This document shows positions 1 through 64,000 of a stretch of 64,000 nt of DNA, piece after piece. The DNA lies in the NCBI RefSeq assembly GCF_001190925.1, contig NZ_CP011072.1, positions 4,030,001 through 4,094,000 on the forward strand, given 5' to 3'. Under the pieces are notes generated by a model that saw only the letters and a program-made list of their open reading frames with translations, made no database searches and was not told where the DNA came from. The translations under genes were made by a program, and so were the position numbers. The DNA is from Azoarcus sp. CIB (lineage in GTDB: Bacteria > Pseudomonadota > Gammaproteobacteria > Burkholderiales > Rhodocyclaceae). Numbering within the stretch: position 1 is the first letter of the stretch; every line of letters starts with the position of its first letter.

Positions 1-117
1 CTGCTGGAACGCGAATTCGGCGACCTCGTAGTCGCTCAGGTCCTCGGGCAGGCCATGGAGCACGCGGATACCGGCCACGTCCGGAATGGTTTCGATATCG
101 AATACGAGGACCGGCAT
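1..117 (-). CDS. Predicted 3'-5' exonuclease, PolB-like, N-terminus only
   Basis: Only the first 39 codons are in the window; the gene runs off the left edge. The protein begins MPVLVFDIETIPDVAG, and the DIET motif is the Exo I metal-binding motif of DnaQ/PolB-type 3'-5' exonucleases. The closest family from memory is the bacterial PolB-like exonuclease domain (DNA_pol_B_exo2). It follows cysM by 22 bases on the same strand and is probably the last gene, or near it, of the lapA-lapB-ugd-cysM run. The family call rests on one motif and the start context, so the exact role (repair or RNA processing) is open. Confidence 0.72.
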   Translation of the reverse strand, partial: MPVLVFDIETIPDVAGIRVLHGLPEDLSDYEVAEFAFQQ

Positions 118-139
118 CCGCGAGTCTCCAGAAAGATCG

Positions 140-1030
140 TCAGCCGGGGAACACGCCCGTCGACAGATAACGGTCGCCGCGATCGCAAACAATCGACACA
201 ATCACGGCATTCTCCAGCTGCGCTGCAAGGCGCACCGCCACGTGCATCGCCCCGCCCGACGAAATGCCCGCAAAGATACCCTCCTCGCGCGCAAGCCGCC
301 GCGTCATCTCCTCGGCATCAGCCTGGCTCACGTACTCCAGCGCATCAACACGGGGCTTCTCATAGATGCGCGGCAGGTAGGCCTCCGGCCACTTGCGGAT
401 GCCGGGAATCTGCGAACCCTCCTCAGGCTGGCAGCCGATGATGCGGATCGCCGGATTGCTCTCCTTGAGGAAGCGCGAACAACCCATGATCGTGCCCGTC
501 GTCCCCATGCTGCTGACGAAATGGGTGATGCGGCCGCCGGTCTGCTCCCAGATCTCCGGTCCGGTCGCCTCGTAATGCGCGAGCGGATTGTCCGGGTTGG
601 CGAACTGGTCGAGGATGATGCCCTTGCCCTCGTCGCGCATGCGCTCGGCGACATCGCGCGCCATCTCCATGCCGCCTTCGCGCGGAGTCAGCACCAGCTC
701 CGCACCGAAGGCCCGCATCGTCTGGCGACGCTCCACGCTCTGGTTCTCCGGCATGACCAGGATCATGCGATAGCCGCGGATCGCCGCAGCCATTGCCAGC
801 GCGATGCCGGTGTTGCCACTGGTCGCCTCGATCAGCGTATCGCCAGGGCGGATGTCGCCGCGCCGCTCCGCATGCACGATCATCGACAGGGCCGGGCGGT
901 CCTTCACCGACCCCGCGGGGTTGTTGCCTTCGAGCTTGGCGAGGATCACGTTGTTGCGCCCCGCCCCGATGCGCTGCAGGCGCACCAGCGGAGTCTGACC
1001 CACATAATCGTCGAGCGTCTTGAAATCCAT
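140..1030 (-). CDS. cysM: Cysteine synthase B (O-acetylserine sulfhydrylase B)
   Basis: A PLP enzyme that makes cysteine from O-acetylserine and sulfide, or S-sulfocysteine with thiosulfate, in the cytoplasm. The 296 residues match the CysM length. The PLP lysine lies in NPAGSVKDR (K43), the phosphate or substrate loop is EATSGNTG near residue 68, and the glycine loop SSMGTTGT is near 170. The B-type character is suggested by the short length and by the MRAFGAELVLTP stretch. It follows ugd by 114 bases and precedes the exonuclease gene on the same strand. A cysK paralogue is the main alternative and is less likely. Confidence 0.92.
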   Translation of the reverse strand: MDFKTLDDYVGQTPLVRLQRIGAGRNNVILAKLEGNNPAGSVKDRPALSMIVHAERRGDIRPGDTLIEATSGNTGIALAMAAAIRGYRMILVMPENQSVERRQTMRAFGAELVLTPREGGMEMARDVAERMRDEGKGIILDQFANPDNPLAHYEATGPEIWEQTGGRITHFVSSMGTTGTIMGCSRFLKESNPAIRIIGCQPEEGSQIPGIRKWPEAYLPRIYEKPRVDALEYVSQADAEEMTRRLAREEGIFAGISSGGAMHVAVRLAAQLENAVIVSIVCDRGDRYLSTGVFPG

Positions 1031-1144
1031 CTTGCCTTGTTCCGGAATGGTTGATCCGCCCCGATCTTAAGCCGCCGCCCCCCGAATCGATAACCTGCGC
1101 CGCGGTATAAGCTTATAGCGCAAGCGGTAGCCGGCGGCAGCGGA

Positions 1145-2467
1145 TCAGCGCCGACCGATCCCGTGATACTCGAGGCCGGCCCGCTTCATCGTCGCCGGCT
1201 CGTACATGTTGCGTCCGTCGAACACCACCGGATGACGCAGGAGCTCGCGGATGCGCTCGAAATCGGGGCTGCGGAATTCCTTCCACTCCGTGACGATCAC
1301 CAGCGCGTCCGCCCCATCGAGCGCAGCCATGGGACGATCGACGTAGCGCAGCCGCCCCTCGTCGCCGAAGATGCGGCGCGCCTCGCTCATCGCCACCGGA
1401 TCGTAGGCCGATACCGTCGCCCCGCGGCGGAACAGCTCCCCGATCACCACACGGCTCGGCGCATCGCGCATGTCGTCCGTGTTGGGCTTGAACGCGAGCC
1501 CCCACAGCCCGAAATGCATTCCGGAAAGATCCGATCCGAAGCGCGCGACGATCTTGTCCACCAGCCTCAGCTTCTGCGCCTCGTTGGCCTGCTCGACCGA
1601 GTTCAGGATCAACAGATCGTGCCCATGCTCGCGGCCGGTGCTGACCAGCGCCTTGACGTCCTTCGGAAAGCAGGAGCCTCCATAGCCGCAACCCGCATAC
1701 AGGAAATGCCAGCCGATACGCGGATCCGAACCAATTCCCTGGCGCACCAGCTCGATGTCCGCACCGAGCACTTCGGCGAGATTCGCCAGCTCGTTCATGA
1801 AACTGATGCGGGTCGCGAGCATCGCGTTCGCAGCGTACTTGGTCAGCTCGGCGCTGCGCACATCCATGACCAGCAGCTTTTCGTGGTTGCGCTGGAACGG
1901 CCCGTAGAGCTCGCGCATCAGCACGATCGCACGCTCGTCGTTCGCGCCGACGATGATGCGGTCGGGCCGCATGAAGTCCTCGACCGCAGCGCCTTCCTTC
2001 AGGAATTCAGGGTTCGACACCACGCTGAAAGGCAGATCGGCCCCCCTTGCCTTCAGCTCCGCCACGATCGCCTCGCTGACCTTGTCGCCGGTGCCGACCG
2101 GAACGGTCGACTTGTCGACCACCACACGATAACCGTCCATGTGACGCCCGATATTCCGCGCCGCCGCCAGCACATACTGCAGATCCGCCGATCCGTCCTC
2201 GTCCGGCGGCGTGCCGACCGCGATGAACTGTATCGCACCGAATCTCGCAGCGTATTCAACGTCGGTCGTGAATGAAAGACGTCCTGCCGCGACGTTGCGC
2301 CGCACGATCTCCAGCAGACCGGGCTCGTGGATCGGGATCCCGCCCTCCTCGAGGACACGGATCTTCGCCGGATCGACATCCAGGCACAGCACATCGTTGC
2401 CCACATCGGCAAGACAGGCGCCGCTGACCAGGCCCACGTAACCCGTACCCACCACGGTGATTTTCAT
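1145..2467 (-). CDS. ugd: UDP-glucose 6-dehydrogenase
   Basis: Oxidises UDP-glucose to UDP-glucuronate with two NAD+, giving a precursor for acidic polysaccharides and LPS sugars. The 440-residue protein opens with the Rossmann signature [10 protein letters not shown]. It has the central helix region around [17 protein letters not shown] and the catalytic cysteine in [10 protein letters not shown] near residue 260. The C-terminal UDP-binding domain holds [16 protein letters not shown]. Length and motifs are complete. It lies 74 bases after lapB, so a shared envelope-related transcript is likely, and its product could feed the polysaccharide locus at the right of the window. Confidence 0.96.
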
Positions 2468-2541
2468 GAATCAACCCCGCTCGAAATGAAAAACGGTCCG
2501 CATGCCGCGAACCGCCGAAAACCCGGATCAGCGCGTGGTGC

Positions 2542-3717
2542 TCACGGCGCGAGATCGTACTCTTCGGTACGCCGCGGCGGATAGGTCTCCCAGCCGCCGC
2601 AGGCCGGACAGCGCCACTGGAACTGCCGCGCCTTGAAACCGCATTCGGCGCAGCGGTAGCGTGCCACCCGGCGCGTATGGCCGTGGATGAGCTGTTTCAC
2701 CAGCTCGATGTCTCCGCGCTGCTCGGCCGGCACATGCAGCAGGGCAGCCTCGAGCAGCTTGTCGAGACCCAGCAAGGTCGGATTACGCCGCAGCTCCTCA
2801 CGCACCAGGTCGTACGCTGCGCGCGAGCCTTCCTTTTCCAGCTCCCAGTGAAAGACCTCGTCGAGGAGATCCAGCGAGGCATGCCGTTCGAGCCACGAGC
2901 GCAACAAGGTCTGCCCCTGCTCGACACGGCCCAGCTTCGAGTGCGCATCCATCACGCGCTCCGCGACCAGCGCGAGATAAATTGGATCCTGGCTCTCGAC
3001 GCGCTTCCACACGTCGATCGCCTCCTCGTATTGCCCCTGCACCGCAAATAGATCACCCTGGACCAGGCTCGCACGCACACAGCGCCGATTGATCGAGAAA
3101 GCATCGTCGAGATACTTCTGCGTTTCCTCGTACTTCGAACTTGCCAGGGCCGACGTCGCAAGTTCGCAATAGAAGTTCGCCACCTCCTTGCGCCACATCA
3201 GGCTCTCGTGGTCGGGTAGCGCCTTGGCCGCCTCCACCGCCTTCGCCCAGTCCTTCTCCTGCTGATAGATCTCCAGCAGATAACGCATGGCGAGGTCATT
3301 GAGACGGGAATCGCGCAACTGCGCGAACACTGCCTCGGCACGATCGAGCAGGCCGGCCTTGAGATAGTCCTGCCCCAATTCGGCCATCGCCTGAAGGCGC
3401 TGCTCCTCCGACAGATCCTCGCGGTCGACAAGATTCTGGTGCATGCGGATGGCGCGATCGGTCTCGCCGCGCCGCCGGAACAGGCTGCCGAGTGCAAAGT
3501 GCAAATCGATCGTCTGGGGGTCGATCGTCACCGCCTCTATGAAGGCGTCGATCGCCTTGTCCTGCTGCTCGTTGAGCAGGAAATTCAGGCCAGAGAGATA
3601 GGAACGCGGCAGCGCCCGCGACTCGTGCACGACCTGACGGATGTCGATGCGCGCGGCCAGCCAGCCCAGCGCAAAAAACAACGGCAGGGCGAGAAACCAC
3701 CAAAGTTCAATGTCCAT
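2542..3717 (-). CDS. lapB: LPS assembly protein B (TPR protein with rubredoxin-type zinc site)
   Basis: LapB (YciM) is an inner-membrane-anchored TPR protein that controls LPS synthesis by promoting LpxC turnover in enterobacteria. The 391 residues show an N-terminal membrane anchor (about 5-22), many TPR helices (about 40-340) and a C-terminal zinc ribbon with two paired cysteines, CAEC and CPAC, near 358 and 372. The order anchor, TPR, zinc ribbon is the LapB layout. It follows lapA by 5 bases, so the two are surely co-transcribed, as in other proteobacteria. Confidence 0.94.
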   Translation of the reverse strand: MDIELWWFLALPLFFALGWLAARIDIRQVVHESRALPRSYLSGLNFLLNEQQDKAIDAFIEAVTIDPQTIDLHFALGSLFRRRGETDRAIRMHQNLVDREDLSEEQRLQAMAELGQDYLKAGLLDRAEAVFAQLRDSRLNDLAMRYLLEIYQQEKDWAKAVEAAKALPDHESLMWRKEVANFYCELATSALASSKYEETQKYLDDAFSINRRCVRASLVQGDLFAVQGQYEEAIDVWKRVESQDPIYLALVAERVMDAHSKLGRVEQGQTLLRSWLERHASLDLLDEVFHWELEKEGSRAAYDLVREELRRNPTLLGLDKLLEAALLHVPAEQRGDIELVKQLIHGHTRRVARYRCAECGFKARQFQWRCPACGGWETYPPRRTEEYDLAP

Positions 3718-3722
3718 CGGAT

Positions 3723-4040
3723 TCAGAAGGTTTCCGGTGCCTGCATTTCGGGTGCAGGCGGGGCCGTGACGCCCGTAGGGGCCTGGCGGTCACGCTCGGT
3801 GCGGGCGAGCTGACGGCGCAGACGGCCGATCTCGCGGCGCTGGCGCAGCAGCGAGCCGAAGGTGGCCGTCACCCCCAGCAGCGCCCCGGCAGTGAAGGAC
3901 ACCAGGATCACGAACACAAGCGGCAACTGCCAGGCACTTCCGAAGAAGAACTGGAGGCCGACGAGATGATCGTTCTTCACTGCGAAACCGAACAGCAGGA
4001 AGAACAGCAGAAAGCGGAAGAACCACATCAGGATACGCAT
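3723..4040 (-). CDS. lapA: Lipopolysaccharide assembly protein A (LapA domain)
   Basis: A 105-residue inner membrane protein with two transmembrane segments (about 2-20 and 40-65) followed by a basic, Arg-rich coiled stretch with RQRREIGRLRRQL. This is the LapA/DUF1049 layout: a short loop with NDHLVGLQFFFG between the two membrane segments. It partners LapB in sensing and adjusting LPS synthesis. The gene starts 28 bases beyond the ihfB terminator, so it either depends on read-through or has its own promoter between the terminator and its start. The C-terminus is Pro/Ala-rich and poorly conserved. Confidence 0.88.
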   Translation of the reverse strand: MRILMWFFRFLLFFLLFGFAVKNDHLVGLQFFFGSAWQLPLVFVILVSFTAGALLGVTATFGSLLRQRREIGRLRRQLARTERDRQAPTGVTAPPAPEMQAPETF

Positions 4041-4068
4041 GGATCGGAATTATCCCCGAGCAAATGAC

Positions 4069-4095
4069 AAAAAAAAAGGCGGCTCACGCCGCCTT
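4069..4095 (-). terminator. Rho-independent terminator after ihfB
   Basis: On the minus strand the hairpin has stem GGCGGC/GCCGCC extended by two A-T pairs, a four-base loop, and then an unbroken run of about nine T residues. It lies 38 bases beyond the ihfB stop and just before lapA. It should end, or strongly attenuate, the rpsA-ihfB transcript. Confidence 0.9.
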
Positions 4096-4132
4096 CCCTG
4101 TCGATCACGAGGCAAATTCCGGAACTGCACGC

Positions 4133-4417
4133 TCAACCCGCGACATCCACGCGTTCGCGCAGTTCCTTGCCTGCCTTGAAATGGGGCACGTACTTCTCTG
4201 GCACGTGCACCTTGTCACCCGATTTCGGATTGCGCCCAACGCGCGGCGGGCGGTAATTCAACGCAAAGCTGCCAAACCCGCGGATCTCAATGCGATCCCC
4301 GCGCGAAAGCGCATCGGACATCGCATCGATCACCATCTTGACCGCGTAATCGGCATCCTTTGCGACGAGCTGCGGAAAACGCGCCGCGAGCCTCGCAATC
4401 AGCTCCGATTTGGTCAT
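4133..4417 (-). CDS. ihfB: Integration host factor subunit beta
   Basis: A 94-residue HU/IHF-family DNA-bending protein. It starts [10 protein letters not shown] and carries the minor-groove arm motif [15 protein letters not shown] near residues 60-75, with the intercalating proline inside it, and the GFGSF turn near 47. The beta subunit is indicated by the start MTKSELI and by its location directly after rpsA, the universal proteobacterial order. It begins 12 bases after the rpsA stop and ends at a strong terminator. The product pairs with IHF-alpha, whose gene is not in this window. Confidence 0.97.
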
Positions 4418-4429
4418 GACCGATCAGAT

Positions 4430-6136
<1,707 letters not shown>

Positions 6137-6195
6137 AAAGAGTTGAAATCCAAAAGCTGCCCGAAAGCGGCCACCAGCGGTAGATTGATAAGAAC

Positions 6196-6226
6196 GGGTC
6201 GCCCCGGAATCCGGAGCCGGCGACCC
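6196..6226 (-). other. Nested hairpin in the rpsA leader
   Basis: Perfect 8-base arms GGGTCGCC and GGCGACCC enclose a second short palindrome, CCGG AAT CCGG. The structure lies 60-90 bases upstream of the rpsA start, in the gap after aroA-cmk. The minus-strand continuation GTTCTTATC is only weakly T-rich, so it is a poor intrinsic terminator. A leader structure for S1 translational autocontrol is a reasonable guess from the known behaviour of rpsA leaders. Confidence 0.55.
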
Positions 6227-6247
6227 ACCTTCAGCAGAAACGCTCCG

Positions 6248-8182
6248 TCAGGAACGAACCCGGTCAAGCACAAAGCCGACGGCCTCCTCGACGCCCATTT
6301 CGGTGGTATCGAGAAGCGCCGCATCCGGCAGCTTCTGCAGGGGCGCTACGGGCCGGGCGGCATCGCGCGCATCCCGATCCTGAAGATCCTTCAGAAGACT
6401 TTCCATGTTAGCAGCCATTCCCTTTTCGATCAACTGCTTATAGCGGCGCTCGGCGCGCGCCTGCGCGGTGGCCGTGAGGAATATTTTGGTGTCGGCATCG
6501 GGAAATACCACGGAACCCATGTCCCGCCCCTCGGCAACCAGGCCGGGCGCATGACGATATTCACGCTGCCGGTCTAGCAAGGCAGCGCGCACCTCCGCCA
6601 GCACCGCCACTTTCGAAGCGCCGACCGAGGCTTCCTCGGTGCGGATCGCGTCCGTCACATCCTCGCCGTCGAGGAACACGCACCCCTCGGCGAAGCGCGC
6701 CGGCAGCGTGGCAGCCAACCCCGCAAGGCCGGGCCCATCGTCGAACGACACCCCCGCCCGCATCGCGGCGAGGGCGACAAGGCGATACAGGGAGCCGCTG
6801 TCGAGACAGTGGTAGCCGAGCGCTTCGGCCACCCGCGCCGCGACCGTGCCCTTGCCTGACGCCGACGGCCCGTCGATCGCAACGACCGGCACCGGGCGGG
6901 TAACCTCGGCGAAGCGTTCGAAGTAGGTTGGGAAGGTCTTGTTCACGCACTTCGGATCATTGATCCGCACGCGACAATCGGCCAGCGACACGAGGGAGAA
7001 GCACATCGCCATGCGGTGGTCATCATAGGTATCGATCGCGGCGGGGACTAGCCGCGCGGGCGGCGTCACGCACAGGTAGTCCGCGCCTTCCTCGACCCCG
7101 GCGCCGACCTTGCGCAGTTCGTTCGCCATCGCCGCGATGCGGTCGGTCTCCTTGACCCGCCAGCTTGCGATGTTGCGCAGGCGGCAGGGGCCGTCCGCAA
7201 AGAGGGCGGCGACCGCCAAGGTCATCGCCGCATCGGGGATGTGGTTGAGATCGAGATCGAAGGCCTTGAGGCGCCCAACGTCGGGGGCACGCGCCTCGAT
7301 CCAGTTGTCGCCCATGTCGATGCGGGCGCCGAGCTGCCCGAGGGCCTCCGCGAAACGCACATCCCCCTGGATGCTGCTGCGCCCGACCCCCTCCACGCGT
7401 ACCGGCCCACCTCCGATCGCCCCCGCCGCGAGGAAATACGACGCCGACGAGGCATCCCCTTCAACGAAGAGGACACCGGGACTGCGATAGCGGACACCGC
7501 CCGGCACGGTGAAGCGTTCCCAGCCCTGTCGCTGGACGACGACGCCGAAGCGCGCCATCAGGTCGAGCGTGATGCTGATGTAGGGCTTCGAGATGAGCTC
7601 GCCCACGACCTCGACCGTAGTCTCGACACCGGTGAGCGGCAGCGCCATCAGAAGGGCCGTCAGGAACTGGCTCGACACGTCGCCGCGCACGCGCACCACA
7701 CCGCCCGGGCGGATGGCAGCCGGACGAATGTGCAGCGGCGGGAAACCGTCGTTGCCGGTGTAGCGGATATCGGCGCCGATCTGGCGCAGGCCATCCACGA
7801 GGTCGCCTATCGGGCGTTCGTGCATGCGTGGAACACCCGACAGCCGGTACTCGCCCCCGGACAGCGCCAGTGCGGCCGTCAACGGACGGAACGCGGTCCC
7901 TGCATTGCCGAGAAAGAGGTCCGCAGCCTTCACCGGGAAGGGACCGCCGACGCCGCGCACGCGATAGTTGTCGCTCTCGCCGTCACGCGACCATTCGACG
8001 CCGAGCGCCCGCAGCGCCTCGAGCATGCGTTCGACGTCGTCCGACGCAAGCAGATCGCGGATATCGGTTTCTTCATCGGCCAACGCCGCCAGCAGGAGGG
8101 TACGGTTCGAGATGCTCTTGGACCCGGGCAGGCGAACGCGCCCGCTCGCGCCGAGCAGCGGCGGCAAATCAAGAAATTCCAT
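6248..8182 (-). CDS. aroA-cmk: Fused EPSP synthase / cytidylate kinase
   Basis: A 644-residue two-domain enzyme. Residues 1 to about 428 are 3-phosphoshikimate 1-carboxyvinyltransferase (shikimate pathway), with [10 protein letters not shown] near residue 20, [10 protein letters not shown] near 97 and DDHRMAM near 385. Residues about 431-644 are cytidylate kinase, with P-loop GPSASGKGT, the EGRDMG motif and GSLYRLVA. The ATG at 8182 is preferred because it has GGAG eight bases upstream and lies two bases after the tyrA stop; a longer frame to 8389 runs through tyrA and is not real. Separate aroA and cmk genes are the rule in enterobacteria, while the fusion is known in some Rhodocyclales. Confidence 0.95.
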
Positions 8183-8184
8183 GG

Positions 8185-9087
8185 TCACTCCGACCTTGAA
8201 GCTGGATTGGCGGAATTGGCGAACTGCTCGCCCCACTCGTTGCGCGCGTGGCGGGCCTCGCTGAAGAGCTGCTCGAGGCGGGCCGCGTCGCCAGACAGGA
8301 GCAGGGCGCGCATGTAGGCGAGTTCGGCAAGGTACTGATCTAGCTCGGCGAGCAGCGCCTGACGGTTCGCAATGCAGATGTCGCGCCACATCTCGGGATG
8401 GCTCGCCGCGATGCGGGTGAAGTCGCGGAATCCGCCGGCAGCAAAACTGAAGAGCTGTTCGGCATTGGCCCGCCCCGCGAGATCATGCACGAGGCCGAAC
8501 GCAAGCAGATGCGGCAAGTGGCTGACCGCGGCAAAGACCCGGTCATGCTCCTGCGGCGGCATCTCGTGGATCACGGCGCCGCAGGCCTCCCAGGCCTCGC
8601 GGACACGCAGGATAGCCGCCGGCTCGTTCTCGGGCAGCGGCGTGACGACGACCCGCCGTCCGTCATACAGACTCGCAAAAGCTGCATCGACGCCGCTCTT
8701 CTCGGCGCCGGCGATGGGATGTCCGGGCACCGTGTGCGCCAGATGCCCGGCAAGATGGCGATAAGTCGCCTCGATCACGTCGCGCTTGGTACTGCCCGCG
8801 TCGGTCACGACCGTACCCGGTTCCAGATGCGGCGCCATGGCCTCCATGACCGCATCCATCTGCCCCACCGGTGGGGCGAGCAACACGAAGTCGGCGCCGT
8901 CGAGTGCCGACGCCCAGTCTTCGCTCGCCTCGTCGATCACACCCAGTTCCACCGCGCGCGACAGCGACTCCTTGCTGCGCCCGATACCGACGACGCGCCG
9001 CACCATCCCGGCGCGGCGCAGGGCCAGTGCGAACGACCCTCCGATCAGGCCGACGCCGCACACCACCAGCTTGTCGATCACACCCAT
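8185..9087 (-). CDS. tyrA: Prephenate dehydrogenase
   Basis: Converts prephenate to 4-hydroxyphenylpyruvate with NAD(P)+ for tyrosine synthesis; the related arogenate reaction cannot be excluded. The 300-residue protein has the Rossmann motif [11 protein letters not shown] near residue 11 and the catalytic histidine region [15 protein letters not shown] near residue 125. No chorismate mutase domain is fused, unlike enterobacterial TyrA, because the mutase is on PheA here. It lies between pheA and aroA-cmk, with only two bases to the next start, so translation is probably coupled. Confidence 0.94.
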
Positions 9088-9200
9088 GCACGAAACTCCG
9101 GGGACCCGCGTCCCTCATCCATCCCTTGCCGACGAGACAGGAGCGCGCCGCACCGGTCGACCGGCACGGATGCTGCCCGCCTCGCGCCTACGGTGACGCG

Positions 9201-10265
9201 TCAGATCGCGGCCACCGGATAGGACCCCAGTATCTTGACGAATGCGGCCCGCTCATTGAGTTCCTGCAGCGCCGCCGCGACGCTCGTATCGTCGCGATGG
9301 CCGTCGATATCGACGTAGAACACGTACTCCCACAACCCGCCGCGCGCCGGGCGCGACTGCAATTTGGTCATGTCGACGCCGTGCCGGGCCAGCGGCTCAA
9401 GCAGCGCGTGCATCGCCCCGGGACGGTTCGATGCGGAACACACCAGCGAGGTCTTGTCGCACCCGGACGGCCCCGCGTCATGATCGCCGATCACGACGAA
9501 CCGCGTCGTATTGTTGGGATCGTCCTCGATGTTCGCCGCCAGCACGTTGAGCCCGTACAACTCCGCAGCGGCCTCGCCGGCGATCGCGCACGACTCGGGA
9601 TCCTCGGAGGCCATGCGAGCTGCCTCGGCGTTGCTCGCCACCGGGACGCGCGACAGGTGCGCGAGGTTGCGATTGAGCCACTCGTGGCACTGCGCGAGCG
9701 ACTGGGAATGGGAATATAGCCGTTTCGCCGCGCCGATGCCTTCGGCCCTCGACAAGAGGTGCTGATGGATACGCAGATTCACTTCGCCGCAGATCTTCAG
9801 CGGATTCGCGAGCAGCAGGTCTAGCGCTCCGCCGACGGCTCCCTCGGTCGAATTCTCGACGGGCACGACGCCATAGTCGGCGTTCCCGGCCTCCACCGCA
9901 CGGAACACGTCGTCGATCGCGGCAGTCGGCATCAGCGCCGCAGCGCCGCCGAAATGCTTGCGCGCGGCACTCTCGGAGAAAGTGCCCGCAGGCCCGAGAT
10001 AGGCCACCTTTGTCGGATGCTCCAGAGCAAGGCACGCCGACATGATTTCGCGGAAGATCCGCTGCACCGCCTGGTCGGGCAAGGGCCCCGGATTCACGGA
10101 AGCGAGGCGTCGCAGCACCTGCGCCTCGCGCTCGGGACGATAGAGATTGCCCTGTTTGATCTCGCCGATGCGCTGCGCGCTGCGCGCACGCTCTGCAAGA
10201 CGCGCGAGGATCTCCTCGTCGAGCCGGTCGATGTTGTTTCTGAGATTCGTCAGTTCGTCACTCAT
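9201..10265 (-). CDS. pheA: Bifunctional chorismate mutase / prephenate dehydratase
   Basis: Makes phenylpyruvate from chorismate in two steps. Residues 1-90 are an AroQ-type mutase (LRNNIDRLDEEILARLAERA, and the RPEREAQVLRRL helix). Residues about 95-270 are the dehydratase with AYLGPAGTFSE and, near 165, VPVENSTEGAVG. The C-terminal ACT domain has SNRPGAMHALL, with SRP of the usual ESRP phenylalanine-sensing motif, here preceded by Gln instead of Glu. Feedback control by phenylalanine is expected from the family. It follows serC by 40 bases. No aminotransferase gene lies between pheA and tyrA. Confidence 0.95.
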   Translation of the reverse strand: MSDELTNLRNNIDRLDEEILARLAERARSAQRIGEIKQGNLYRPEREAQVLRRLASVNPGPLPDQAVQRIFREIMSACLALEHPTKVAYLGPAGTFSESAARKHFGGAAALMPTAAIDDVFRAVEAGNADYGVVPVENSTEGAVGGALDLLLANPLKICGEVNLRIHQHLLSRAEGIGAAKRLYSHSQSLAQCHEWLNRNLAHLSRVPVASNAEAARMASEDPESCAIAGEAAAELYGLNVLAANIEDDPNNTTRFVVIGDHDAGPSGCDKTSLVCSASNRPGAMHALLEPLARHGVDMTKLQSRPARGGLWEYVFYVDIDGHRDDTSVAAALQELNERAAFVKILGSYPVAAI

Positions 10266-10305
10266 GCTCGCCTCTTCACTTCCCGTCGGGGCAGCTCAAG
10301 CCGTT

Positions 10306-11403
10306 TCAACCATGTTGCGCGGCAAATTCGCGCATGTAGTCCACCAGTGCCCGCACGCCTTCGATCGGCATCGCGTTGTAGATCGAGGCACGCATGCCAC
10401 CGACCGACTTGTGCCCCTTCAGCTGCGTAAGCCCCGCGGCCTTCGCGCCGGCAAGGAAGGCGTCGTTCAGCGCGTCATCCCGCAGCAGGAACGGAATGTT
10501 CATGCGCGAACGGCTGCCGACTTCGACGGTGTTGCGATAGAAACCGCTGGCGTCGATGAAGTTGTATAACAGCGTCGCCTTCTCGATGTTGCGCTTCTCC
10601 ATCGCCGCAAGCCCCCCCTGGGCCTTCAGCCACCGGAACACGAGTCCGGCGACGTAGATGCCGTAAGTCGGCGGCGTATTCAGCATCGAACCGTTGTCCG
10701 CCATGACCTTGTAGTCCATCACGGTCGGCGTCAGCGGGCGCGCGCGCCCCAGCAGATCGTCGCGCACGATCACAATGACCAGACCGGAGGGGCCGATGTT
10801 CTTCTGCGCGCCGGCGTAGATCAGGCCGTATCGGCTGACGTCGGTCGCCCGCGACAGGATATGCGAGGACATGTCGGCCACGAACGGTGCCACAGCCGGC
10901 GGCAGACCGTCGTCTCCGACCTCGACACCGTGGATCGTCTCATTGGTGCACAAATGCACATAGGCGGCCTGCGGGTCCAGCGCAAACTCATCCGCGCGTA
11001 AGGCGCGCGTAAAACCCTCCGCTTCGGTGCTGCCAACCAGTCGCACCGCGCCGCCAAGCGGCCCGGCGAGGCGTTGCGCCTCCTTGAACGCCTTTTTCGA
11101 CCAGGTGCCGGTCACGAGGTAATCCGCCGAACCGGCACCCAACAGGTTCATCGGAATCTGTGCGAACTGCTGCGTTGCACCGCCCTGGAGGAACAGCACG
11201 CGATAGTTCTGCGGAATCGCCATCAACTCGCGCAGGTCCGCTTCGGCCTCCTCGATGATGGAGGTGAACTCCTTGCCGCGATGGCTCATTTCCATCACAC
11301 CGCAGCCGGCACCGTGCCAGTCGAGCATCTCCTCGGCAGCCTGGCGCAACACCGGCTCCGGCAGGGCCGCCGGTCCGGCACTGAAATTGAACACCCGGGT
11401 CAT
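10306..11403 (-). CDS. serC: Phosphoserine aminotransferase
   Basis: A PLP aminotransferase that makes 3-phosphoserine (serine route) and 4-phosphohydroxythreonine (vitamin B6 route). The 365-residue protein starts [16 protein letters not shown], has HRGKEF near residue 40, GGATQQF near 75 and the PLP lysine in [12 protein letters not shown] near 195. The ATG at 11403 matches family starts; an upstream in-frame extension is Arg-rich and unlike the family. It begins 25 bases after gyrA ends, giving the order gyrA-serC-pheA common in betaproteobacteria. Confidence 0.96.
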
Positions 11404-11428
11404 GATCCAGTCACTCCTTGTGCACGTC

Positions 11429-14041
<2,613 letters not shown>

Positions 14042-14080
14042 TTGGCGGCGACGGCAAAAACTGCGGGGTAAAAACGTTAA

Positions 14081-14089
14081 ATCTTAGCA
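14081..14089 (-). promoter_or_regulatory. Putative extended -10 promoter of gyrA
   Basis: On the minus strand the sequence TGCTAAGAT has a TG-extended -10 with four of six consensus bases. It lies 40 bases upstream of the gyrA start. No good -35 box is seen at 17 bases, which an extended -10 can partly replace. The call is by eye only. Confidence 0.38.
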
Positions 14090-14299
14090 CGCCGACCGTT
14101 CTTACCGCCCGCCGCATTCAGGAGCGCGATTGTCGCCCCCGGACCCATGTGCTTAAATTTGAAGCGCAACAAGGCGCACAGCCACCGAACAACCGCCCGC
14201 GCTCCGCGAAAACCGCAGCTTCCGCGATGCGTTTGCACACCCTGGCCCGACCGGCACACGGGCAACGCCCCCTTCCCGACCATCCCTGGAGACTGCACG

Positions 14300-15619
14300 G
14301 TGAGCCAACCCGCCGATCTCGTGATCAACGCACGCTGGATCATTCCCGTCGAACCGGCGGACGTAACGCTCGAACACCACGCAGTGGCCATCCAGGGCGG
14401 AACGATCATCGACCTGCTCCCCCAGGATCTCGCGCGCACCCGTTATCGGGCGAACCGGACGGTCAACCTGCCTGATCACGTGCTCATCCCGGGCCTGGTG
14501 AACCTCCACGCGCACAGCCCCATGGCCCTGATGCGCGGCATCGCCGACGACCTTCCCCTGATGCGCTGGCTGCAGGAGGCCATCTGGCCCGCCGAGGGGA
14601 AATACGTCTCGAGCACCTTCGTCCGCGAAGGCACCCTACTGGCGATTGCCGAGATGCTGCGCGGCGGCATCACCACCTGCAATGAAATGTACTTCCACCC
14701 CGATTCCGCAGCAGCCGCCTTCGACCTGCTCGGCATGCGCGCCGTCATCGGCCTCACGACGCTCGAATTCCCGACGCCCTATGCCAGCGACGCCGATGAC
14801 TACCTGCGCAAGGGCCTTGCCGCACGGGACGCATGGCACGACCATCCGCTGATCGGCTTCGCGCTCGCGCCGCATGCCCCCTACACCGTCTCCGATGCCA
14901 CCTTCATTCGCATCGCGACGCTTGCGGCGGAACTCGACATCCCGATTCACATGCATATCCACGAGACCGCACAGGAAGTCACGGACTCCATCGCGCAATA
15001 CGGCAAGCGTCCGCTGGCGCGACTCGCCGGACTCGATCTCCTCGGCGACAATTTCATCGGCGTGCATGCAGTCCATCTGGACGACTCCGACATCGAATTG
15101 CTGCAGCGTCACCGCTGCAGCGTCGCGCACTGCCCCACCTCGAACATGAAACTCGCCAGCGGCATCGCACCCGTCGCAAGGCTGCTGACAGCGGGCATCC
15201 GGACCGGCCTCGGCACCGACGGCGCCGCAAGCAACAACCGCCTCGATCTCATTCAGGAGATCCGGCACGCGAGCCTGCTGGCCAAGGTATCGACGCTCGA
15301 CGCCACGGCCGTCCCGGCACACTCCGCATTGCGCATGGCCACCCTGAACGGCGCACAGGCCCTTGGTCTCGGAGACCGCATCGGCTCCATTGAGACCGGA
15401 AAGGCGGCCGATCTGTGCGCCGTCGCTCTCGACACCTTCGAAACCCGCCCCTGCTTCAACCCCGCGTCCCATCTGGTGCACGTGGCGGGCCGCGAACATG
15501 TCTCGCACGTGTGGGTTGCGGGCGAGATCCGCGTGGATAAAGGGAATACAGTGTTGCAATTAAACGACACGGAATTGCTTGGGTTTGCCGCGCTGTGGCA
15601 AACTAGGCTTAGTAACTGA
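14300..15619 (+). CDS. mtaD: Amidohydrolase, probable 5'-methylthioadenosine / S-adenosylhomocysteine deaminase
   Basis: A 439-residue metal-dependent amidohydrolase of the TRZ/ATZ/MtaD group. Metal ligands are visible in NLHAHSPMALMRG near residue 75, HMHIHETAQE near 220, a further His in GVHAVHLDD near 255 and Asp in GTDGAASNN near 310. The group deaminates MTA, SAH or related adenosine or triazine compounds. The GTG at 14300 is chosen because GGAG lies about nine bases before it and the protein then begins VSQPADLVINA like relatives. It is divergent from gyrA across a 258-base gap. Substrate cannot be read from the sequence; deamination of SAH or MTA fits the neighbouring methyltransferase ubiG. 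Confidence 0.85.
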   Translation: MSQPADLVINARWIIPVEPADVTLEHHAVAIQGGTIIDLLPQDLARTRYRANRTVNLPDHVLIPGLVNLHAHSPMALMRGIADDLPLMRWLQEAIWPAEGKYVSSTFVREGTLLAIAEMLRGGITTCNEMYFHPDSAAAAFDLLGMRAVIGLTTLEFPTPYASDADDYLRKGLAARDAWHDHPLIGFALAPHAPYTVSDATFIRIATLAAELDIPIHMHIHETAQEVTDSIAQYGKRPLARLAGLDLLGDNFIGVHAVHLDDSDIELLQRHRCSVAHCPTSNMKLASGIAPVARLLTAGIRTGLGTDGAASNNRLDLIQEIRHASLLAKVSTLDATAVPAHSALRMATLNGAQALGLGDRIGSIETGKAADLCAVALDTFETRPCFNPASHLVHVAGREHVSHVWVAGEIRVDKGNTVLQLNDTELLGFAALWQTRLSN

Positions 15620-15721
15620 ACTGGATATGTGCTGCGAGTTGCTGCCGCGGAAATTCACGCATCGCACTTGGCAGGCTTAATCGTTACCCCATTCATCCTC
15701 TTGCCAATCGACGAGGAAATT

Positions 15722-16444
15722 ATGACCAAACAGACCAAAAAGCAGATGTTCGCACTGGCCGCCATCGCCTCGATCGGCCTCTCCGCATCCACTGTCTTTG
15801 CCCAGGTAAAAGACGTCGTGGTGGATGGCAAGGGTGAAATCCCCTACCTGATCGACGGCCGCAACGTCGTCGCCCGCAGCGGCACCGGCCTGTGCTGGCG
15901 CACTGGCTACTGGAGCCCGGCAGCTGCCGCCACCGCAATGGCCGGCCAACTGCCGGTCGGCTGCGAGTGCGACAGCGACATCGTTCCGAAGGACAAGTGC
16001 GGCGCACCGGCTCCGGCCGCGACTCCGACTGCAGCCCCGGCTCCCGCCGCCACGCCGAAGCCCACGGCTGACAAGATCAAGCTGTCTGCCGACGCCCTGT
16101 TCGACTTCGACAAGGCCGTGCTGAAGCCGGAAGGCAAAACCAAGCTTGACGACCTCGCCGCCAAGGCCAAGGGCATCAAGCTTGAAGTGATCCTCGCCGT
16201 CGGCCACACCGACCGCCTGGGCTCCGACTCCTACAACCAGAAGCTGTCCGAGCGCCGCGCCAACGCCGTGAAGACCTACCTGGTCAGCAAGGGCATCGAA
16301 GCCAACCGCGTCTACACCGAAGGCAAGGGCGAGCGTCAGCCGGTGACCGGCAAGACCTGCTCGGACAAGCAGAGCCGCAAGAAACTGATCGAGTGCCTGC
16401 AGCCCGATCGTCGCGTGGAAATCGAACTGGTCGGCACGAAGTAA
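15722..16444 (+). CDS. ompA: OmpA-family outer membrane protein
   Basis: A 240-residue exported protein. It has a signal peptide of about 26 residues ending VFAQ, an unusual short N-domain with four cysteines (CWRT, CECD and KCG), an Ala/Pro/Thr-rich linker (about 98-120), and a C-terminal OmpA peptidoglycan-binding domain. That domain has FDFDKAVLKPEG, GHTDRLGSDSYNQKLSERRA and the final RRVEIEL. A conserved eight-strand barrel is not obvious, so it is more likely a periplasmic or small envelope linker than classical porin OmpA. AGGA lies just before the start. It ends in a strong terminator and stands alone before ubiG. Confidence 0.9.
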   Translation: MTKQTKKQMFALAAIASIGLSASTVFAQVKDVVVDGKGEIPYLIDGRNVVARSGTGLCWRTGYWSPAAAATAMAGQLPVGCECDSDIVPKDKCGAPAPAATPTAAPAPAATPKPTADKIKLSADALFDFDKAVLKPEGKTKLDDLAAKAKGIKLEVILAVGHTDRLGSDSYNQKLSERRANAVKTYLVSKGIEANRVYTEGKGERQPVTGKTCSDKQSRKKLIECLQPDRRVEIELVGTK

Positions 16445-16461
16445 TCCCGCCTGACTCAGTC

Positions 16462-16488
16462 AAAGGCCCTGCTTCGGCAGGGCCTTTT
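16462..16488 (+). terminator. Rho-independent terminator after ompA
   Basis: A stem of about ten pairs (AAGGCCCTGC with GCAGGGCCTT) closes a stable TTCG tetraloop and is followed by T residues. It begins 17 bases after the ompA stop. Confidence 0.93.
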
Positions 16489-16549
16489 CATTTCCGCATC
16501 ACCTCTGCTCCAATTGCGGCTTCGCCCGATCAACGTCGAGACCCAAGCC

Positions 16550-17251
16550 ATGAATACCAACGCCGACCCGGCCGAACTGCAAAAATTCAGCGACCTCGCG
16601 CACCGCTGGTGGGATCCCACGTCCGAATTCAAGCCCCTGCACGAAATCAACCCCCTGCGACTGCGCTGGATTGATGGCCATGCGGGCCTCGCCGGCAAGC
16701 GCGTTCTCGACGTCGGCTGCGGAGGCGGCATTCTGTCGGAAAGCATGGCGGCACTCGGAGCGCAGGTCACGGGGATCGATCTGTCCGACAAGGCACTGGG
16801 CGTGGCGCGCCTGCACTTGTTCGAATCGGGCAACAAGGTGGATTACCAGCACTGCAGCGCCGAGGAGTTTGCCTCCCGACATCCTGGCGAATTCGACGTC
16901 GTGACGTGCATGGAGATGCTTGAGCACGTACCGGACCCTGCCAGCACCGTCGCTGCCTGCGCTGGACTCGTCAAACCGGGCGGCCAGGTCTTTTTCTCCA
17001 CCCTCAACCGCAACTTCAAGTCCTATCTGTTCGCCGTCGTCGGCGCGGAATACATCCTGAACATGCTCCCCCGCGGGACGCACGAGTACGCAAAGTTCAT
17101 CAAACCGTCGGAACTTGCGCGCTTTTGCAGGAACGCTGGACTGGAAAGCGCAGAGCTCTTGGGGATGAGCTACAACCCCCTCACCCAGACCTATTCCCTG
17201 GGACAGGATACCAGCGTGAATTACATGCTTCAGACGCAACGCGAAGCCTGA
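16550..17251 (+). CDS. ubiG: Ubiquinone biosynthesis O-methyltransferase
   Basis: Does both O-methylations of ubiquinone synthesis using SAM. The 233-residue protein has [11 protein letters not shown] near residue 15, the SAM motif [13 protein letters not shown] near 50, and the post-motif [10 protein letters not shown] near 110, all typical of UbiG. The ATG at 16550 gives the family N-terminus [17 protein letters not shown]; an in-frame start 36 bases earlier lies too close to the ompA terminator. It lies between the ompA-like gene and ssrA. No gph phosphatase follows, unlike in several relatives. Confidence 0.96.
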
Positions 17252-17315
17252 CGCAGGAACAACCACGCACTCGCGCGACCGAGAATCGAAAGACTCTGGC
17301 GAGAGGCGCAAAAAG

Positions 17316-17324
17316 TGCTAGACT
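17316..17324 (+). promoter_or_regulatory. Putative extended -10 promoter of ssrA
   Basis: TGCTAGACT is a TG-extended -10 with four of six consensus bases. Transcription from it would begin near 17331, leaving a leader of about 43 bases before the mature tmRNA 5' end, which fits RNase P processing of pre-tmRNA. No clear -35 box is seen. Confidence 0.33.
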
Positions 17325-17373
17325 TGCCATTGAAATCCGGTGCCCCGTCACCAGATTCGAACCGTAATACACA

Positions 17374-17750
17374 GGGGCCGACTTGGCTTCGACGTGGGTT
17401 GCAAAGCAGCGCAGTGCATACCGAGGACCAGTCACCTCGTAAATCCATCTGGAAATCAACAAACGCCAACGACGAACGTTTCGTTCTAGCCGCTTAATCC
17501 CGGTTAGCGCTGCACCGGCAGGTCTCTGGGCCGGGTGGTCTTAGCGTAAGCTGAGCCGCTGCAGTGTCATTTACAGAGACTCGCGAGTTGCGCCGGGTCA
17601 CTTGGCGCAACAGCTAAAGGTAAGGTGACTCGCTCCTGTCCGGCCTGCCGACCGGCTAAGGCAGGAGCTAAACCAAATAGGTCGGCTAAGTATGTAGAGC
17701 TGTCTGTGGAGGGCTTGCGGACGGGGGTTCAATTCCCCCCGGCTCCACCA
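17374..17750 (+). ncRNA. ssrA: Transfer-messenger RNA (tmRNA)
   Basis: A one-piece tmRNA of about 377 bases that frees stalled ribosomes and tags unfinished proteins. The 5' end GGGGCCGACTTGGCTTCGACG and the 3' end with the T-loop GGTTCAATTCCCCCCGGCTCCACCA pair to form the tRNA-like acceptor stem, with CCA encoded. The tag frame at 17465-17497 reads ANDERFVLAA and ends in TAA; the usual betaproteobacterial tag known to me is ANDERFALAA. It is followed at once by a strong terminator. The tRNA-like 3' end is a known integration site for islands, but no integrase or repeated 3' end was found next to it. Confidence 0.98.
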
Positions 17751-17754
17751 ATTC

Positions 17755-17786
17755 AACGCCAAGACATTGATTGTCTTGGCGTTTTT
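17755..17786 (+). terminator. Rho-independent terminator of ssrA
   Basis: A near-perfect 12-pair stem (AACGCCAAGACA with TGTCTTGGCGTT) with a five-base loop is followed by a T run. It starts four bases after the mature tmRNA CCA end. Confidence 0.94.
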
Positions 17787-17822
17787 ATTTCGCCAGTCAT
17801 ACGGACCGCAGCCGGAATTCAG

Positions 17823-17833
17823 CCCCCCCCCCC
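17823..17833. repeat. Run of 11 C residues
   Basis: An unbroken homopolymer of 11 C lies between the ssrA terminator and the 3' end of the next minus-strand gene. It is outside any recognised coding region or promoter, so no phase-variation role can be assigned. Confidence 0.9.
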
Positions 17834-17877
17834 TCGCGCCAAAGACGGAAGAGGCGATACCGGCCACGCGATCCATG

Positions 17878-18585
17878 TCAGCGCGAACGGGTCACGATCG
17901 CTTCGATCACCTGAACATCGGAATCGATCCGCTCTTCGACATCCTTCGCCACGGCCGATTGCCTGCGGACCTGCGGGGTAGCATGTTTTGAGTCCGCCGT
18001 GGAATCGCCGCCCCGCTTCCCCTGCGATTTTGCAGCAGAGTGCCGCACCGTCGCACCGTGCGACGCCCGCGCGTCCGCGACTCGCGTTACCCCCCTCGCC
18101 GGCCGGGTCTCTGTCCGACGGGCGCTCGCCACTCCCGGCCGCCTGACGGCCATCTCGGGCTTTTCCCCTTCCGGAGACGGCAACTCAACTATGGTCGCCG
18201 CCGGCACAGGTGCCTCTTGCTGCGGCGGCACAAACTCCTGCACTGCGGGCGCGGGCTCCTGACGGACTTCGGCCGCGACGGGGGCACTCATCGCAACCAC
18301 ATCCACGCCTTCGCCTTCGATTAGGCCGGAAGTCGCGCGCCAGCGCTCCCATATCACGAATGAGAGCGCCAATACGATCACCAGCACGGCACCCAAGACC
18401 AGCGCCATGCGCACCCGCCGCCCGCCTGCACCGACTCTTCTGCCGGCAGATAGCTCGCCGAGAATTTGAACATCACCATGACCAGGCTCGCACACAGTCG
18501 TTGCGAAGAGACTCGGTGCAGGTTGAGCACCCACCGCAGCAGCTGTTCCGGAAGAAGCATGAAGCATATACAAGCACCGATCCAT
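17878..18585 (-). CDS. Hypothetical single-pass membrane protein, Ala/Pro/Arg-rich, beside T6SS genes
   Basis: Not recognised. The 235-residue protein has about 60 N-terminal residues, one strong transmembrane helix (about 60-80, MALVLGAVLVIVLALSFVIW), a Pro/Glu/Val-rich segment (about 100-140) and a basic Arg/Ala/Ser-rich tail. This layout resembles an inner-membrane protein with a long periplasmic, disordered tail. It is divergent from the TagX-like gene. The start is unsure: ATG at 18585 and 18567 both lack a clear ribosome site, and a shorter form starting just before the helix is possible. A T6SS accessory role is inferred only from location. Confidence 0.6.
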   Translation of the reverse strand: MDRCLYMLHASSGTAAAVGAQPAPSLFATTVCEPGHGDVQILGELSAGRRVGAGGRRVRMALVLGAVLVIVLALSFVIWERWRATSGLIEGEGVDVVAMSAPVAAEVRQEPAPAVQEFVPPQQEAPVPAATIVELPSPEGEKPEMAVRRPGVASARRTETRPARGVTRVADARASHGATVRHSAAKSQGKRGGDSTADSKHATPQVRRQSAVAKDVEERIDSDVQVIEAIVTRSR

Positions 18586-18652
18586 TTGCCATATTCATAT
18601 ATAATAGTCGATTATAACGACATAGGCATTTCCTTGCCCAACCCCCGGCACC
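18586..18652. promoter_or_regulatory. AT-rich divergent intergenic region before the T6SS genes
   Basis: The gap between two divergent genes is visibly AT-rich for this GC-rich genome, with TATATAATAG and GATTATAACG on the plus strand and matching TATA-like sequences on the other strand. TATAAT at 18600-18605 has no well-spaced -35 box. It probably carries the promoters of both genes, and AT-rich DNA here could also be bound by H-NS or IHF-type proteins. Confidence 0.4.
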
Positions 18653-19510
18653 GTGATTTCGCCAATATTGTTTGTCACCCCGGTCGCATACTTCGCGCTC
18701 GTCTGCATCGGACTGGCGCTCATCCTCTATCCGGCGCGGCGACGCACGGTTCTCACGGGTGGTGCGGCACGCACTCATGCGGTCGCCGCCGCGCTGCGCG
18801 GCATGTTCCGCGACGCCACGAGGCGCGTATCGGCAAGCTTTCGCCTTGTGCGGGGCCACGGCGCCGAGATTTCCACCCGGCTGATCGAAAACCGCCCGGT
18901 GGCAATTTCCGCCATCGCGCTCGTCGTCCTTCCACCCTTGGTCGTGCTTGCGCTGTCGCAACGCGCGATCTTCGAGTTCGCTCCGGACAACACGCTCCCC
19001 GATCGCAAGATCGCCGCACTTCTGGCCGGAGAGCATCTCACCCCCCCTCCGCCGCTTCCGCCCGCCGTCTTTGCCACCACGGAAGTCGAAATGCTCAGAC
19101 CATCGCTCGGGTCCGCCAGCCGGGACTGGAATCTGCTCGATGACCAGTTCCGGCAACGCCTGCTCACCGTGTTCACGCTGCTCGCGGAACAGCATGACTA
19201 CCAGGCGGTACTGCTCGAAGGCTATCGCAGCCCCGAACGTCAGGCGGAACTGCTGCTGCGCGGCCCGGCCGTCACCCAGGCCGGCCCGAACATGAGCTAT
19301 CACCAGCACGGCCTCGCCGCCGATGTCGCTTTCCTGCGCGACGGCAGGCTCGTCATCTCCGAGCGCGACCCCTGGGCCATGCGTGGCTACGAACTCTACG
19401 GCGCCCTTGCCGAGGCAGCGGGCCTGACCTGGGGCGGACGCTGGAAGATGATGGACCTCGGGCACGTCGAGCTGCGCCGGCGTGAAGCCCTTCCCGACGG
19501 GCACTCCTGA
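18653..19510 (+). CDS. tagX: TagX-like M15 peptidoglycan peptidase of the T6SS
   Basis: A 285-residue membrane-anchored peptidase. Two transmembrane helices (about 5-26 and 84-104) precede a periplasmic M15/VanY-type zinc peptidase domain (about 140-285). Its motifs are EGYRSPERQAELL, the zinc-binding SYHQHGLAADVAF, and the final LGHVEL histidine. In Acinetobacter, TagX is an L,D-endopeptidase thought to open peptidoglycan for T6SS assembly. The GTG at 18653 is the only start giving the full first helix, though its ribosome site is weak. Neighbours are the PAAR and tssM genes, which support the T6SS role. Exact bond specificity is not readable. Confidence 0.82.
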   Translation: MISPILFVTPVAYFALVCIGLALILYPARRRTVLTGGAARTHAVAAALRGMFRDATRRVSASFRLVRGHGAEISTRLIENRPVAISAIALVVLPPLVVLALSQRAIFEFAPDNTLPDRKIAALLAGEHLTPPPPLPPAVFATTEVEMLRPSLGSASRDWNLLDDQFRQRLLTVFTLLAEQHDYQAVLLEGYRSPERQAELLLRGPAVTQAGPNMSYHQHGLAADVAFLRDGRLVISERDPWAMRGYELYGALAEAAGLTWGGRWKMMDLGHVELRRREALPDGHS

Positions 19511-19561
19511 ACCGCAGGTCCGTCAGCAAGACCCACAAGCAACTACGAGGAACCATTTCTC

Positions 19562-19828
19562 ATGGCACGTCCGTTCATCGTCATCGGCGACCGGACCGAT
19601 CACGGCGGCACTGTGATCGGCGCTTCGCTCAGCAGCGACTGCAATGGCAAAGGCATCGCACGCGTCGGGGATCAGGTGACCTGCCCCCGGAAAGGGCACG
19701 GCCGCGTGACGGTCATTGCGACGGGAGATCCGACTACCCTCATCGACGGACGTCCGGCCGCGCGCCATGGCGACAAGACGGCCTGCGGCGCGATCCTGAT
19801 CGCCTCGCAGGCGCTCACCGTCGATTGA
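19562..19828 (+). CDS. PAAR-domain T6SS spike-tip protein
   Basis: An 88-residue protein consisting of one PAAR domain. PAAR proteins cap the VgrG spike, sharpen it and can carry effectors. The repeat pattern is visible as GDRTDHGGTVI, ARVGDQVTCP, GHGRVTVIATG and AARHGDKTACGA, with the Cys and His residues expected for the single metal site. There is no C-terminal effector extension, so it is a bare tip. GAGG lies ten bases before the ATG. The next gene overlaps or abuts its stop. No vgrG gene is seen in the window. Confidence 0.9.
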   Translation: MARPFIVIGDRTDHGGTVIGASLSSDCNGKGIARVGDQVTCPRKGHGRVTVIATGDPTTLIDGRPAARHGDKTACGAILIASQALTVD

Positions 19829-19845
19829 GACCGGGCCGCGATCCC

Positions 19846-21276
19846 ATGTTCGCCTTCGCAATGAGGCCCATCGTTCTCGTCGTTCTTGCTACAACACTGG
19901 TCTGGACGCTCGTCCTCGGCTGGTGGCGGGCCGCGGGATATGAACCCAGCACGATCGACGTCGCCACGCATCTGGTCCTCTTGCCGGCAACACTTCTTGC
20001 CGGCTTCTGGCTCCTGCGAACCTTCATCGAACACCTTCGCCTGCCGCCCCACACGGCCGCGAACGCGCCCGCTCCCCAGGAAACGGCAACGCCCGGCCTC
20101 CCGGCGTCTGCAGCGTCCAGTCCGACACGCCGCCCGGATACGTTCCTGATCGCCTTCGCACTGCAGTGCGCGCACGGGACGGATCCGGCGCAAGTGCTCG
20201 ATGCAAGCAGGGAAGGATGCACGCCCCCGCTCGACGACCACCTCCGCGACACGCACGGCTTTCCCGTGTTCGCCGCGCGCGTTGCCGATCTGTCGCCGGA
20301 GGAGCTCGACGAAGCACTGAACGACCATTCCGTCGACATGCGCCGGACGGACCGTGAAGAGGACGGGCGTGCGCTGGCGATGCTGCACACGACACTCCCC
20401 CGTGCCCTTGACGAAATCGCGGAATCCATCGCGCTCGATCCTGCGGCGATCCGGGACGTGTTCTGGCTTTCGGACCGGGACTGGCCGGACGAACACCAAG
20501 CCGGCCTCGTCGCCTGGCTGCGGCGCGAACACCTCGCTCCCCGCGGAATCGCCCCGGCAGAGGTTCGATTTCGCCACTTGCAGGACGACGCTCATGCCTT
20601 CGAGACCATCGACGAGTTGATCGCAAACCTGAACCGTCAGGAGTCCCCGGCAATCGTGCTCGTAATGGGCGCCGTGTCGCATGTTGGCGAGCGGACGATC
20701 GCGACCTGGGAGGCGGGATCGCAGCTGTTCACTGCGAACACGCAGGACGGCCGGATTCCCGGCGAGGCAGCCGCAGTGCTGTTGCTCGCGAATCCTGCCG
20801 GAGCCGCCTTTGTCGGGCGCCTGCCATCTCCCCGTCTATCGCATGCTGCCTCGGCCAGAAGCGCGCCCCCCGGGGCTGCCGGAGCGAAAACCGACGGATC
20901 TCTCCTGGGAAGCCTGATCGACGCCATCCTGGCCGATACGCGCCTCGACGCGGCACACATCGCGAATGTGCTTGCCGACGCCGACCATCGCGCCCCGGTC
21001 GCGAAGGAGCTCCTTCGGACGCTCTCGGAACGTTTCCCCGCGCTCGAACCACTGTCGGACACACTCAGCCTCGGAACCGCGACAGGCTTTGCCTCGCCTA
21101 TCGGCGGACTCGTCACGCTGCTGTGCGCCGCCGAAGCCGCCAGCGCGGCCGACGGCGTCGCTCTGTGCCTGACCTGCCAATCCCCCCATGCCCGCGCGGC
21201 CATGATCGTCGACGCCAGTCCGCTGGCTTCCATGTCACCCCCGCAAACGCCAGTCTCCGCTCTTGACGCCACCTGA
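19846..21276 (+). CDS. Membrane-anchored T6SS-linked protein with thiolase-fold-like C-terminus
   Basis: No named family recognised with certainty. The 476-residue protein has two N-terminal transmembrane helices (about 5-25 and 38-60), a Pro/Ala linker, and a soluble part. The soluble part carries phrases typical of ketoacyl-synthase-like proteins: DGRIPGEAAAVLLLANP near residue 300, a DADHR-containing stretch near 370, and SLGTATGFASPIGGL near 415. The catalytic Cys/His set of a true condensing enzyme is not apparent. Proteins annotated as ketoacyl synthase occur in PAAR/VgrG operons, so an adaptor role is possible. ATG at 19846 is chosen; a TTG at 19825 overlapping the PAAR stop is the alternative. 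Confidence 0.62.
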   Translation: MFAFAMRPIVLVVLATTLVWTLVLGWWRAAGYEPSTIDVATHLVLLPATLLAGFWLLRTFIEHLRLPPHTAANAPAPQETATPGLPASAASSPTRRPDTFLIAFALQCAHGTDPAQVLDASREGCTPPLDDHLRDTHGFPVFAARVADLSPEELDEALNDHSVDMRRTDREEDGRALAMLHTTLPRALDEIAESIALDPAAIRDVFWLSDRDWPDEHQAGLVAWLRREHLAPRGIAPAEVRFRHLQDDAHAFETIDELIANLNRQESPAIVLVMGAVSHVGERTIATWEAGSQLFTANTQDGRIPGEAAAVLLLANPAGAAFVGRLPSPRLSHAASARSAPPGAAGAKTDGSLLGSLIDAILADTRLDAAHIANVLADADHRAPVAKELLRTLSERFPALEPLSDTLSLGTATGFASPIGGLVTLLCAAEAASAADGVALCLTCQSPHARAAMIVDASPLASMSPPQTPVSALDAT

Positions 21277-21279
21277 CCG

Positions 21280-24200
21280 ATGTATTCAATCCGCACCTTT
21301 CTGACCGACTCGCGCACGCTCTCCTTTATCGGCGTCCTGGCCCTTGCGGCCTTCTTCATGCTGGGCGCCGAAACGCTGGAACTCGCATTGACATGGGCAG
21401 CGATCGCCTCGTGCGCCCTCCTCGCAATCTGGATCGCGGTGTGGGCGTGGCGGCGACGGCGGGCCGGTCTCGCCGCTTCCGCTCTCGAACGGATGCTCGA
21501 CCCGCGTACAGGCGATGGCGAAGGCCGGACGAAGGGAGAAATCGAAACCCTGCGCCAGCGCATGCAGGAAGCCATCCGCACGATCAAGACGTCGAAGCTC
21601 GGGCTGGTCTCCGGACGCGCCGCGCTGTATGAGCTGCCGTGGTACATCACGATCGGCAACCCGGCGGCAGGCAAGAGCACGGCCGTCGTCAATTCGGGCC
21701 TCACTTTCCCCCTCGGTGATGCGGCCGGCAGCGTCGTGCAGGGGCTCGGCGGGACGCGCAACTGCGACTGGTTCTTCACGACGGAAGGAATCCTCCTCGA
21801 CACGGCCGGCCGCTACTCCGTCCATGAAGAAGACCGCGAGGAATGGCTGGGCTTTCTCGACCTGTTGAGAAGAAATCGTCCGCTCGCGCCGATCAACGGG
21901 ATCATCGTCACGGCGAGCATCGGCGAGCTGCTCCGCAATCCCCCCGGCGTCGCAATTGCGCTCGCCAAGAACCTGCGACAGCGGGTTCAGGAACTCACCG
22001 AACGTCTGGAAGTGTTCGCGCCGATCTACGTGATGTTCTCGAAGGCCGATCTCATCGCGGGGTTCAACGAATTCTTTCAGGACGTGGACTGGAACGAGCG
22101 CGACCGCGTGTGGGGCGCCACGTTGCCCTACGAGACCAACGGAAGCAATGACGCCATAGGGCTGTTCGACCGCTACTTCGATGAACTGTACGAAGGGCTG
22201 CGCGAAATGAGCGTAGCGCAGATGTCGATTGCCCGCGGCGAGCGCATGGCGCCGGGGCTGCTCACCTTCCCGCTCGAGTTCGCGGCGATCAAGCCGGTCT
22301 TGCGATCCTTCATCGCCACGCTGTTCGAGGAAAACCCGTTCCAGTTCAAACCGATCTTCCGCGGCTTCTACATCACCTCGGCAATCCAGAGCGGAGAGAC
22401 GCCCAGCAGCTCCAGCGAGCGAGTGGAAAAGCGCTTCGGGCTTTCCGGCGACGGTCCGGCCGCAGCCCGGATCGCCTCGAACAACGGCTTCTTCCTGAAG
22501 GACCTCTTCTCCAAGGTGATCTTCGCCGACCGTAACCTGGTACGGCACTATGCCAGCAGGAAAAAGAAACGCCTGCATCACGCCACCTCGCTGGCCGCGG
22601 CTGCACTGCTGGGCCTTTCGCTGGCCGGCTGGAGCTGGTCATACGCAAACAATCGCAGCCTCGTCGAAAATGTCCGAGCCGACCTCGACCGGGCTGTCCG
22701 CCTTCAGGAAGATCGCATCGATCTGCAGTCACGGCTCGAAGCGCTCGAACTCCTTCAGGATCGCATTGCGCAACTGGAGCGTTTCGAAACGGAGCCCTCC
22801 CGGTCGCTCCGGCTCGGTCTCTTCCAGGGCAAGGAGGTGAAATCCAGATTGCTCGAAGAGTACTACCGGGGTATCACCGAAATCATGCTCCGTCCGGTCA
22901 GCGAAAGCATCGAAGGCTTCCTTGCCGCAGTCAATCGCAACTCGGGCCGTCTGCGACAGACCGACAGTGCCGACCGGGGGACATCCGGCAACACATCTCC
23001 GAACGGGCAGCCGTACAAGGAAGCCACACCGACCAACGTCGAGGACGCCTACAACGCCCTGAAAACCTATCTGATGCTGGGCGACAAGTCACACACCGAG
23101 GTCGGCCATCTCTCCGATCAGCTAAGCCGCTACTGGCGCACCTGGCTGGACGCCAATCGCGGTTCCATGCCGCGGGAACAGATGATGCGCAGCGCAGAGC
23201 GGATCATCAGTTTCCACCTACGGCACGCGAACGATCCCGGCTGGCCGACGATCGCGGGCAAGCTGTCCGTGATCGACGAAACGCGCGGAACGCTGCGCCA
23301 TGTGGTGCGCGGCATGCCCGCAATCGAACGCGTCTATGGGGACATCAAGGCGCGAGCGGCCACCCGATTCCCCCCGGTGACGGTAGCAAACCTCGCGGGC
23401 GCGGATGACACGGGTCTTGTCAGCGGCAGTCACGTGATATCCGGTGCATTTACCGCCGAAGCTTGGCGGAGCTATGTCGAAGTCGCCATCAAGAATGCGG
23501 CCACGGGAGAACTCCACAGTACGGATTGGGTCCTCGACACCAGCGCTAAGGACGACCTGTCCCTCGCCGGCAGCCCGGAGCAGATCCAGAAGACGCTCGT
23601 GGCGATGTACAAGAAGGAATACGTCCAGGAGTGGCAGAAGTTCGTCACCGGGATCGGCGTCAGCGGTTTCGACGGTTTCCCTGCCGCGGTGGCCGCAATG
23701 AATCGACTCGGCGACATAACCGCCTCCCCCTTGGGGAAACTGCTGCGCACCGTGCATGAGCAGACCGCTTGGGACAATCCGGGCGTAAGCCATGCCGTAG
23801 CCGCGCGCGCGCAGAAAGGCTTCATCGAGTGGTTCAAGCAGTCGATTCTGCGGATGTCGCCCGCTCCGGTCACTCTGGAAGTGTCCTCGACCTCGGCGAC
23901 GATCGCCAGCCCGATGGGAGCCATCGGCCAGGAATTCGTCGGCGTCGGTCGTCTGCTCGCGCGGCGGGACAACGGGGAATCGATCCTGGACCTCTACCTG
24001 CGCCGCCTCTCCGGACTGCGGACCCGTCTCAATCTCCTCGCCAACCAGGGTGACCCGGGCCCGGGCGCGGTCAAGCTGATGAGCGAAACGATCGAAGGCG
24101 GCAATTCGGAGCTCGCAGACACGCTGCGGTTCGTGGACGAGCAGATGCTGACGGGCATGCCCGACAACCAGCGCGAGGTGCTCCGCCCGCTGCTCGTGCG

Positions 24201-25050
24201 GCCCCTGCTGCAGACCTTCGCGGCCCTGATCGGCCCGGCCGAGCGGGAACTCGACAAGAGCTGGATTGCGAACGTGTATGAGCCGTTCGGGCGGCAGCTT
24301 GCCGGAAAATACCCGTTCGATGCCAAGTCGGGCATAGAAGCAACACCGGCCGAGATCGCGCAGATCTTTGGTCCGGAGGGCGCAATTTCGAAGTACGCGG
24401 CGACAAGCATCGGGCCGCTGATGGTGCGGCGCGGCGACTATATCGAACCAAGGACCTGGGGCGATCTCGGCATCCGCCTGCGTCCCGATTTCCTCGCCGC
24501 GTTCCCGGGCTGGGTCGCGCCGCTGGACGGCAGCAGCGCCACACAAGCCGCGGCGGTAGCGCAAACGAGCTTCAGAGTACTGCCGCTGCCGTCGCCGGGC
24601 ACGACCGAATACACGATTGAGATCGACGGACAAAGACTGCGCTACCGCAACGGGGCCGCCCAGTGGGCAACCTTCGTGTGGCCGAATCCGGCGGGAACCC
24701 CAGGCGCGCGAGTCATCGCAACGACCTTCGAAGGACAGGAACTCGAGGTCGCGAATTTCAGCGGGCGCTTCGGACTCGAAAAGCTGATCAACTCCGCCAC
24801 CCAAACCCGCAATGCCGACGGCTCCTTCAACCTCGCCTGGCAAGCGGGCGAAGTCTCGGTTCCGGTCACACTCAAGATCGTAAGCAGCCCGGACATGCAG
24901 ACGGGCAAGAGCGCCAGCGCCAAGGGCAGCCGCAATGCTCCCCTCCCCTCCAGCGTGGCCGGCGAGGCAGTAAAGGCACGCGCCGACGCCGAAACCGGAA
25001 GCCCGGCGACGCTCGCAGCCACGAATCAGGAACGGGGGAACCGGCCATGA
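21280..25050 (+). CDS. tssM: T6SS membrane complex protein TssM (IcmF)
   Basis: A 1256-residue inner membrane protein that, with TssJ and TssL, forms the T6SS trans-envelope complex. Two transmembrane helices (about 12-55) lead to a cytoplasmic NTPase-like domain with an intact Walker A motif GNPAAGKST near residue 126 and DTAGRY near 172. A third helix lies near 437-455 and is followed by the large periplasmic IcmF-related and C-terminal domains. Length fits the family. It begins three bases after the preceding gene and overlaps tagF by the ATGA junction. TssL and TssJ genes are not seen nearby. Confidence 0.96.
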   Translation: MYSIRTFLTDSRTLSFIGVLALAAFFMLGAETLELALTWAAIASCALLAIWIAVWAWRRRRAGLAASALERMLDPRTGDGEGRTKGEIETLRQRMQEAIRTIKTSKLGLVSGRAALYELPWYITIGNPAAGKSTAVVNSGLTFPLGDAAGSVVQGLGGTRNCDWFFTTEGILLDTAGRYSVHEEDREEWLGFLDLLRRNRPLAPINGIIVTASIGELLRNPPGVAIALAKNLRQRVQELTERLEVFAPIYVMFSKADLIAGFNEFFQDVDWNERDRVWGATLPYETNGSNDAIGLFDRYFDELYEGLREMSVAQMSIARGERMAPGLLTFPLEFAAIKPVLRSFIATLFEENPFQFKPIFRGFYITSAIQSGETPSSSSERVEKRFGLSGDGPAAARIASNNGFFLKDLFSKVIFADRNLVRHYASRKKKRLHHATSLAAAALLGLSLAGWSWSYANNRSLVENVRADLDRAVRLQEDRIDLQSRLEALELLQDRIAQLERFETEPSRSLRLGLFQGKEVKSRLLEEYYRGITEIMLRPVSESIEGFLAAVNRNSGRLRQTDSADRGTSGNTSPNGQPYKEATPTNVEDAYNALKTYLMLGDKSHTEVGHLSDQLSRYWRTWLDANRGSMPREQMMRSAERIISFHLRHANDPGWPTIAGKLSVIDETRGTLRHVVRGMPAIERVYGDIKARAATRFPPVTVANLAGADDTGLVSGSHVISGAFTAEAWRSYVEVAIKNAATGELHSTDWVLDTSAKDDLSLAGSPEQIQKTLVAMYKKEYVQEWQKFVTGIGVSGFDGFPAAVAAMNRLGDITASPLGKLLRTVHEQTAWDNPGVSHAVAARAQKGFIEWFKQSILRMSPAPVTLEVSSTSATIASPMGAIGQEFVGVGRLLARRDNGESILDLYLRRLSGLRTRLNLLANQGDPGPGAVKLMSETIEGGNSELADTLRFVDEQMLTGMPDNQREVLRPLLVRPLLQTFAALIGPAERELDKSWIANVYEPFGRQLAGKYPFDAKSGIEATPAEIAQIFGPEGAISKYAATSIGPLMVRRGDYIEPRTWGDLGIRLRPDFLAAFPGWVAPLDGSSATQAAAVAQTSFRVLPLPSPGTTEYTIEIDGQRLRYRNGAAQWATFVWPNPAGTPGARVIATTFEGQELEVANFSGRFGLEKLINSATQTRNADGSFNLAWQAGEVSVPVTLKIVSSPDMQTGKSASAKGSRNAPLPSSVAGEAVKARADAETGSPATLAATNQERGNRP

Positions 25051-26030
25051 GGGGCCCCACCATTCACGCCACCGGCTATTTCGGCAAGCTGCCCGCGCGC
25101 GGCGATTTTGTGAAGGGAGGCGGATCGGCGCAACTGATCGCGATGCTCGACCGCTGGATATCGGAAAGCATGAACCTGCTGTCGACCGATCCCCGTTGGC
25201 GCATTCCGTACGACAGCATGAGCCCAGTCCACTTCGCCTTTGTCGGCCCGCGCAGCCGCCTCTCGGTCGTCGGCCATCTCCAGCCGAGCCACGACGCATC
25301 CTCGCGACGCTTTCCCTTCCTCGTCGCATCGACCATCGAGTCGGAGGCCGGGCATGCCCACCCCGGGCCGCTGGCCCTGTCGTCCCTTTGGGAAAAGTTC
25401 GGGCACCTCGTCGGTCTTGCCCGAACCGCCGACGAACCGGCCTCCATGCTGCACGCGCTCGCGCGCATCGACTGCGCACAGGAACTCGCACACATGGCAC
25501 AACCGTCCGGCGCCGACGCGGTGCCCGATTCAATCACCATTGCGGACATCGACCGCCTGCTCGAGCACGATGGCCACGCCGGAAACGCGCGCCGCACCAT
25601 CTTGTCCCTCGGTGTGCTGCTGCGACCGCTGCTCGGCAGCAACAGACCGACGATCGAACGCGGCCTGCGCTTGCCCTTGCCGAGCGACGTCGGGCTGCGG
25701 GACGCGCTGGCACAAGTCTGGCTGAACGTCATCAGCGGTTTCCTTAGGAATACCCCTTGCGAACTCCAGCTGCTGCAGGCGTCGGTTGCCGGACGCAATA
25801 CGCTCGTTGTCGGATTCAACGGCGCGTCGCCACTGCCGCTCGTCAGCCTGATCTCGCCGGGGAGTGCGCCCGACGCCGTCGTGAGCCTCGAAGCCCCCGA
25901 ATGGATCGACACGCACCCCGACCTCGTCGGCGACTACGGAATCGCCAAGCTGTCGAGTTATCTCGCGCAGCCGGGGACGACCCTCGCCACAGCGCTCGCC
26001 ACCTTCAGGGAAGTATTTTTCGGAGAATGA
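25047..26030 (+). CDS. tagF: T6SS-associated protein TagF
   Basis: A 327-residue protein with the TagF (DUF2094) hallmark GYFGKLPARGDFVKGG at residues 9-24. TagF acts as a post-translational negative regulator of T6SS firing in Pseudomonas, binding Fha1. The ATG at 25047 overlaps the tssM stop (ATGA), and the gene's stop overlaps the next start in the same way, so all three genes are translationally coupled. A longer in-frame reading upstream runs inside tssM and is rejected. No fused PppA phosphatase domain is present, which some TagF proteins carry. Confidence 0.92.
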   Translation: MRGPTIHATGYFGKLPARGDFVKGGGSAQLIAMLDRWISESMNLLSTDPRWRIPYDSMSPVHFAFVGPRSRLSVVGHLQPSHDASSRRFPFLVASTIESEAGHAHPGPLALSSLWEKFGHLVGLARTADEPASMLHALARIDCAQELAHMAQPSGADAVPDSITIADIDRLLEHDGHAGNARRTILSLGVLLRPLLGSNRPTIERGLRLPLPSDVGLRDALAQVWLNVISGFLRNTPCELQLLQASVAGRNTLVVGFNGASPLPLVSLISPGSAPDAVVSLEAPEWIDTHPDLVGDYGIAKLSSYLAQPGTTLATALATFREVFFGE

Positions 26031-26809
26031 TCTTGAAACTCACTTCCGCACTCGCGGCGGGGCTGCTCTATGCTGCTGCAGGCATGGGCGCACAGCCCCA
26101 GCAAGCCTCTGCGCCGGACGGCATGGTGTACGTCACCGGAACGGTCCCCGACGAAAGCGCGCGCGTAGCCATCATTTCCCGCCTGCGCGACCTCTATGGG
26201 GCCGACAAGGTCGTCGACCGCCTCGATTCGGGGGGCGTCGTCGCCCCACCCGACTGGACCGGCCACGTTGTGAAGACGCTCGGCAACGGCATCCGCAACG
26301 TGCGCCAGGGGCAGCTCGAGGTTAACGGAACCCAGGTCACGATCAGCGGCAATGTCACCAACGAAGCCCGCCGGCAGCAAGTGGCCAGCGAAATTGCAAC
26401 TGCGCTCAACCCGACCTACACCGTGAATAACGGTCTGCGTGTACCTGCCGGCTCCCAAGCGCTGCTCGATCAGACGCTCGCGGATCGTGTGGTCGAGTTC
26501 GAAAGCGGATCCGCGATCCTGACGCCAACCGGCATTTCCATTCTTGACGAGATGGCGGCAGCCATTGCCAGGCTCGATCGCCCGCGCGTCGACATCATCG
26601 GGCATACGGACTCCACCGGAAACCGGATGGCCAACGTCGCACTGAGCCTCGCCCGAGCCGACGCGGTCAAGACCTATCTTGCCGGCAAGGGTATCCCGGC
26701 GGCAAGTCTGAGCGCGCTGGGTGCGGGACCGGACCGGCCGGTGACGCCGAACGACACGCCGGAAGGCCGCGCGCGCAATCGCCGAATAGAATTCCGGCTC
26801 GCCGAGTGA
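26027..26809 (+). CDS. Exported BON-like / OmpA-domain protein of the T6SS cluster
   Basis: A 260-residue envelope protein. It has a signal peptide (about 1-22), BON-like repeats (about 30-140; the phrases VTGTVPDESARVAIISRLRDLYG and VTISGNVTNEARRQQVASEI are typical), and a C-terminal OmpA peptidoglycan-binding domain with GHTDSTGNRMANVALSLARA and NRRIEFRL. It overlaps tagF by four bases, which ties it to the T6SS. The OmpA domain may anchor the secretion complex to the cell wall, as TagL does when TssL lacks such a domain. The N-terminal part shows no membrane helix beyond the signal. Confidence 0.84.
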   Translation: MILKLTSALAAGLLYAAAGMGAQPQQASAPDGMVYVTGTVPDESARVAIISRLRDLYGADKVVDRLDSGGVVAPPDWTGHVVKTLGNGIRNVRQGQLEVNGTQVTISGNVTNEARRQQVASEIATALNPTYTVNNGLRVPAGSQALLDQTLADRVVEFESGSAILTPTGISILDEMAAAIARLDRPRVDIIGHTDSTGNRMANVALSLARADAVKTYLAGKGIPAASLSALGAGPDRPVTPNDTPEGRARNRRIEFRLAE

Positions 26810-26824
26810 GCCCTGCCGGGCCGT

Positions 26825-27889
26825 TCAGCGTCCCGGCGGGGGCTGGGTCACGAGTCCGAGCAATTCCTCGACGTGGGAGAGCGCCCCGTCGTCCCTGACC
26901 ACAGTCCGCAGCCACTCGTGCAGCGACATCTCGCCCCAGCGTGCGGCCTTGTCGGCGAGATAGGCCACCGGGCTGTGGGGCTCGGTGCGCCGGAAGAAAT
27001 CCGCCACCTCACGTAGCTGCGCGATCGCATCGGCCCGCGTTGCGATCGACCCGGGGCTTGCTCCGCCCGGCGCGCGCTCGCCTCCTGCAGTCCGCCCGCT
27101 TTCCCCGGGTGAAACCGCGCGCAACTGCGAGGTCGGCGCAGGCACATCGCCACCGAAACGCCGCAAGGTGTCGCGCACCTCTATCAGGGCCTGGCGCGCG
27201 TCTTCGAAACCCGGGCCGTCCAGACCGAGCCTGGCATCCACGACCCGTTCGAGTTCGGCCAGTGCCAGGCGTGCTGCTTCCGCCTCCGCGGCAATACGGG
27301 CGAAAAAGTCGCGGGGCGTGTCCCGGCGTGCCGCCTCGAACTGGTCGAGCGTCACCGGCGCCGCACGCATGAGGAATTCCGCGTCCTGCGGATTACGCTC
27401 CAGGCTGGCCGCCAGATTGCGTGCGGATTCCAGGTCTGCCGTCGAGAAGCGCCCACGCGACGAATCGGTCACGGGCATATCGCGAATGATGCGGCGGGAC
27501 TGGGTCACTAGCCAGTCGAGATTGCCGGCACGCATCTCCTGGTCGCCATCGTCGGGAAGCGGATGGATCTCGTCCCAATACGACTCGCACAGTCCGGCCA
27601 CCAGCCGATAGCCGTCGGCAAGGCCGGAAAATCCGCGAGTCCTCGCCACGGCTTCGGTCAACCAGACGGCGACACGGACGTCCTTCGCTCGGGACGCCAA
27701 CGCATCCTCGCACAGACGCGCGACTCGCGCCCAGTCCGCCTCCTTCAGCGGTCTCACCCATTCGCCCTGACTCACCGAAGGGTCGTCGAAGCGGCGCGCC
27801 TCCTGGATCTCGTCGAAAAGCGCGGAAAAGGTGAGATCCTCGCCGCAGCGATTGCCGGCTAGCGGTCGAAGCAGTGCATCCAAATCCAT
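26825..27889 (-). CDS. tssA: T6SS baseplate/sheath assembly protein TssA
   Basis: A 354-residue protein with an N-terminal ImpA_N domain: GEDLTFSALFDEIQEARRFDDPS is followed by the W-rich ADWARVARLCEDAL. TssA proteins prime or cap the growing tail. The C-terminus EPHSPVAYLADKAARWGEMSLHEWLRTVV matches the short-type TssA tail. The gene is convergent with the OmpA-domain gene across only 15 bases, with a small GCCGGG/CCCGGC inverted repeat at the junction. It has its own promoter region upstream at 27890-27963 and is the only core T6SS gene besides tssM in the window. Confidence 0.9.
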   Translation of the reverse strand: MDLDALLRPLAGNRCGEDLTFSALFDEIQEARRFDDPSVSQGEWVRPLKEADWARVARLCEDALASRAKDVRVAVWLTEAVARTRGFSGLADGYRLVAGLCESYWDEIHPLPDDGDQEMRAGNLDWLVTQSRRIIRDMPVTDSSRGRFSTADLESARNLAASLERNPQDAEFLMRAAPVTLDQFEAARRDTPRDFFARIAAEAEAARLALAELERVVDARLGLDGPGFEDARQALIEVRDTLRRFGGDVPAPTSQLRAVSPGESGRTAGGERAPGGASPGSIATRADAIAQLREVADFFRRTEPHSPVAYLADKAARWGEMSLHEWLRTVVRDDGALSHVEELLGLVTQPPPGR

Positions 27890-27963
27890 GAGTGGTTCCG
27901 ATTGAGGTCAAACCGCCATTTTACATGACGAAGAAATAACCCCTACAGCATGCCAGAGCGTTT

Positions 27964-28347
27964 TCAGGCGTGCTGGATAAGCTCGATTTTGTAGCCGTCC
28001 GGATCCTCGACGAAGGCGATGACGGTCGTGCCGTGCTTCATCGGACCGGCCTCGCGCACCACCTTCCCGCCGCGCGCCCGGATCTCTTCGCACGCACGGT
28101 ACGCATCGAGAACCGCCAGCGCGATATGGCCGAAGGCATTGCCCATCTCGTAGGAATCGACGCCCCAGTTCCAGGTAAGCTCGATGACAGCCCCTTCGGA
28201 CTCGTCCTGGTAACCGACGAATGCCAGGGTGAACTTCCCCTCGGGGTAATCATGACGGCGCAGCAGCCGCATTCCGAGCACCTCGGTGTAGAACTTGATC
28301 GAACGATCGAGATCGCCGACACGCAGCATGGTGTGAAGCAGTTTCAT
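27964..28347 (-). CDS. gloA: Lactoylglutathione lyase (glyoxalase I)
   Basis: Converts the methylglyoxal-glutathione hemithioacetal to S-lactoylglutathione. The 127-residue protein has [23 protein letters not shown] at its start, the metal-binding His5 (family position), ELTWNW near 75, FGHIAL near 90, and [11 protein letters not shown] near the end. All four usual metal ligands, two His and two Glu, are present. It follows the YgjP-type peptidase gene by 14 bases and is the last gene of the ffh operon. Confidence 0.94.
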
Positions 28348-28361
28348 TTCGGCAGTCCTCT

Positions 28362-29135
28362 TCAGTCTTCGGCAATGAGCGTCGCATCCGCGCCATCGAT
28401 GACGGGCAACGCACGCCCGGCATCCCGCAGGCGCACGCGCGCGGACTTCCAGTCCGGATACAGCGCGGCCACCACGGCCCAGAAACGCGGCGAGTGATTC
28501 ATTTCCGCGAGATGCGCCACCTCGTGGGCAACGACGTAGTCGATGAGCGCCGGCGACAGATGGATCAGCCGCCAGTGCAATCGGATACCGCTGCGGCTGC
28601 TGCAACTCCCCCAGCGCGTGCGCGCCGACGACAGACGCACCGCAGGCACCGCATGACCGAGGCGGAAACAGAACTCCGCCACGCGCTCGCCGAACCACGG
28701 CAGGGCGCGAGCGCGCAGGGCACGAACGAGCGCCTTGCGGGCGCCGGGGCCGTCGGGTAACACGAGCTCTTCGACGCCGTCCGCACCGAGGCGCCAACGC
28801 GCTGAGCGGCCACTCTCCCCGAGGCGCACACGGCAAAACTCGCCCAGAAGCGGAAACAGGGCGCCATCCTCGACCGTCATCACGGCTGGCTGCACCCTTA
28901 CGGCAAGCTTCCCGAGCAGCCAGTCATGGTGGCTGCGGATGAAACGTTCGATCTCCGGCTGCGTCGCGGGCCAAGGCGCGGCGACACGGACGCCGCGATG
29001 ATCGACCAGCAGCGCGAAGCTGCGTCGCGGAGAACGCCGCAGCACGTATTCAAGATCCCGCTCGCCCAGACGGATCCGGCGGGATTCCTCGGTCGCCGGC
29101 CGTGGCTGACGCAACAGGCCCGCCAGTGTGCTCAC
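28362..29135 (-). CDS. YgjP-type zinc metallopeptidase (DUF45)
   Basis: A 257-residue protein with the zinc peptidase motif [16 protein letters not shown] near residue 205, which has HExxH plus a downstream His. It is preceded by [22 protein letters not shown], the classic DUF45/YgjP signature. The physiological substrate is unknown. The GTG at 29135 overlaps the upstream gene's TGA (GTGA), which favours it over an ATG at 29150; longer upstream reading is Arg-rich and not real. The gene belongs to the operon running from ffh to gloA. Confidence 0.86.
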
Positions 29136-29884
29136 ACCGTCTCCTGCCATGCGTATCCGCGCGCTCCGACCTCTGCGCGGATGCGCGCCATCGCCGCCGC
29201 CACGCTCGCCGCGGGGCCTTTCACGCCGAGCTCGATGGTCCGGACCTCCCCCGGCGCAGTCGGCACGCTCGGCAGGCTGAACAGCTCCAGATCGGGAAAC
29301 TCGGTCGACACGGACTCCATCAGATCGACCAGCTTCCCTTCCACCGCGTCCAGCACCGTGATCGCCGCTTCGGTGTAGTCGTCGGCATGGTGCAGGTGGC
29401 GAAACTGCGTATCGAGCACCCATTCGATCATCGGCCAGGCCATCACCGGGAACCCGGGCACGAAGTAATGCCCGCGGATCGAAAAGCCCGGCACCTGGTT
29501 ATACGGGTTCGGAATGATCGCACTGCCTTGCGGATAGGTGCCGAGTTCCAGGCGATGCGGCGTAATCTCGGCGCCGAACTTCTCGCGCAGGATCGCCTCG
29601 GCCTCGGGATGCAACGCGAGTTCCACGCCGAGCGCGGCCGCCCCGCACTGGCGCGTGCGGTCATCCGGCGTGGCGCCGATGCCGCCGAAACTGAACACGA
29701 CATCGCCAGAGGCGAAGCTTTCGCCCAGCGTCGCGACGAGCCGCTGTGCGTCGTCACCAACATAACGCGCCCAAGCAAGCCTGAGTCCGCGCGCCCCGAG
29801 CATCTCGATGAGCTTCGCCAGATGCTTGTCGTTGCGCCTGCCGGACAGGATCTCGTCGCCGATGATGATAGCGCCGAACGCCAT
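29132..29884 (-). CDS. CinA N-terminal / MoaB-like molybdopterin-binding domain protein
   Basis: A 250-residue protein with the MoCF-binding fold: IIIGDEILSGRRNDKHLA near residue 6 and FGGIGATPDDRTRQ near 70. It continues with VPGFPVMAWPMIEW, seen in the COG1058 part of CinA. The C-terminal deamidase domain of full CinA is absent. Such stand-alone forms are annotated as competence-damage inducible protein, though a role in nucleotide or ADP-ribose hydrolysis is suggested for relatives. It is three bases from the EI24 gene and overlaps the YgjP gene. Confidence 0.85.
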   Translation of the reverse strand: MAFGAIIIGDEILSGRRNDKHLAKLIEMLGARGLRLAWARYVGDDAQRLVATLGESFASGDVVFSFGGIGATPDDRTRQCGAAALGVELALHPEAEAILREKFGAEITPHRLELGTYPQGSAIIPNPYNQVPGFSIRGHYFVPGFPVMAWPMIEWVLDTQFRHLHHADDYTEAAITVLDAVEGKLVDLMESVSTEFPDLELFSLPSVPTAPGEVRTIELGVKGPAASVAAAMARIRAEVGARGYAWQETV

Positions 29885-29887
29885 CCC

Positions 29888-30658
29888 TTACTCCCGCGGC
29901 TGAGGCACGGGCAGGGCATCGAGGACGGTTACACCCCGTTCGATGCGCTCGCGCCGCAACGCCTCGAGCATGAAATGGACGAACGCGAGGCCGCAGAACG
30001 CGGGCGCCACGAGATTGACGAAGGGCACATAGGCAAGCAGTGCACAACCTCCTCCAAGCAGGAGCATGGACGTCCGCTGCACCCGCGGCAGCCGCTTGAG
30101 TTCCTCGCGGTCGGCATGCAGCATCAGCGCGTCATAACCGAACGCACGCTGGTTCAACCACGCGGTCAACACGACAGACGCGACCAGCCCCGCCCCGGGT
30201 ATCAGCCACAGCGGCAAAGAAACGACCATGCCGAGCAGGAACAGCAAGCCCGCGATGATCGCATTCCACGCACTGCCCAGGTTCGAGCCGCCGCGACGTA
30301 ATTCCAGCTCGCCATAATCCTTCAACGCCACCCGCTCGAGCATCAGCGGCAGCGCGAACACGGCCACCAGCAGGGCCGCGGTGACGTAGATCAGCGGCAG
30401 GAGCGCCAGCGCGAGGCCGATCTCGACGACGATCAGCGTCGCAGCCGCACCGATCTCGGACGTCGCGAGCCATTCGCCGACAAAAGCCCATCCCTGGATC
30501 CAGCTCACGATCGTCTCGACCAGCGTCGTCCATGACAGGACGGCAATCGTCATCCACACGGCCAGGGCAACCAGACTGGGCCACACGAGGTGGACGAACA
30601 CTCCCTTGCGCCCGAGACTGCGCAACGCCCGACCGAACGCAAGCAGGATCTCGCGCAT
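29888..30658 (-). CDS. EI24 / CysZ-like integral membrane protein
   Basis: A 256-residue inner membrane protein with several transmembrane segments, for example SLVALAVWMTIAVLSWTTLV near 28, LALALLPLIYVTAALLVAVF near 82, and AGLLFLLGMVVSLPLWLIPGAG near 135. The phrases GYDALMLHADR and LPRVQRTSMLLLGGGCALLAYVPFVNLVAP are typical of the EI24 (formerly DUF540) family, which includes the sulfate transporter CysZ. Whether this copy carries sulfate is unknown; the sulfate genes in the window lie 15 kb away. It follows ffh by 13 bases. Confidence 0.85.
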   Translation of the reverse strand: MREILLAFGRALRSLGRKGVFVHLVWPSLVALAVWMTIAVLSWTTLVETIVSWIQGWAFVGEWLATSEIGAAATLIVVEIGLALALLPLIYVTAALLVAVFALPLMLERVALKDYGELELRRGGSNLGSAWNAIIAGLLFLLGMVVSLPLWLIPGAGLVASVVLTAWLNQRAFGYDALMLHADREELKRLPRVQRTSMLLLGGGCALLAYVPFVNLVAPAFCGLAFVHFMLEALRRERIERGVTVLDALPVPQPRE

Positions 30659-30671
30659 CGCCCTTCTCCGC

Positions 30672-32030
30672 TCAGCGCATCATGCCGGGCAGCGTGCCCT
30701 TCATGCCGCGCATCATCTTCTGCATGCCGCCCTTGGAGAACTGCTTCATGACCTTCTGCGTCTGCTCGAACTGATTGAGCAGGCGATTGACTTCCTGCAC
30801 GGTCACGCCTGCCCCCGCGGCAATGCGCCGCTTGCGGCTCGCCTTGAGGAGTTCCGGCTTGGCGCGCTCCAGCGGCGTCATCGAATTGATGATGCCCTCG
30901 ATCCGCCCGATCGCCTTCTCCTCGACACCGCCCTGCAGCTTTCCGGCCATCTGCGAGAACTGCGCGGGCAGCTTGTCCATCATCGAAGCAAGACCGCCCA
31001 TCTTGCGCATCTGCCCGATCTGCTCCTTGAAGTCGTTGAGGTCGAAGCCCTTGCCGGTCTTGAGCTTCTCCGCGAAGGCACGCGCCTTCTCCTCATCGAC
31101 CCCGCGCCGTGCGTCCTCCACCAAGCCGAGGATATCGCCCATGCCGAGAATCCGACTGGCCATGCGCTCGGGGTGGAATTCCTCCAGGCCGGTGAGCTTC
31201 TCGCCCACGCCGGCGAACTTCAGCGGCTTGCCGGTGACGTGGCGAACGGACAGCGCCGCACCGCCGCGCGCATCACCGTCGAGCTTGGTCAGCACGACAC
31301 CGGTGAGGGGCAAGGCCTCGTTGAACGCCCGCGCCGTATTCACGGCATCCTGGCCGAGCATCGCGTCGACCACGAACAGCGTTTCCACGGGATTGATCGC
31401 AGCATGGATCGCCTTGATCTCGTCCATCATCGCCTGATCGATCGCGAGCCGGCCGGCCGTGTCGAACAGCACCACGTCATAGTAGTGGCGCCGCGCATGA
31501 TCGATGACCGCGAGAGCGATATCGACGGGCTTCTGGTCGGGCGTCGTCGGGTAGAAATCGATCCCGGCCTGCGCAGAGACCGCCTTCAACTGCTCGATCG
31601 CAGCAGGCCGATAGACGTCGGCCGAGACTGCGAGGACCTTCTTCTTCATCCGCTCGTGCAGCAGCTTGCCGAGCTTGCCGGTGGTGGTCGTCTTGCCCGC
31701 ACCCTGCAGGCCCGCCATCAGGATCACGGCCGGCGGCTGCGTCGCGAGGTTCAGACCGATGTGGGCTCCGCCCATCAGGGCCTTCAGTTCATCGTGCACC
31801 ACCCCCACAAGGGCCTGGCCGGGCGTCAGCGAGCCGACGACTTCCTGGCCGACCGCCTTCTCCTTCACCCGCGCGATGAAGTCCTTGACCACGGGCAGAG
31901 CCACGTCCGCCTCCAGGAGCGCAAGGCGTACCTCGCGCATTGCATCCTGGATATTGTCTTCGGTGAGGCGTGCCTGGCCACGTAGGGTCTTGACGACCCT
32001 GGAGAGGCGTTGAGTGAGATTGTCGAGCAT
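30672..32030 (-). CDS. ffh: Signal recognition particle protein Ffh
   Basis: The SRP GTPase that takes nascent membrane proteins to FtsY. The 452 residues show the N and G domains with P-loop GLQGAGKTTTTGK near 107, DTAGR near 190 and TKLDGDARGG near 247. The C-terminal methionine-rich M domain ends GGMQKMMRGMKGTLPGMMR. The ATG at 32030 gives the family start MLDNLTQRLS; an extension to 32078 has no support. It is divergent from the YpjD-like gene with 42 bases between the starts. It heads the five-gene operon to gloA. Confidence 0.97.
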   Translation of the reverse strand: MLDNLTQRLSRVVKTLRGQARLTEDNIQDAMREVRLALLEADVALPVVKDFIARVKEKAVGQEVVGSLTPGQALVGVVHDELKALMGGAHIGLNLATQPPAVILMAGLQGAGKTTTTGKLGKLLHERMKKKVLAVSADVYRPAAIEQLKAVSAQAGIDFYPTTPDQKPVDIALAVIDHARRHYYDVVLFDTAGRLAIDQAMMDEIKAIHAAINPVETLFVVDAMLGQDAVNTARAFNEALPLTGVVLTKLDGDARGGAALSVRHVTGKPLKFAGVGEKLTGLEEFHPERMASRILGMGDILGLVEDARRGVDEEKARAFAEKLKTGKGFDLNDFKEQIGQMRKMGGLASMMDKLPAQFSQMAGKLQGGVEEKAIGRIEGIINSMTPLERAKPELLKASRKRRIAAGAGVTVQEVNRLLNQFEQTQKVMKQFSKGGMQKMMRGMKGTLPGMMR

Positions 32031-32072
32031 ATTGGCTGGGGCCCTAGGCCTTGGAGTAAACTGCAGGGAACT

Positions 32073-32900
32073 ATGCAAACCATTCTACTTCATCTGTTCG
32101 CCGCGACGCTCTACGCGGTTCTGGGCGCCCACTTCTGGCGAGTCACGGCACAGGCAGCGCCGAACCAGCCGAGGCGCAGCATGTCGACCGCGGAACGGCT
32201 CACGATGTTCGGCGCGATACTTGCCCATGGCTGGGCACTGCAGGGAGAACTTTTCCCCGGCGAAGGCATGCGTTTCGGCTTCGGCTTCGCCGTATCCCTG
32301 GTCATCTGGCTGGCGGTGTGCTTCTACTGGATCGAGACTTTCTACGCCCGCCTCGACGGCCTTCACGGCGTCGTCGTCGCCGCCGGCGTGGCAGGCAGCC
32401 TGCTGCCCCTCGGCTTTCCGGGGCAGCATATCCTCGTGAATGCCGGCAGCCCCGGATTCCGCGCCCACTTCATCATGGCGATGCTGGCCTACAGCGTATT
32501 CACGTTGGCAGCCCTGCACGCGATGCTGATGGCCATCGCGGAGCGGCAGCTGCACAGCGGACGACTGACCAGGACCTTCGCGAACCTGCCCCCGCTGCTG
32601 ACGATGGAGACGCTGCTGTTCCGGCTGATCGGAATCGCGTTCATCCTGCTGACGCTCACGCTGAGCTCGGGCGTCGTGTTCTCGGAAGCGCTGTTCGGAC
32701 AAGCCTTCCGCCTCGACCACAAGACGCTCTTCGCAATCGTTTCGTGGCTGCTTTTCGGCGCCCTTCTCGTCGGACGGCGCGCTTGGGGCTGGCGCGGACG
32801 TGTCGCGCTGCGCTGGACACTGGCCGGCTTCATTGCGCTGGTGCTCGCGTACGTCGGCAGCCGTTTCGTGATCGAGGTGCTGCTCGGACGCACCGCCTGA
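32073..32900 (+). CDS. CcsA/YpjD-like cytochrome c assembly family membrane protein
   Basis: A 275-residue protein with about eight transmembrane segments, typical of the YpjD group next to ffh in proteobacteria. Characteristic phrases are HFIMAMLAYSVFTLAALHA near 130 and RLDHKTLFAIVSWLLFGALL near 218, whose histidines may bind haem. The tryptophan-rich WWD haem-handling motif of true CcsA/CcmC is not evident, so it is a relative rather than a proven c-type biogenesis protein. The ATG at 32073 is favoured; the upstream extension overlaps ffh antisense. Confidence 0.83.
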   Translation: MQTILLHLFAATLYAVLGAHFWRVTAQAAPNQPRRSMSTAERLTMFGAILAHGWALQGELFPGEGMRFGFGFAVSLVIWLAVCFYWIETFYARLDGLHGVVVAAGVAGSLLPLGFPGQHILVNAGSPGFRAHFIMAMLAYSVFTLAALHAMLMAIAERQLHSGRLTRTFANLPPLLTMETLLFRLIGIAFILLTLTLSSGVVFSEALFGQAFRLDHKTLFAIVSWLLFGALLVGRRAWGWRGRVALRWTLAGFIALVLAYVGSRFVIEVLLGRTA

Positions 32901-33003
32901 TCGCGGGCAGGCGGCCCGGAGTGCCGCCAGACGTATCGACCGCGGCCTTTACAATTCATTACGCGGCGGGCAAGATCGAATGTCAGTTAGCTAAGACCGG
33001 GAC

Positions 33004-34719
33004 ATGGCAGCAAACCCCCAGACCGCCCTGAGCGGACTCGCGCGAGCACTGATCCAGCACGGCCGGCTCTCCGAAGCCGATGCGATTGCGTGCACCAAGA
33101 GCGCGGCAGCCGTCCCGAACGGCTTCATCCTCGAACTTGCGCAGCGCAAGCTCCTGAACACCAAGGCCGTAGCCTGGTTCGCAGCCGAAACGTTCGGCTA
33201 TCCGCTGCTCGACATCTCGTCCGTGGATCGCGCCAGCATCCCCCGCGATGCGATCGACCGCAAGCTGATGGCCAAGCATCAGGTCGTCGCGCTGGGCAAA
33301 CGCCAGAACCGCCTCACCGTTGCGACGGCCGACCCGTCCAACATGCGCGCGCTCGACGAGATCCGCTTCCAGACCGGGATGCAGGTCGACCTCATCGTCG
33401 TCGAAGCCGACCGTCTGGCACGCCTTGCGGAAGCGCTGTCCGAATCGACCGAAGACACGCTCAAGGATCTCACGGGCGAAGAGTTCGACATGGACCTCCT
33501 GCAGGACCAGGAGGCCACGGAGCAGGCGAGCGAGGACGCCTCCGCGGAAGTCGATGATGCCCCCGTCGTCAAATTCATCCAGAAGATCCTGATCGACGCG
33601 ATCAACGAAGGCGCGTCCGACGTCCACTTCGAGCCGTACGAAAAGTACTACCGCATCCGCGTCCGTACCGACGGCATCCTGCGGGAAATCGCCCAGCCGC
33701 CGTTGATCCTGAAGGAAAAGATCGCCGCGCGCATCAAGGTCATCTCGCGCCTGGACATTTCCGAGAAGCGCGTCCCGCAGGACGGACGCATGAAGCTCGT
33801 CCTATCGAAGAACAAGTCGATCGACTTCCGCGTGTCCTCGCTGCCGACCCTGCATGGCGAGAAGATCGTCATGCGTATTCTCGATGCTTCCTCGGCAATG
33901 CTGGGGGTCGACGCACTCGGTTACGAGCCGGAACAGAAAAAAGTGCTGCTCGACGCGATCGAGCGTCCGTACGGAATGATTCTCGTGACCGGACCGACCG
34001 GCTCGGGCAAGACCGTGTCGCTGTACACCTGCCTGAACATCCTCAACAAGGCGGGCGTCAACATCTCGACCGCGGAGGACCCCGCGGAAATCAACCTGGC
34101 CGGCATCAATCAGGTCAACGTGAACGACAAGGCCGGTCTGACCTTCGCCGCGTCGCTGCGCGCCTTTCTGCGCCAGGATCCGGACGTGATCATGGTCGGC
34201 GAAGTTCGCGATCTCGAGACCGCCGAAATCTCGATCAAGGCGGCGCAGACCGGCCACCTGGTGTTATCGACGCTGCACACCAACGACGCCCCGACCACGC
34301 TCGAGCGCCTGCGCAACATGGGCGTCGCACCGTTCAACATCGCCTCCTCGGTGATCCTGATCACCGCCCAGCGCCTCGCGCGGCGCCTGTGCACGTGCAA
34401 GCAACCGGTGGACATCCCGGTAGAAGCCTTGCTCGAAGCGGGATTCAGCGGCGAAGACCTCGACGGCAGCTGGCGCCCGTACGGCCCTGTCGGGTGCGAA
34501 CGCTGCAAGGGCAGCGGCTACAAGGGGCGCCTGGGTATCTACCAGGTCATGCCCATTTCCGAAGAAATTGCCCATATCATCATGACCAACGGCAATTCGA
34601 TGGACATCGCGGCTCAAGCTCAGCGCGAAGGCGTGCGCGACCTGCGCCAGTCCGGTCTGCTGAAAGTGAAACAGGGTGCGACCTCGCTTGAGGAAGTGCT
34701 CGCCACCACCAACGAATAG
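33004..34719 (+). CDS. pilB: Type IV pilus assembly ATPase PilB
   Basis: The motor that drives pilin polymerisation at the inner membrane. The 571 residues have an N-terminal MshEN domain (about 1-150) and the PilB/GspE ATPase core. The Walker A motif is GPTGSGKTVSLY near 331, the Asp box is around STAEDPAEI, the Walker B is VIMVGEVRD near 400, and the His box is TGHLVLSTLHTND. The zinc site is CTCKQPVD near 460 with CERCKGSGYKGR near 500. All catalytic parts are present. It is followed after 16 bases by pilC. Confidence 0.97.
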   Translation: MAANPQTALSGLARALIQHGRLSEADAIACTKSAAAVPNGFILELAQRKLLNTKAVAWFAAETFGYPLLDISSVDRASIPRDAIDRKLMAKHQVVALGKRQNRLTVATADPSNMRALDEIRFQTGMQVDLIVVEADRLARLAEALSESTEDTLKDLTGEEFDMDLLQDQEATEQASEDASAEVDDAPVVKFIQKILIDAINEGASDVHFEPYEKYYRIRVRTDGILREIAQPPLILKEKIAARIKVISRLDISEKRVPQDGRMKLVLSKNKSIDFRVSSLPTLHGEKIVMRILDASSAMLGVDALGYEPEQKKVLLDAIERPYGMILVTGPTGSGKTVSLYTCLNILNKAGVNISTAEDPAEINLAGINQVNVNDKAGLTFAASLRAFLRQDPDVIMVGEVRDLETAEISIKAAQTGHLVLSTLHTNDAPTTLERLRNMGVAPFNIASSVILITAQRLARRLCTCKQPVDIPVEALLEAGFSGEDLDGSWRPYGPVGCERCKGSGYKGRLGIYQVMPISEEIAHIIMTNGNSMDIAAQAQREGVRDLRQSGLLKVKQGATSLEEVLATTNE

Positions 34720-34735
34720 GGAACATCGACAGCTC

Positions 34736-35967
34736 ATGGCGACCACCACCCGAGCCAGAGGCGCCGCCGCCGGCCCCAAGGAAACCCTCTACACGTGGGA
34801 GGGCAAGGACAAGAACGGCAAGCAGGTGCGCGGCGAAATGCGCGCGAGCGGCGAATCGGTCGTTCAGGCCACGCTGCGCCGTCAGGGCGTGCAGGTCCTC
34901 AAGGTCAAGAAGGCCAAGATGTCCCGCGGCCACAGGATCACCGACAAGGACATCGCGCTGTTCACGCGCCAGCTGGCGACGATGATGAAGTCCGGCGTCC
35001 CGCTGCTGCAGGCCTTCGACATCGGCATCAAGGGATCCGGCAACCCCAGCCTGGCGCGCCTGCTGAACGACGTACGCAACGACGTCGAAACCGGATCCAG
35101 CCTCTCCCAGGCCTTCAGCAGACATCCGGTGTATTTCGACAAGCTGTTCTGCAACCTGGTCGGGGCCGGCGAGCAGGCGGGTATTCTCGACAGCCTCCTC
35201 GACCGCATCGCGACCTACAAGGAAAAGATTCTCGCGATCAAAGGCAAGATCAAGTCCGCGATGTTCTACCCGATGGCGGTCATTGTGGTCGCGGCGATCG
35301 TCGTGACCGTGATCATGCTGTTCGTGGTGCCCGAGTTCAAGAAGGTGTTCGCGAGCTTCGGCGCAGAGCTTCCTGCCCCGACAATGGTAGTGATCGGAAT
35401 CTCCGACGCCTTTGTCGAGTACTGGTACGTCGTATTCGGCATCATCGCGGGCGTCATCACGGGGATCAGCTACACTTACAAGCGCTCGACGGCGATGCAG
35501 ATCGCGCTCGACCGGATAATACTCAAGCTGCCTGTCGTCGGCGATATCGTCCTGAAGGCAACGATCGCGCGCTGGACGCGCACGCTGTCGACGATGTTCG
35601 CGGCCGGCGTGCCGCTCGTTGAAGCGCTCGACTCGGTCGGGGGCGCCGCAGGCAACTACGTGTACCTGACGGCGACCAAGCAGATCCAGACTGAGGCAGC
35701 ACCGGCACCAGCCTGACCGTGGCGATGCAGAACTCGAACGTTTTCCCCAGCATGGTGGTGCAGATGGTCTCGATCGGCGAGGAGTCGGGCCAACTCGACG
35801 CGATGCTCGGAAAGGTCGCCGATTTCTTCGAACAGGAAGTCGACGACGCCGTCGCCGGCCTGTCGACCCTGCTCGAACCGATCATCATGGTCTTCCTCGG
35901 CGTGGTCATCGGCGGCCTCGTCGTCGCGATGTACCTACCGATCTTCAAGCTCGGCCAAGTCGTCTGA
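34736..35967 (+). pseudogene. pilC: pilC, type IV pilus inner-membrane platform protein, frameshifted
   Basis: PilC is the platform protein that works with PilB. Two T2SF domains with their membrane helices are intact to about residue 320. The reading frame then turns to an abnormal end at 35716, and the expected continuation ([15 protein letters not shown] through [10 protein letters not shown]) resumes in another frame. Restoring one base near 35695-35697, where GAGGCAGC should be GAGGTCAGC, recreates the family phrase [14 protein letters not shown] and a 410-residue PilC. It lies between pilB and pilD. The cause is either a real one-base deletion, which would block pilus assembly, or an assembly error. 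Confidence 0.88.
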
Positions 35968-36021
35968 CCCCTCCCTGCCGTCCGGCGCACACGTGCCGGG
36001 CGGCACCACGCAAGCCCTCCC

Positions 36022-36873
36022 ATGCCCGATTTCCTCAGCGACCCGATCGTCTTCACCTTCCTCGCAACGCTTCTCGGCCTTTTCGTCGGCAGTTTCCTGA
36101 ATGTCGTGATCCATCGCCTGCCGCAGATGATGGAGCGCGAATGGCATGCGCAGGCCGCGGAACTGCGCAACGAGCCGCCCCCGCAGCAGGACACATTCAA
36201 CCTCGCCACCCCGCGCTCGCGCTGCCCGCACTGCGGGCACATGATCACGGCGCTCGAGAACATCCCGGTCGTCAGCTACCTGATGCTGCGGGGGCGCTGC
36301 CGCCATTGCAGCGCGCACATCAGCCGCCGCTATCCCGTCGTCGAGATGCTGACGGCCGTCCTGTCGGGCTACGCCGCCTGGCATTTCGGTTTCGGCCTTG
36401 CTGCACTCGGCGCCCTGGCCTTCGTGTGGACGATGATCGCGCTCGCCTTCATCGACCTCGACACCCAGCTTCTGCCCGACAGCCTGACGCTGCCCCTGCT
36501 GTGGCTGGGACTCGCGCTCAACCTCGGCGGCACTTACTCGGACATTTCGGCGAGCGTGATCGGCGCGATGGCCGGCTACCTTGCGCTGTGGTCGGTGTAT
36601 TGGCTCTTCAAGCTCGCGACCGGCAAGGAAGGCATGGGCTATGGCGACTTCAAGCTGCTTGCCGCCATTGGGGCGTGGCTGGGATGGCAGATGCTGCCAC
36701 TGACGATCCTGTTCTCGTCGCTGGTGGGTGCAGCGGTCGGCATCAGCCTGATCGTGTTTGCGCGCCACGGCCGCAACGTCCCCATCCCCTTCGGCCCCTA
36801 TCTCGCAGCGGCGGGCGTGCTGGCGATGTTCTGGGGGCAGACCCTGACGGAACTCTACCTCGGCAACTTCTGA
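36022..36873 (+). CDS. pilD: Prepilin peptidase / N-methyltransferase PilD
   Basis: Cleaves and N-methylates type IV prepilins. The 283-residue membrane protein has the N-terminal GSFLNVVIHRLP, the cytoplasmic zinc tetracysteine site (CPHC near 69 and CRHC near 93), and the two catalytic aspartates, in FIDLDTQLLPD near 152 and in GYGDFKLLAAIG near 210. Multiple transmembrane helices follow. It starts 54 bases after the broken pilC and closes the pilBCD set. The coaE and zapD genes that usually follow are absent here. Confidence 0.96.
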   Translation: MPDFLSDPIVFTFLATLLGLFVGSFLNVVIHRLPQMMEREWHAQAAELRNEPPPQQDTFNLATPRSRCPHCGHMITALENIPVVSYLMLRGRCRHCSAHISRRYPVVEMLTAVLSGYAAWHFGFGLAALGALAFVWTMIALAFIDLDTQLLPDSLTLPLLWLGLALNLGGTYSDISASVIGAMAGYLALWSVYWLFKLATGKEGMGYGDFKLLAAIGAWLGWQMLPLTILFSSLVGAAVGISLIVFARHGRNVPIPFGPYLAAAGVLAMFWGQTLTELYLGNF

Positions 36874-36999
36874 CGCGGGCTTGAAGGCCTGCCGGGCGCC
36901 CCCATATCGCAACAGCTGCCATGCCCGCGCGGCCGGCGGCTCCCTTCTCGCCAATGCTGCGTTGCGCTAGACTTAGATGCTTGATTTCCGGAGGTTGCC

Positions 37000-37263
37000 A
37001 TGCCCATTTACGAATATCGTTGCGACAGCTGCGGGTTCCAGAAGGAACACCTCCAGAAGATGAGCGACGATCCGCTCACCGTCTGCCCGTCCTGCAACGC
37101 AACCAGCTATCAGAAGCAACTCTCCGCAGCCGGCTTCCAGCTGAAGGGCACCGGCTGGTATGCGACGGACTTCAAGGGCTGCGGTTCGTCCGCACCGGCG
37201 AAGAGCGAACCCGCCGCTGCGCCGGCCGGCTGTGGCGGCGCATGCGCCTGCCACCCGGGCTGA
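37000..37263 (+). CDS. FmdB-family zinc ribbon protein
   Basis: An 87-residue protein starting MPIYEYRCDSCGFQKE, the signature of FmdB putative regulatory zinc ribbons, with a second CPSC pair to complete the zinc site. The C-terminal part is Ala/Pro/Gly-rich with a CGGACACHPG end that adds four more possible metal ligands. Function is not known. The order FmdB, DUF502, aspS is conserved in betaproteobacteria. GGAGG lies just before the ATG. Confidence 0.92.
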   Translation: MPIYEYRCDSCGFQKEHLQKMSDDPLTVCPSCNATSYQKQLSAAGFQLKGTGWYATDFKGCGSSAPAKSEPAAAPAGCGGACACHPG

Positions 37264-37278
37264 GGGCGACCGCGGCAC

Positions 37279-37905
37279 GTGAAAAAGTATTTCATCACCG
37301 GACTGCTGATCTGGATCCCGCTGTCGATCACCTTCATGGTCCTGGCGTGGATCGTCGGCACGCTCGACCAGATCATCGAATGGCTGCCTGACGGCCTTCA
37401 GCCGCGAAACCTGCTCGGCTTCGACATTCCCGGCGCCGGCCTCGTGCTCGGCCTGGTCATCCTGCTGAGCACCGGCCTCGTTGCGGCCAACGTCATCGGG
37501 CAGAAGGTCGTCCGCTACTGGGAGGCGCTCCTTGCCCGCATCCCGGTGGTCAAATCGCTCTATTACGGCGTAAAGCAGGTTTCGGACACCCTGTTTTCCA
37601 GCTCCGGCCAGGCTTTCCGCAAGGCACTGCTCGTCCAGTACCCGCGCCAGGGCTCTTGGACGATCGCCTTCCTTACCGGCAAACCCGGTGGCGACGCAGC
37701 CACTCACCTCAAGGGTGAGCATGTCAGCGTCTATGTGCCGACGACACCGAACCCCACCTCGGGCTTCTTCCTGATGATGGCCAGGGAAGACGTGATCGAA
37801 CTCGACATGAGTGTCGATGAAGCCCTGAAGTACATCATCTCGATGGGCGTGGTGGCACCCCCCGCGCACGTCGCTCCAGTGCGCTCGGCGCTCCTGAATG
37901 AGTAA
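37279..37905 (+). CDS. DUF502 membrane protein
   Basis: A 208-residue inner membrane protein with two transmembrane helices (about 5-28 and 50-75) and a soluble C-terminal part. The phrases FITGLLIWIPLSITF, IPVVKSLYYGVKQVSDTLFS and VYVPTTPNPTSGFFLMM are the DUF502 hallmarks. Function is unknown. The GTG at 37279 is 15 bases after FmdB, and aspS follows 45 bases after the stop, so the three are one operon. A role in stress or envelope function cannot be shown from sequence. Confidence 0.92.
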   Translation: MKKYFITGLLIWIPLSITFMVLAWIVGTLDQIIEWLPDGLQPRNLLGFDIPGAGLVLGLVILLSTGLVAANVIGQKVVRYWEALLARIPVVKSLYYGVKQVSDTLFSSSGQAFRKALLVQYPRQGSWTIAFLTGKPGGDAATHLKGEHVSVYVPTTPNPTSGFFLMMAREDVIELDMSVDEALKYIISMGVVAPPAHVAPVRSALLNE

Positions 37906-37950
37906 CCTCGCGGCCCGCAGCGGCTGCGCCTTAGTTTCGGAACTGAACCC

Positions 37951-39750
37951 ATGCGAACCAAGTACTGCGGACAGGTAACCGCCGCCGACCTCGACCAGAC
38001 CGTGACCCTGTGCGGCTGGGTACACCGCCGCCGCGACCACGGCGGGGTCATCTTCATCGATCTTCGCGACCGTGAAGGACTCGTGCAGGTGGTGTGCGAC
38101 CCCGACCGCGCCGAAACCTTCCGCACGGCGGAAACGATCCGCAACGAGTACGTGATCAACCTGACCGGCAAGGTCCGCCGCCGCCCGGCGGGCACCGAAA
38201 ATGCAAACCTCGTGTCCGGCGAGATCGAGGTGCTATGCCACACCATCGAGGTGCTCAACGCGTCCGCGACGCCGCCCTTCCAGCTCGATGACGACAACCT
38301 GTCCGAGAACGTGCGTCTCGTGAACCGGGTTATCGACCTGCGCCGTCCGCAGATGCAGAAGAACATGATGCTGCGCTACAAGGTTGCGATGGCGTTCCGC
38401 CGCTTCCTCGACGCGCAGGGGTTCATCGACATCGAAACGCCGATGCTCACGAAAAGCACGCCGGAAGGCGCCCGCGATTACCTCGTGCCGTCGCGCGTCC
38501 ATCCGGGGCAGTTCTTCGCGCTGCCCCAGTCGCCGCAACTCTTCAAGCAGCTGCTGATGGTTGCCGGCTTCGACCGCTACTACCAGATCACCAAGTGCTT
38601 CCGTGACGAGGATCTGCGCGCCGACCGCCAGCCGGAGTTCACCCAGGTCGATATCGAGACGTCGTTCCTGAACGAAACCGAAATCACCGCAATCATGGAA
38701 GACATGATCCGCTTCGTGTTCAAGGAAGCGCTTGCAGTCGACCTGCCGAATCCTTTCCCGCGCATGACCTACACCGAGGCGATGCGCCGCTTCGGCTCGG
38801 ACAAGCCGGACATGCGCGTGACGCTGGAACTGACCGAAGTCACCGATGCCGTGCACGACGTGGCGTTCAAGGTGTTCAGCGGTCCGGCGACCAGCGGCGG
38901 CCGCGTTGCCGCACTGCGCGTACCGGGCGGCGCCTCGCTGACGCGCGGCGAGATCGACGAGTACACCAAGTTCGTCGGCATCTATGGCGCGAAGGGCCTC
39001 GCCTACATCAAGGTCAATGACGCCGCGCAGCCGAACGAGGCGGGCCTGCAGTCGCCCATCGTCAAGAACCTCCACGAGACCGCGCTGCGCACCATCCTCG
39101 AGCGTACCGGCGCACAGTCCGGCGACCTGATCTTCTTCGGCGCAGACAAGACCAAGGTCGTCAATGACGCTCTCGGCGCCCTGCGCATCAAGCTCGGTCA
39201 CGAGAAGGGTTACGTCACGGGCGATGCCTGGCGTCCGCTGTGGGTGGTCGACTTCCCGATGTTCGAGTACGACGAGGAGGACAAGCGCTGGGTCGCCTGC
39301 CACCATCCGTTCACGAGTCCGAAGGACGACCATGTCGAAATGCTTGAATCGAACCCGGGCGAGTGCCTGGCGAAGGCCTACGACCTGGCGCTGAACGGCT
39401 GGGAGATCGGCGGGGGCTCGGTACGTATCCATCGTGCCGAGGTTCAATCACGCGTGTTCGAGGCGCTCAACATCGGCCCCGAGGAGCAGCAGCTCAAGTT
39501 CGGCTTCCTGCTCGACGCGCTCAAGTTCGGTGCCCCGCCGCACGGCGGCCTCGCGTTCGGCCTCGACCGCGTCGTCACCCTGATGACCGGCGCCGAGTCG
39601 ATCCGCGACGTGATCGCCTTCCCGAAGACCCAGCGTGCGCAGTGCCTGCTCACCGACGCGCCGAGCGCGGTCGACGAGAAGCAGTTGCGCGAACTGCATA
39701 TCCGTCTGCGTCAGAAGGTCGAGACGCAGGTCGAAGTCGCCAAAACCTGA
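37951..39750 (+). CDS. aspS: Aspartyl-tRNA synthetase
   Basis: A class IIb synthetase of 599 residues. The N-terminal anticodon-binding OB fold ([26 protein letters not shown]) is followed by the catalytic core with motif 2 [20 protein letters not shown] near 213, the bacterial GAD insertion near 300-410, and motif 3 [10 protein letters not shown] near 533. Whether it is discriminating or also charges tRNA-Asn cannot be told without checking for asparaginyl-tRNA synthetase and GatCAB in the genome. A strong terminator follows. Confidence 0.98.
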
Positions 39751-39774
39751 CGATTCACGTAAACGGCATAGACG

Positions 39775-39809
39775 GAGGGCAGATGGGCGACCATCTGCCC
39801 TCTTTGTTT
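39775..39809 (+). terminator. Rho-independent terminator of aspS
   Basis: A perfect 12-pair stem GAGGGCAGATGG/CCATCTGCCCTC with loop GCGA is followed by TTTGTTTG. It starts 25 bases after the aspS stop. Confidence 0.95.
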
Positions 39810-39927
39810 GACCGATGCACGCCGTAGGCCACGGGATGCACCGAAAAGCTACAGAATTTCCCCGGCATTGCCGTAAGCTTGGGAAACGCCCCGACGTGGC
39901 GTCACCTGTACAGCCGGCAATGGAACC

Positions 39928-41550
39928 ATGGCAGACCTCGAACGCCTGAACCTCCTCATCGTCGAAAGCAACCAGGGCATGCGCAGCCAGTTGCGGTCGA
40001 TGCTCAACAGCTTCGGGATTGCCAACGTCAAGTTCGCACCCTCGGCAGGCGCAGCCATCAGCCGCCTGCGCGACCGCCGCTACGACGTCATCCTGAGCGA
40101 ATACAGCCTCGGCGATGGCCAGGACGGCCAGCATCTGCTGGAAGATCTGCGCAATAACGAGATCATTCCGCTCGACACCCTGTTCATCATGATCACGGGC
40201 GAACGCAACTACGAGCGCGTGATCAGTGCGGCCGAACTCGCGCCGAACGACTATATCCTGAAGCCGCTCACCCCCGACATGCTGCACATGAGGCTGCTGC
40301 GGGCGCTGGAGAAGCGCGAGACCTTCCTGCCTGTCTATCGGCTCATCGAAGCCGGCGAAACGCAGCGGGCCATCGAGGCCTGCACGGCCCGAGCGGATAC
40401 GCACCCGCGCTATCGCATCGATTTCCTGCGCCTCGAAGCGGAGCTGCACGCCGCGCTCGGACATTCGGAGCAGGCGGAAGTCATCTACCGGGAGATCCTT
40501 GCCGCAAAGGTAGTGCCGTGGGCGCGGCTGGGCCTGGCCAAGATGTTGTTCGCGAAGAAGGACTACGCGGCCGCGGAAGAGATCCTGAGCGCACTGGTGG
40601 CTGAGAATAGCCGCTACATCGATGCCTACGACTGGCTCGCACGCACGCGGGAGGAAACGGGGCGCATCGAGGAGGCGCGAGACGTCCTGACCAGCGCGGT
40701 GGCCCTTTCCCCTCACCGTCTGGGGCGCCTGCGTCATCTCGGCAGCGTCCAGCTTGCCGCCGGAGACGCTCCCGCCGCCGAGCGGACCTTGGCGGAGGTC
40801 GTGCGCAAGGGCAAGTACTCCGATTTCCGCAACCCGGAGGACCATGTGACCTTGGTCCGGGCGCAACTCAGCCAGGGCCGTACCGAGGAGGCGCAGGCGA
40901 CGATCCGCGACCTGGAGGCGAGCATGGGAGGGATGGCGACGACGCCGGTATGCGCCTCGCTGTCGAAGGCGCTCTATCACACCAGCACCGGCGCAGCCGA
41001 GCTCGCGCAGGCCGCGCTGCAGAACGCGCTGCAGGCCGGAGCCGCCCTGTCGTCCCTGTCGACCGACATGAAGCAGGAGTTGGTGAAGGCCTGCCTGGAC
41101 AATCACATGGAGGCCGAAGGCAGTCAGCTGGTGATCGACATCCTGCGCAATGCCGCAGACGAACGCACGGTGGAGAAAACCCGCGCGATCCTGCAGGAGC
41201 GAGGGCATGGCGATCTGTCGAACGAGCTCGAGGAGCGCGTGCATGTCGAGGTGCGTGGGTTGATCACCGCCGGCGCCGACATGGTCAAGGCGGGCGACTT
41301 CGACGGCGCTGTACGGGAGATGATGGCCGCGGTGCAGAAGATGCCGGGAAATCCGCACGTGCTCTTCAACGCGGCGCTCGCCCTGTTGCGACACATCGAG
41401 AACCGCGGCTGGAACGAGCGCCTTGCGGCTCAGGCTCGTGGCTTGATCGCGCGCACACGGCGGCTGGACCCCAGCAACCCGCGCCTTGATGCGCTGAGCG
41501 GCTTCATGCAGCAACTGGTCCGCAAATACAATCCGCGTCAGGAAAGCTGA
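39928..41550 (+). CDS. Receiver-like domain fused to TPR repeats, phosphoacceptor Asp replaced
   Basis: A 540-residue cytoplasmic protein. Residues 1-125 fold like a response-regulator receiver: LLIVESNQGMR, YDVILSEYSLGDG, the signalling Thr90 and the conserved Lys112 in YILKPLT. The acidic pair is E13-S14 rather than Asp-Asp, and the phosphoacceptor position is Glu58 in LSEY instead of Asp, so ordinary phosphorylation is unlikely. The rest (about 140-540) is TPR-like helical repeats. The function is unknown; related receiver-TPR proteins occur beside pilus or signalling genes. It follows the aspS terminator. Confidence 0.86.
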   Translation: MADLERLNLLIVESNQGMRSQLRSMLNSFGIANVKFAPSAGAAISRLRDRRYDVILSEYSLGDGQDGQHLLEDLRNNEIIPLDTLFIMITGERNYERVISAAELAPNDYILKPLTPDMLHMRLLRALEKRETFLPVYRLIEAGETQRAIEACTARADTHPRYRIDFLRLEAELHAALGHSEQAEVIYREILAAKVVPWARLGLAKMLFAKKDYAAAEEILSALVAENSRYIDAYDWLARTREETGRIEEARDVLTSAVALSPHRLGRLRHLGSVQLAAGDAPAAERTLAEVVRKGKYSDFRNPEDHVTLVRAQLSQGRTEEAQATIRDLEASMGGMATTPVCASLSKALYHTSTGAAELAQAALQNALQAGAALSSLSTDMKQELVKACLDNHMEAEGSQLVIDILRNAADERTVEKTRAILQERGHGDLSNELEERVHVEVRGLITAGADMVKAGDFDGAVREMMAAVQKMPGNPHVLFNAALALLRHIENRGWNERLAAQARGLIARTRRLDPSNPRLDALSGFMQQLVRKYNPRQES

Positions 41551-41608
41551 CCTCTGGAAGACGGGGCCGGCCGAACCTTGCCGGACCGACCAGCATCAGG
41601 AGTTTCAC

Positions 41609-41974
41609 TTGCGGGCATTGATACTCAGATTCGCGCTGTTCGCTGCAACGGCGCTCGCAGCATTGCCGGGATGCGGCCGCGGGCCGGACAACTCCACGAC
41701 AGCGGACGCACTCCCGCGCGAGGCGACGGCCACGCTGGCGCTGATCGACCGCGGCGGCCCCTTCCCGTATCGCAAGGACGGCACGGTGTTCCAGAATCGC
41801 GAACGCCTGCTTCCCGAAAAGCCTCGCGGTTACTACCGCGAGTACACGGTGCCGACACCGGGCGAGAACGACCGCGGCGCACGCCGGATCGTCACGGGCG
41901 GAAATCCCCCCGAGGTGTATTACTACACCGCCGACCACTATCGCAGTTTCCGCCGGATCGATCCGCGGCGCTGA
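41609..41974 (+). CDS. Secreted guanyl-specific ribonuclease (RNase Sa/barnase family)
   Basis: A 121-residue exported RNase of the N1/T1/Sa family, which cuts single-stranded RNA after guanosine. The catalytic residues are readable: Glu78 in YREYTVPTPG, Arg93 in GARRIVTG and His110 in ADHYRSF. The N-terminal signal ends LPGC, a weak lipobox (Cys22), so it may be a lipoprotein or a freely secreted enzyme. Translation starts at a TTG with a good AGGAG seven bases before it. The barstar gene follows by 14 bases. Confidence 0.9.
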   Translation: MRALILRFALFAATALAALPGCGRGPDNSTTADALPREATATLALIDRGGPFPYRKDGTVFQNRERLLPEKPRGYYREYTVPTPGENDRGARRIVTGGNPPEVYYYTADHYRSFRRIDPRR

Positions 41975-41988
41975 CGCGGGAGAAAGCG

Positions 41989-42432
41989 ATGGACGACCTG
42001 AATCGACTGGCAGACAGGCTACGCAAGGCCTCTGGCGCCGGGGTATACCACTTGCCCGCCGACGGCGGGATCGCCATCGCCGCGGCAGCCGCGTCCGGCG
42101 GCCTGGGCGTGGCGCGTGCCGACCTGACGGATTGCCAGGACAAGGCCGAGTTCCTGCGTCGCATCGCTGCGGCACTGCGCTTTCCCGCGTGGTTCGGACA
42201 CAACTGGGACGCACTCGCGGACTGTCTGGCCGACATGAGCTGGTGGCCGGCTGAGGGCCACGTGCTGATCCTCGAGCACGCGGATCGTTTCCGCACCGCC
42301 GCCGAGAAGGACTTTCTGGAGGCTCTCGAGATTTTCGGGGAGGCCGCCGGCGAATGGGCCACGGAAGACGTGCCCTTCTGGATCTTCGTCGGCCTGACCG
42401 CCGACGGCGTCGCGCACCTGCGCCGCTTCTGA
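41989..42432 (+). CDS. Barstar-family ribonuclease inhibitor
   Basis: A 147-residue cytoplasmic protein whose central barstar domain (about 35-130) has ADLTDCQDKAEFLRRI, the binding-helix signature FGHNWDALADCLADMSWW, and GHVLILEHADRF. Barstars bind and block guanyl RNases before export. It lies directly after the RNase gene, as expected for a protected toxin pair, with GGAG before its ATG. An earlier in-frame reading through the RNase gene is not real. It is longer than the 89-residue Bacillus barstar because of an N-terminal extension. Confidence 0.92.
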   Translation: MDDLNRLADRLRKASGAGVYHLPADGGIAIAAAAASGGLGVARADLTDCQDKAEFLRRIAAALRFPAWFGHNWDALADCLADMSWWPAEGHVLILEHADRFRTAAEKDFLEALEIFGEAAGEWATEDVPFWIFVGLTADGVAHLRRF

Positions 42433-42440
42433 CGCGAGCG

Positions 42441-42896
42441 ATGACCTACAAACTGCCGGTGTCGGTGCTCGTCGTGGTGCATACGGCGGCATTCGACATC
42501 CTGTTGCTGCAACGCGTGTCACCGCCGGGATTCTGGCAGTCGATCACGGGGAGCCTGGAGCCGGGCGAATCGCCCGCGGAAGCGGCGCTGCGGGAGATTC
42601 GCGAGGAAACCGGCATCGGAGCCCGGCCGCAACACCTCGTCGACTGGCGCCACTGCAACCGTTTTGCGATCCGCGACGAATGGCGTCACCGTTATGCACC
42701 GGACGTCTCGCACAATACGGAACACGTGTTCAGCTTGTGCGTGCCGGACGGTCAGCCGGTCACGCTCGCGCCCGACGAGCACGATGCCGCGCTGTGGCTG
42801 CCTTGGGAAGCGGCTGCAGAGAAGGTCTTCTCGTGGACCAATCGCGACGCGATCCTTCAGCTGCCCGATCACTACCCGGCAGACGGCAGACGCTAG
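42441..42896 (+). CDS. nudB: Dihydroneopterin triphosphate diphosphatase
   Basis: A 151-residue Nudix hydrolase of the folate pathway. The Nudix box GSLEPGESPAEAALREIREETGI lies near residues 37-60, with the catalytic REIREE complete; the substrate-binding pieces WRHRYAPDVSHNTEHVFSL near 80-100 fit NudB. It follows barstar by 8 bases. In other betaproteobacteria nudB sits directly after aspS and DUF502 genes, so here the receiver-TPR gene and the RNase/barstar pair look inserted between them. Confidence 0.9.
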   Translation: MTYKLPVSVLVVVHTAAFDILLLQRVSPPGFWQSITGSLEPGESPAEAALREIREETGIGARPQHLVDWRHCNRFAIRDEWRHRYAPDVSHNTEHVFSLCVPDGQPVTLAPDEHDAALWLPWEAAAEKVFSWTNRDAILQLPDHYPADGRR

Positions 42897-42918
42897 CGGC
42901 GTCCGCTGTTCGATCCGT

Positions 42919-43128
42919 TCAGCCCCCGGAGACCTCAAGCATCGCCTTCAGGCAGGCCGGGCAGTAGCAGCCTGCCCCTTCGTCGGGAACCGTGGGGAGG
43001 GGCGGCAAGACCGCACACCAGCACACCGGCTCACCCGCCTGCATTCCACAGGTGAAGGCGGCCCCGCAGCGCGGACAGGTTGGTGCGACGCGCATCGCGT
43101 CGGCAGCAGGCGGCGGGTTTTCGGTCAT
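42919..43128 (-). CDS. Small cysteine-rich CWC-family protein
   Basis: A 69-residue protein with seven cysteines in CPRCGAAFTCGM, CWCAV and CYCPACL, the pattern of the Cys-rich CWC family, which probably binds zinc. It has no membrane segment or signal peptide. Function is unknown. It is convergent with nudB, with 22 bases between the stops, and its upstream region abuts the small heat shock gene's promoter region on the other strand. Confidence 0.82.
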   Translation of the reverse strand: MTENPPPAADAMRVAPTCPRCGAAFTCGMQAGEPVCWCAVLPPLPTVPDEGAGCYCPACLKAMLEVSGG

Positions 43129-43180
43129 CGGGGATCCGCTCCAGTGAGCCGTCGATTGTACTCCCGGGCACCTCTTCGGT

Positions 43181-43209
43181 CTTGAAATGCTCCATTCCGA
43201 ATCTATATT
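43181..43209 (+). promoter_or_regulatory. Promoter of the small heat shock gene
   Basis: TTGAAA (43182-43187) and TATATT (43204-43209) are 16 bases apart, each a close match to the sigma-70 boxes. The preceding C makes CTTGAAA, the sigma-32 -35 box, and the -10 is CTATATTT rather than CCCCAT. It is 38 bases before the Hsp20 start. Both a housekeeping and a heat-shock reading are possible. Confidence 0.6.
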
Positions 43210-43247
43210 TGGGTTGGGAAGACCATGTTGCGAGAAAGGAGAAAGCC

Positions 43248-44685
<1,438 letters not shown>

Positions 44686-44703
44686 TTCGCGAATCGCGCA
44701 AGA

Positions 44704-44739
44704 AAGCCGGAGCGGCTCGCAAGGCTGCTCCGGCTTTTT
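44704..44739 (+). terminator. Terminator between convergent argB and cysNC
   Basis: A ten-pair stem AAGCCGGAGC/GCTCCGGCTT with a 13-base loop is followed by TTTTCTTG. The other strand also has a T-rich tail (CTTTCTTGCG), so it may serve both convergent genes. Confidence 0.88.
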
Positions 44740-44755
44740 CTTGTCCTCGCGCGCC

Positions 44756-46663
44756 TCAGTCGCCCAGTCCGCCGCGGCGCTGCAGCTCCAGCACGAGGTA
44801 GGTGGCCGCCTCGTCGGCGCTCATCGTCACGGTGTTGATGCGCACGTCGGGCGCTTCCGGCGCCTCATACGGCGAATCGATGCCGGTGAAGTTCTTGAGC
44901 TCGCCGCGCCGCGCCTTCTTGTACAGGCCTTTGGCGTCGCGCCCTTCGGCGACTTCGAGCGGCGTGTCGATGAACACCTCGATGAGCTCGTCTTCTGCCA
45001 TCAGGCTGCGCGCCATCTGGCGCTCGGCGCGGAACGGCGAAATGAAGGCGGTGATGACGATGAGACCGGCATCGACCATCAACTTCGCGACTTCGGCCAC
45101 GCGGCGGATGTTTTCGACGCGGTCGGCCTCGGTGAAGCCGAGATCCTTGTTGAGGCCGTGGCGCACGTTGTCGCCGTCGAGCAGGTAGGTGTGATAGCCG
45201 TGTGCGTGCAGCTTCTTCTCGACGAGGTTGGCGATGGTCGACTTGCCTGCGCCCGACAGGCCGGTGAACCACAGCACGCACGGCTTCTGGTGCTTCAGCG
45301 CAGCGCGTGAAGCCTTGTCCACGTCGACGTGCTGCATGTGGATGTTCTGGCTGCGACGCAGCGCGAAATGAATCAGCCCGGCGCCGACGGTGTTGTTGCT
45401 CAGGCGGTCGATGAGGATGAAGCCGCCGGTGTCGCGGTTCTCGGCGTACGGATCGAAGGCGATCGGGCGGTCGAGACTGAGGTTGCACACGCCGATCGCG
45501 TTGAGCTCCAGCGTGCGCGCGGCCACATGCTCCAGCGTGTTCACGTTCACCTGGTACTTGATGTGGGTGACGGTCGCGGTCACGGTCTTCGCGCCGATCT
45601 TGAGCAGATAGGGCCGGCCGGGCAGCAGCGGCTCGTCGTGCATCCACACCAGGGTCGTCTCGAACTGATCGGCCGAGCCGGCGGGCGCGTCGGCGGTCGA
45701 AATGACGTCGCCGCGCGAGATGTCGATCTCGTCGGCCAGCGTGAGCGTGATCGACTGGCCGGCGACGGCCTGCTCGAGGTCGCCGTCGCGCGTGACGATG
45801 CGCTCGACCGTGCTCTCCTTGCCCGAAGGCTGGACGCGGATGCGGTCGCCCGGCTTCACGATGCCACCGGCAATGGTGCCGGCGAAGCCGCGGAAGTCGA
45901 GGTTCGGGCGATTGACCCACTGTACGGGCAGGCGGAAGGGCTGCTTCTGCAGGCGTTCGTCGTCCACCTCGACGGTTTCGAGGTAGCCCATCAGCGTGGT
46001 GCCGTGGTACCAGGGCATGTTGGCGCTGGGCTCGATGATGTTGTCGCCCTTGTAGGCCGACATCGGGATGAAGGTCACGCCATCGAGGCCGATCTGTTCG
46101 GCGAAGCTGCGGTAGTCGTCGCAGATGCGCCGGAACACGGGCTCGGCGTAGTCGACAAGGTCCATCTTGTTGATCGCGACGATGATGTGGCGGATGCCGA
46201 GCAGCGACACGAGGTAGCTGTGGCGGCGCGTCTGCGTGAGCACGCCGCGGCGGGCATCGACCATCAGCACCGCAGCGTCGGCGGTGGAGGCGCCGGTCAC
46301 CATGTTGCGGGTGTATTGCTCGTGGCCCGGGGTGTCGGCGACGATGAACTTTCTCTTGTCGGTAGAAAAGAAGCGATAGGCGACGTCGATCGTGATGCCC
46401 TGCTCGCGCTCCGCGGCGAGGCCGTCGACGAGCAGCGCGAAGTCGAGGTTCTCGCCCTGCGTGCCGTACTTCTTCGAATCGGCCTCCATTGCGGCGAGTT
46501 GGTCCTCGAAGAGCATCTTCGATTCGTACAGCAGGCGACCGATCAGCGTGCTCTTGCCGTCGTCGACGCTGCCGCAGGTGATGAAGCGCAGCAGGCTCTT
46601 CTTCTCGTGGGCCTGCAGGTATTGCTCGATGTCGGTGGCGATCAGGTCGGAGATGTGTGCCAT
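44756..46663 (-). CDS. cysNC: Sulfate adenylyltransferase large subunit fused to APS kinase
   Basis: A 635-residue bifunctional enzyme that, with CysD, makes APS and then phosphorylates it to PAPS. The CysN half (about 1-440) has the GTPase motifs GSVDDGKST near 32, [12 protein letters not shown] near 110 and NKMDLVDY near 165. The CysC half (about 455-635) has the P-loop GLSGAGKST and the [13 protein letters not shown] loop. The ATG at 46663 overlaps the cysD stop (TGATG), so the genes are coupled. A longer frame upstream runs through cysD and is rejected. PAPS production is known to feed sulfation or PAPS reductase. Confidence 0.96.
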
Positions 46664-47562
46664 CAGAAGTACCCTTCCTGTTTTTTCTTTTCCATGGACG
46701 CGGCGGAGTCGTGGTCGATGACCCGCCCCTGGCGCTCGGACGTCTTCGTCAGCAGCATTTCCTGGATGATCGCGGGCAGCGTGTCGGCTTCGGACGCGAC
46801 CGCGCCGGTGAGCGGGTAGCAGCCGAGCGTGCGGAAGCGCACCTTCTTCATCATCGGCACTTCGCCCGGATGCAGCGGCATGCGCCCGTCGTCGACCATG
46901 ATCAGCGCACCGTCGCGTTCCACGACCGGGCGCACGGCGGCGAAGTAGAGCGGCACGATGGGCACCTTCTCTAGGTAGATGTACTGCCAGATGTCGAGTT
47001 CGGTCCAGTTCGACAGCGGAAACACGCGCATCGACTCGCCCTTGTCCTTGCGGGCGTTGTAGAGCTTCCACAGCTCCGGGCGCTGACTCTTCGGGTCCCA
47101 GCGGTGCTGGGCGGTGCGGAAGGAGAAGATGCGCTCCTTGGCGCGCGATTTTTCCTCGTCGCGGCGGGCGCCGCCGAAGGCCGCATCGAAACCGTACTTG
47201 TCGAGCGCCTGCTTGAGGCCCTCGGTCTTCATGATGTCGGTGTGGATCGCGGAGCCGTGGGTGAAGGGGTTGATGTCCTTGGCGACGCCCTCGGGGTTGA
47301 TATGCACGATCAGGTCGAGCCCGAGCTTGCTCACCATCTCGTCGCGGAAGGCGTACATGTCGCGGAATTTCCAGCGCGTATCGACGTGCAGCAGCGGGAA
47401 CGGCGGGGGTGCCGGGTGGAAGGCCTTCATCGCGAGGTGCAGCATCACCGCGCTGTCCTTGCCGATCGAGTACAGCATCACCGGGTTTTCCGCTTCGGCG
47501 ACCACCTCGCGCATGATGTGGATGCTTTCGGCTTCGAGCCGCTGCAGGTGGGTAAGAGACAT
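46663..47562 (-). CDS. cysD: Sulfate adenylyltransferase small subunit
   Basis: The 299-residue CysD subunit of ATP sulfurylase, of the PAPS-reductase-like PP-loop family. It has [15 protein letters not shown] near residue 35, the [16 protein letters not shown] segment near 60, [16 protein letters not shown] near 130 and the terminal EKKKQEGYF. The ATG at 47562 is chosen because GAGGA lies just upstream and the family begins [10 protein letters not shown]; a start 30 bases earlier is possible. It is divergent from cysQ across 98 bases, which must hold both promoters. Confidence 0.96.
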
Positions 47563-47660
47563 CGAGGTCCTCGTGATGACGATGAATTGCACAGTCGGCC
47601 CGCGTGATCGGACCTACAATGCCGGGTCGCCAAGTATACCAACCGGCTGGAGTGGCACCT

Positions 47661-48458
47661 GTGTCAGATAACCGTCCCCTTTTCGATCTCCTCGAGCGCC
47701 TGCTGCCGATCGCGCGCGCGGCGGGCGAAGTCGTGATGTCGGTGTATGCGACGGATTTTTCGGTGCGCGGCAAGGACGACGCGTCGCCGGTTACGGAGGC
47801 GGACGAACGCGCCGAGGCGGTGATCCTTGCGGGGCTCGCCGCACTTACGCCGGACCTTCCGGTGGTGGCCGAAGAGGCGGTTGCGGCGGGGCGCATTCCG
47901 ACCATCGGCACGCGTTTCTGGCTCGTCGACCCGCTCGACGGCACCAAGGAGTTAATCAAGCGCAACGGCGAGTTCACGGTCAATATCGCCCTGATCGAAG
48001 ACGGCCGGCCGCTGCTGGGCGTGGTTCTCGCGCCCGCACTCGACAGGCTCTACGCAGGGGCGGTCGGCGTCGGTGCCTTCGTCGAGGATGCCAACGGTCG
48101 CCATGCGATCCGCTGCCGCGTGCCGCCGGCCGAGGGCCTCACCGTGGTCGCCAGCCGCTCGCACGGCGACGCGGCGGCGCTCGACACCTTTCTCGCGGGA
48201 CGCAAGGTCGCGAAGCTCGCGAGCGCCGGTTCGTCGCTCAAGCTGTGCCTGATCGCAGCCGGCGAGGCCGACCTTTACCCGCGGCTCGGACGCACAATGG
48301 AATGGGACATCGCCGCCGGCCATGCCGTGCTTGCCGCCGCAGGCGGACGTGTCACCGGGCTGGACGGACGACCGCTCGGCTATGCCAAGCCGGGTTTCGA
48401 GAACCCCCATTTCGCCGCCAGGGGCTTTGAAGAAGGCGTCGCGCCCCACGCCCGATGA
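47661..48458 (+). CDS. cysQ: 3'(2'),5'-bisphosphate nucleotidase CysQ
   Basis: Removes the 3'-phosphate from PAP and PAPS, which relieves PAP build-up when PAPS is used. The 265-residue inositol-monophosphatase-fold protein has [30 protein letters not shown] near 93, and [13 protein letters not shown] near 215, the metal-binding signature. The GTG at 47661 has GGAG nine bases upstream. It overlaps the SLC13 carrier gene by four bases (ATGA). Its position beside cysD-cysNC makes a PAPS-linked role likely. Confidence 0.95.
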
Positions 48459-50182
48459 TGGCCTACGCAGTCCTGCTGTCCATCATCGCGCTGCTGGCGC
48501 TCCTCGTCCGCGGGCGCACCGCACCCGCCATCCTGTTCACGGTATGGGCCGCGGCGTATTACCTGGCCGGATTCGTCAGCGAACGCGAGTGGCTCGCCGG
48601 CTACACGAATTCCGCGTTGATCACCCTGATCCTGCTGTTACTGGTGTCGGTGGCGCTGGAGCGCTCGCCGCTGCTGGACCGCTTCTCGGATCTCGTCCTG
48701 AAGGGCGGGCCGGCGCGCGCGATCCTGCGCCTGTCCGTCGTGACGACGATGTTTTCGGCGGTTCTCAACAACACGGCCGTCGTCGGCGCCCTGCTCGGGG
48801 TGGTCTCCAAGCAGCGCCGCGTGGCACCGTCGAAGCTGCTGATTCCCCTTTCGTACGCAGCGATCCTGGGCGGCGTCACGACTCTGATCGGCACCTCGAC
48901 GAACCTCGTCGTGAATTCCTTCGTGATCGATGCAGGGCTGCCGCCGCTGGAGATGTTCCAGTTCAGCCTCGTCGGCATTCCGCTCGCGCTCGCGTGCATT
49001 GCGGTGATGGTGCTGTGCTCGCGCCTGCTGCCTGCGCACGAACCCGCCGAACGGGAAAACCGCCAGACCTACTTTCTCGAAGCGCAGATCACCCCCGATT
49101 CGCCGCTGGCCGGCCGCAGCATCGAGCAGAACCGACTGCGCAACCTCGACGGCCTGTTCCTGCTGGAACTCGAACGCGAAGGACGGCTGATCTCCCCGGT
49201 GGGGCCGGACGAGATCCTCGAAGAAGGCGACGTCCTCGTGTTCACCGGGCAGGTCGAAAAGATGCAGGCGCTGCAGCAGATTCCCGGCCTGCAGGTGTTC
49301 GGCACGCGCGCCGACGCGCTGCTGGGGTCCAATCTCGTCGAGGTGGTGATCTCGAACGAGTCGATCCTGCCCAACCGCACGCTGCGGGAAGTGGATTTCC
49401 GCTCGCAGTTCGACGCCGGCGTCGTCGGCATCCGGCGTGGCGACAAGCGCCTGACGGGTCAGCTCGGACGGATCCCGCTGCGCGTCGGCGACGCGCTGCT
49501 GCTCGCCGTCGGCCCGGATTTCGCCCAGCACCGCAACATCGACCGCAACTTCCACCTGCTCGACACGGGGGTGCTGCGACCGAAGCTGACGCCACGCCAG
49601 AGCACGCTTGCGCTGACCGGCTTCGCGCTCGCCATTGCGGTGTCCGCCGTCGGCGTGTGGCCGCTGCTGAACTGCCTGCTCGTGCTGCTCGCGATCCTGC
49701 TCGCGACGCGCATCCTGTCGGTGAGCGAGATGCGCCGGCGCTTTCCCTTCGACCTGCTGGTGACGATCGGCTCGGCCCTCGCGATCGCGAAGGCGCTGGA
49801 GTCGTCCGGTGCGGCGGAACTGGTCGCCGACGCGATGCGCAGCCTGTTCGACGGCCACGGCGTGGTCGGGGCCTTCGTCGGCGTATACCTGATCACCGTC
49901 GTGCTGACGGAAGTGATCACGAACAACGCCGCCGCGGCGCTGGCGTTTCCGATTGCGCTGTCGACCGCCCGCGCCTTCGACGTCGATCCGATGCCCTTCG
50001 TGATGGCGATCGCCTACGGCGCGAGCGCGGGCTTCCTGATCCCCTTCGGCTACCAGACCCACCTGATGGTGATGTCGCCGGGCCGATACCGCACGCTGGA
50101 CTTCTTGCGCATCGGCCTGCCGGTCAGCCTGACCTATTCGGCCGCCGTCCTGCTGCTGGTGCCGGTATTCTTCCCGTTCTGA
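48455..50182 (+). CDS. SLC13-family anion carrier with two RCK-C domains, probable sulfate importer
   Basis: A 575-residue membrane protein of the DASS/SLC13 ion transporter group with about 11 transmembrane segments. Two TrkA-C (RCK-C) regulatory domains (about 205-268 and 290-352) interrupt the membrane part, as in bacterial sulfate carriers of this type. Substrate motifs include NNTAVVGALL near residue 108, GTSTNLVVNSF near 150 and ITNNAAAALAFP near 490. It overlaps cysQ by ATGA and lies beside cysD-cysNC, so sulfate is the best guess; other divalent anions cannot be excluded. It is convergent with the ACP gene. Confidence 0.88.
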   Translation: MMAYAVLLSIIALLALLVRGRTAPAILFTVWAAAYYLAGFVSEREWLAGYTNSALITLILLLLVSVALERSPLLDRFSDLVLKGGPARAILRLSVVTTMFSAVLNNTAVVGALLGVVSKQRRVAPSKLLIPLSYAAILGGVTTLIGTSTNLVVNSFVIDAGLPPLEMFQFSLVGIPLALACIAVMVLCSRLLPAHEPAERENRQTYFLEAQITPDSPLAGRSIEQNRLRNLDGLFLLELEREGRLISPVGPDEILEEGDVLVFTGQVEKMQALQQIPGLQVFGTRADALLGSNLVEVVISNESILPNRTLREVDFRSQFDAGVVGIRRGDKRLTGQLGRIPLRVGDALLLAVGPDFAQHRNIDRNFHLLDTGVLRPKLTPRQSTLALTGFALAIAVSAVGVWPLLNCLLVLLAILLATRILSVSEMRRRFPFDLLVTIGSALAIAKALESSGAAELVADAMRSLFDGHGVVGAFVGVYLITVVLTEVITNNAAAALAFPIALSTARAFDVDPMPFVMAIAYGASAGFLIPFGYQTHLMVMSPGRYRTLDFLRIGLPVSLTYSAAVLLLVPVFFPF

Positions 50183-50184
50183 GA

Positions 50185-50206
50185 CGTCTCAGCGGGCGCT
50201 GAGACG
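50185..50206. repeat. Perfect 10-base inverted repeat at a convergent gene junction
   Basis: CGTCTCAGCG GG CGCTGAGACG is an uninterrupted palindrome covering the gap after the SLC13 stop and the last codons of the ACP gene. There is no T tract on either strand, so it is not a standard terminator. It could still slow polymerase or protect 3' ends. Confidence 0.75.
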
Positions 50207-50440
50207 GGTGACGAAATCGACGACGGTACCGACGGTCGCAAACGAGCTGCCGTCGATCTCGTCGTCCGGCACCTCGATGCCGAAGCGTTCCTCGATCGCA
50301 TGGATGACCGCGAGCACGGCCATCGAGTCGAGCTCGGGCACGCTGCCGAGCAGCGCCGTATCGGCATCGAATTGCAAACCGCGGCCATCAAGGCTCAACA
50401 CTTCGTCGAGCAGGGCCAAGACCTGTTCCTGGATGTTCAA
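50189..50440 (-). CDS. Acyl carrier protein of the exosortase-type locus
   Basis: An 83-residue ACP. The phosphopantetheine serine is in PELDSMAVLAVIHAIEERFGI near residue 38, followed by the acidic recognition helix with VPDDEIDGSSFATV. It carries an acyl or aminoacyl group as a pantetheine thioester. The TTG at 50440 is chosen because GAGG lies about seven bases upstream and the protein then begins LNIQEQVLALLDE; the longer frame upstream is not ACP-like. It is divergent from the acyl-CoA ligase gene, a pair often seen in XrtA/PEP-CTERM polysaccharide loci. Confidence 0.9.
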   Translation of the reverse strand: MNIQEQVLALLDEVLSLDGRGLQFDADTALLGSVPELDSMAVLAVIHAIEERFGIEVPDDEIDGSSFATVGTVVDFVTRLSAR

Positions 50441-50515
50441 AGCAAAAACCTCACACCACCTACCAACACACTTTACGATCACAACCGTCCGCACGCTGCG
50501 GGCCCGGAGTCGCGC

Positions 50516-50523
50516 ATTATACT
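50516..50523. promoter_or_regulatory. Back-to-back -10 boxes between the ACP and ligase genes
   Basis: TATACT on the plus strand (50518-50523) and a perfect TATAAT on the minus strand (50521-50516) overlap in the 153-base divergent gap. No matching -35 boxes were found on either side. The region probably holds promoters for both genes. Confidence 0.35.
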
Positions 50524-50593
50524 TCCGGTCTGCACTCGCCCGCCTCGCTTCGCCGCGATAAAGAATGCGCAACGCCGAGCCAAGACTACCGCA

Positions 50594-52195
50594 ATGATGC
50601 CGACCGCCCTGCTCCACGACCTGATCCGCGCCGCCGTCGCACGCAATCCCGCGCAGGCGGCACTGAGCCGCAGCGCACAAACCTTATCCTACGCGGAACT
50701 CGACGCGCAATGCGACGCGTTCGCGGCGGGACTGCTCGGACTGGGCCTCGCACGGGCCGAACGGGTCGCGATCTACCTCGAAAAACGCGTCGAGTTCGTC
50801 GCCGCCGCCTTCGGGACGAGCACCGCCGGCGGCGTGTTCGTGCCGATCAATCCGCTGCTGAAGGGCGAACAGGCCGGGCATATCCTGCGCGACTGCAACG
50901 TGCGCGTGCTGGTCACGAGCGCCGAGCGCCTGCCGCTGTTGCAATCGGTGCTCGCGCAGTGCCACGACCTGCGCCAGATCGTGCTGGTCGGCACTCCGGC
51001 GGAGCTGCCAACGGTAGAAGGCGCGACCGTGCATCGCTGGAGCGATCTTGCGACCGCCCCCGCACGCAGCGGACACCGCGTGATCGACACCGACATGGCG
51101 GCGATCCTGTACACCTCGGGCAGCACCGGGCGCCCCAAGGGTGTGGTGCTGTCCCATCGCAACCTCATCACCGGCGCGCGCAGCGTTGCGCAGTACCTCG
51201 AGAACCATGCCGGCGACACCCTGCTCGCGGCGCTGCCGCTGTCCTTCGATGCCGGCTTCTCGCAACTCACGACGGCCTTCCACGCCGGCGCGCGCGCGGT
51301 GCTGATCGACTACCTGCTGCCGCGCGACGTGCTCAACGCGGTCGTGCGCGAGCGGGTGACCGGGCTCACCGCGGTGCCGCCGCTGTGGATCCAGCTCGCG
51401 GGACTCGAATGGCCGGAGTCGGTCGCCGAGCACCTGCGCTACATCGCCAACACCGGCGGACGCATGCCCTTCGAGACGCTGAAGACGCTGCGCACGAAAC
51501 TGCCGCGCACCCGCCCCTTCCTGATGTACGGGCTCACCGAAGCCTTCCGCGCCACCTACCTGCCGCCCGAGGAGGTCGACCGCCGTCCCGACTCGATCGG
51601 CAAGGCGATCCCGAACGCCGAGGTGCTGGTGCTGCGCGAGGATGGCAGCGAATGCGCGCCGAACGAACCCGGCGAACTGGTGCAGCGCGGCGCACTGGTC
51701 GGCATGGGCTACTGGAACGACGCGGAAAAGACTGCCGAGCGCTACAAGCCGCTGCCCGCCGGCGTCGGCGGACGTGATGCCGGACTGATGATCCCCGAGA
51801 TCGCCGTGTTCTCGGGAGATACCGTGCGCCGCGACGAGGATGGCTTCCTGTACTTCATCGGCCGGCGCGACGAGATGATGAAGACGTCTGGCTACCGCGT
51901 GAGCCCCACGGAGGTCGAGGAAATCGTCTATGGCACGGGCCGCGTCGGCGAGTGCGTCGCCTTCGGGCTGCCGCATCCGGCGCTCGGACAGGCGATCTGC
52001 GTCGTCGCCACGCCCGCCCCGGGAACGACGCTGGACACGACGGCGCTGCTCGCCGACTGTCGCAGCCGCATGCCGGCGTACATGGTGCCCGCGCGTATCG
52101 AGGTACGCAGCGGCCCGCTGCCGCGCAACCCCAACGGCAAGATCGACCGCAAGCTGCTTGCCTCCGAAACCCAGCAACAGGAATCCGCGCAGTGA
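50594..52195 (+). CDS. Acyl-CoA ligase (AMP-forming), exosortase A system-associated type
   Basis: A 533-residue ANL-superfamily ligase. The P-loop YTSGSTGRPKGVV lies near residue 171, the A5 motif YGLTEAFRATYLP near 310, the A7 motif SGDTVRRDEDGFLYFIGRRDEMMKTSG near 412, and the A10 lysine in NPNGKIDRKLL at the end. From memory it resembles TIGR03098, found with ACP and PLP decarboxylase in exosortase A loci, where it may charge the ACP. The ATG at 50594 is used; ATG at 50597 is an equal choice. Its stop overlaps the decarboxylase start (GTGA). Confidence 0.88.
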   Translation: MMPTALLHDLIRAAVARNPAQAALSRSAQTLSYAELDAQCDAFAAGLLGLGLARAERVAIYLEKRVEFVAAAFGTSTAGGVFVPINPLLKGEQAGHILRDCNVRVLVTSAERLPLLQSVLAQCHDLRQIVLVGTPAELPTVEGATVHRWSDLATAPARSGHRVIDTDMAAILYTSGSTGRPKGVVLSHRNLITGARSVAQYLENHAGDTLLAALPLSFDAGFSQLTTAFHAGARAVLIDYLLPRDVLNAVVRERVTGLTAVPPLWIQLAGLEWPESVAEHLRYIANTGGRMPFETLKTLRTKLPRTRPFLMYGLTEAFRATYLPPEEVDRRPDSIGKAIPNAEVLVLREDGSECAPNEPGELVQRGALVGMGYWNDAEKTAERYKPLPAGVGGRDAGLMIPEIAVFSGDTVRRDEDGFLYFIGRRDEMMKTSGYRVSPTEVEEIVYGTGRVGECVAFGLPHPALGQAICVVATPAPGTTLDTTALLADCRSRMPAYMVPARIEVRSGPLPRNPNGKIDRKLLASETQQQESAQ

Positions 52196-53445
52196 ACACC
52201 GCCGCCAAATCTGCTTCCGCCGCCCCCGTTCACGCACCGATGTCGCAGTTCCCGATCCGCAACGGCGAACTGATCGTCGGCGGCGTGCCGCTCACGCGCC
52301 TGGCGGCGCGCGTCGGACAGACACCGTTCTACGCCTACGACCGGCACCTGCTGGGCGCACGCGTGGGCGAACTGCGGGACGCGCTGCCCGATGCGATCGA
52401 CCTCCACTATGCCGTGAAGGCAAACCCGATGCCCGCGCTGGTCGGGTTCATGGCCGAACTCGTCGACGGCCTCGACGTGGCGTCCGCAGGCGAGTTGCGC
52501 GTGGCGCTCGACGCCGGCTGCCCGCCCGCCGACATCAGCTTCGCCGGCCCCGGCAAGCGCGACACCGAGCTCGAGCAGGCGGTCGCGGCCGGCGTGCTGC
52601 TGAACGTCGAATCGGCGGGCGAGCTGCGTCGGCTTGCGGACATCTCCGCCCGCCTCGGCTGGCCGGCGCGAGTCGCCCTGCGCGTGAATCCGGACTTCGA
52701 ACTCAAGAGCTCGGGCATGAAGATGGGCGGTGGCCCCAAGCCCTTCGGTGTCGATGCCGAGGCGGCGCCGGAGCTCCTCGCCGAGCTCGGACGGCTCGGG
52801 CTCGCCTTCGAGGGCTTCCACCTCTTCGCGGGCTCGCAGAACCTGCGCGCGGAGGCGATCGTCGAAGCGCAACAGAAGAGCTTCGAGCTCGCGTTGCGCC
52901 TCGCCGACGCAGCGCCTGCGCCGGTGCGCGTGCTGAACCTCGGCGGAGGCTTCGGAATCCCCTACTTTCCCGGCGAAACGCGCTTGGATCTTGCCCCGAT
53001 CGGCGCGAATCTCGCCGAAACCGCGCATGCAGCGGAAAGCCGGATGCCGGACGCGACGCTCGTCATCGAACTGGGGCGCTATCTCGTCGGCGAGGCGGGC
53101 GTCTACGTCAGCCGCGTCGTCGACCGCAAGGTGTCACGCGGGCAGGTCTTCCTCGTGTGCGACGGCGGCCTGCACCACCACCTCTCGGCCTCGGGCAATT
53201 TCGGCCAGGTCATCCGCAAGAACTATCCGACGGCGATCGGCAACCGCGCGGACGCGCCCGCCTCCACGGTGTCGACGGCGGTCGGTCCCCTGTGCACCCC
53301 GCTCGATCTCCTGGCGGAGCGCATGCCTCTGCCGGAAGCGCAGGTCGGCGATCTCGTCGTGATCTTCCAGTCCGGCGCCTACGGCGCGAGCGCCAGCCCG
53401 CAGGCCTTCCTCGGGCATCCGCCGGTGGTCGAGGTGCTGGTCTAG
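52192..53445 (+). CDS. PLP-dependent decarboxylase, exosortase A system-associated type
   Basis: A 417-residue fold-type III PLP enzyme of the alanine racemase/ornithine-DAP decarboxylase group. The PLP lysine is in HYAVKANPMPAL near residue 70, the phosphate-binding GGG is in LNLGGGFGIPYFPGE near 252, and the dimer-site motif is SGAYGASASPQ near 397. From memory it matches TIGR03099, whose substrate is unproven; an amino acid attached to the neighbouring ACP is an attractive idea. The GTG at 52192 overlaps the ligase TGA. Its TAG shares a CTAG with the convergent next gene. Confidence 0.88.
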   Translation: MNTAAKSASAAPVHAPMSQFPIRNGELIVGGVPLTRLAARVGQTPFYAYDRHLLGARVGELRDALPDAIDLHYAVKANPMPALVGFMAELVDGLDVASAGELRVALDAGCPPADISFAGPGKRDTELEQAVAAGVLLNVESAGELRRLADISARLGWPARVALRVNPDFELKSSGMKMGGGPKPFGVDAEAAPELLAELGRLGLAFEGFHLFAGSQNLRAEAIVEAQQKSFELALRLADAAPAPVRVLNLGGGFGIPYFPGETRLDLAPIGANLAETAHAAESRMPDATLVIELGRYLVGEAGVYVSRVVDRKVSRGQVFLVCDGGLHHHLSASGNFGQVIRKNYPTAIGNRADAPASTVSTAVGPLCTPLDLLAERMPLPEAQVGDLVVIFQSGAYGASASPQAFLGHPPVVEVLV

Positions 53446-53855
53446 CAGGGCCCCTGGCCTGGGCGGATGGTAACGACGAGGTCCTCCGTCCCACTGCACA
53501 GGCTGTAGCTGGCATTCTGGACGATCGTGTGCACCTTGTACGTGTAGTTCTGGCCCCGACCGTAGTCGTAGCGAACCTGGGTGCCGGCGCCGTTGCCCGT
53601 CACCATCCAGGTACCCACCTGCTTGCTCGGATCGACCTTGTCGTTCGGCCCCATCTTGTAGTCGATCAGAGCGCCCCCCGCCTGGTGATATTCCTGCCAT
53701 CGGTCGGTGCCGCGCAATGCGCAGAGTGTCTTGCCCTGCAGAAGCGTCGTCAACGTGGTGGCACCGGTGACCTGGGAAGCCGCCGTACACGCGGCGCCGG
53801 CGGTAGTGGGCATCAACGCAAACGACAGGACGGCAGCGGCTAGCAGGCACTTCAT
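53442..53855 (-). CDS. Hypothetical secreted protein with four cysteines
   Basis: Not recognised. The 137-residue protein has a clear signal peptide (about 1-21, MKCLLAAAVLSFALMPTTAGA) and a mature part with four cysteines, the last being the final residue. That suggests two disulfides and periplasmic or extracellular location. The body, with YDYGRGQNYTYKVHTIVQ, looks like a small beta-rich domain. It is convergent with the decarboxylase gene and the stops overlap by four bases. It could be a stray gene inside the polysaccharide locus or a small cell-surface protein. Confidence 0.74.
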   Translation of the reverse strand: MKCLLAAAVLSFALMPTTAGAACTAASQVTGATTLTTLLQGKTLCALRGTDRWQEYHQAGGALIDYKMGPNDKVDPSKQVGTWMVTGNGAGTQVRYDYGRGQNYTYKVHTIVQNASYSLCSGTEDLVVTIRPGQGPC

Positions 53856-54077
53856 GACGATCCTCCGGAAACGAATGCGGCCCGATCGGCGGGTCGCGGC
53901 AGGGAAAGAACGAAATCAGTCTAGACCCACATTTCGTGCCGCGCTTGCGTGATATCCAACACGCGTGCATTCAGTCACATTGATTGTCCGCGTCGCCCCG
54001 CATCACATAATAGGGCTCTGCCTTGACGCGGCGACAGTGGCGCCCGCCCCTGCGCCAGCCCTCCGCCGGAGCACGCC

Positions 54078-57000
54078 TTGTCAGCTTCTGCCCCTGTCGT
54101 CGCGCAAAATCGCCATGCCGCAGCGACGCTCGCATGGGCGCTCTTCATAGTCTACGGAAGCCTCGTCCCGCTCGACTTCCGTCCGCACCCGGACGCCTGG
54201 CAGGCCTTTCTCGCCACTCCCTACCTTTCGCTCGGCGTCGGATCACGCGCCGACTGGGTCGCGAACATCCTGCTTTACCTGCTGCTGGCGTACTTCGCGA
54301 CCGGCGCAATCCAGGCGAACCAACGGAGCCCGCGAATCTTCAGGCTTGCGGGCGCCCTGGGTGCGTGTCTTGCGCTCGCCCTGGGAATCGAGTTCCTGCA
54401 GCTCTACTTTCCCCCGCGCACCGTTTCACTCAATGACCTCATTGCTGAATTCCTCGGCACCGGACTGGGTTGTGCACTGTGGTTCGCGTCGGGGCGTCGA
54501 TTCGCGGCGATGTGGGCACGCTTCGTCGGCGGCGGCACGCATAGCCTTCGCGCCCTGCTCGCGCTCTACGCCAGCGGCTACCTGGCGTTCAGCCTCTTCC
54601 CCTACGACTTTCTCGTTTCCGCCACGGAGCTCACCGCCAAGTTGGCCAACGTCGGGGCCATCGCCTTCGGCCCCACCGCCAGTTGCGGCGCGGGCCTGAG
54701 CTGCGCAACCAAGCTGGTCGCCGAGGCCGTGCTGGTGATGCCGTTCGGTGCGCTGTTGGTGATCGGTGCGGGTACGCCGCAAGCGCGGCGGGCAGGCGCA
54801 TTCGCGGGTCTTGCCTTGGGGATCTGTCTCGGCCTGGCGATCGAACTCCTCCAGATCCTGCTCGCGTCGGGCACGACTCAAGGGATATCCGTGCTCACGC
54901 GCGGACTCGGCGTGGCGTGGGGTGCAGCCCTTGCGCGCAGCGCCATCGCGGGCGGACTACGGATCGAACCAGGCGCTACCCGGCGCGTGGTGATCCTCGC
55001 CGTGCCACTTTACCTCCTCCTGGCGCTCGCACTGAACGACGTGCTGCCCCTGCGCCTCCAGCCGCTCTGGGCTGCAAGTGAAAAGCTCGCCGAGCTGCGC
55101 TTCCTGCCCTTCTACTACCACTACTACACTTCCGAAACCGCTGCCGTGCGCAGCGTGCTGGCGATTGCCGGGAGCTATGCACCGATCGGCCTCGCGGCCG
55201 CGCTCGCGTTTCCGGGCAGGCGGCACGCGGTCTGGGCTGCGATCCTGCTTGCGATCGCCTTATGCCTCGGCATCGAAACCCTGAAACTCTTTACCGCCGG
55301 TAAGCACCCCGATCCGACCAATCTCCTGATCGCAGCGACAAGCGTGTGGCTCACCCAATTACTGGCAAGCCGGGTGCTACGCCGCGTGCAGGACGCAAGC
55401 ACGACAACCGCGCGACCTCCCCCCCGCCGGCCCGCGACCCTGCGGCGGCTCGCCTGGGGGGTCGCGCTACCCGTCGCTGCGCTCGGCGTCGTAGTCGCCG
55501 CGACCCGCCCTCCTGCATCCTGGTCGCCCAGTGACAACGGAGCCCACACCACCTTCCCTCCGCCCGCGGCCCTGCCGGCCGTGTCGCTGCCCGGCTTCCG
55601 CGAGCCCCATCCCCGGCTTCCGCACCCGTCGGCGACCGATCTGTCGCAACTCGCGGCGCACAATCCGGGCTATGTCGCGGCCCGGCGCAATGCTGCAGGC
55701 GGAGGCAAAGGCCCGGTCGATGCCGTCGCCTTCACCGCCCTCGCCGAACCCGGCAGCCAGGACCTCGGCCTGCTGCACCGCCGTCTGATGGAAATGCGCT
55801 TCACCGACCGCGGCGACGACCAGGTCAAGGCGCTGGCGCTCGCCTACGACTGGCTGCACGCCCAGTGGAGCTACGCCGAACGCATCGCGCTCCAGGACAA
55901 GCTCGGCGAGGGCTGCCAGTACGTCATCGACTTCATCCGCCGCGAACGCCTCTCGCCGTACAACGCGATCCTCTACAACAGTCCACTTCAGGCGCTGATG
56001 GCCTGCTCCATTGCGCTGTACCGCGAACACCCGCGCGGGGACGCCTTCATGTCCTTCACGCACGACCTGTGGACGCTTCGCGTGCTGCCGGTGTGGCGTC
56101 AGGTCTTCGGCACGCACGGCGGCTGGCACGAAGGCGGCGAATACGTCGCGGTCGGCATCGGCCAAGCCGTCTACACGCTGCCGGCGATGTGGCTCGCCGC
56201 GACCGGCGACGACCTCTTCGCGTCCGAAGCCGGGCTGCGCGGCTTCCTCGACTTCCTCGTCTATCGAATGCGCCCGGACCGCACCCAGTTCCGCTGGGGC
56301 GATGCGACCAACCTGCAGCGGCACCCGCCCGACGCCGCGCCGCTCGCGCTGCACTACCGCCACGCCGCGGCCTACAGCCTTGCCGCAATGCCTGGGGCTC
56401 CGACGCCCACCGGCTGGCCTTGGGGTCCGCTCTCCGACACGACTCTTAGCGATCCGCGCGCAGTCACGACGCTCCCCCTTTCGCGCCGCTTCGACGGCAT
56501 CGGCATGGTTGTCGCCCGCAGCGACTGGACACCCGATGCCACCTACGTCACGTTCAAGGCCGGTGACAACTTCTGGTCCCACACCCATCTGGACCAAGGT
56601 GCCTTCACGATCGACAAGGGCGGGCCTCTCGCGATCGACAGCGGCATCTACGGCCCGCGCTACGGCTCGGACCACCACATGAACTACGCCTATCAGACAA
56701 TCGCCCACAACACGATCACGGTCACCGACCCGCAAGACCACGCGCCGCTACCCGGAGCGGAAGGCCCCCGCCCCATCGCCAACGACGGCGGCCAGCGCCG
56801 CATTGGCTCGGGATGGGGCTTTACGCCCGGCCCCATCGACCGCGCCGAATGGGAACGCGAACGCGAGCTCTACCACACCGGAAAGATCGCGCACTACCTC
56901 GAACAGGACGGGCTCACCGTCGCCGTCGCCGACCTCACCCCCGCCTACACCAACGCCCGCTCCGGCAAGGGCCAGCCCTCCGACCGCAGCCGCCGCGTCG

Positions 57001-57662
57001 AACGTGCATGGCGGGTGTTCGGCTACGACCGGATCGACGATGTCGTCGTGGTCTACGACGACATCCGCGCTACAGACCCCACCTTCCGCAAGCGCTGGCT
57101 GCTCCACACGGTCGACGCGCCACAACTCGGCGACGCAAACTTCCTCGTCACAATCCCGCCGCAGGCCGCCAGCGGGCGTGGCGGCGGACGCCTCGACGGA
57201 CGCATCCTGCTGCCGCAGGGGGCGCACCTGCTGCCCATCGGCGGGCGCGGATTCGAGTTCCTCGTCGACGGCCGCAACTACGACGAAGGCGCCACGCTCA
57301 ACGCCGCTCCGCAACCGGGAAGCGCCACCCCCGAAGCCGGCCGGTGGCGCATCGAGATCACACCCGCGCGCGAAGCCCGCGACGACCAGTTCCTCGTCGT
57401 CATGCTGCCCACGCACATCGACGCCCAGCCGCAACACCGCGTCCGGCTCCTGCGCGAAGGCGCCGACGTCGGCTGCGAGATCATTGGCCCGCAGCGCACC
57501 ACGCGATGGTGGTTCACCCCGGGCCGGACCGACGTGCGCATCGAGATCGAGCGCGACGGCGCCGTCACGACACACCGCCTGCGCAGCGAATACCCCGCCC
57601 CAGCCTCACCCGAGCACGGCTGGGCAAGCAGGCTGCGCGCGGCGCTGGGATTCGATCGCTGA
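54078..57662 (+). CDS. VanZ-type membrane domains fused to heparinase II/III-like lyase
   Basis: A 1194-residue fusion. Residues about 12-440 are multi-pass membrane segments containing two or three VanZ-like repeats (YGSLVPLDFRP near 25, FSLFPYDFLVS near 173, then a block with FYYHYYTSE near 345), followed by another helix near 455. Residues about 500-1190 are a soluble heparinase II/III or alginate-lyase-like part with FWSHTHLDQGAFTIDKGG near 831, AHNTITV near 876 and a beta-rich C-terminus. The catalytic His-Asp-type region is visible. The domain pair suggests a membrane-held polysaccharide lyase trimming its own polymer. The TTG start at 54078 has CGGAG upstream. Confidence 0.83.
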   Translation: MSASAPVVAQNRHAAATLAWALFIVYGSLVPLDFRPHPDAWQAFLATPYLSLGVGSRADWVANILLYLLLAYFATGAIQANQRSPRIFRLAGALGACLALALGIEFLQLYFPPRTVSLNDLIAEFLGTGLGCALWFASGRRFAAMWARFVGGGTHSLRALLALYASGYLAFSLFPYDFLVSATELTAKLANVGAIAFGPTASCGAGLSCATKLVAEAVLVMPFGALLVIGAGTPQARRAGAFAGLALGICLGLAIELLQILLASGTTQGISVLTRGLGVAWGAALARSAIAGGLRIEPGATRRVVILAVPLYLLLALALNDVLPLRLQPLWAASEKLAELRFLPFYYHYYTSETAAVRSVLAIAGSYAPIGLAAALAFPGRRHAVWAAILLAIALCLGIETLKLFTAGKHPDPTNLLIAATSVWLTQLLASRVLRRVQDASTTTARPPPRRPATLRRLAWGVALPVAALGVVVAATRPPASWSPSDNGAHTTFPPPAALPAVSLPGFREPHPRLPHPSATDLSQLAAHNPGYVAARRNAAGGGKGPVDAVAFTALAEPGSQDLGLLHRRLMEMRFTDRGDDQVKALALAYDWLHAQWSYAERIALQDKLGEGCQYVIDFIRRERLSPYNAILYNSPLQALMACSIALYREHPRGDAFMSFTHDLWTLRVLPVWRQVFGTHGGWHEGGEYVAVGIGQAVYTLPAMWLAATGDDLFASEAGLRGFLDFLVYRMRPDRTQFRWGDATNLQRHPPDAAPLALHYRHAAAYSLAAMPGAPTPTGWPWGPLSDTTLSDPRAVTTLPLSRRFDGIGMVVARSDWTPDATYVTFKAGDNFWSHTHLDQGAFTIDKGGPLAIDSGIYGPRYGSDHHMNYAYQTIAHNTITVTDPQDHAPLPGAEGPRPIANDGGQRRIGSGWGFTPGPIDRAEWERERELYHTGKIAHYLEQDGLTVAVADLTPAYTNARSGKGQPSDRSRRVERAWRVFGYDRIDDVVVVYDDIRATDPTFRKRWLLHTVDAPQLGDANFLVTIPPQAASGRGGGRLDGRILLPQGAHLLPIGGRGFEFLVDGRNYDEGATLNAAPQPGSATPEAGRWRIEITPAREARDDQFLVVMLPTHIDAQPQHRVRLLREGADVGCEIIGPQRTTRWWFTPGRTDVRIEIERDGAVTTHRLRSEYPAPASPEHGWASRLRAALGFDR

Positions 57663-57829
57663 ATTGCCGCACCGCCGCAGCGAAGGCACGGTGACAGTGC
57701 GAAATTTCACCGATCCGCCCTGACATCCCTGCCAGAATCGGGACTGCCATAGCCGTGCGGCCCCGCACGGCAGCCGCACGCCGATGCTCATCAGCTGGAA
57801 TGGGGTTTCACCCGGAGTTGATTGAATCC

Positions 57830-58645
57830 ATGAATGGCCTGACGAACCTCTACAGCTACCGCGAGCTGATCGCGGCGCTTGCATGGAAGAACATCGCGGT
57901 GCGGTACAAGCAGTCCTACATGGGCATCCTGTGGGCGGTGCTCAAGCCCGTTGTGCTGGTAATCATCTTCGTCATCCTGCGCAGCATCGTCGGCATCGAC
58001 AGCGGCACCATCCCCTATCCCGTGCTGACTTATTGCGCCCTCACGATCTGGATCTTCTTCCAGGAGTCGGCCTCGGAAGGGGTCAACAGCGTGGTCGGCA
58101 ACACCAACCTCATCCGCAAGATCTACTTCCCCCGCGAAGTCTTCCCGCTGACGAGCGTCGTCACCAAGCTCGTCGAGCTGTGCATCGGCCTCGTGATCCT
58201 CGCCGGCCTGATGGCTTGGTACGGGATGGCGCCCAACTGGCAGATGCTATGGATCCCCGTGCTGGTGCTGTACGCGGTTCTTGCCGCGCTCACCATCGCC
58301 TTCGTCGGGGCCGCGCTCAATGTCTATTACCGCGACATCGCGGCGGCTCTTCCCGTGCTGTTGTCGCTGATGATGTACATGTCGCCGGTGATCTACCCGC
58401 TGCAACTCGTCAAGGACAAGCTCCTCGTTCAACACGCAGGCGGCGATTGGTCGCAAGCGCTCTATCTCGTCTTCACGCTCAATCCGTTGGCCGGGCTGAT
58501 CGACGCATTCCAGAACGTCACGCTGCGCGGACTGCCGCCCGACGCCGAAGCGATCCTGCCGGGCCTTGTGCTGACGCTCGGGCTGCTGCCGTTCAGCTAT
58601 CTGTACTTCAAGCGCGCTGAAGCGTATTTCGCGGACGTGATCTGA
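57830..58645 (+). CDS. wzm: Polysaccharide ABC exporter permease (Wzm-type)
   Basis: A 271-residue ABC-2 permease. It has the N-terminal YSYRELIAALAWKNIAVRYKQSYMGILWAVLKP, the hallmark of O-antigen and capsule exporters, six membrane segments, and the extracellular-side helix before VSEP-like regions such as IYFPREVFPL. It exports a finished glycan in one step with the next gene's ATPase. The start is uncertain: ATG at 57830 has GGAG 12 bases upstream, and ATG at 57800 would add ten residues. The stop is two bases before the ATPase gene. Confidence 0.9.
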   Translation: MNGLTNLYSYRELIAALAWKNIAVRYKQSYMGILWAVLKPVVLVIIFVILRSIVGIDSGTIPYPVLTYCALTIWIFFQESASEGVNSVVGNTNLIRKIYFPREVFPLTSVVTKLVELCIGLVILAGLMAWYGMAPNWQMLWIPVLVLYAVLAALTIAFVGAALNVYYRDIAAALPVLLSLMMYMSPVIYPLQLVKDKLLVQHAGGDWSQALYLVFTLNPLAGLIDAFQNVTLRGLPPDAEAILPGLVLTLGLLPFSYLYFKRAEAYFADVI

Positions 58646-58647
58646 CC

Positions 58648-59904
58648 ATGCCGATCATCGAAGTCGATCACGTCACGAAGGAATTCCGGCTGGGGCAGCT
58701 CACGAGCCTCAAACAAAGTGCGCTCAATGCCCTGAACCGCCTTACCGGCCGGCCCGTAGAACAGCGTCAGCCGTTCAAGGCCCTCGACGACGTCACCTTC
58801 TCCGTCGAACAGGGCGAAGTGCTTGGAATCATCGGCCACAACGGCGCCGGCAAGAGCACGCTGCTGAAACTGCTCGCCAACATCTCGAAGCCGACGGCAG
58901 GGCGGATTGCCGTAAGGGGCAAGGTCGCACCGCTGATCGAAGTCGGCGCCGGCTTGGTCGCCGACCTGACCGGCCGCGAAAACATCTACCTGAACGGCGC
59001 GATCCTAGGCATTCCGAAAGCCGAAATCCGCCGCAAGTTCGACGAAATCGTCGCCTTCGCCGAACTGGAGCAGTTCATCGATACGCCGATCAAGCGCTAC
59101 AGCTCGGGCATGCAGGTGCGGCTCGGGTTTGCGGTCGCCACCAGCGTCGAATCCGACATCCTGATCGTGGATGAAGTATTGGCGGTAGGCGACCTGGCGT
59201 TCCAGCGGAAGTGTTTTGACCGGATGGAGGATCTGATCAAGTTCCAAGGGAACACGATTCTCGTCGTGAGCCACAATATCAGACAGATAGAACGCATGTG
59301 CAAGAGAGTCCTACTTCTCGACCATGGCCATCTAATTGCGGACGACGACCCGAAAGTTGTCTGCGATGAATTCTATGCCCGAAGTCAGTCGAAAATCGCA
59401 GAAACATCAGCCTCAAGATCTGCCCATCGAGGACGCGTCGAATCAACAGGTGAAATCGACCTGTTAGAAATGTCGATCGAGGATGCAAATGGCAAAACTC
59501 TCGACCAAGTAACGACAGGTTCAACGTTCTCAATTCACCTTAGACTGCGGTGCCATGAGAGAGCCGAGAACATCACGATTGGTCTAGGAGTGCACACAAC
59601 CGACTTTGTGTACCTCACGACCCACAACAGCGAAATAACCCAGTCGCGTGTCGATCTAGGCGCCGGCGATCACGACATCTATCTGAGAATAAGCCACTTT
59701 CCCTTGCTCCCAGGCCTCTATATGTGGCGAATGGGTATAACCTGCGGCGATACCTATCGGACAGCTTTTTATGGAGAGAACCTCCTGAGCATCTCTGTCC
59801 TCAAACCACACGAAAGGCATGTTCCGGCTTCCATGCGCGACGGCTTCTTTGCGTTGGACGGCGTATGGGAATTCGCATCACACCCCGAAAGCTCCGTCAC
59901 ATAG
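58648..59904 (+). CDS. wzt: Polysaccharide ABC exporter ATPase with Wzt-type C-terminal domain
   Basis: A 418-residue ATPase. The nucleotide-binding half (about 1-235) has Walker A GHNGAGKST near 68, the signature YSSGMQVRLGFAVA near 150 and Walker B DILIVDEVLAVGD near 170. The C-terminal half (about 270-400) is a Wzt-type beta-sandwich that recognises the modified non-reducing end of the glycan: GLGVHTTDFVYLTTHN and LLPGLYMWRMGIT. So polymer length is probably set by a terminal modification, possibly by the methyltransferase next door. The base composition drops to AT-rich inside this gene from about 59250. Confidence 0.95.
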   Translation: MPIIEVDHVTKEFRLGQLTSLKQSALNALNRLTGRPVEQRQPFKALDDVTFSVEQGEVLGIIGHNGAGKSTLLKLLANISKPTAGRIAVRGKVAPLIEVGAGLVADLTGRENIYLNGAILGIPKAEIRRKFDEIVAFAELEQFIDTPIKRYSSGMQVRLGFAVATSVESDILIVDEVLAVGDLAFQRKCFDRMEDLIKFQGNTILVVSHNIRQIERMCKRVLLLDHGHLIADDDPKVVCDEFYARSQSKIAETSASRSAHRGRVESTGEIDLLEMSIEDANGKTLDQVTTGSTFSIHLRLRCHERAENITIGLGVHTTDFVYLTTHNSEITQSRVDLGAGDHDIYLRISHFPLLPGLYMWRMGITCGDTYRTAFYGENLLSISVLKPHERHVPASMRDGFFALDGVWEFASHPESSVT

Positions 59905-59951
59905 CCACATATAAGGTGGCTCATAAATTGACGACCGAGAGCGCACAAGCC

Positions 59952-61013
59952 ATGCAAATTGCAGAACGCATCAGCGTCGAGAATCGCTGCAGAATTTGCA
60001 ACGAGCCAGGCGACCACGAAGTCTTCCGCGTCCGAGAGATGATGTTCGGAACCCGAGACACATTCGAGTACTTTCAATGCAAGCGCTGCGAATGCCTGCA
60101 AATTTCAGAGATCCCTGACAATCTTTCATCGTATTACCCGGAAAACTACTACTCCCATCAAAACATCACCACTGAAAACAAGAAATGGATCCTGACGTCA
60201 ACTCTTGAGAAATTACTCATTGACACGGCGCTATTCAATAAAAAATACAAACTTTCGAGCATTGCGAGGCGCTTTGTTTCATTGCCAAATTATTTTTTTC
60301 GAGCGCGCCCAACCCTGCTCCAACGAGCGCGAATTAATGATTACCGCGCGCGGATTCTCGATATAGGATGCGGCACACAGGCGTTGTGGCTACAAGATTT
60401 GCAGCGAGTTGGCTTTGCCAATCTAACTGGCATCGACCCATTTGCGAAGGGCAATTTTTCTATCGGACGAATTAAGATCCTCTGCATGGACGCATCTGAA
60501 CTCGCACACAATACAGATCACAAATTCGATTTGATCGCCCTGAACCACTCGCTCGAACACATCCCCGACCAGTTCGGAACGCTTGCGTCCATCAACAGAC
60601 TCTTGTCTCCGACCGGCACGTGCGTTATCCGCATCCCTACAATTTCATCCATATCATGGAAAGTCTATGGTGTGGACTGGGTTGAACTCGACGCACCTCG
60701 CCATCTATACATTCACTCGAAAAAAAGCATCCGAGAATTAGCACGGCGCGCGGGCCTTGAACTCTTCGACACTCAATACGACACAACGGCGTTTGAGTTC
60801 TATGGAAGCGAACAATACAGGCTCAATATCCCGCTTACCTCTCCTGAATCGTTATGGGCAAACCGGGAGAGCACCGTATTCACTAGAGAAAAACAAATTG
60901 AATTCGCGGAACGTGCCGAGAAGGCGAATGCAGACGGCACGGCGGGACGAGCATGCTTCTTCTTTCGTCACGCCAGACCATCAGACCCGTCGACTGACAT
61001 TGAATTATTTTAA
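59952..61013 (+). CDS. Class I SAM methyltransferase with N-terminal zinc site
   Basis: A 353-residue methyltransferase. The N-terminus has a CRIC...CKRCEC zinc-ribbon-like region (about 16-50), seen in sugar or polyprenyl methyltransferases of O-antigen loci. The SAM motif I ILDIGCGTQALWLQDL is near residue 136, followed by NHSLEHIPDQF near 200. It sits between the Wzt gene and a putative glycosyltransferase, so it may cap or modify the glycan. The gene is AT-rich for this genome. The ATG at 59952 is chosen since the longer frame runs in Wzt's 3' end. Confidence 0.85.
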   Translation: MQIAERISVENRCRICNEPGDHEVFRVREMMFGTRDTFEYFQCKRCECLQISEIPDNLSSYYPENYYSHQNITTENKKWILTSTLEKLLIDTALFNKKYKLSSIARRFVSLPNYFFRARPTLLQRARINDYRARILDIGCGTQALWLQDLQRVGFANLTGIDPFAKGNFSIGRIKILCMDASELAHNTDHKFDLIALNHSLEHIPDQFGTLASINRLLSPTGTCVIRIPTISSISWKVYGVDWVELDAPRHLYIHSKKSIRELARRAGLELFDTQYDTTAFEFYGSEQYRLNIPLTSPESLWANRESTVFTREKQIEFAERAEKANADGTAGRACFFFRHARPSDPSTDIELF

Positions 61014-61090
61014 TCAGTAGCAGACGGTTCAAGCTCCTGCACATCTTCACCCCCAACCACACGTACAATTGACTTGAACCTGAAACCAAA

Positions 61091-62023
61091 ATGACTGAAC
61101 TTCAGTCCCACTCCACCAGGGCGGTCGTTTGCATGACGACATTCAATCGCGTGGACTGCGCCAGAATCAATCAGGAAATTATTAAGCTTAATTACTCCAC
61201 AACTCTCCCGATCGTCCACGCATGCTCCAGCGAAACTTACGCAAAGCACCTTGAGGACGTATTAGTCGCCTGCGAGCAGCCGTCATCGAAAGCAGCACAA
61301 GAATCGCCCATTGAGGCATTACAGCGCGGCGCGCTAAATCTGCTAAAGCAATCACTCTCGGCCGCACTGGAGACATACTCACCCGAATATCTTGTGCATC
61401 TTGAGGGTGACACATGGATCATGGACGAGCAAGTAATCTGGAATATCATTTCCAGAATGGATCAGAACCGGGAACTGATGATCTGTACCTCCGCCTGGGA
61501 CGAGGACCTGCTTGCATTCCGCTATTTGAAAAGGCGCTCCTTTGCAACGAGGCTGCACCTCCAGCTTGCGGGCGTCTTGCGGAAGTTTGGCCACCCCTAC
61601 AATTTGACGTGCAGGGATAGTCTCGCCACTCAATTCTTCGTAATCCGCGCCACCCCGGAGCTGCTTGAATCCATTTTGTCCCTGGAGCCGATCCACGGCC
61701 TCGACCTGGAGCAAGCTTTTTACCGTTCATTCATGGCGCAATTCGGCGAGAAGAATATTCTGCGGCAAACAGTCAGGGAGCCAATACACCCATTCAATCG
61801 CTTTGTTTGCGAGGGGCTGTCGCTATTTTCCCAGCACTGGCCGGCTCGCGGGACTGCCAATGACGGGCGAGACCCGAGCCATCCGCGCTACATCGCACCT
61901 ACGGTCGATGGAAAAAAGGAAACACTTCTGCGCTTTACCTCGATCCGTCGCGGGGAGCACCTTCAAAGGCTGCTTAACGCTGACACGTTCGACTATTACA
62001 ACGCCGGGGCCAGCAGAACATAG
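61091..62023 (+). CDS. Putative glycosyltransferase-like protein of the EPS locus
   Basis: Not firmly recognised. The 310-residue protein has the phrase AVVCMTTFNRVDCARINQEI near residue 11, a beta-strand and loop as seen at the start of GT-A enzymes. A DxD-like acidic stretch VHLEGDTWIMDEQ lies near residue 101, where nucleotide-sugar donors with a metal ion would bind. No strong motif fixes a family, so a nucleotide-sugar transferase of GT-A type is only an inference. There is no membrane segment or signal peptide. It lies between two polysaccharide genes in an AT-rich stretch. Confidence 0.55.
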   Translation: MTELQSHSTRAVVCMTTFNRVDCARINQEIIKLNYSTTLPIVHACSSETYAKHLEDVLVACEQPSSKAAQESPIEALQRGALNLLKQSLSAALETYSPEYLVHLEGDTWIMDEQVIWNIISRMDQNRELMICTSAWDEDLLAFRYLKRRSFATRLHLQLAGVLRKFGHPYNLTCRDSLATQFFVIRATPELLESILSLEPIHGLDLEQAFYRSFMAQFGEKNILRQTVREPIHPFNRFVCEGLSLFSQHWPARGTANDGRDPSHPRYIAPTVDGKKETLLRFTSIRRGEHLQRLLNADTFDYYNAGASRT

Positions 62024-62073
62024 GAAGGCCAGTTGATGCATAGCGCTCTCGTCAGTACCCGATCGACCACACC

Positions 62074-63924
62074 ATGAACCGGCTAGACTTGTCCGAATTG
62101 CCAGTGGGTGAGGTGCGAATTCTGGCGGCCTGCGGAGCACGGCGTCGCGTCGATGAACACAGTCTGCACAGCCTGAGCGACGCCTTCGATGGCGCTGACT
62201 GCCTGTTCGTTCGGGCGACGACAACTGAGCGCGTCTGGCTTGGAGGCGACTTCCGCCTCCTGCGTTGTCCTGCGGGAGGCTGGTTACTTCAATCCCGTAC
62301 TCCTGGAAGCGCGAGCTATTGGGCGCCAACACCCGTGAGACAACGGAAGCTCGACGACCAAGGCCATATCCTCGACGAACGGCCGGACGAATGGGCGGGC
62401 TTCGAACTCGACGGGAGCGGGATCGGGATCAGCTTCCCGACCGTTGCGGACGGCTGGGTACTGGATGCCGTGCTGTGGAAGCTGGACGATCCGATGCTGG
62501 TTGACGAGTTATCGGAGCTGGCAGCGGTCGAAACCCAGGGCTACTTCCTCCTCGGGTCGCATACGCGTTACGGACGACCGGGGGATCTGTACCGGCACCT
62601 GATCCATGGTCAGGTGTATGAGGACCGTTACGCGTGGCCGCACAAGCGACGAATCTGTTCGGAAAACGACGCACATGCGCTACATCTGGTGTTCAGCGGA
62701 TTGCAGCGGGCGACCGGCAAACGCATCTACGCCCTGCTGAAGGGGCAGTTGCTGCTGTCGCTGCTGTCGCGACAGTCTGAGGACGGCGGGTTTCGCCACG
62801 GCGAATGGAGCGACGGGATGGAGTCGCACTTCCGACTCCACTGTTCGGCGATGCACCTGATGATGGATAGTCTGGACGAACGCAGCGATCCGGTGGTGCG
62901 CGAGGCGCTCGGACGGGCGGCGGACTTCATCGCCGGCAAGCACGATGTGACCGCCGCCGGCGCCTGGTTTTATCACGACGAACTGGAGTGCAGCGCGGAC
63001 GGCATGGCGCAGGGACCGTTCCGGTGGTGGCCGAGTACGGCGCTCGGCAAGTCCCCGCAGAACATGCTGGTGCTGAACACCCATCTCGATGCGCTGGTGG
63101 CGCTGGACCGCTACCGTCGACTCACCGGCGACGAGCGTTTCGCCTCGCTCGTGGAGTCTGGCTTCGGGGCCGCGCAGGCAGTACTGGAGTTGCGCCCGAT
63201 GGAGTGGCTGTATCGCATTCTGTTCTCTGCGATCGAACTGGGCCTGATGCCGACAACGCAGGCGGCCGCCCTCCCTGCCTGGAAACGCACGTGGAAACGC
63301 ATCGGCTGGAAGGTGTTCGTACCCCGACTGCCGCGCATCAAGACGCGCTACCCGCGCCTGACCATGCCCGGCGGTTACATCGACCGCGAGCTAAGCCTGC
63401 AGGGCTGGGCCAACGATTACCTGGCGGTCAATCTGATGGACCTGGTCCGCAGCGCGTGCGACAGCCGGCGCTCGGTGTTCATGCCTTTTGTCGAAGGGAT
63501 CGTCGCGTTTTGCGCGCGCACGCAGATTGCCTTGCGCTGGCTGGAACAGGGCCACCGGGCCTATGCGGTCGGCTTTCTGGCCGAATCGTTGTATCTGCTT
63601 TGTCGCCGCGAATCCCGCCCCGCGTTCGACGCGATGCTGGCGGAGAGTCTGGTGCTATGCGTCCGTCACGGGCTCGGACTGCCGCCGTCGCTGCTCGGGG
63701 CGAATATGGAAGCGCAGCAGGCAGGGACCACCCGCGTGCCGCGGACCGCGACGGCGGACCTTGTCGTCGCAGATCTGTCGGGCGCGGGTCGGGCGGCCTG
63801 TCTCGTCGTGAATGCGGGCACGAGCTCCGTCTCGCTTGCCGCGGCGCTCGACCTCGTCCCGCCAGGCTGGCGTGTTCCGCCCGGCGATCTCGCGCCCGGC
63901 GCATGGCTGCGGGTGGAGCCATGA
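62074..63924 (+). CDS. Hypothetical large protein with alpha/alpha-toroid-like repeats
   Basis: Function unknown. The 616-residue protein has an N-terminal domain rich in Trp and acidic residues (about 60-170). The remaining part (about 190-560) has regular helix pairs: LSRQSEDGGFRHGEWSDG, MHLMMDSLDERS, and later NTHLDALVALDRYRRLTGDERFASLVESGF. This resembles (alpha/alpha)6 barrel glycosidase or C5-epimerase-type domains. There is no signal peptide, so it is probably cytoplasmic. Its TGA overlaps the next start (ATGA), which joins it to the glycosyltransferase. A glycan-modifying role such as epimerisation is a hypothesis only. Confidence 0.6.
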   Translation: MNRLDLSELPVGEVRILAACGARRRVDEHSLHSLSDAFDGADCLFVRATTTERVWLGGDFRLLRCPAGGWLLQSRTPGSASYWAPTPVRQRKLDDQGHILDERPDEWAGFELDGSGIGISFPTVADGWVLDAVLWKLDDPMLVDELSELAAVETQGYFLLGSHTRYGRPGDLYRHLIHGQVYEDRYAWPHKRRICSENDAHALHLVFSGLQRATGKRIYALLKGQLLLSLLSRQSEDGGFRHGEWSDGMESHFRLHCSAMHLMMDSLDERSDPVVREALGRAADFIAGKHDVTAAGAWFYHDELECSADGMAQGPFRWWPSTALGKSPQNMLVLNTHLDALVALDRYRRLTGDERFASLVESGFGAAQAVLELRPMEWLYRILFSAIELGLMPTTQAAALPAWKRTWKRIGWKVFVPRLPRIKTRYPRLTMPGGYIDRELSLQGWANDYLAVNLMDLVRSACDSRRSVFMPFVEGIVAFCARTQIALRWLEQGHRAYAVGFLAESLYLLCRRESRPAFDAMLAESLVLCVRHGLGLPPSLLGANMEAQQAGTTRVPRTATADLVVADLSGAGRAACLVVNAGTSSVSLAAALDLVPPGWRVPPGDLAPGAWLRVEP

Positions 63925-64000
63925 CGCTCCGCGTGGGCTTGGTCACGTCCGAGTTCCCGCCGGATCTGGGCGGTGTCGAGACCTACTCATGGCAGCTCGC
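63921..64000 (+). CDS. GT4-family glycosyltransferase, N-terminus only
   Basis: The first 26 codons are in the window. The sequence MTLRVGLVTSEFPPDLGGVETYSWQL carries the EFPPDLGGVETY motif of GT-B family 4 enzymes, which bind the acceptor through this GGxE loop. It overlaps the preceding stop by ATGA and continues past the right edge. It confirms that the locus goes on as polysaccharide biosynthesis. Confidence 0.82.
   Translation, partial: MTLRVGLVTSEFPPDLGGVETYSWQL

What the first reader, a model, noticed from the sequence alone, without database searches (positions are those of the whole stretch)
19846..21276. T6SS membrane protein with ketoacyl-synthase-like motifs but no obvious catalytic set
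Two N-terminal membrane helices lead to a soluble part whose phrases PGEAAAVLLLA and GTATGFASPIGG resemble thiolase-fold enzymes. The usual catalytic Cys and His pattern is not seen. A membrane-held, probably inactive thiolase fold between the PAAR and TssM genes would be a new type of T6SS adaptor. Related ketoacyl-synthase-like proteins are known to me from PAAR/VgrG operons, without a membrane anchor.
Basis: inference. Interest (0 to 1): 0.72.

Follow-up and report, generated by a model that had tools for sequence, protein, structure and literature searches.

The report
Membrane-anchored dead ketosynthase of T6SS (TagZ/TsmK)
The gene makes a membrane-anchored, catalytically dead relative of fatty-acid-building enzymes that belongs to a bacterial toxin-injection machine; the protein family is already known (TagZ, AsaB, TsmK), but the data widen its range, undercut a published idea about its role and link it to a family of predicted spike-tip chaperones.

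Summary
Window 19846-21276 (+) encodes 476 aa with two N-terminal membrane helices and a degenerate ketoacyl-synthase (KS) domain, between paar and tssM. All three catalytic positions are lost.

It is not a new protein type. It is homologous to A. baumannii AsaB/TsmK ('pseudo-ketoacyl synthase', 2023) and corresponds to TagZ (2019, described as a paar-tagZ pair). My library search found no paper connecting those two names with TvpD/PRK06147, the soluble predicted PAAR co-chaperone (2026).

New here: (1) the soluble domain matches the soluble PRK06147/TvpD-like pseudo-KS family end to end (hhalign 4.5e-23), and that family matches FabF (2.2e-14). (2) TsmK is not Acinetobacter-specific, and TssJ is present in 16 of 16 genomes with it, so it is not generally a TssJ substitute. 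(3) It looks ancestral to this T6SS subtype with about three losses, and paar is missing from the slot in every loss.

Best explanation: an inactive scaffold stabilising the TssM-TssL membrane complex (shown in A. baumannii by others; transferred by homology), probably also tethering the PAAR spike tip there (inferred). AlphaFold models were poor, so the fold rests mainly on profile evidence. Interest moderate.

The parts
18653..19510 (+). tagX: membrane-anchored peptidoglycan peptidase of the T6SS (Pfam Peptidase_M15_4)
   Evidence: PF13539 1.6e-10; homologous to TagX ORFs of all related loci
19562..19828 (+). paar: small PAAR spike-tip protein, 88 aa, without an effector domain; 17 bp upstream of the gene in question
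   Evidence: PF05488 5e-26; protein identical in Aromatoleum tolulyticum while dS = 0.41
19846..21276 (+). tagZ/tsmK (asaB homologue): 476 aa, two N-terminal membrane helices plus pseudo-ketoacyl-synthase domain; the feature of the finding
19846..20028 (+). N-terminal membrane hairpin of TagZ/TsmK (residues about 1-61); W20 nearly invariant, W27 and P47 invariant in the family
   Evidence: hydropathy; conservation
20128..21225 (+). degenerate KS domain (residues about 95-460); PGE motif 305-307; former catalytic positions about D248, D378, T411
   Evidence: hhalign; residue columns
21280..25050 (+). tssM: inner-membrane pillar of the T6SS membrane complex, 1256 aa; the only TssM of this genome
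25047..26030 (+). tagF homologue, about 327 aa (start approximate)
   Evidence: conserved synteny; name by homology to TagF, my knowledge
26027..26809 (+). tagN: OmpA-like, putative peptidoglycan-anchoring protein, about 260 aa (start approximate)
26825..27889 (-). tssA

Best explanation
The protein is the Aromatoleum/Azoarcus orthologue of TagZ/AsaB/TsmK, a membrane-anchored pseudo-ketoacyl synthase of the Burkholderia-type T6SS-1. A membrane hairpin holds an inactive KS-fold domain, by positive-inside reasoning in the cytoplasm. There it works as a protein-binding scaffold that stabilises the TssM-TssL membrane complex, with TagX. Because its domain is homologous to the TvpD/PRK06147 family of predicted PAAR co-chaperones and its gene travels with a small paar gene, it probably also holds the PAAR tip of the spike and docks it, with the baseplate, on the membrane complex. 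Shown here: homology to A. baumannii TsmK, loss of the catalytic residues, homology to the soluble pseudo-KS family, genomic pairing with paar and tssM, co-presence of TssJ. Shown by others in A. baumannii: binding to TssM, TssL and TagX, and need for T6SS function. Inferred: cytoplasmic topology in this species, PAAR binding, and docking.
For: Homology to A. baumannii AsaB/TsmK: family profile 104 bits (1.9e-32 among 38 local ORFs) and window protein alone 8e-11; hhalign 1.3e-17; the A. baumannii gene is likewise next to tssM. Same gene block tagX-paar-tsmK-tssM-tagF-tagN-tssA in almost all relatives. Soluble domain vs soluble PRK06147-like family: hhalign 4.5e-23 over 345 columns, controls reversed/shuffled 0.37/0.74; that family vs FabF 2.2e-14. 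The soluble relatives lie beside vgrG, DUF6484, DUF2169 or PAAR-like genes, the class II Tvp arrangement of PMC13373197. Catalytic positions are lost in the family, except that A. baumannii is reported to keep one His (PMC10564176). paar lies in the tagX-tsmK interval in 23 of 27 tsmK+ loci and in 0 of 12 tsmK-less tagX-tssM loci; the TssM tree suggests three tsmK losses, each without paar in the slot. Published: TsmK binds TssM, TssL and TagX and is essential in A. baumannii (PMC10564176); paar-tagZ pairing noted in PMC6612558.
Against: No binding or function was tested for this protein. AlphaFold models from a 4-sequence alignment had pLDDT 43-46, so the fold is not confirmed structurally. 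The direct profile match to FabF is weak (0.01). Three tsmK+ loci lack paar in the slot (L043, L045, L145), Acinetobacter keeps paar elsewhere in the cluster, and two further tsmK copies beside tssK (L044, L138) have no paar within the stretch read. Loss of the pair may be one deletion event and so need not show functional coupling. TvpD is proposed to act with DUF2169 proteins on DUF4150-type PAAR; the window has a PF05488 PAAR, and no DUF2169 gene was identified beside it.
Confidence: 0.72

Rival explanations
1. It is purely a membrane-complex stabiliser that makes up for a missing TssJ, as suggested for Acinetobacter.
For: In Acinetobacter TsmK co-occurs with lack of TssJ (PMC10564176). In G056 and G269 the tsmK+ tssM cluster has no tssJ nearby and the single tssJ lies by the tsmK-less cluster.
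Against: TssJ is present in 16 of 16 tsmK+ genomes; 11 of these, including this one, have exactly one TssM and one TssJ, so both serve the same machine. The TssM GS linker seen in A. baumannii is not present in the window TssM.
Confidence: 0.07
2. It is only a PAAR adaptor/chaperone (membrane-bound TvpD) and does not bind the membrane complex.
For: Homology to the TvpD/PRK06147 family, pairing with paar, orphan tagZ-like/paar pair in G056.
Against: A. baumannii TsmK co-purifies with TssM, TssL and TagX (PMC10564176); the gene is adjacent to tssM in nearly all loci; three loci lack a nearby paar.
Confidence: 0.12
3. It is an active enzyme of lipid or acyl metabolism (acyltransferase/KS) recruited to the T6SS.
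For: KS ancestry.
Against: Cys, His and His positions are all replaced (about D248, D378, T411) and no alternative set is conserved there except the Asp at 378; the operon holds only T6SS genes.
Confidence: 0.03
4. The soluble part is periplasmic and binds peptidoglycan (proposal for the Acinetobacter homologue in PMC6838775).
For: Topology guess in PMC6838775.
Against: KS homology implies a cytosolic fold; basic residues follow the second helix (R58, R65), which favours the cytoplasm.
Confidence: 0.04

Closest known systems
TsmK/AsaB of Acinetobacter baumannii (PMC10564176)
   Same: Homologous sequence, two N-terminal helices, inactive KS-like domain, gene next to tssM in a T6SS cluster with tagX, tagF and tagN
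   Different: Only 16% identity; here TssJ is present, TssM lacks the GS linker, paar is directly upstream, and the one His reported to be retained in A. baumannii is absent
TagZ of Burkholderia/Ralstonia/Xanthomonas T6SS-1 (PMC6612558)
   Same: Same gene by description: asaB homologue, N-terminal membrane helices, paar immediately upstream, same cluster type
   Different: That paper gave no fold or function; the named TagZ sequences themselves were not fetched here
TvpD/PRK06147 (PA0098 type; PMC13373197)
   Same: Soluble domain homologous over its full length; pseudo-KS; PAAR-associated
   Different: TvpD is soluble, without membrane helices, lies in vgrG-DUF6484-DUF2169-PAAR effector operons, and is proposed to chaperone DUF4150-type PAAR domains
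FabF-type ketoacyl synthases and the KS-beta/chain-length factor (1tqy_B)
   Same: Same superfamily; GEG/PGE motif; the best PDB sequence hit is a KS-beta (E 0.006), known to me as catalytically inactive
   Different: No catalytic residues, membrane anchor, T6SS context

Membership tests
TagZ/AsaB/TsmK | Sequence homology to A. baumannii AsaB/TsmK | tested here: met
   (104 bits; hhalign 1.3e-17)
TagZ/AsaB/TsmK | Two N-terminal membrane helices before a large soluble part | tested here: met
   hydropathy; conserved in the alignment
TagZ/AsaB/TsmK | Gene in a T6SS-1 cluster next to tssM, paar immediately upstream | tested here: met
TagZ/AsaB/TsmK | KS-like domain without catalytic residues | tested here: met
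   by profile and residue columns; structure models were too poor to confirm the fold
TsmK sensu PMC10564176 (Acinetobacter-specific, tied to absence of TssJ and to the TssM GS linker) | No TssJ in the genome; GS linker in TssM | tested here: not met
   TssJ present, linker absent; I read this as too narrow a published scope rather than as non-membership of the homologous family
TagZ/AsaB/TsmK | Binds TssM, TssL and TagX; needed for T6SS | not testable with these tools
   published for A. baumannii only
TvpD/PRK06147 | Homology over the pseudo-KS domain | tested here: met
   (4.5e-23, 345 columns)
TvpD/PRK06147 | NCBIfam NF004798 curated cut-off (342 bits) | tested here: not met
   29 bits
TvpD/PRK06147 | Soluble protein in a vgrG-DUF6484-DUF2169-PAAR effector operon | tested here: not met
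   membrane-anchored, neighbours are tagX, paar and tssM
Active ketoacyl synthase/thiolase | Cys-His-His catalytic set | tested here: not met
   about D248, D378, T411 at those columns

The most novel reading that the evidence does not exclude
TagZ/TsmK is a membrane-tethered TvpD: a dead ketosynthase that grips the PAAR spike tip and, by binding TssM/TssL, couples spike loading to membrane-complex assembly. This would unite three unlinked literatures (TagZ, TsmK, TvpD) in one mechanism and explain why its loss abolishes T6SS activity.
Probability: 0.4. Interest if true: 0.66.

Novelty: new member of a known kind. Interest (0 to 1): 0.45.

Why it matters
How the PAAR-tipped spike and baseplate are brought to the membrane complex is an open question of T6SS assembly. 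If a membrane-bound relative of a predicted PAAR chaperone sits on TssM, that step becomes directly testable. The survey also shows that a component published as Acinetobacter-specific and tied to TssJ loss is present in a range of Beta- and Gammaproteobacteria that have TssJ, so that published role needs revision.

Tried and rejected
Foldseek of the second model: 46 of the top 50 hits are thiolase-superfamily enzymes by my reading of the descriptions, but no E-value is under 0.001 and TM is about 0.2, so it is only supportive. Pfam gave only a chance hit (DUF6586). Viral contigs: no relatives. L004 reads as a chance match. A 16S probe for Acinetobacter in the class sample found none; A. baumannii chromosomes filed as plasmids were used instead. 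The Moraxella osloensis plasmid T6SS is another type without tsmK. The idea that TsmK replaces TssJ was considered and rejected as a general rule. A dN/dS for tssM failed because of an indel.

Full report
What is there. The ORF at 19846-21276 (+) encodes 476 aa. It lies 17 bp after a small PAAR gene (19562-19828; PF05488) and 3 bp before tssM (21280-25050), in a block tagX-paar-[this gene]-tssM-tagF-tagN with tssA convergent. Close orthologues (81-91%) lie in Azoarcus sp. Aa7 and two Aromatoleum species, with dN/dS of 0.3-0.5, so it is a real gene under selection. The genome's T6SS is split: a second locus 420 kb away holds tssH-G-F-E-hcp-C-B and tssJ-K-L. The genome has one TssM and one TssJ, so this is one machine.

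What the protein is. Two hydrophobic segments (about 6-28, 36-60) precede a soluble part. NCBIfam finds a significant match to NF004798 (PRK06147, '3-oxoacyl-ACP synthase'), far below its curated cut-off (29 against 342 bits); 12 of 17 relatives match too, best 7.5e-12. The family profile's best PDB hit is the actinorhodin KS-beta chain (E 0.006, over the PGE motif), known to me as a catalytically inactive ketosynthase. Profile-profile comparison gives a chain of homology: family vs soluble PRK06147-like proteins, E 4.5e-23 over 345 columns; those vs FabF, E 2.2e-14; family vs FabF directly, 0.01; reversed or shuffled controls gave 0.37-0.79. By these alignments the catalytic Cys, His and His of FabF fall on D248, D378 and T411; none of 25 family members has Cys at the first position, and the second is mostly Asp. 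The exact register at D248 is uncertain.

Known names. A. baumannii AsaB was characterised in 2023 as TsmK, 'pseudo-ketoacyl synthase': two helices, about 87% cytoplasmic, binds TssM, TssL and TagX, essential for T6SS (PMC10564176). I fetched an A. baumannii T6SS locus and found its AsaB beside tssM; it matches the family profile at 104 bits and the window protein alone at 8e-11, hhalign 1.3e-17. In 2019, asaB homologues of Ralstonia, Rubrivivax, Xanthomonas, Achromobacter and some Burkholderia were named tagZ, with paar immediately upstream (PMC6612558). The 2023 paper does not mention tagZ. In 2026, PA0098 (PRK06147) was named TvpD, a predicted co-chaperone of PAAR (PMC13373197); that paper mentions neither TagZ nor AsaB nor TsmK. 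Library searches for TsmK, TagZ and PRK06147 found no paper joining them. The soluble relatives I found sit beside vgrG, DUF6484, DUF2169 or PAAR-like genes, as in class II Tvp systems. So the finding is a new member of a known family, and the link to TvpD is new as far as the searched library shows.

Distribution. Relatives were found in 13 of 300 genomes of the order (the own genome included), at full length in three further genomes of the class sample and in seven more of another gammaproteobacterial order, nearly always with tssM adjacent. TssJ is present in all 16 tsmK+ genomes tested, and 11 of these have one TssM only. That contradicts a general role as a TssJ substitute and the claim that TsmK is Acinetobacter-specific. 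The A. baumannii TssM GS linker is missing in the window TssM. In G056 and G269, which have several T6SSs, the tsmK+ cluster lacks a tssJ of its own, so a local exception is possible.

Pairing with PAAR. paar lies in the tagX-tsmK interval in 23 of 27 tsmK+ loci and in 0 of 12 tsmK-less loci. In a maximum-likelihood tree of 39 TssM proteins the tsmK label needs four changes, read as one gain and three losses (starred branches force at least two); in the lost cases paar is absent from the slot as well. G056 also has an orphan tagZ-like gene directly followed by paar, away from any tss gene (weak homology 2e-8). Against this, three loci keep tsmK without paar in the slot, and co-loss could be one deletion.

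Mechanism. Published data make it a stabiliser of TssM-TssL. Its homology to the TvpD-like pseudo-KS group and its pairing with paar suggest that the KS domain also holds PAAR; the Tvp paper itself proposes that Tvp proteins help dock the baseplate on the membrane complex. A membrane-tethered version bound to TssM would do this directly. This last step is inference, about 40% likely.

Limits. Structure prediction failed for lack of a deep alignment that the tool would accept. Foldseek on the poor model still ranked thiolase-fold enzymes first, without significant E-values. The genome samples are unnamed and evenly drawn, so percentages are not prevalence estimates.

Noticed in passing
L139:6731-8532 (G056:C1 about 844.7-846.5 kb): Orphan pair of a distant tagZ-like membrane protein (492 aa) directly followed by a small PAAR gene, beside rsmH/mraZ-like genes and away from any tss gene.
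   Followed up: partly
L044:9906-11327 and L138:7989-9284: Second tsmK copies directly after tssK in another T6SS locus, with no tssM or paar nearby; the L138 copy lacks the stretch between the PGE motif and the C-terminal part.
   Followed up: partly
G056 and G269 (L045, L050, L105, L111): In genomes with several T6SSs the only TssJ lies by the tsmK-less cluster; the tsmK+ cluster has none of its own.
   Followed up: partly
window 19562-19828: The PAAR protein is identical between this genome and Aromatoleum tolulyticum although dS is 0.41: strict conservation next to a faster-evolving partner.
   Followed up: no
L029-L036, L129 (alignment A5): The soluble PRK06147-like relatives are themselves pseudo-enzymes: the catalytic Cys column is an invariant Gly, and the His columns are mostly Asn and Asp.
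   Followed up: partly
L130 and hits H47-H49: Three A. baumannii records of chromosome size (3.7-4.1 Mb) are filed as plasmids in the plasmid collection.
   Followed up: no

Follow-up and report, generated by a model that had tools for sequence, protein, structure and literature searches.

The window, a stretch of 64,000 nucleotides from Azoarcus sp. CIB, contains a gene whose predicted product joins three VanZ repeats (12 transmembrane, or TM, helices), a thirteenth TM helix and a heparinase-II-like domain, in that order. The surrounding locus holds all of the major exosortase A (XrtA) markers: XrtA itself (TIGR03109) scores 347 bits, over its cut-off, and TIGR03097, TIGR03098, TIGR03108, TIGR04063 and TIGR03019 all score above theirs. 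The locus further has genes for a polysaccharide deacetylase and a sulfotransferase, and a frame of the sulfatase-glycosyltransferase type; its genes did not identify the uronic acid of the polymer. The features discussed here are listed in Table 1.

Table 1. Features of the fusion gene and its neighbours, with positions in the window.
Feature	Position	Strand	Basis
Exosortase-A-associated acyl-CoA ligase (TIGR03098)	50300..52195	+	801 bits against a cut-off of 592
Small secreted protein of 137 aa with a signal peptide, divergent; all homologues found lie beside alpha-type VanZ fusions	53442..53855	-	Homologue search
Block (secreted protein gene and fusion gene) swapped in A. tolulyticum for an inverted beta-type VanZ-lyase cassette	53443..57843		Locus alignment
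Likely ribosome-binding site (GGAG) of the fusion gene	54068..54071	+	Direct read, 6 nt upstream of TTG 54078
VanZ(x3)-lyase fusion gene, 1194 aa, start codon TTG at 54078	54078..57662	+	ORF, Pfam, phmmer, alignment, AlphaFold model
VanZ repeat 1, residues 10-151, four TM helices; invariant D59, N63, E105, Q108, R114, D120	54105..54530	+	Pfam, model, 51/51 conservation
VanZ repeat 2, residues 153-290; lacks the predicted active-site Asp	54534..54947	+	Repeat comparison, model
VanZ repeat 3, residues 298-442; E400 48/51, D412 and T414 51/51	54969..55403	+	Conservation, model
TM helix 13, residues 455-475; predicted to return the chain to the periplasm; equivalent to the single anchor of VanZ-less homologues	55440..55502	+	Homologue comparison, topology, model
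Lyase alpha-toroid, residues 519-730, with N634 and Y689	55632..56267	+	Alignment, conservation, model, fold search
Lyase beta-sandwich, residues 800-1170, with H835, H837, D854, Y862, H877	56475..57587	+	Alignment, conservation, model, fold search
Wzm-type ABC exporter permease; likelier start ATG 57830	57755..58645	+	Pfam; A. tolulyticum identity resumes at 57843
Wzt ATPase with C-terminal Wzt_C domain	58648..59904	+	Pfam
Methyltransferase; the ORF overlaps wzt at its start, and translation probably begins further downstream	59724..61013	+	Pfam

The fusion gene is a single stop-free frame in the window, as the first-pass annotation had described. Pfam recognizes VanZ (PF04892) in three stretches (E 3.6e-19; 70.1 bits against a gathering score of 30.1), DUF4962 at residues 583–743 (above cut-off) and Hepar_II_III_C at residues 800–885 (E 3.4e-10), and on these domain scores a chance open reading frame was rejected. 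The top sequence match in a phmmer search of PDB sequences is Pedobacter heparinase II, aligned to residues 640–1134 (E 2e-41); the NCBIfam HepB equivalog NF045571 matches partially, with 167 bits, below its 600-bit cut-off. An AlphaFold model built on a 51-row alignment (pLDDT 83.5, pTM 0.80) has 13 long helices in residues 10–475, followed by an alpha-toroid and then a beta-sandwich. The domain boundaries of the first-pass annotation, with roughly 440 residues of membrane repeats, are correct. An internal ribosome site would have pointed to two genes, but no in-frame start in residues 430–640 is preceded by a Shine-Dalgarno-like site, and the junction between the VanZ and lyase parts is open in 51 full-length fused homologues; for these reasons we treat the frame as one gene and reject the two-gene reading. 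The host genome has a single full-length copy of the fusion (whole-genome search) and, elsewhere, one gene for a protein of about 390 aa that consists of VanZ only (profile search).

Each VanZ repeat forms four helices in the model: residues 10–29, 54–79, 86–110 and 118–151 in repeat 1; 153–173, 206–231, 240–260 and 269–290 in repeat 2; and 298–319, 353–377, 382–403 and 414–442 in repeat 3. The predicted VanZ/lipocone active site—N63, E105xxQ108 and D120—is kept in repeat 1 of all 51 fused homologues. N63 and D120 lie near the starts of helices 2 and 4, and E105 and Q108 near the end of helix 3, all on the predicted periplasmic side. Repeat 3 retains E400 (48/51) and D412 (51/51); repeat 2 is without this pattern. 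In the published VanZ-1 family H2 has an Asn and H4 a motif that contains Asp, and ExxQ is found in H3 of allied lipocone families (PMC12419801). Only D120 and N/E124 of the VanZ-1 H4 motif, DxDDxxxN, are kept in the fusion, and position 117 is Ser in 48 of the 51 sequences. A fold search against solved structures left the VanZ part unmatched. Lysine and arginine make up 18% of the predicted cytoplasmic loops versus 7% of the periplasmic loops, so the positive-inside rule predicts that the N-terminus is inside and the lyase domain periplasmic, with both active faces on the periplasmic side. VanZ-1 and its lipocone allies are described as having outward-facing pockets, with polyprenyl-linked sugars of the outer leaflet as their proposed substrates (PMC12419801).

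Heparinase II is also the top structural match of the model in a fold search (E 1.6e-23). H837, D854 and H877, each present in 51/51 sequences, align with positions 383, 400 and 426 of the 2fuq chain, which we take to be the zinc ligands of heparinase II, and Y862 aligns with its second tyrosine position. Y689 and H835 (50/51 each) align with Tyr257 and His406, catalytic residues of heparinase II (PMC12088678 Table 4). Most catalytic lyase residues, whose lack would have told against the first-pass annotation, are present, but His202 (second base) and Glu205 (neutraliser) have no equivalent, and the aligned stretch Y628–N634 is without His or Glu. Because of this absence the C-terminal domain is filed here, on its alignment, as PL21-like and not as heparinase II proper. 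The neutraliser must be a residue other than Glu205, with N634 (49/51) or N629 as candidates from the alignment; other lyase families without a His202 equivalent take Asn in this role (PMC12088678). Loss of the His202 position would predict a preference for glucuronate over iduronate, a point we infer from the same source (PMC12088678). We regard the domain, on its residues and fold, as a putative lyase.

A homologue scan with one genome per species gave 80 loci, to which a family search added more. The 51 full-length fused homologues that were aligned come from Beta- and Gammaproteobacteria, including Aromatoleum, Thauera, Azoarcus, Thiobacillus, Methyloversatilis, Methylothermaceae, Haliea and others, a distribution that argues against a local accident. 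The fusion had been noted earlier as departing from the usual separation of VanZ and heparinase II/III domains; within this lineage, fusion is the rule. Three gammaproteobacterial homologues (L023, L030 and L032) are VanZ-less, with one TM helix ahead of the lyase. They form one clade in the lyase tree (support 100) placed, at weaker support (80–85), among fused beta forms, and this position suggests that they descend by loss of VanZ.

Alpha and beta are our own names for groups of VanZ arrays in this analysis and do not correspond to the published VanZ-1 and VanZ-2. In the VanZ tree 14 lyase fusions group with 18 ligase fusions as alpha, and the remaining lyase fusions with stand-alone VanZ proteins as beta (support 100 for each); in the lyase tree 13 alpha lyases and two beta lyases make up one 15-row clade (support 98) nested in a larger beta set, both trees being quick searches with long branches. 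The likely direction of exchange on these trees is that the window's lyase lineage swapped a beta array for the alpha array found on ligases. Beta-lyase and alpha-lyase fusions also occur in tandem in one genome (G495, L139).

In the ligases in question the alpha array precedes a membrane domain that resembles O-antigen ligases and contains an insertion similar to a carbohydrate-binding module. Their identity as O-antigen ligases rests on Wzy_C matches in 9 of the 18 members (best E 4.9e-10) and on IctB and TIGR03097 matches, each in a single member; for the C-terminus a PDB sequence search gave no match, and a fold search matched only the beta insertion. With a VanZ block of one kind attached to a sugar-chain ligase in these relatives and to a lyase here, the two fusions together tie VanZ, at the level of sequence, to the handling of exported polysaccharide. 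The connection between VanZ and glycan handling drawn in the first-pass annotation is supported, and this second type of fusion strengthens it.

The window's locus aligns over about 55 kb, at 94–96% identity, with that of Aromatoleum tolulyticum (G137, L035). The conserved part covers the acyl-CoA ligase, Wzm/Wzt, the methyltransferase, glycosyltransferases, the sulfotransferase and exosortase A. Between them, the block containing the fusion gene has been replaced in A. tolulyticum by a 3.8-kb inverted cassette that encodes a beta VanZ-lyase, the lyase being 56% identical in protein to that of the window; the only other break in the alignment is a gap of about 1.6 kb near L101:12132-13744. This replacement of an alpha fusion by a beta-lyase cassette implies that the two can serve the same polymer locus, and the swap provides a ready natural comparison between two Aromatoleum species.

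XrtA is present over cut-off in 11 of 12 lyase-fusion genomes, compared with 76 of 370 genomes of the class (Fisher p 1.5e-7, relatedness ignored). For the ligase fusions the count is 9/9 against the same 76/370 (p 4e-7, relatedness ignored), although the XrtA match of one of these genomes (G418) is below cut-off at 147.7 bits, which makes the figure 8/9 over cut-off and this p slightly too small. Wzm and Wzt do follow the fusion directly in the window, as the first-pass annotation stated, but the arrangement is not general: they lie near the fusion in the window and in L003, L048, L053 and L066, wzm is divergent in L035, and a close relative (L002) has other genes downstream. A function specific to Wzm/Wzt was rejected as a general account, the exporter being nearby in few homologous loci; the XrtA system is the steadier associate.

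The locus sulfotransferase, for its part, tracks VanZ arrays. At E below 1e-50 it is found in 16 genomes, 15 of which have a VanZ-array or lyase match (p 5e-13, relatedness ignored), and it is present in six of the 12 lyase-fusion genomes (p 1.9e-6, relatedness ignored). Sulfated glycosaminoglycan-like polymers have been reported in granular sludge, and the bacterial pathways to them are described as not well known (PMC10483923); it is no more than a guess that the locus may make a polymer of this kind.

We propose, with a probability of about 0.5, that the fusion works at the inner membrane, facing the periplasm, as a processing enzyme of the exopolysaccharide pathway linked to exosortase A, with VanZ handling the lipid-linked end of the polymer and the lyase trimming the chain. 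The VanZ array, with the predicted active site of repeat 1 intact at the periplasmic membrane surface, would recognise the exported polymer at the end that is linked to undecaprenyl phosphate, and may cut or transfer it. TM helix 13 would hold the heparinase-II-like domain close above the membrane, and this domain would cut the uronic-acid-containing chain by beta-elimination. The joint outcome would be trimming, release or clearance of polymer still at the membrane, or control of its length. Sequence and comparison show the fusion and its spread, the conserved residues, the predicted topology, the association with XrtA, the exchange of arrays between lyase and ligase proteins and the replacement in place; substrate, lyase chemistry and any catalysis by VanZ are inferred, and no measured activity was found in the literature for any VanZ-lyase. 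A stronger version, in which the protein is a bifunctional release enzyme whose lyase cuts the chain and whose VanZ part cleaves or transfers the link to undecaprenyl phosphate, VanZ being a general module for the lipid-carrier end, is a tentative possibility that we place well short of even odds. If true, it would give VanZ its biochemical function, and Proteobacteria would mount on a VanZ module either a ligase that attaches the chain or a lyase that cuts it.

One alternative, implied by the first-pass annotation, is that the protein is a plain tethered lyase and VanZ only its membrane platform. The function of VanZ is unproven; that two very different VanZ arrays carry the lyase is also what a mere platform would allow. 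One TM anchor is, however, enough in the VanZ-less homologues, which makes the array dispensable for anchoring. N63, E105, Q108, R114 and D120 of repeat 1 are invariant in the 51 sequences, both array types keep them, and a VanZ array was retained when the gene was replaced in A. tolulyticum. We consider VanZ as mere tether rather doubtful.

For the C-terminal domain the main rival is that it is a polymer-level uronyl C5-epimerase resembling human dermatan sulfate epimerase 1 (DS-epi1), which would edit the chain but leave it uncut. The fold search places DS-epi1 (6hzn) among its best matches (E 3.8e-15), the enzyme has DUF4962 and conserved catalytic residues in common with heparinase II, small active-site changes can, according to its authors, turn a lyase into an epimerase (PMC8006597), and the gene stands in a biosynthetic locus with a sulfotransferase. 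Against this, fold and sequence are nearer to heparinase II, DS-epi1 is absent from the PDB sequence-search matches of the fusion, and the metal triad aligned to heparinase II is His/Asp/His and not the His/Glu/Asn of DS-epi1 (PMC8006597). The triad and the closer sequence lead us to favour a lyase and to judge an epimerase unlikely. A catalytically dead domain that binds the polymer and guides it to the exporter or assembly machinery would account for the loss of His202 and Glu205, but the Tyr, second Tyr, His and metal triad are kept in nearly all of 51 divergent sequences, and lyase families elsewhere have no counterpart of His202 and take Asn as neutraliser (PMC12088678); we consider a dead domain very unlikely. 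The gene's position inside an exporter and exosortase polymer locus, the predicted tie to the inner membrane and the co-occurrence with XrtA all speak against a scavenging enzyme, one that would break down old or foreign polysaccharide to feed the cell or to help it disperse. The point in favour of scavenging is that most PL relatives of heparinase II, like heparinase II itself, are catabolic, and we rate it as highly improbable.

VanZ lowers the binding of lipoglycopeptide antibiotics to cells by a mechanism stated in 2020 to be unknown (PMC7146870), and a 2025 analysis predicts, assay-free, a lipid-head-group chemistry for it (PMC12419801). The main text of that analysis does not mention heparinase, lyase or exosortase, and the fusion may stand in its supplementary data. 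Our literature search found no paper combining VanZ with exosortase, nor any combining heparinase with exosortase and polysaccharide. A VanZ covalently joined to a lyase, whose reaction can be measured, and in relatives to a ligase, is a concrete system in which VanZ could be tested.

Several known systems share parts of this arrangement. The VanZ-O-antigen-ligase fusions (L072, L073, L075, L076, L078-L081, L090-L100) have the same alpha-type array and likewise occur in XrtA genomes, but their C-terminus, in place of a lyase, is a membrane ligase of the Wzy_C type that contains the beta insertion resembling a carbohydrate-binding module. The alginate biosynthesis cluster similarly encodes a periplasmic alginate lyase, AlgL, beside the machinery that makes and exports its substrate; AlgL is, however, soluble, has an unrelated chain context and is without VanZ. 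Heparinase II of Pedobacter heparinus (PL21, 2fuq) has the same toroid and beta-sandwich, the Tyr257/His406 pair and the metal triad, but is a soluble secreted enzyme, whereas the fusion is tied to 13 TM helices and is without His202/Glu205. DS-epi1 has the same fold and DUF4962 and works in the biosynthesis of a sulfated uronic-acid polymer, but it is an epimerase with a different metal site. The VanZ-1 lipocone family (PMC12419801) resembles the array in its four-helix units, with Asn in H2, ExxQ in H3 and Asp in H4, in its EPS-locus context and in its proposed outer-leaflet orientation; the fusion differs in having three tandem units, of which the middle one is degenerate, and an H4 motif that is kept only in part.

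Homologues of the small secreted protein encoded next to the window's own alpha VanZ–lyase fusion are seen, by homologue search and examination of the loci, solely next to alpha-type VanZ fusions, those with a lyase and those with a ligase alike. No homologue is present at any of the 54 beta-lyase loci compared, and the locus comparison likewise finds none at the A. tolulyticum locus, which carries an inverted beta VanZ–lyase fusion. The small secreted protein is a possible partner of the alpha VanZ array.

Coordinates of features in the window and in the compared loci (L-numbers)
Feature	Location	Strand	Remarks
Small secreted protein	window 53442-53855	-	divergent from VanZ–lyase fusion gene
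TssM, type VI secretion	window 21280-25050	+	
PilB, PilC, prepilin peptidase genes	window 33004-36873		after TssM gene
VanZ array + membrane domain X	L069:11341-13806	-	822 aa
Heparinase II/III-like protein	L078:7514-10051	+	stand-alone, single-TM; adjoins VanZ–ligase fusion
GT2 glycosyltransferase + sulfatase domain	L101:5523-8849	+	single 1108-aa frame; putative TTG start
Exosortase A, EpsI domain fused at C-terminus	L102:4024-5730	-	

A third VanZ architecture, in which the array is joined to a membrane domain (domain X), is observed at L069. The same domain stands ahead of a beta VanZ–lyase in a single chain at three loci (L036, L043 and L056), with lengths of up to about 1490 aa, and L139 (G495:C10:45001-62000) contains a tandem pair of VanZ–lyase fusions, one beta and one alpha. 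Several genomes with exosortase A (XrtA) also carry stand-alone lyases resembling the heparinase II/III-like protein of L078.
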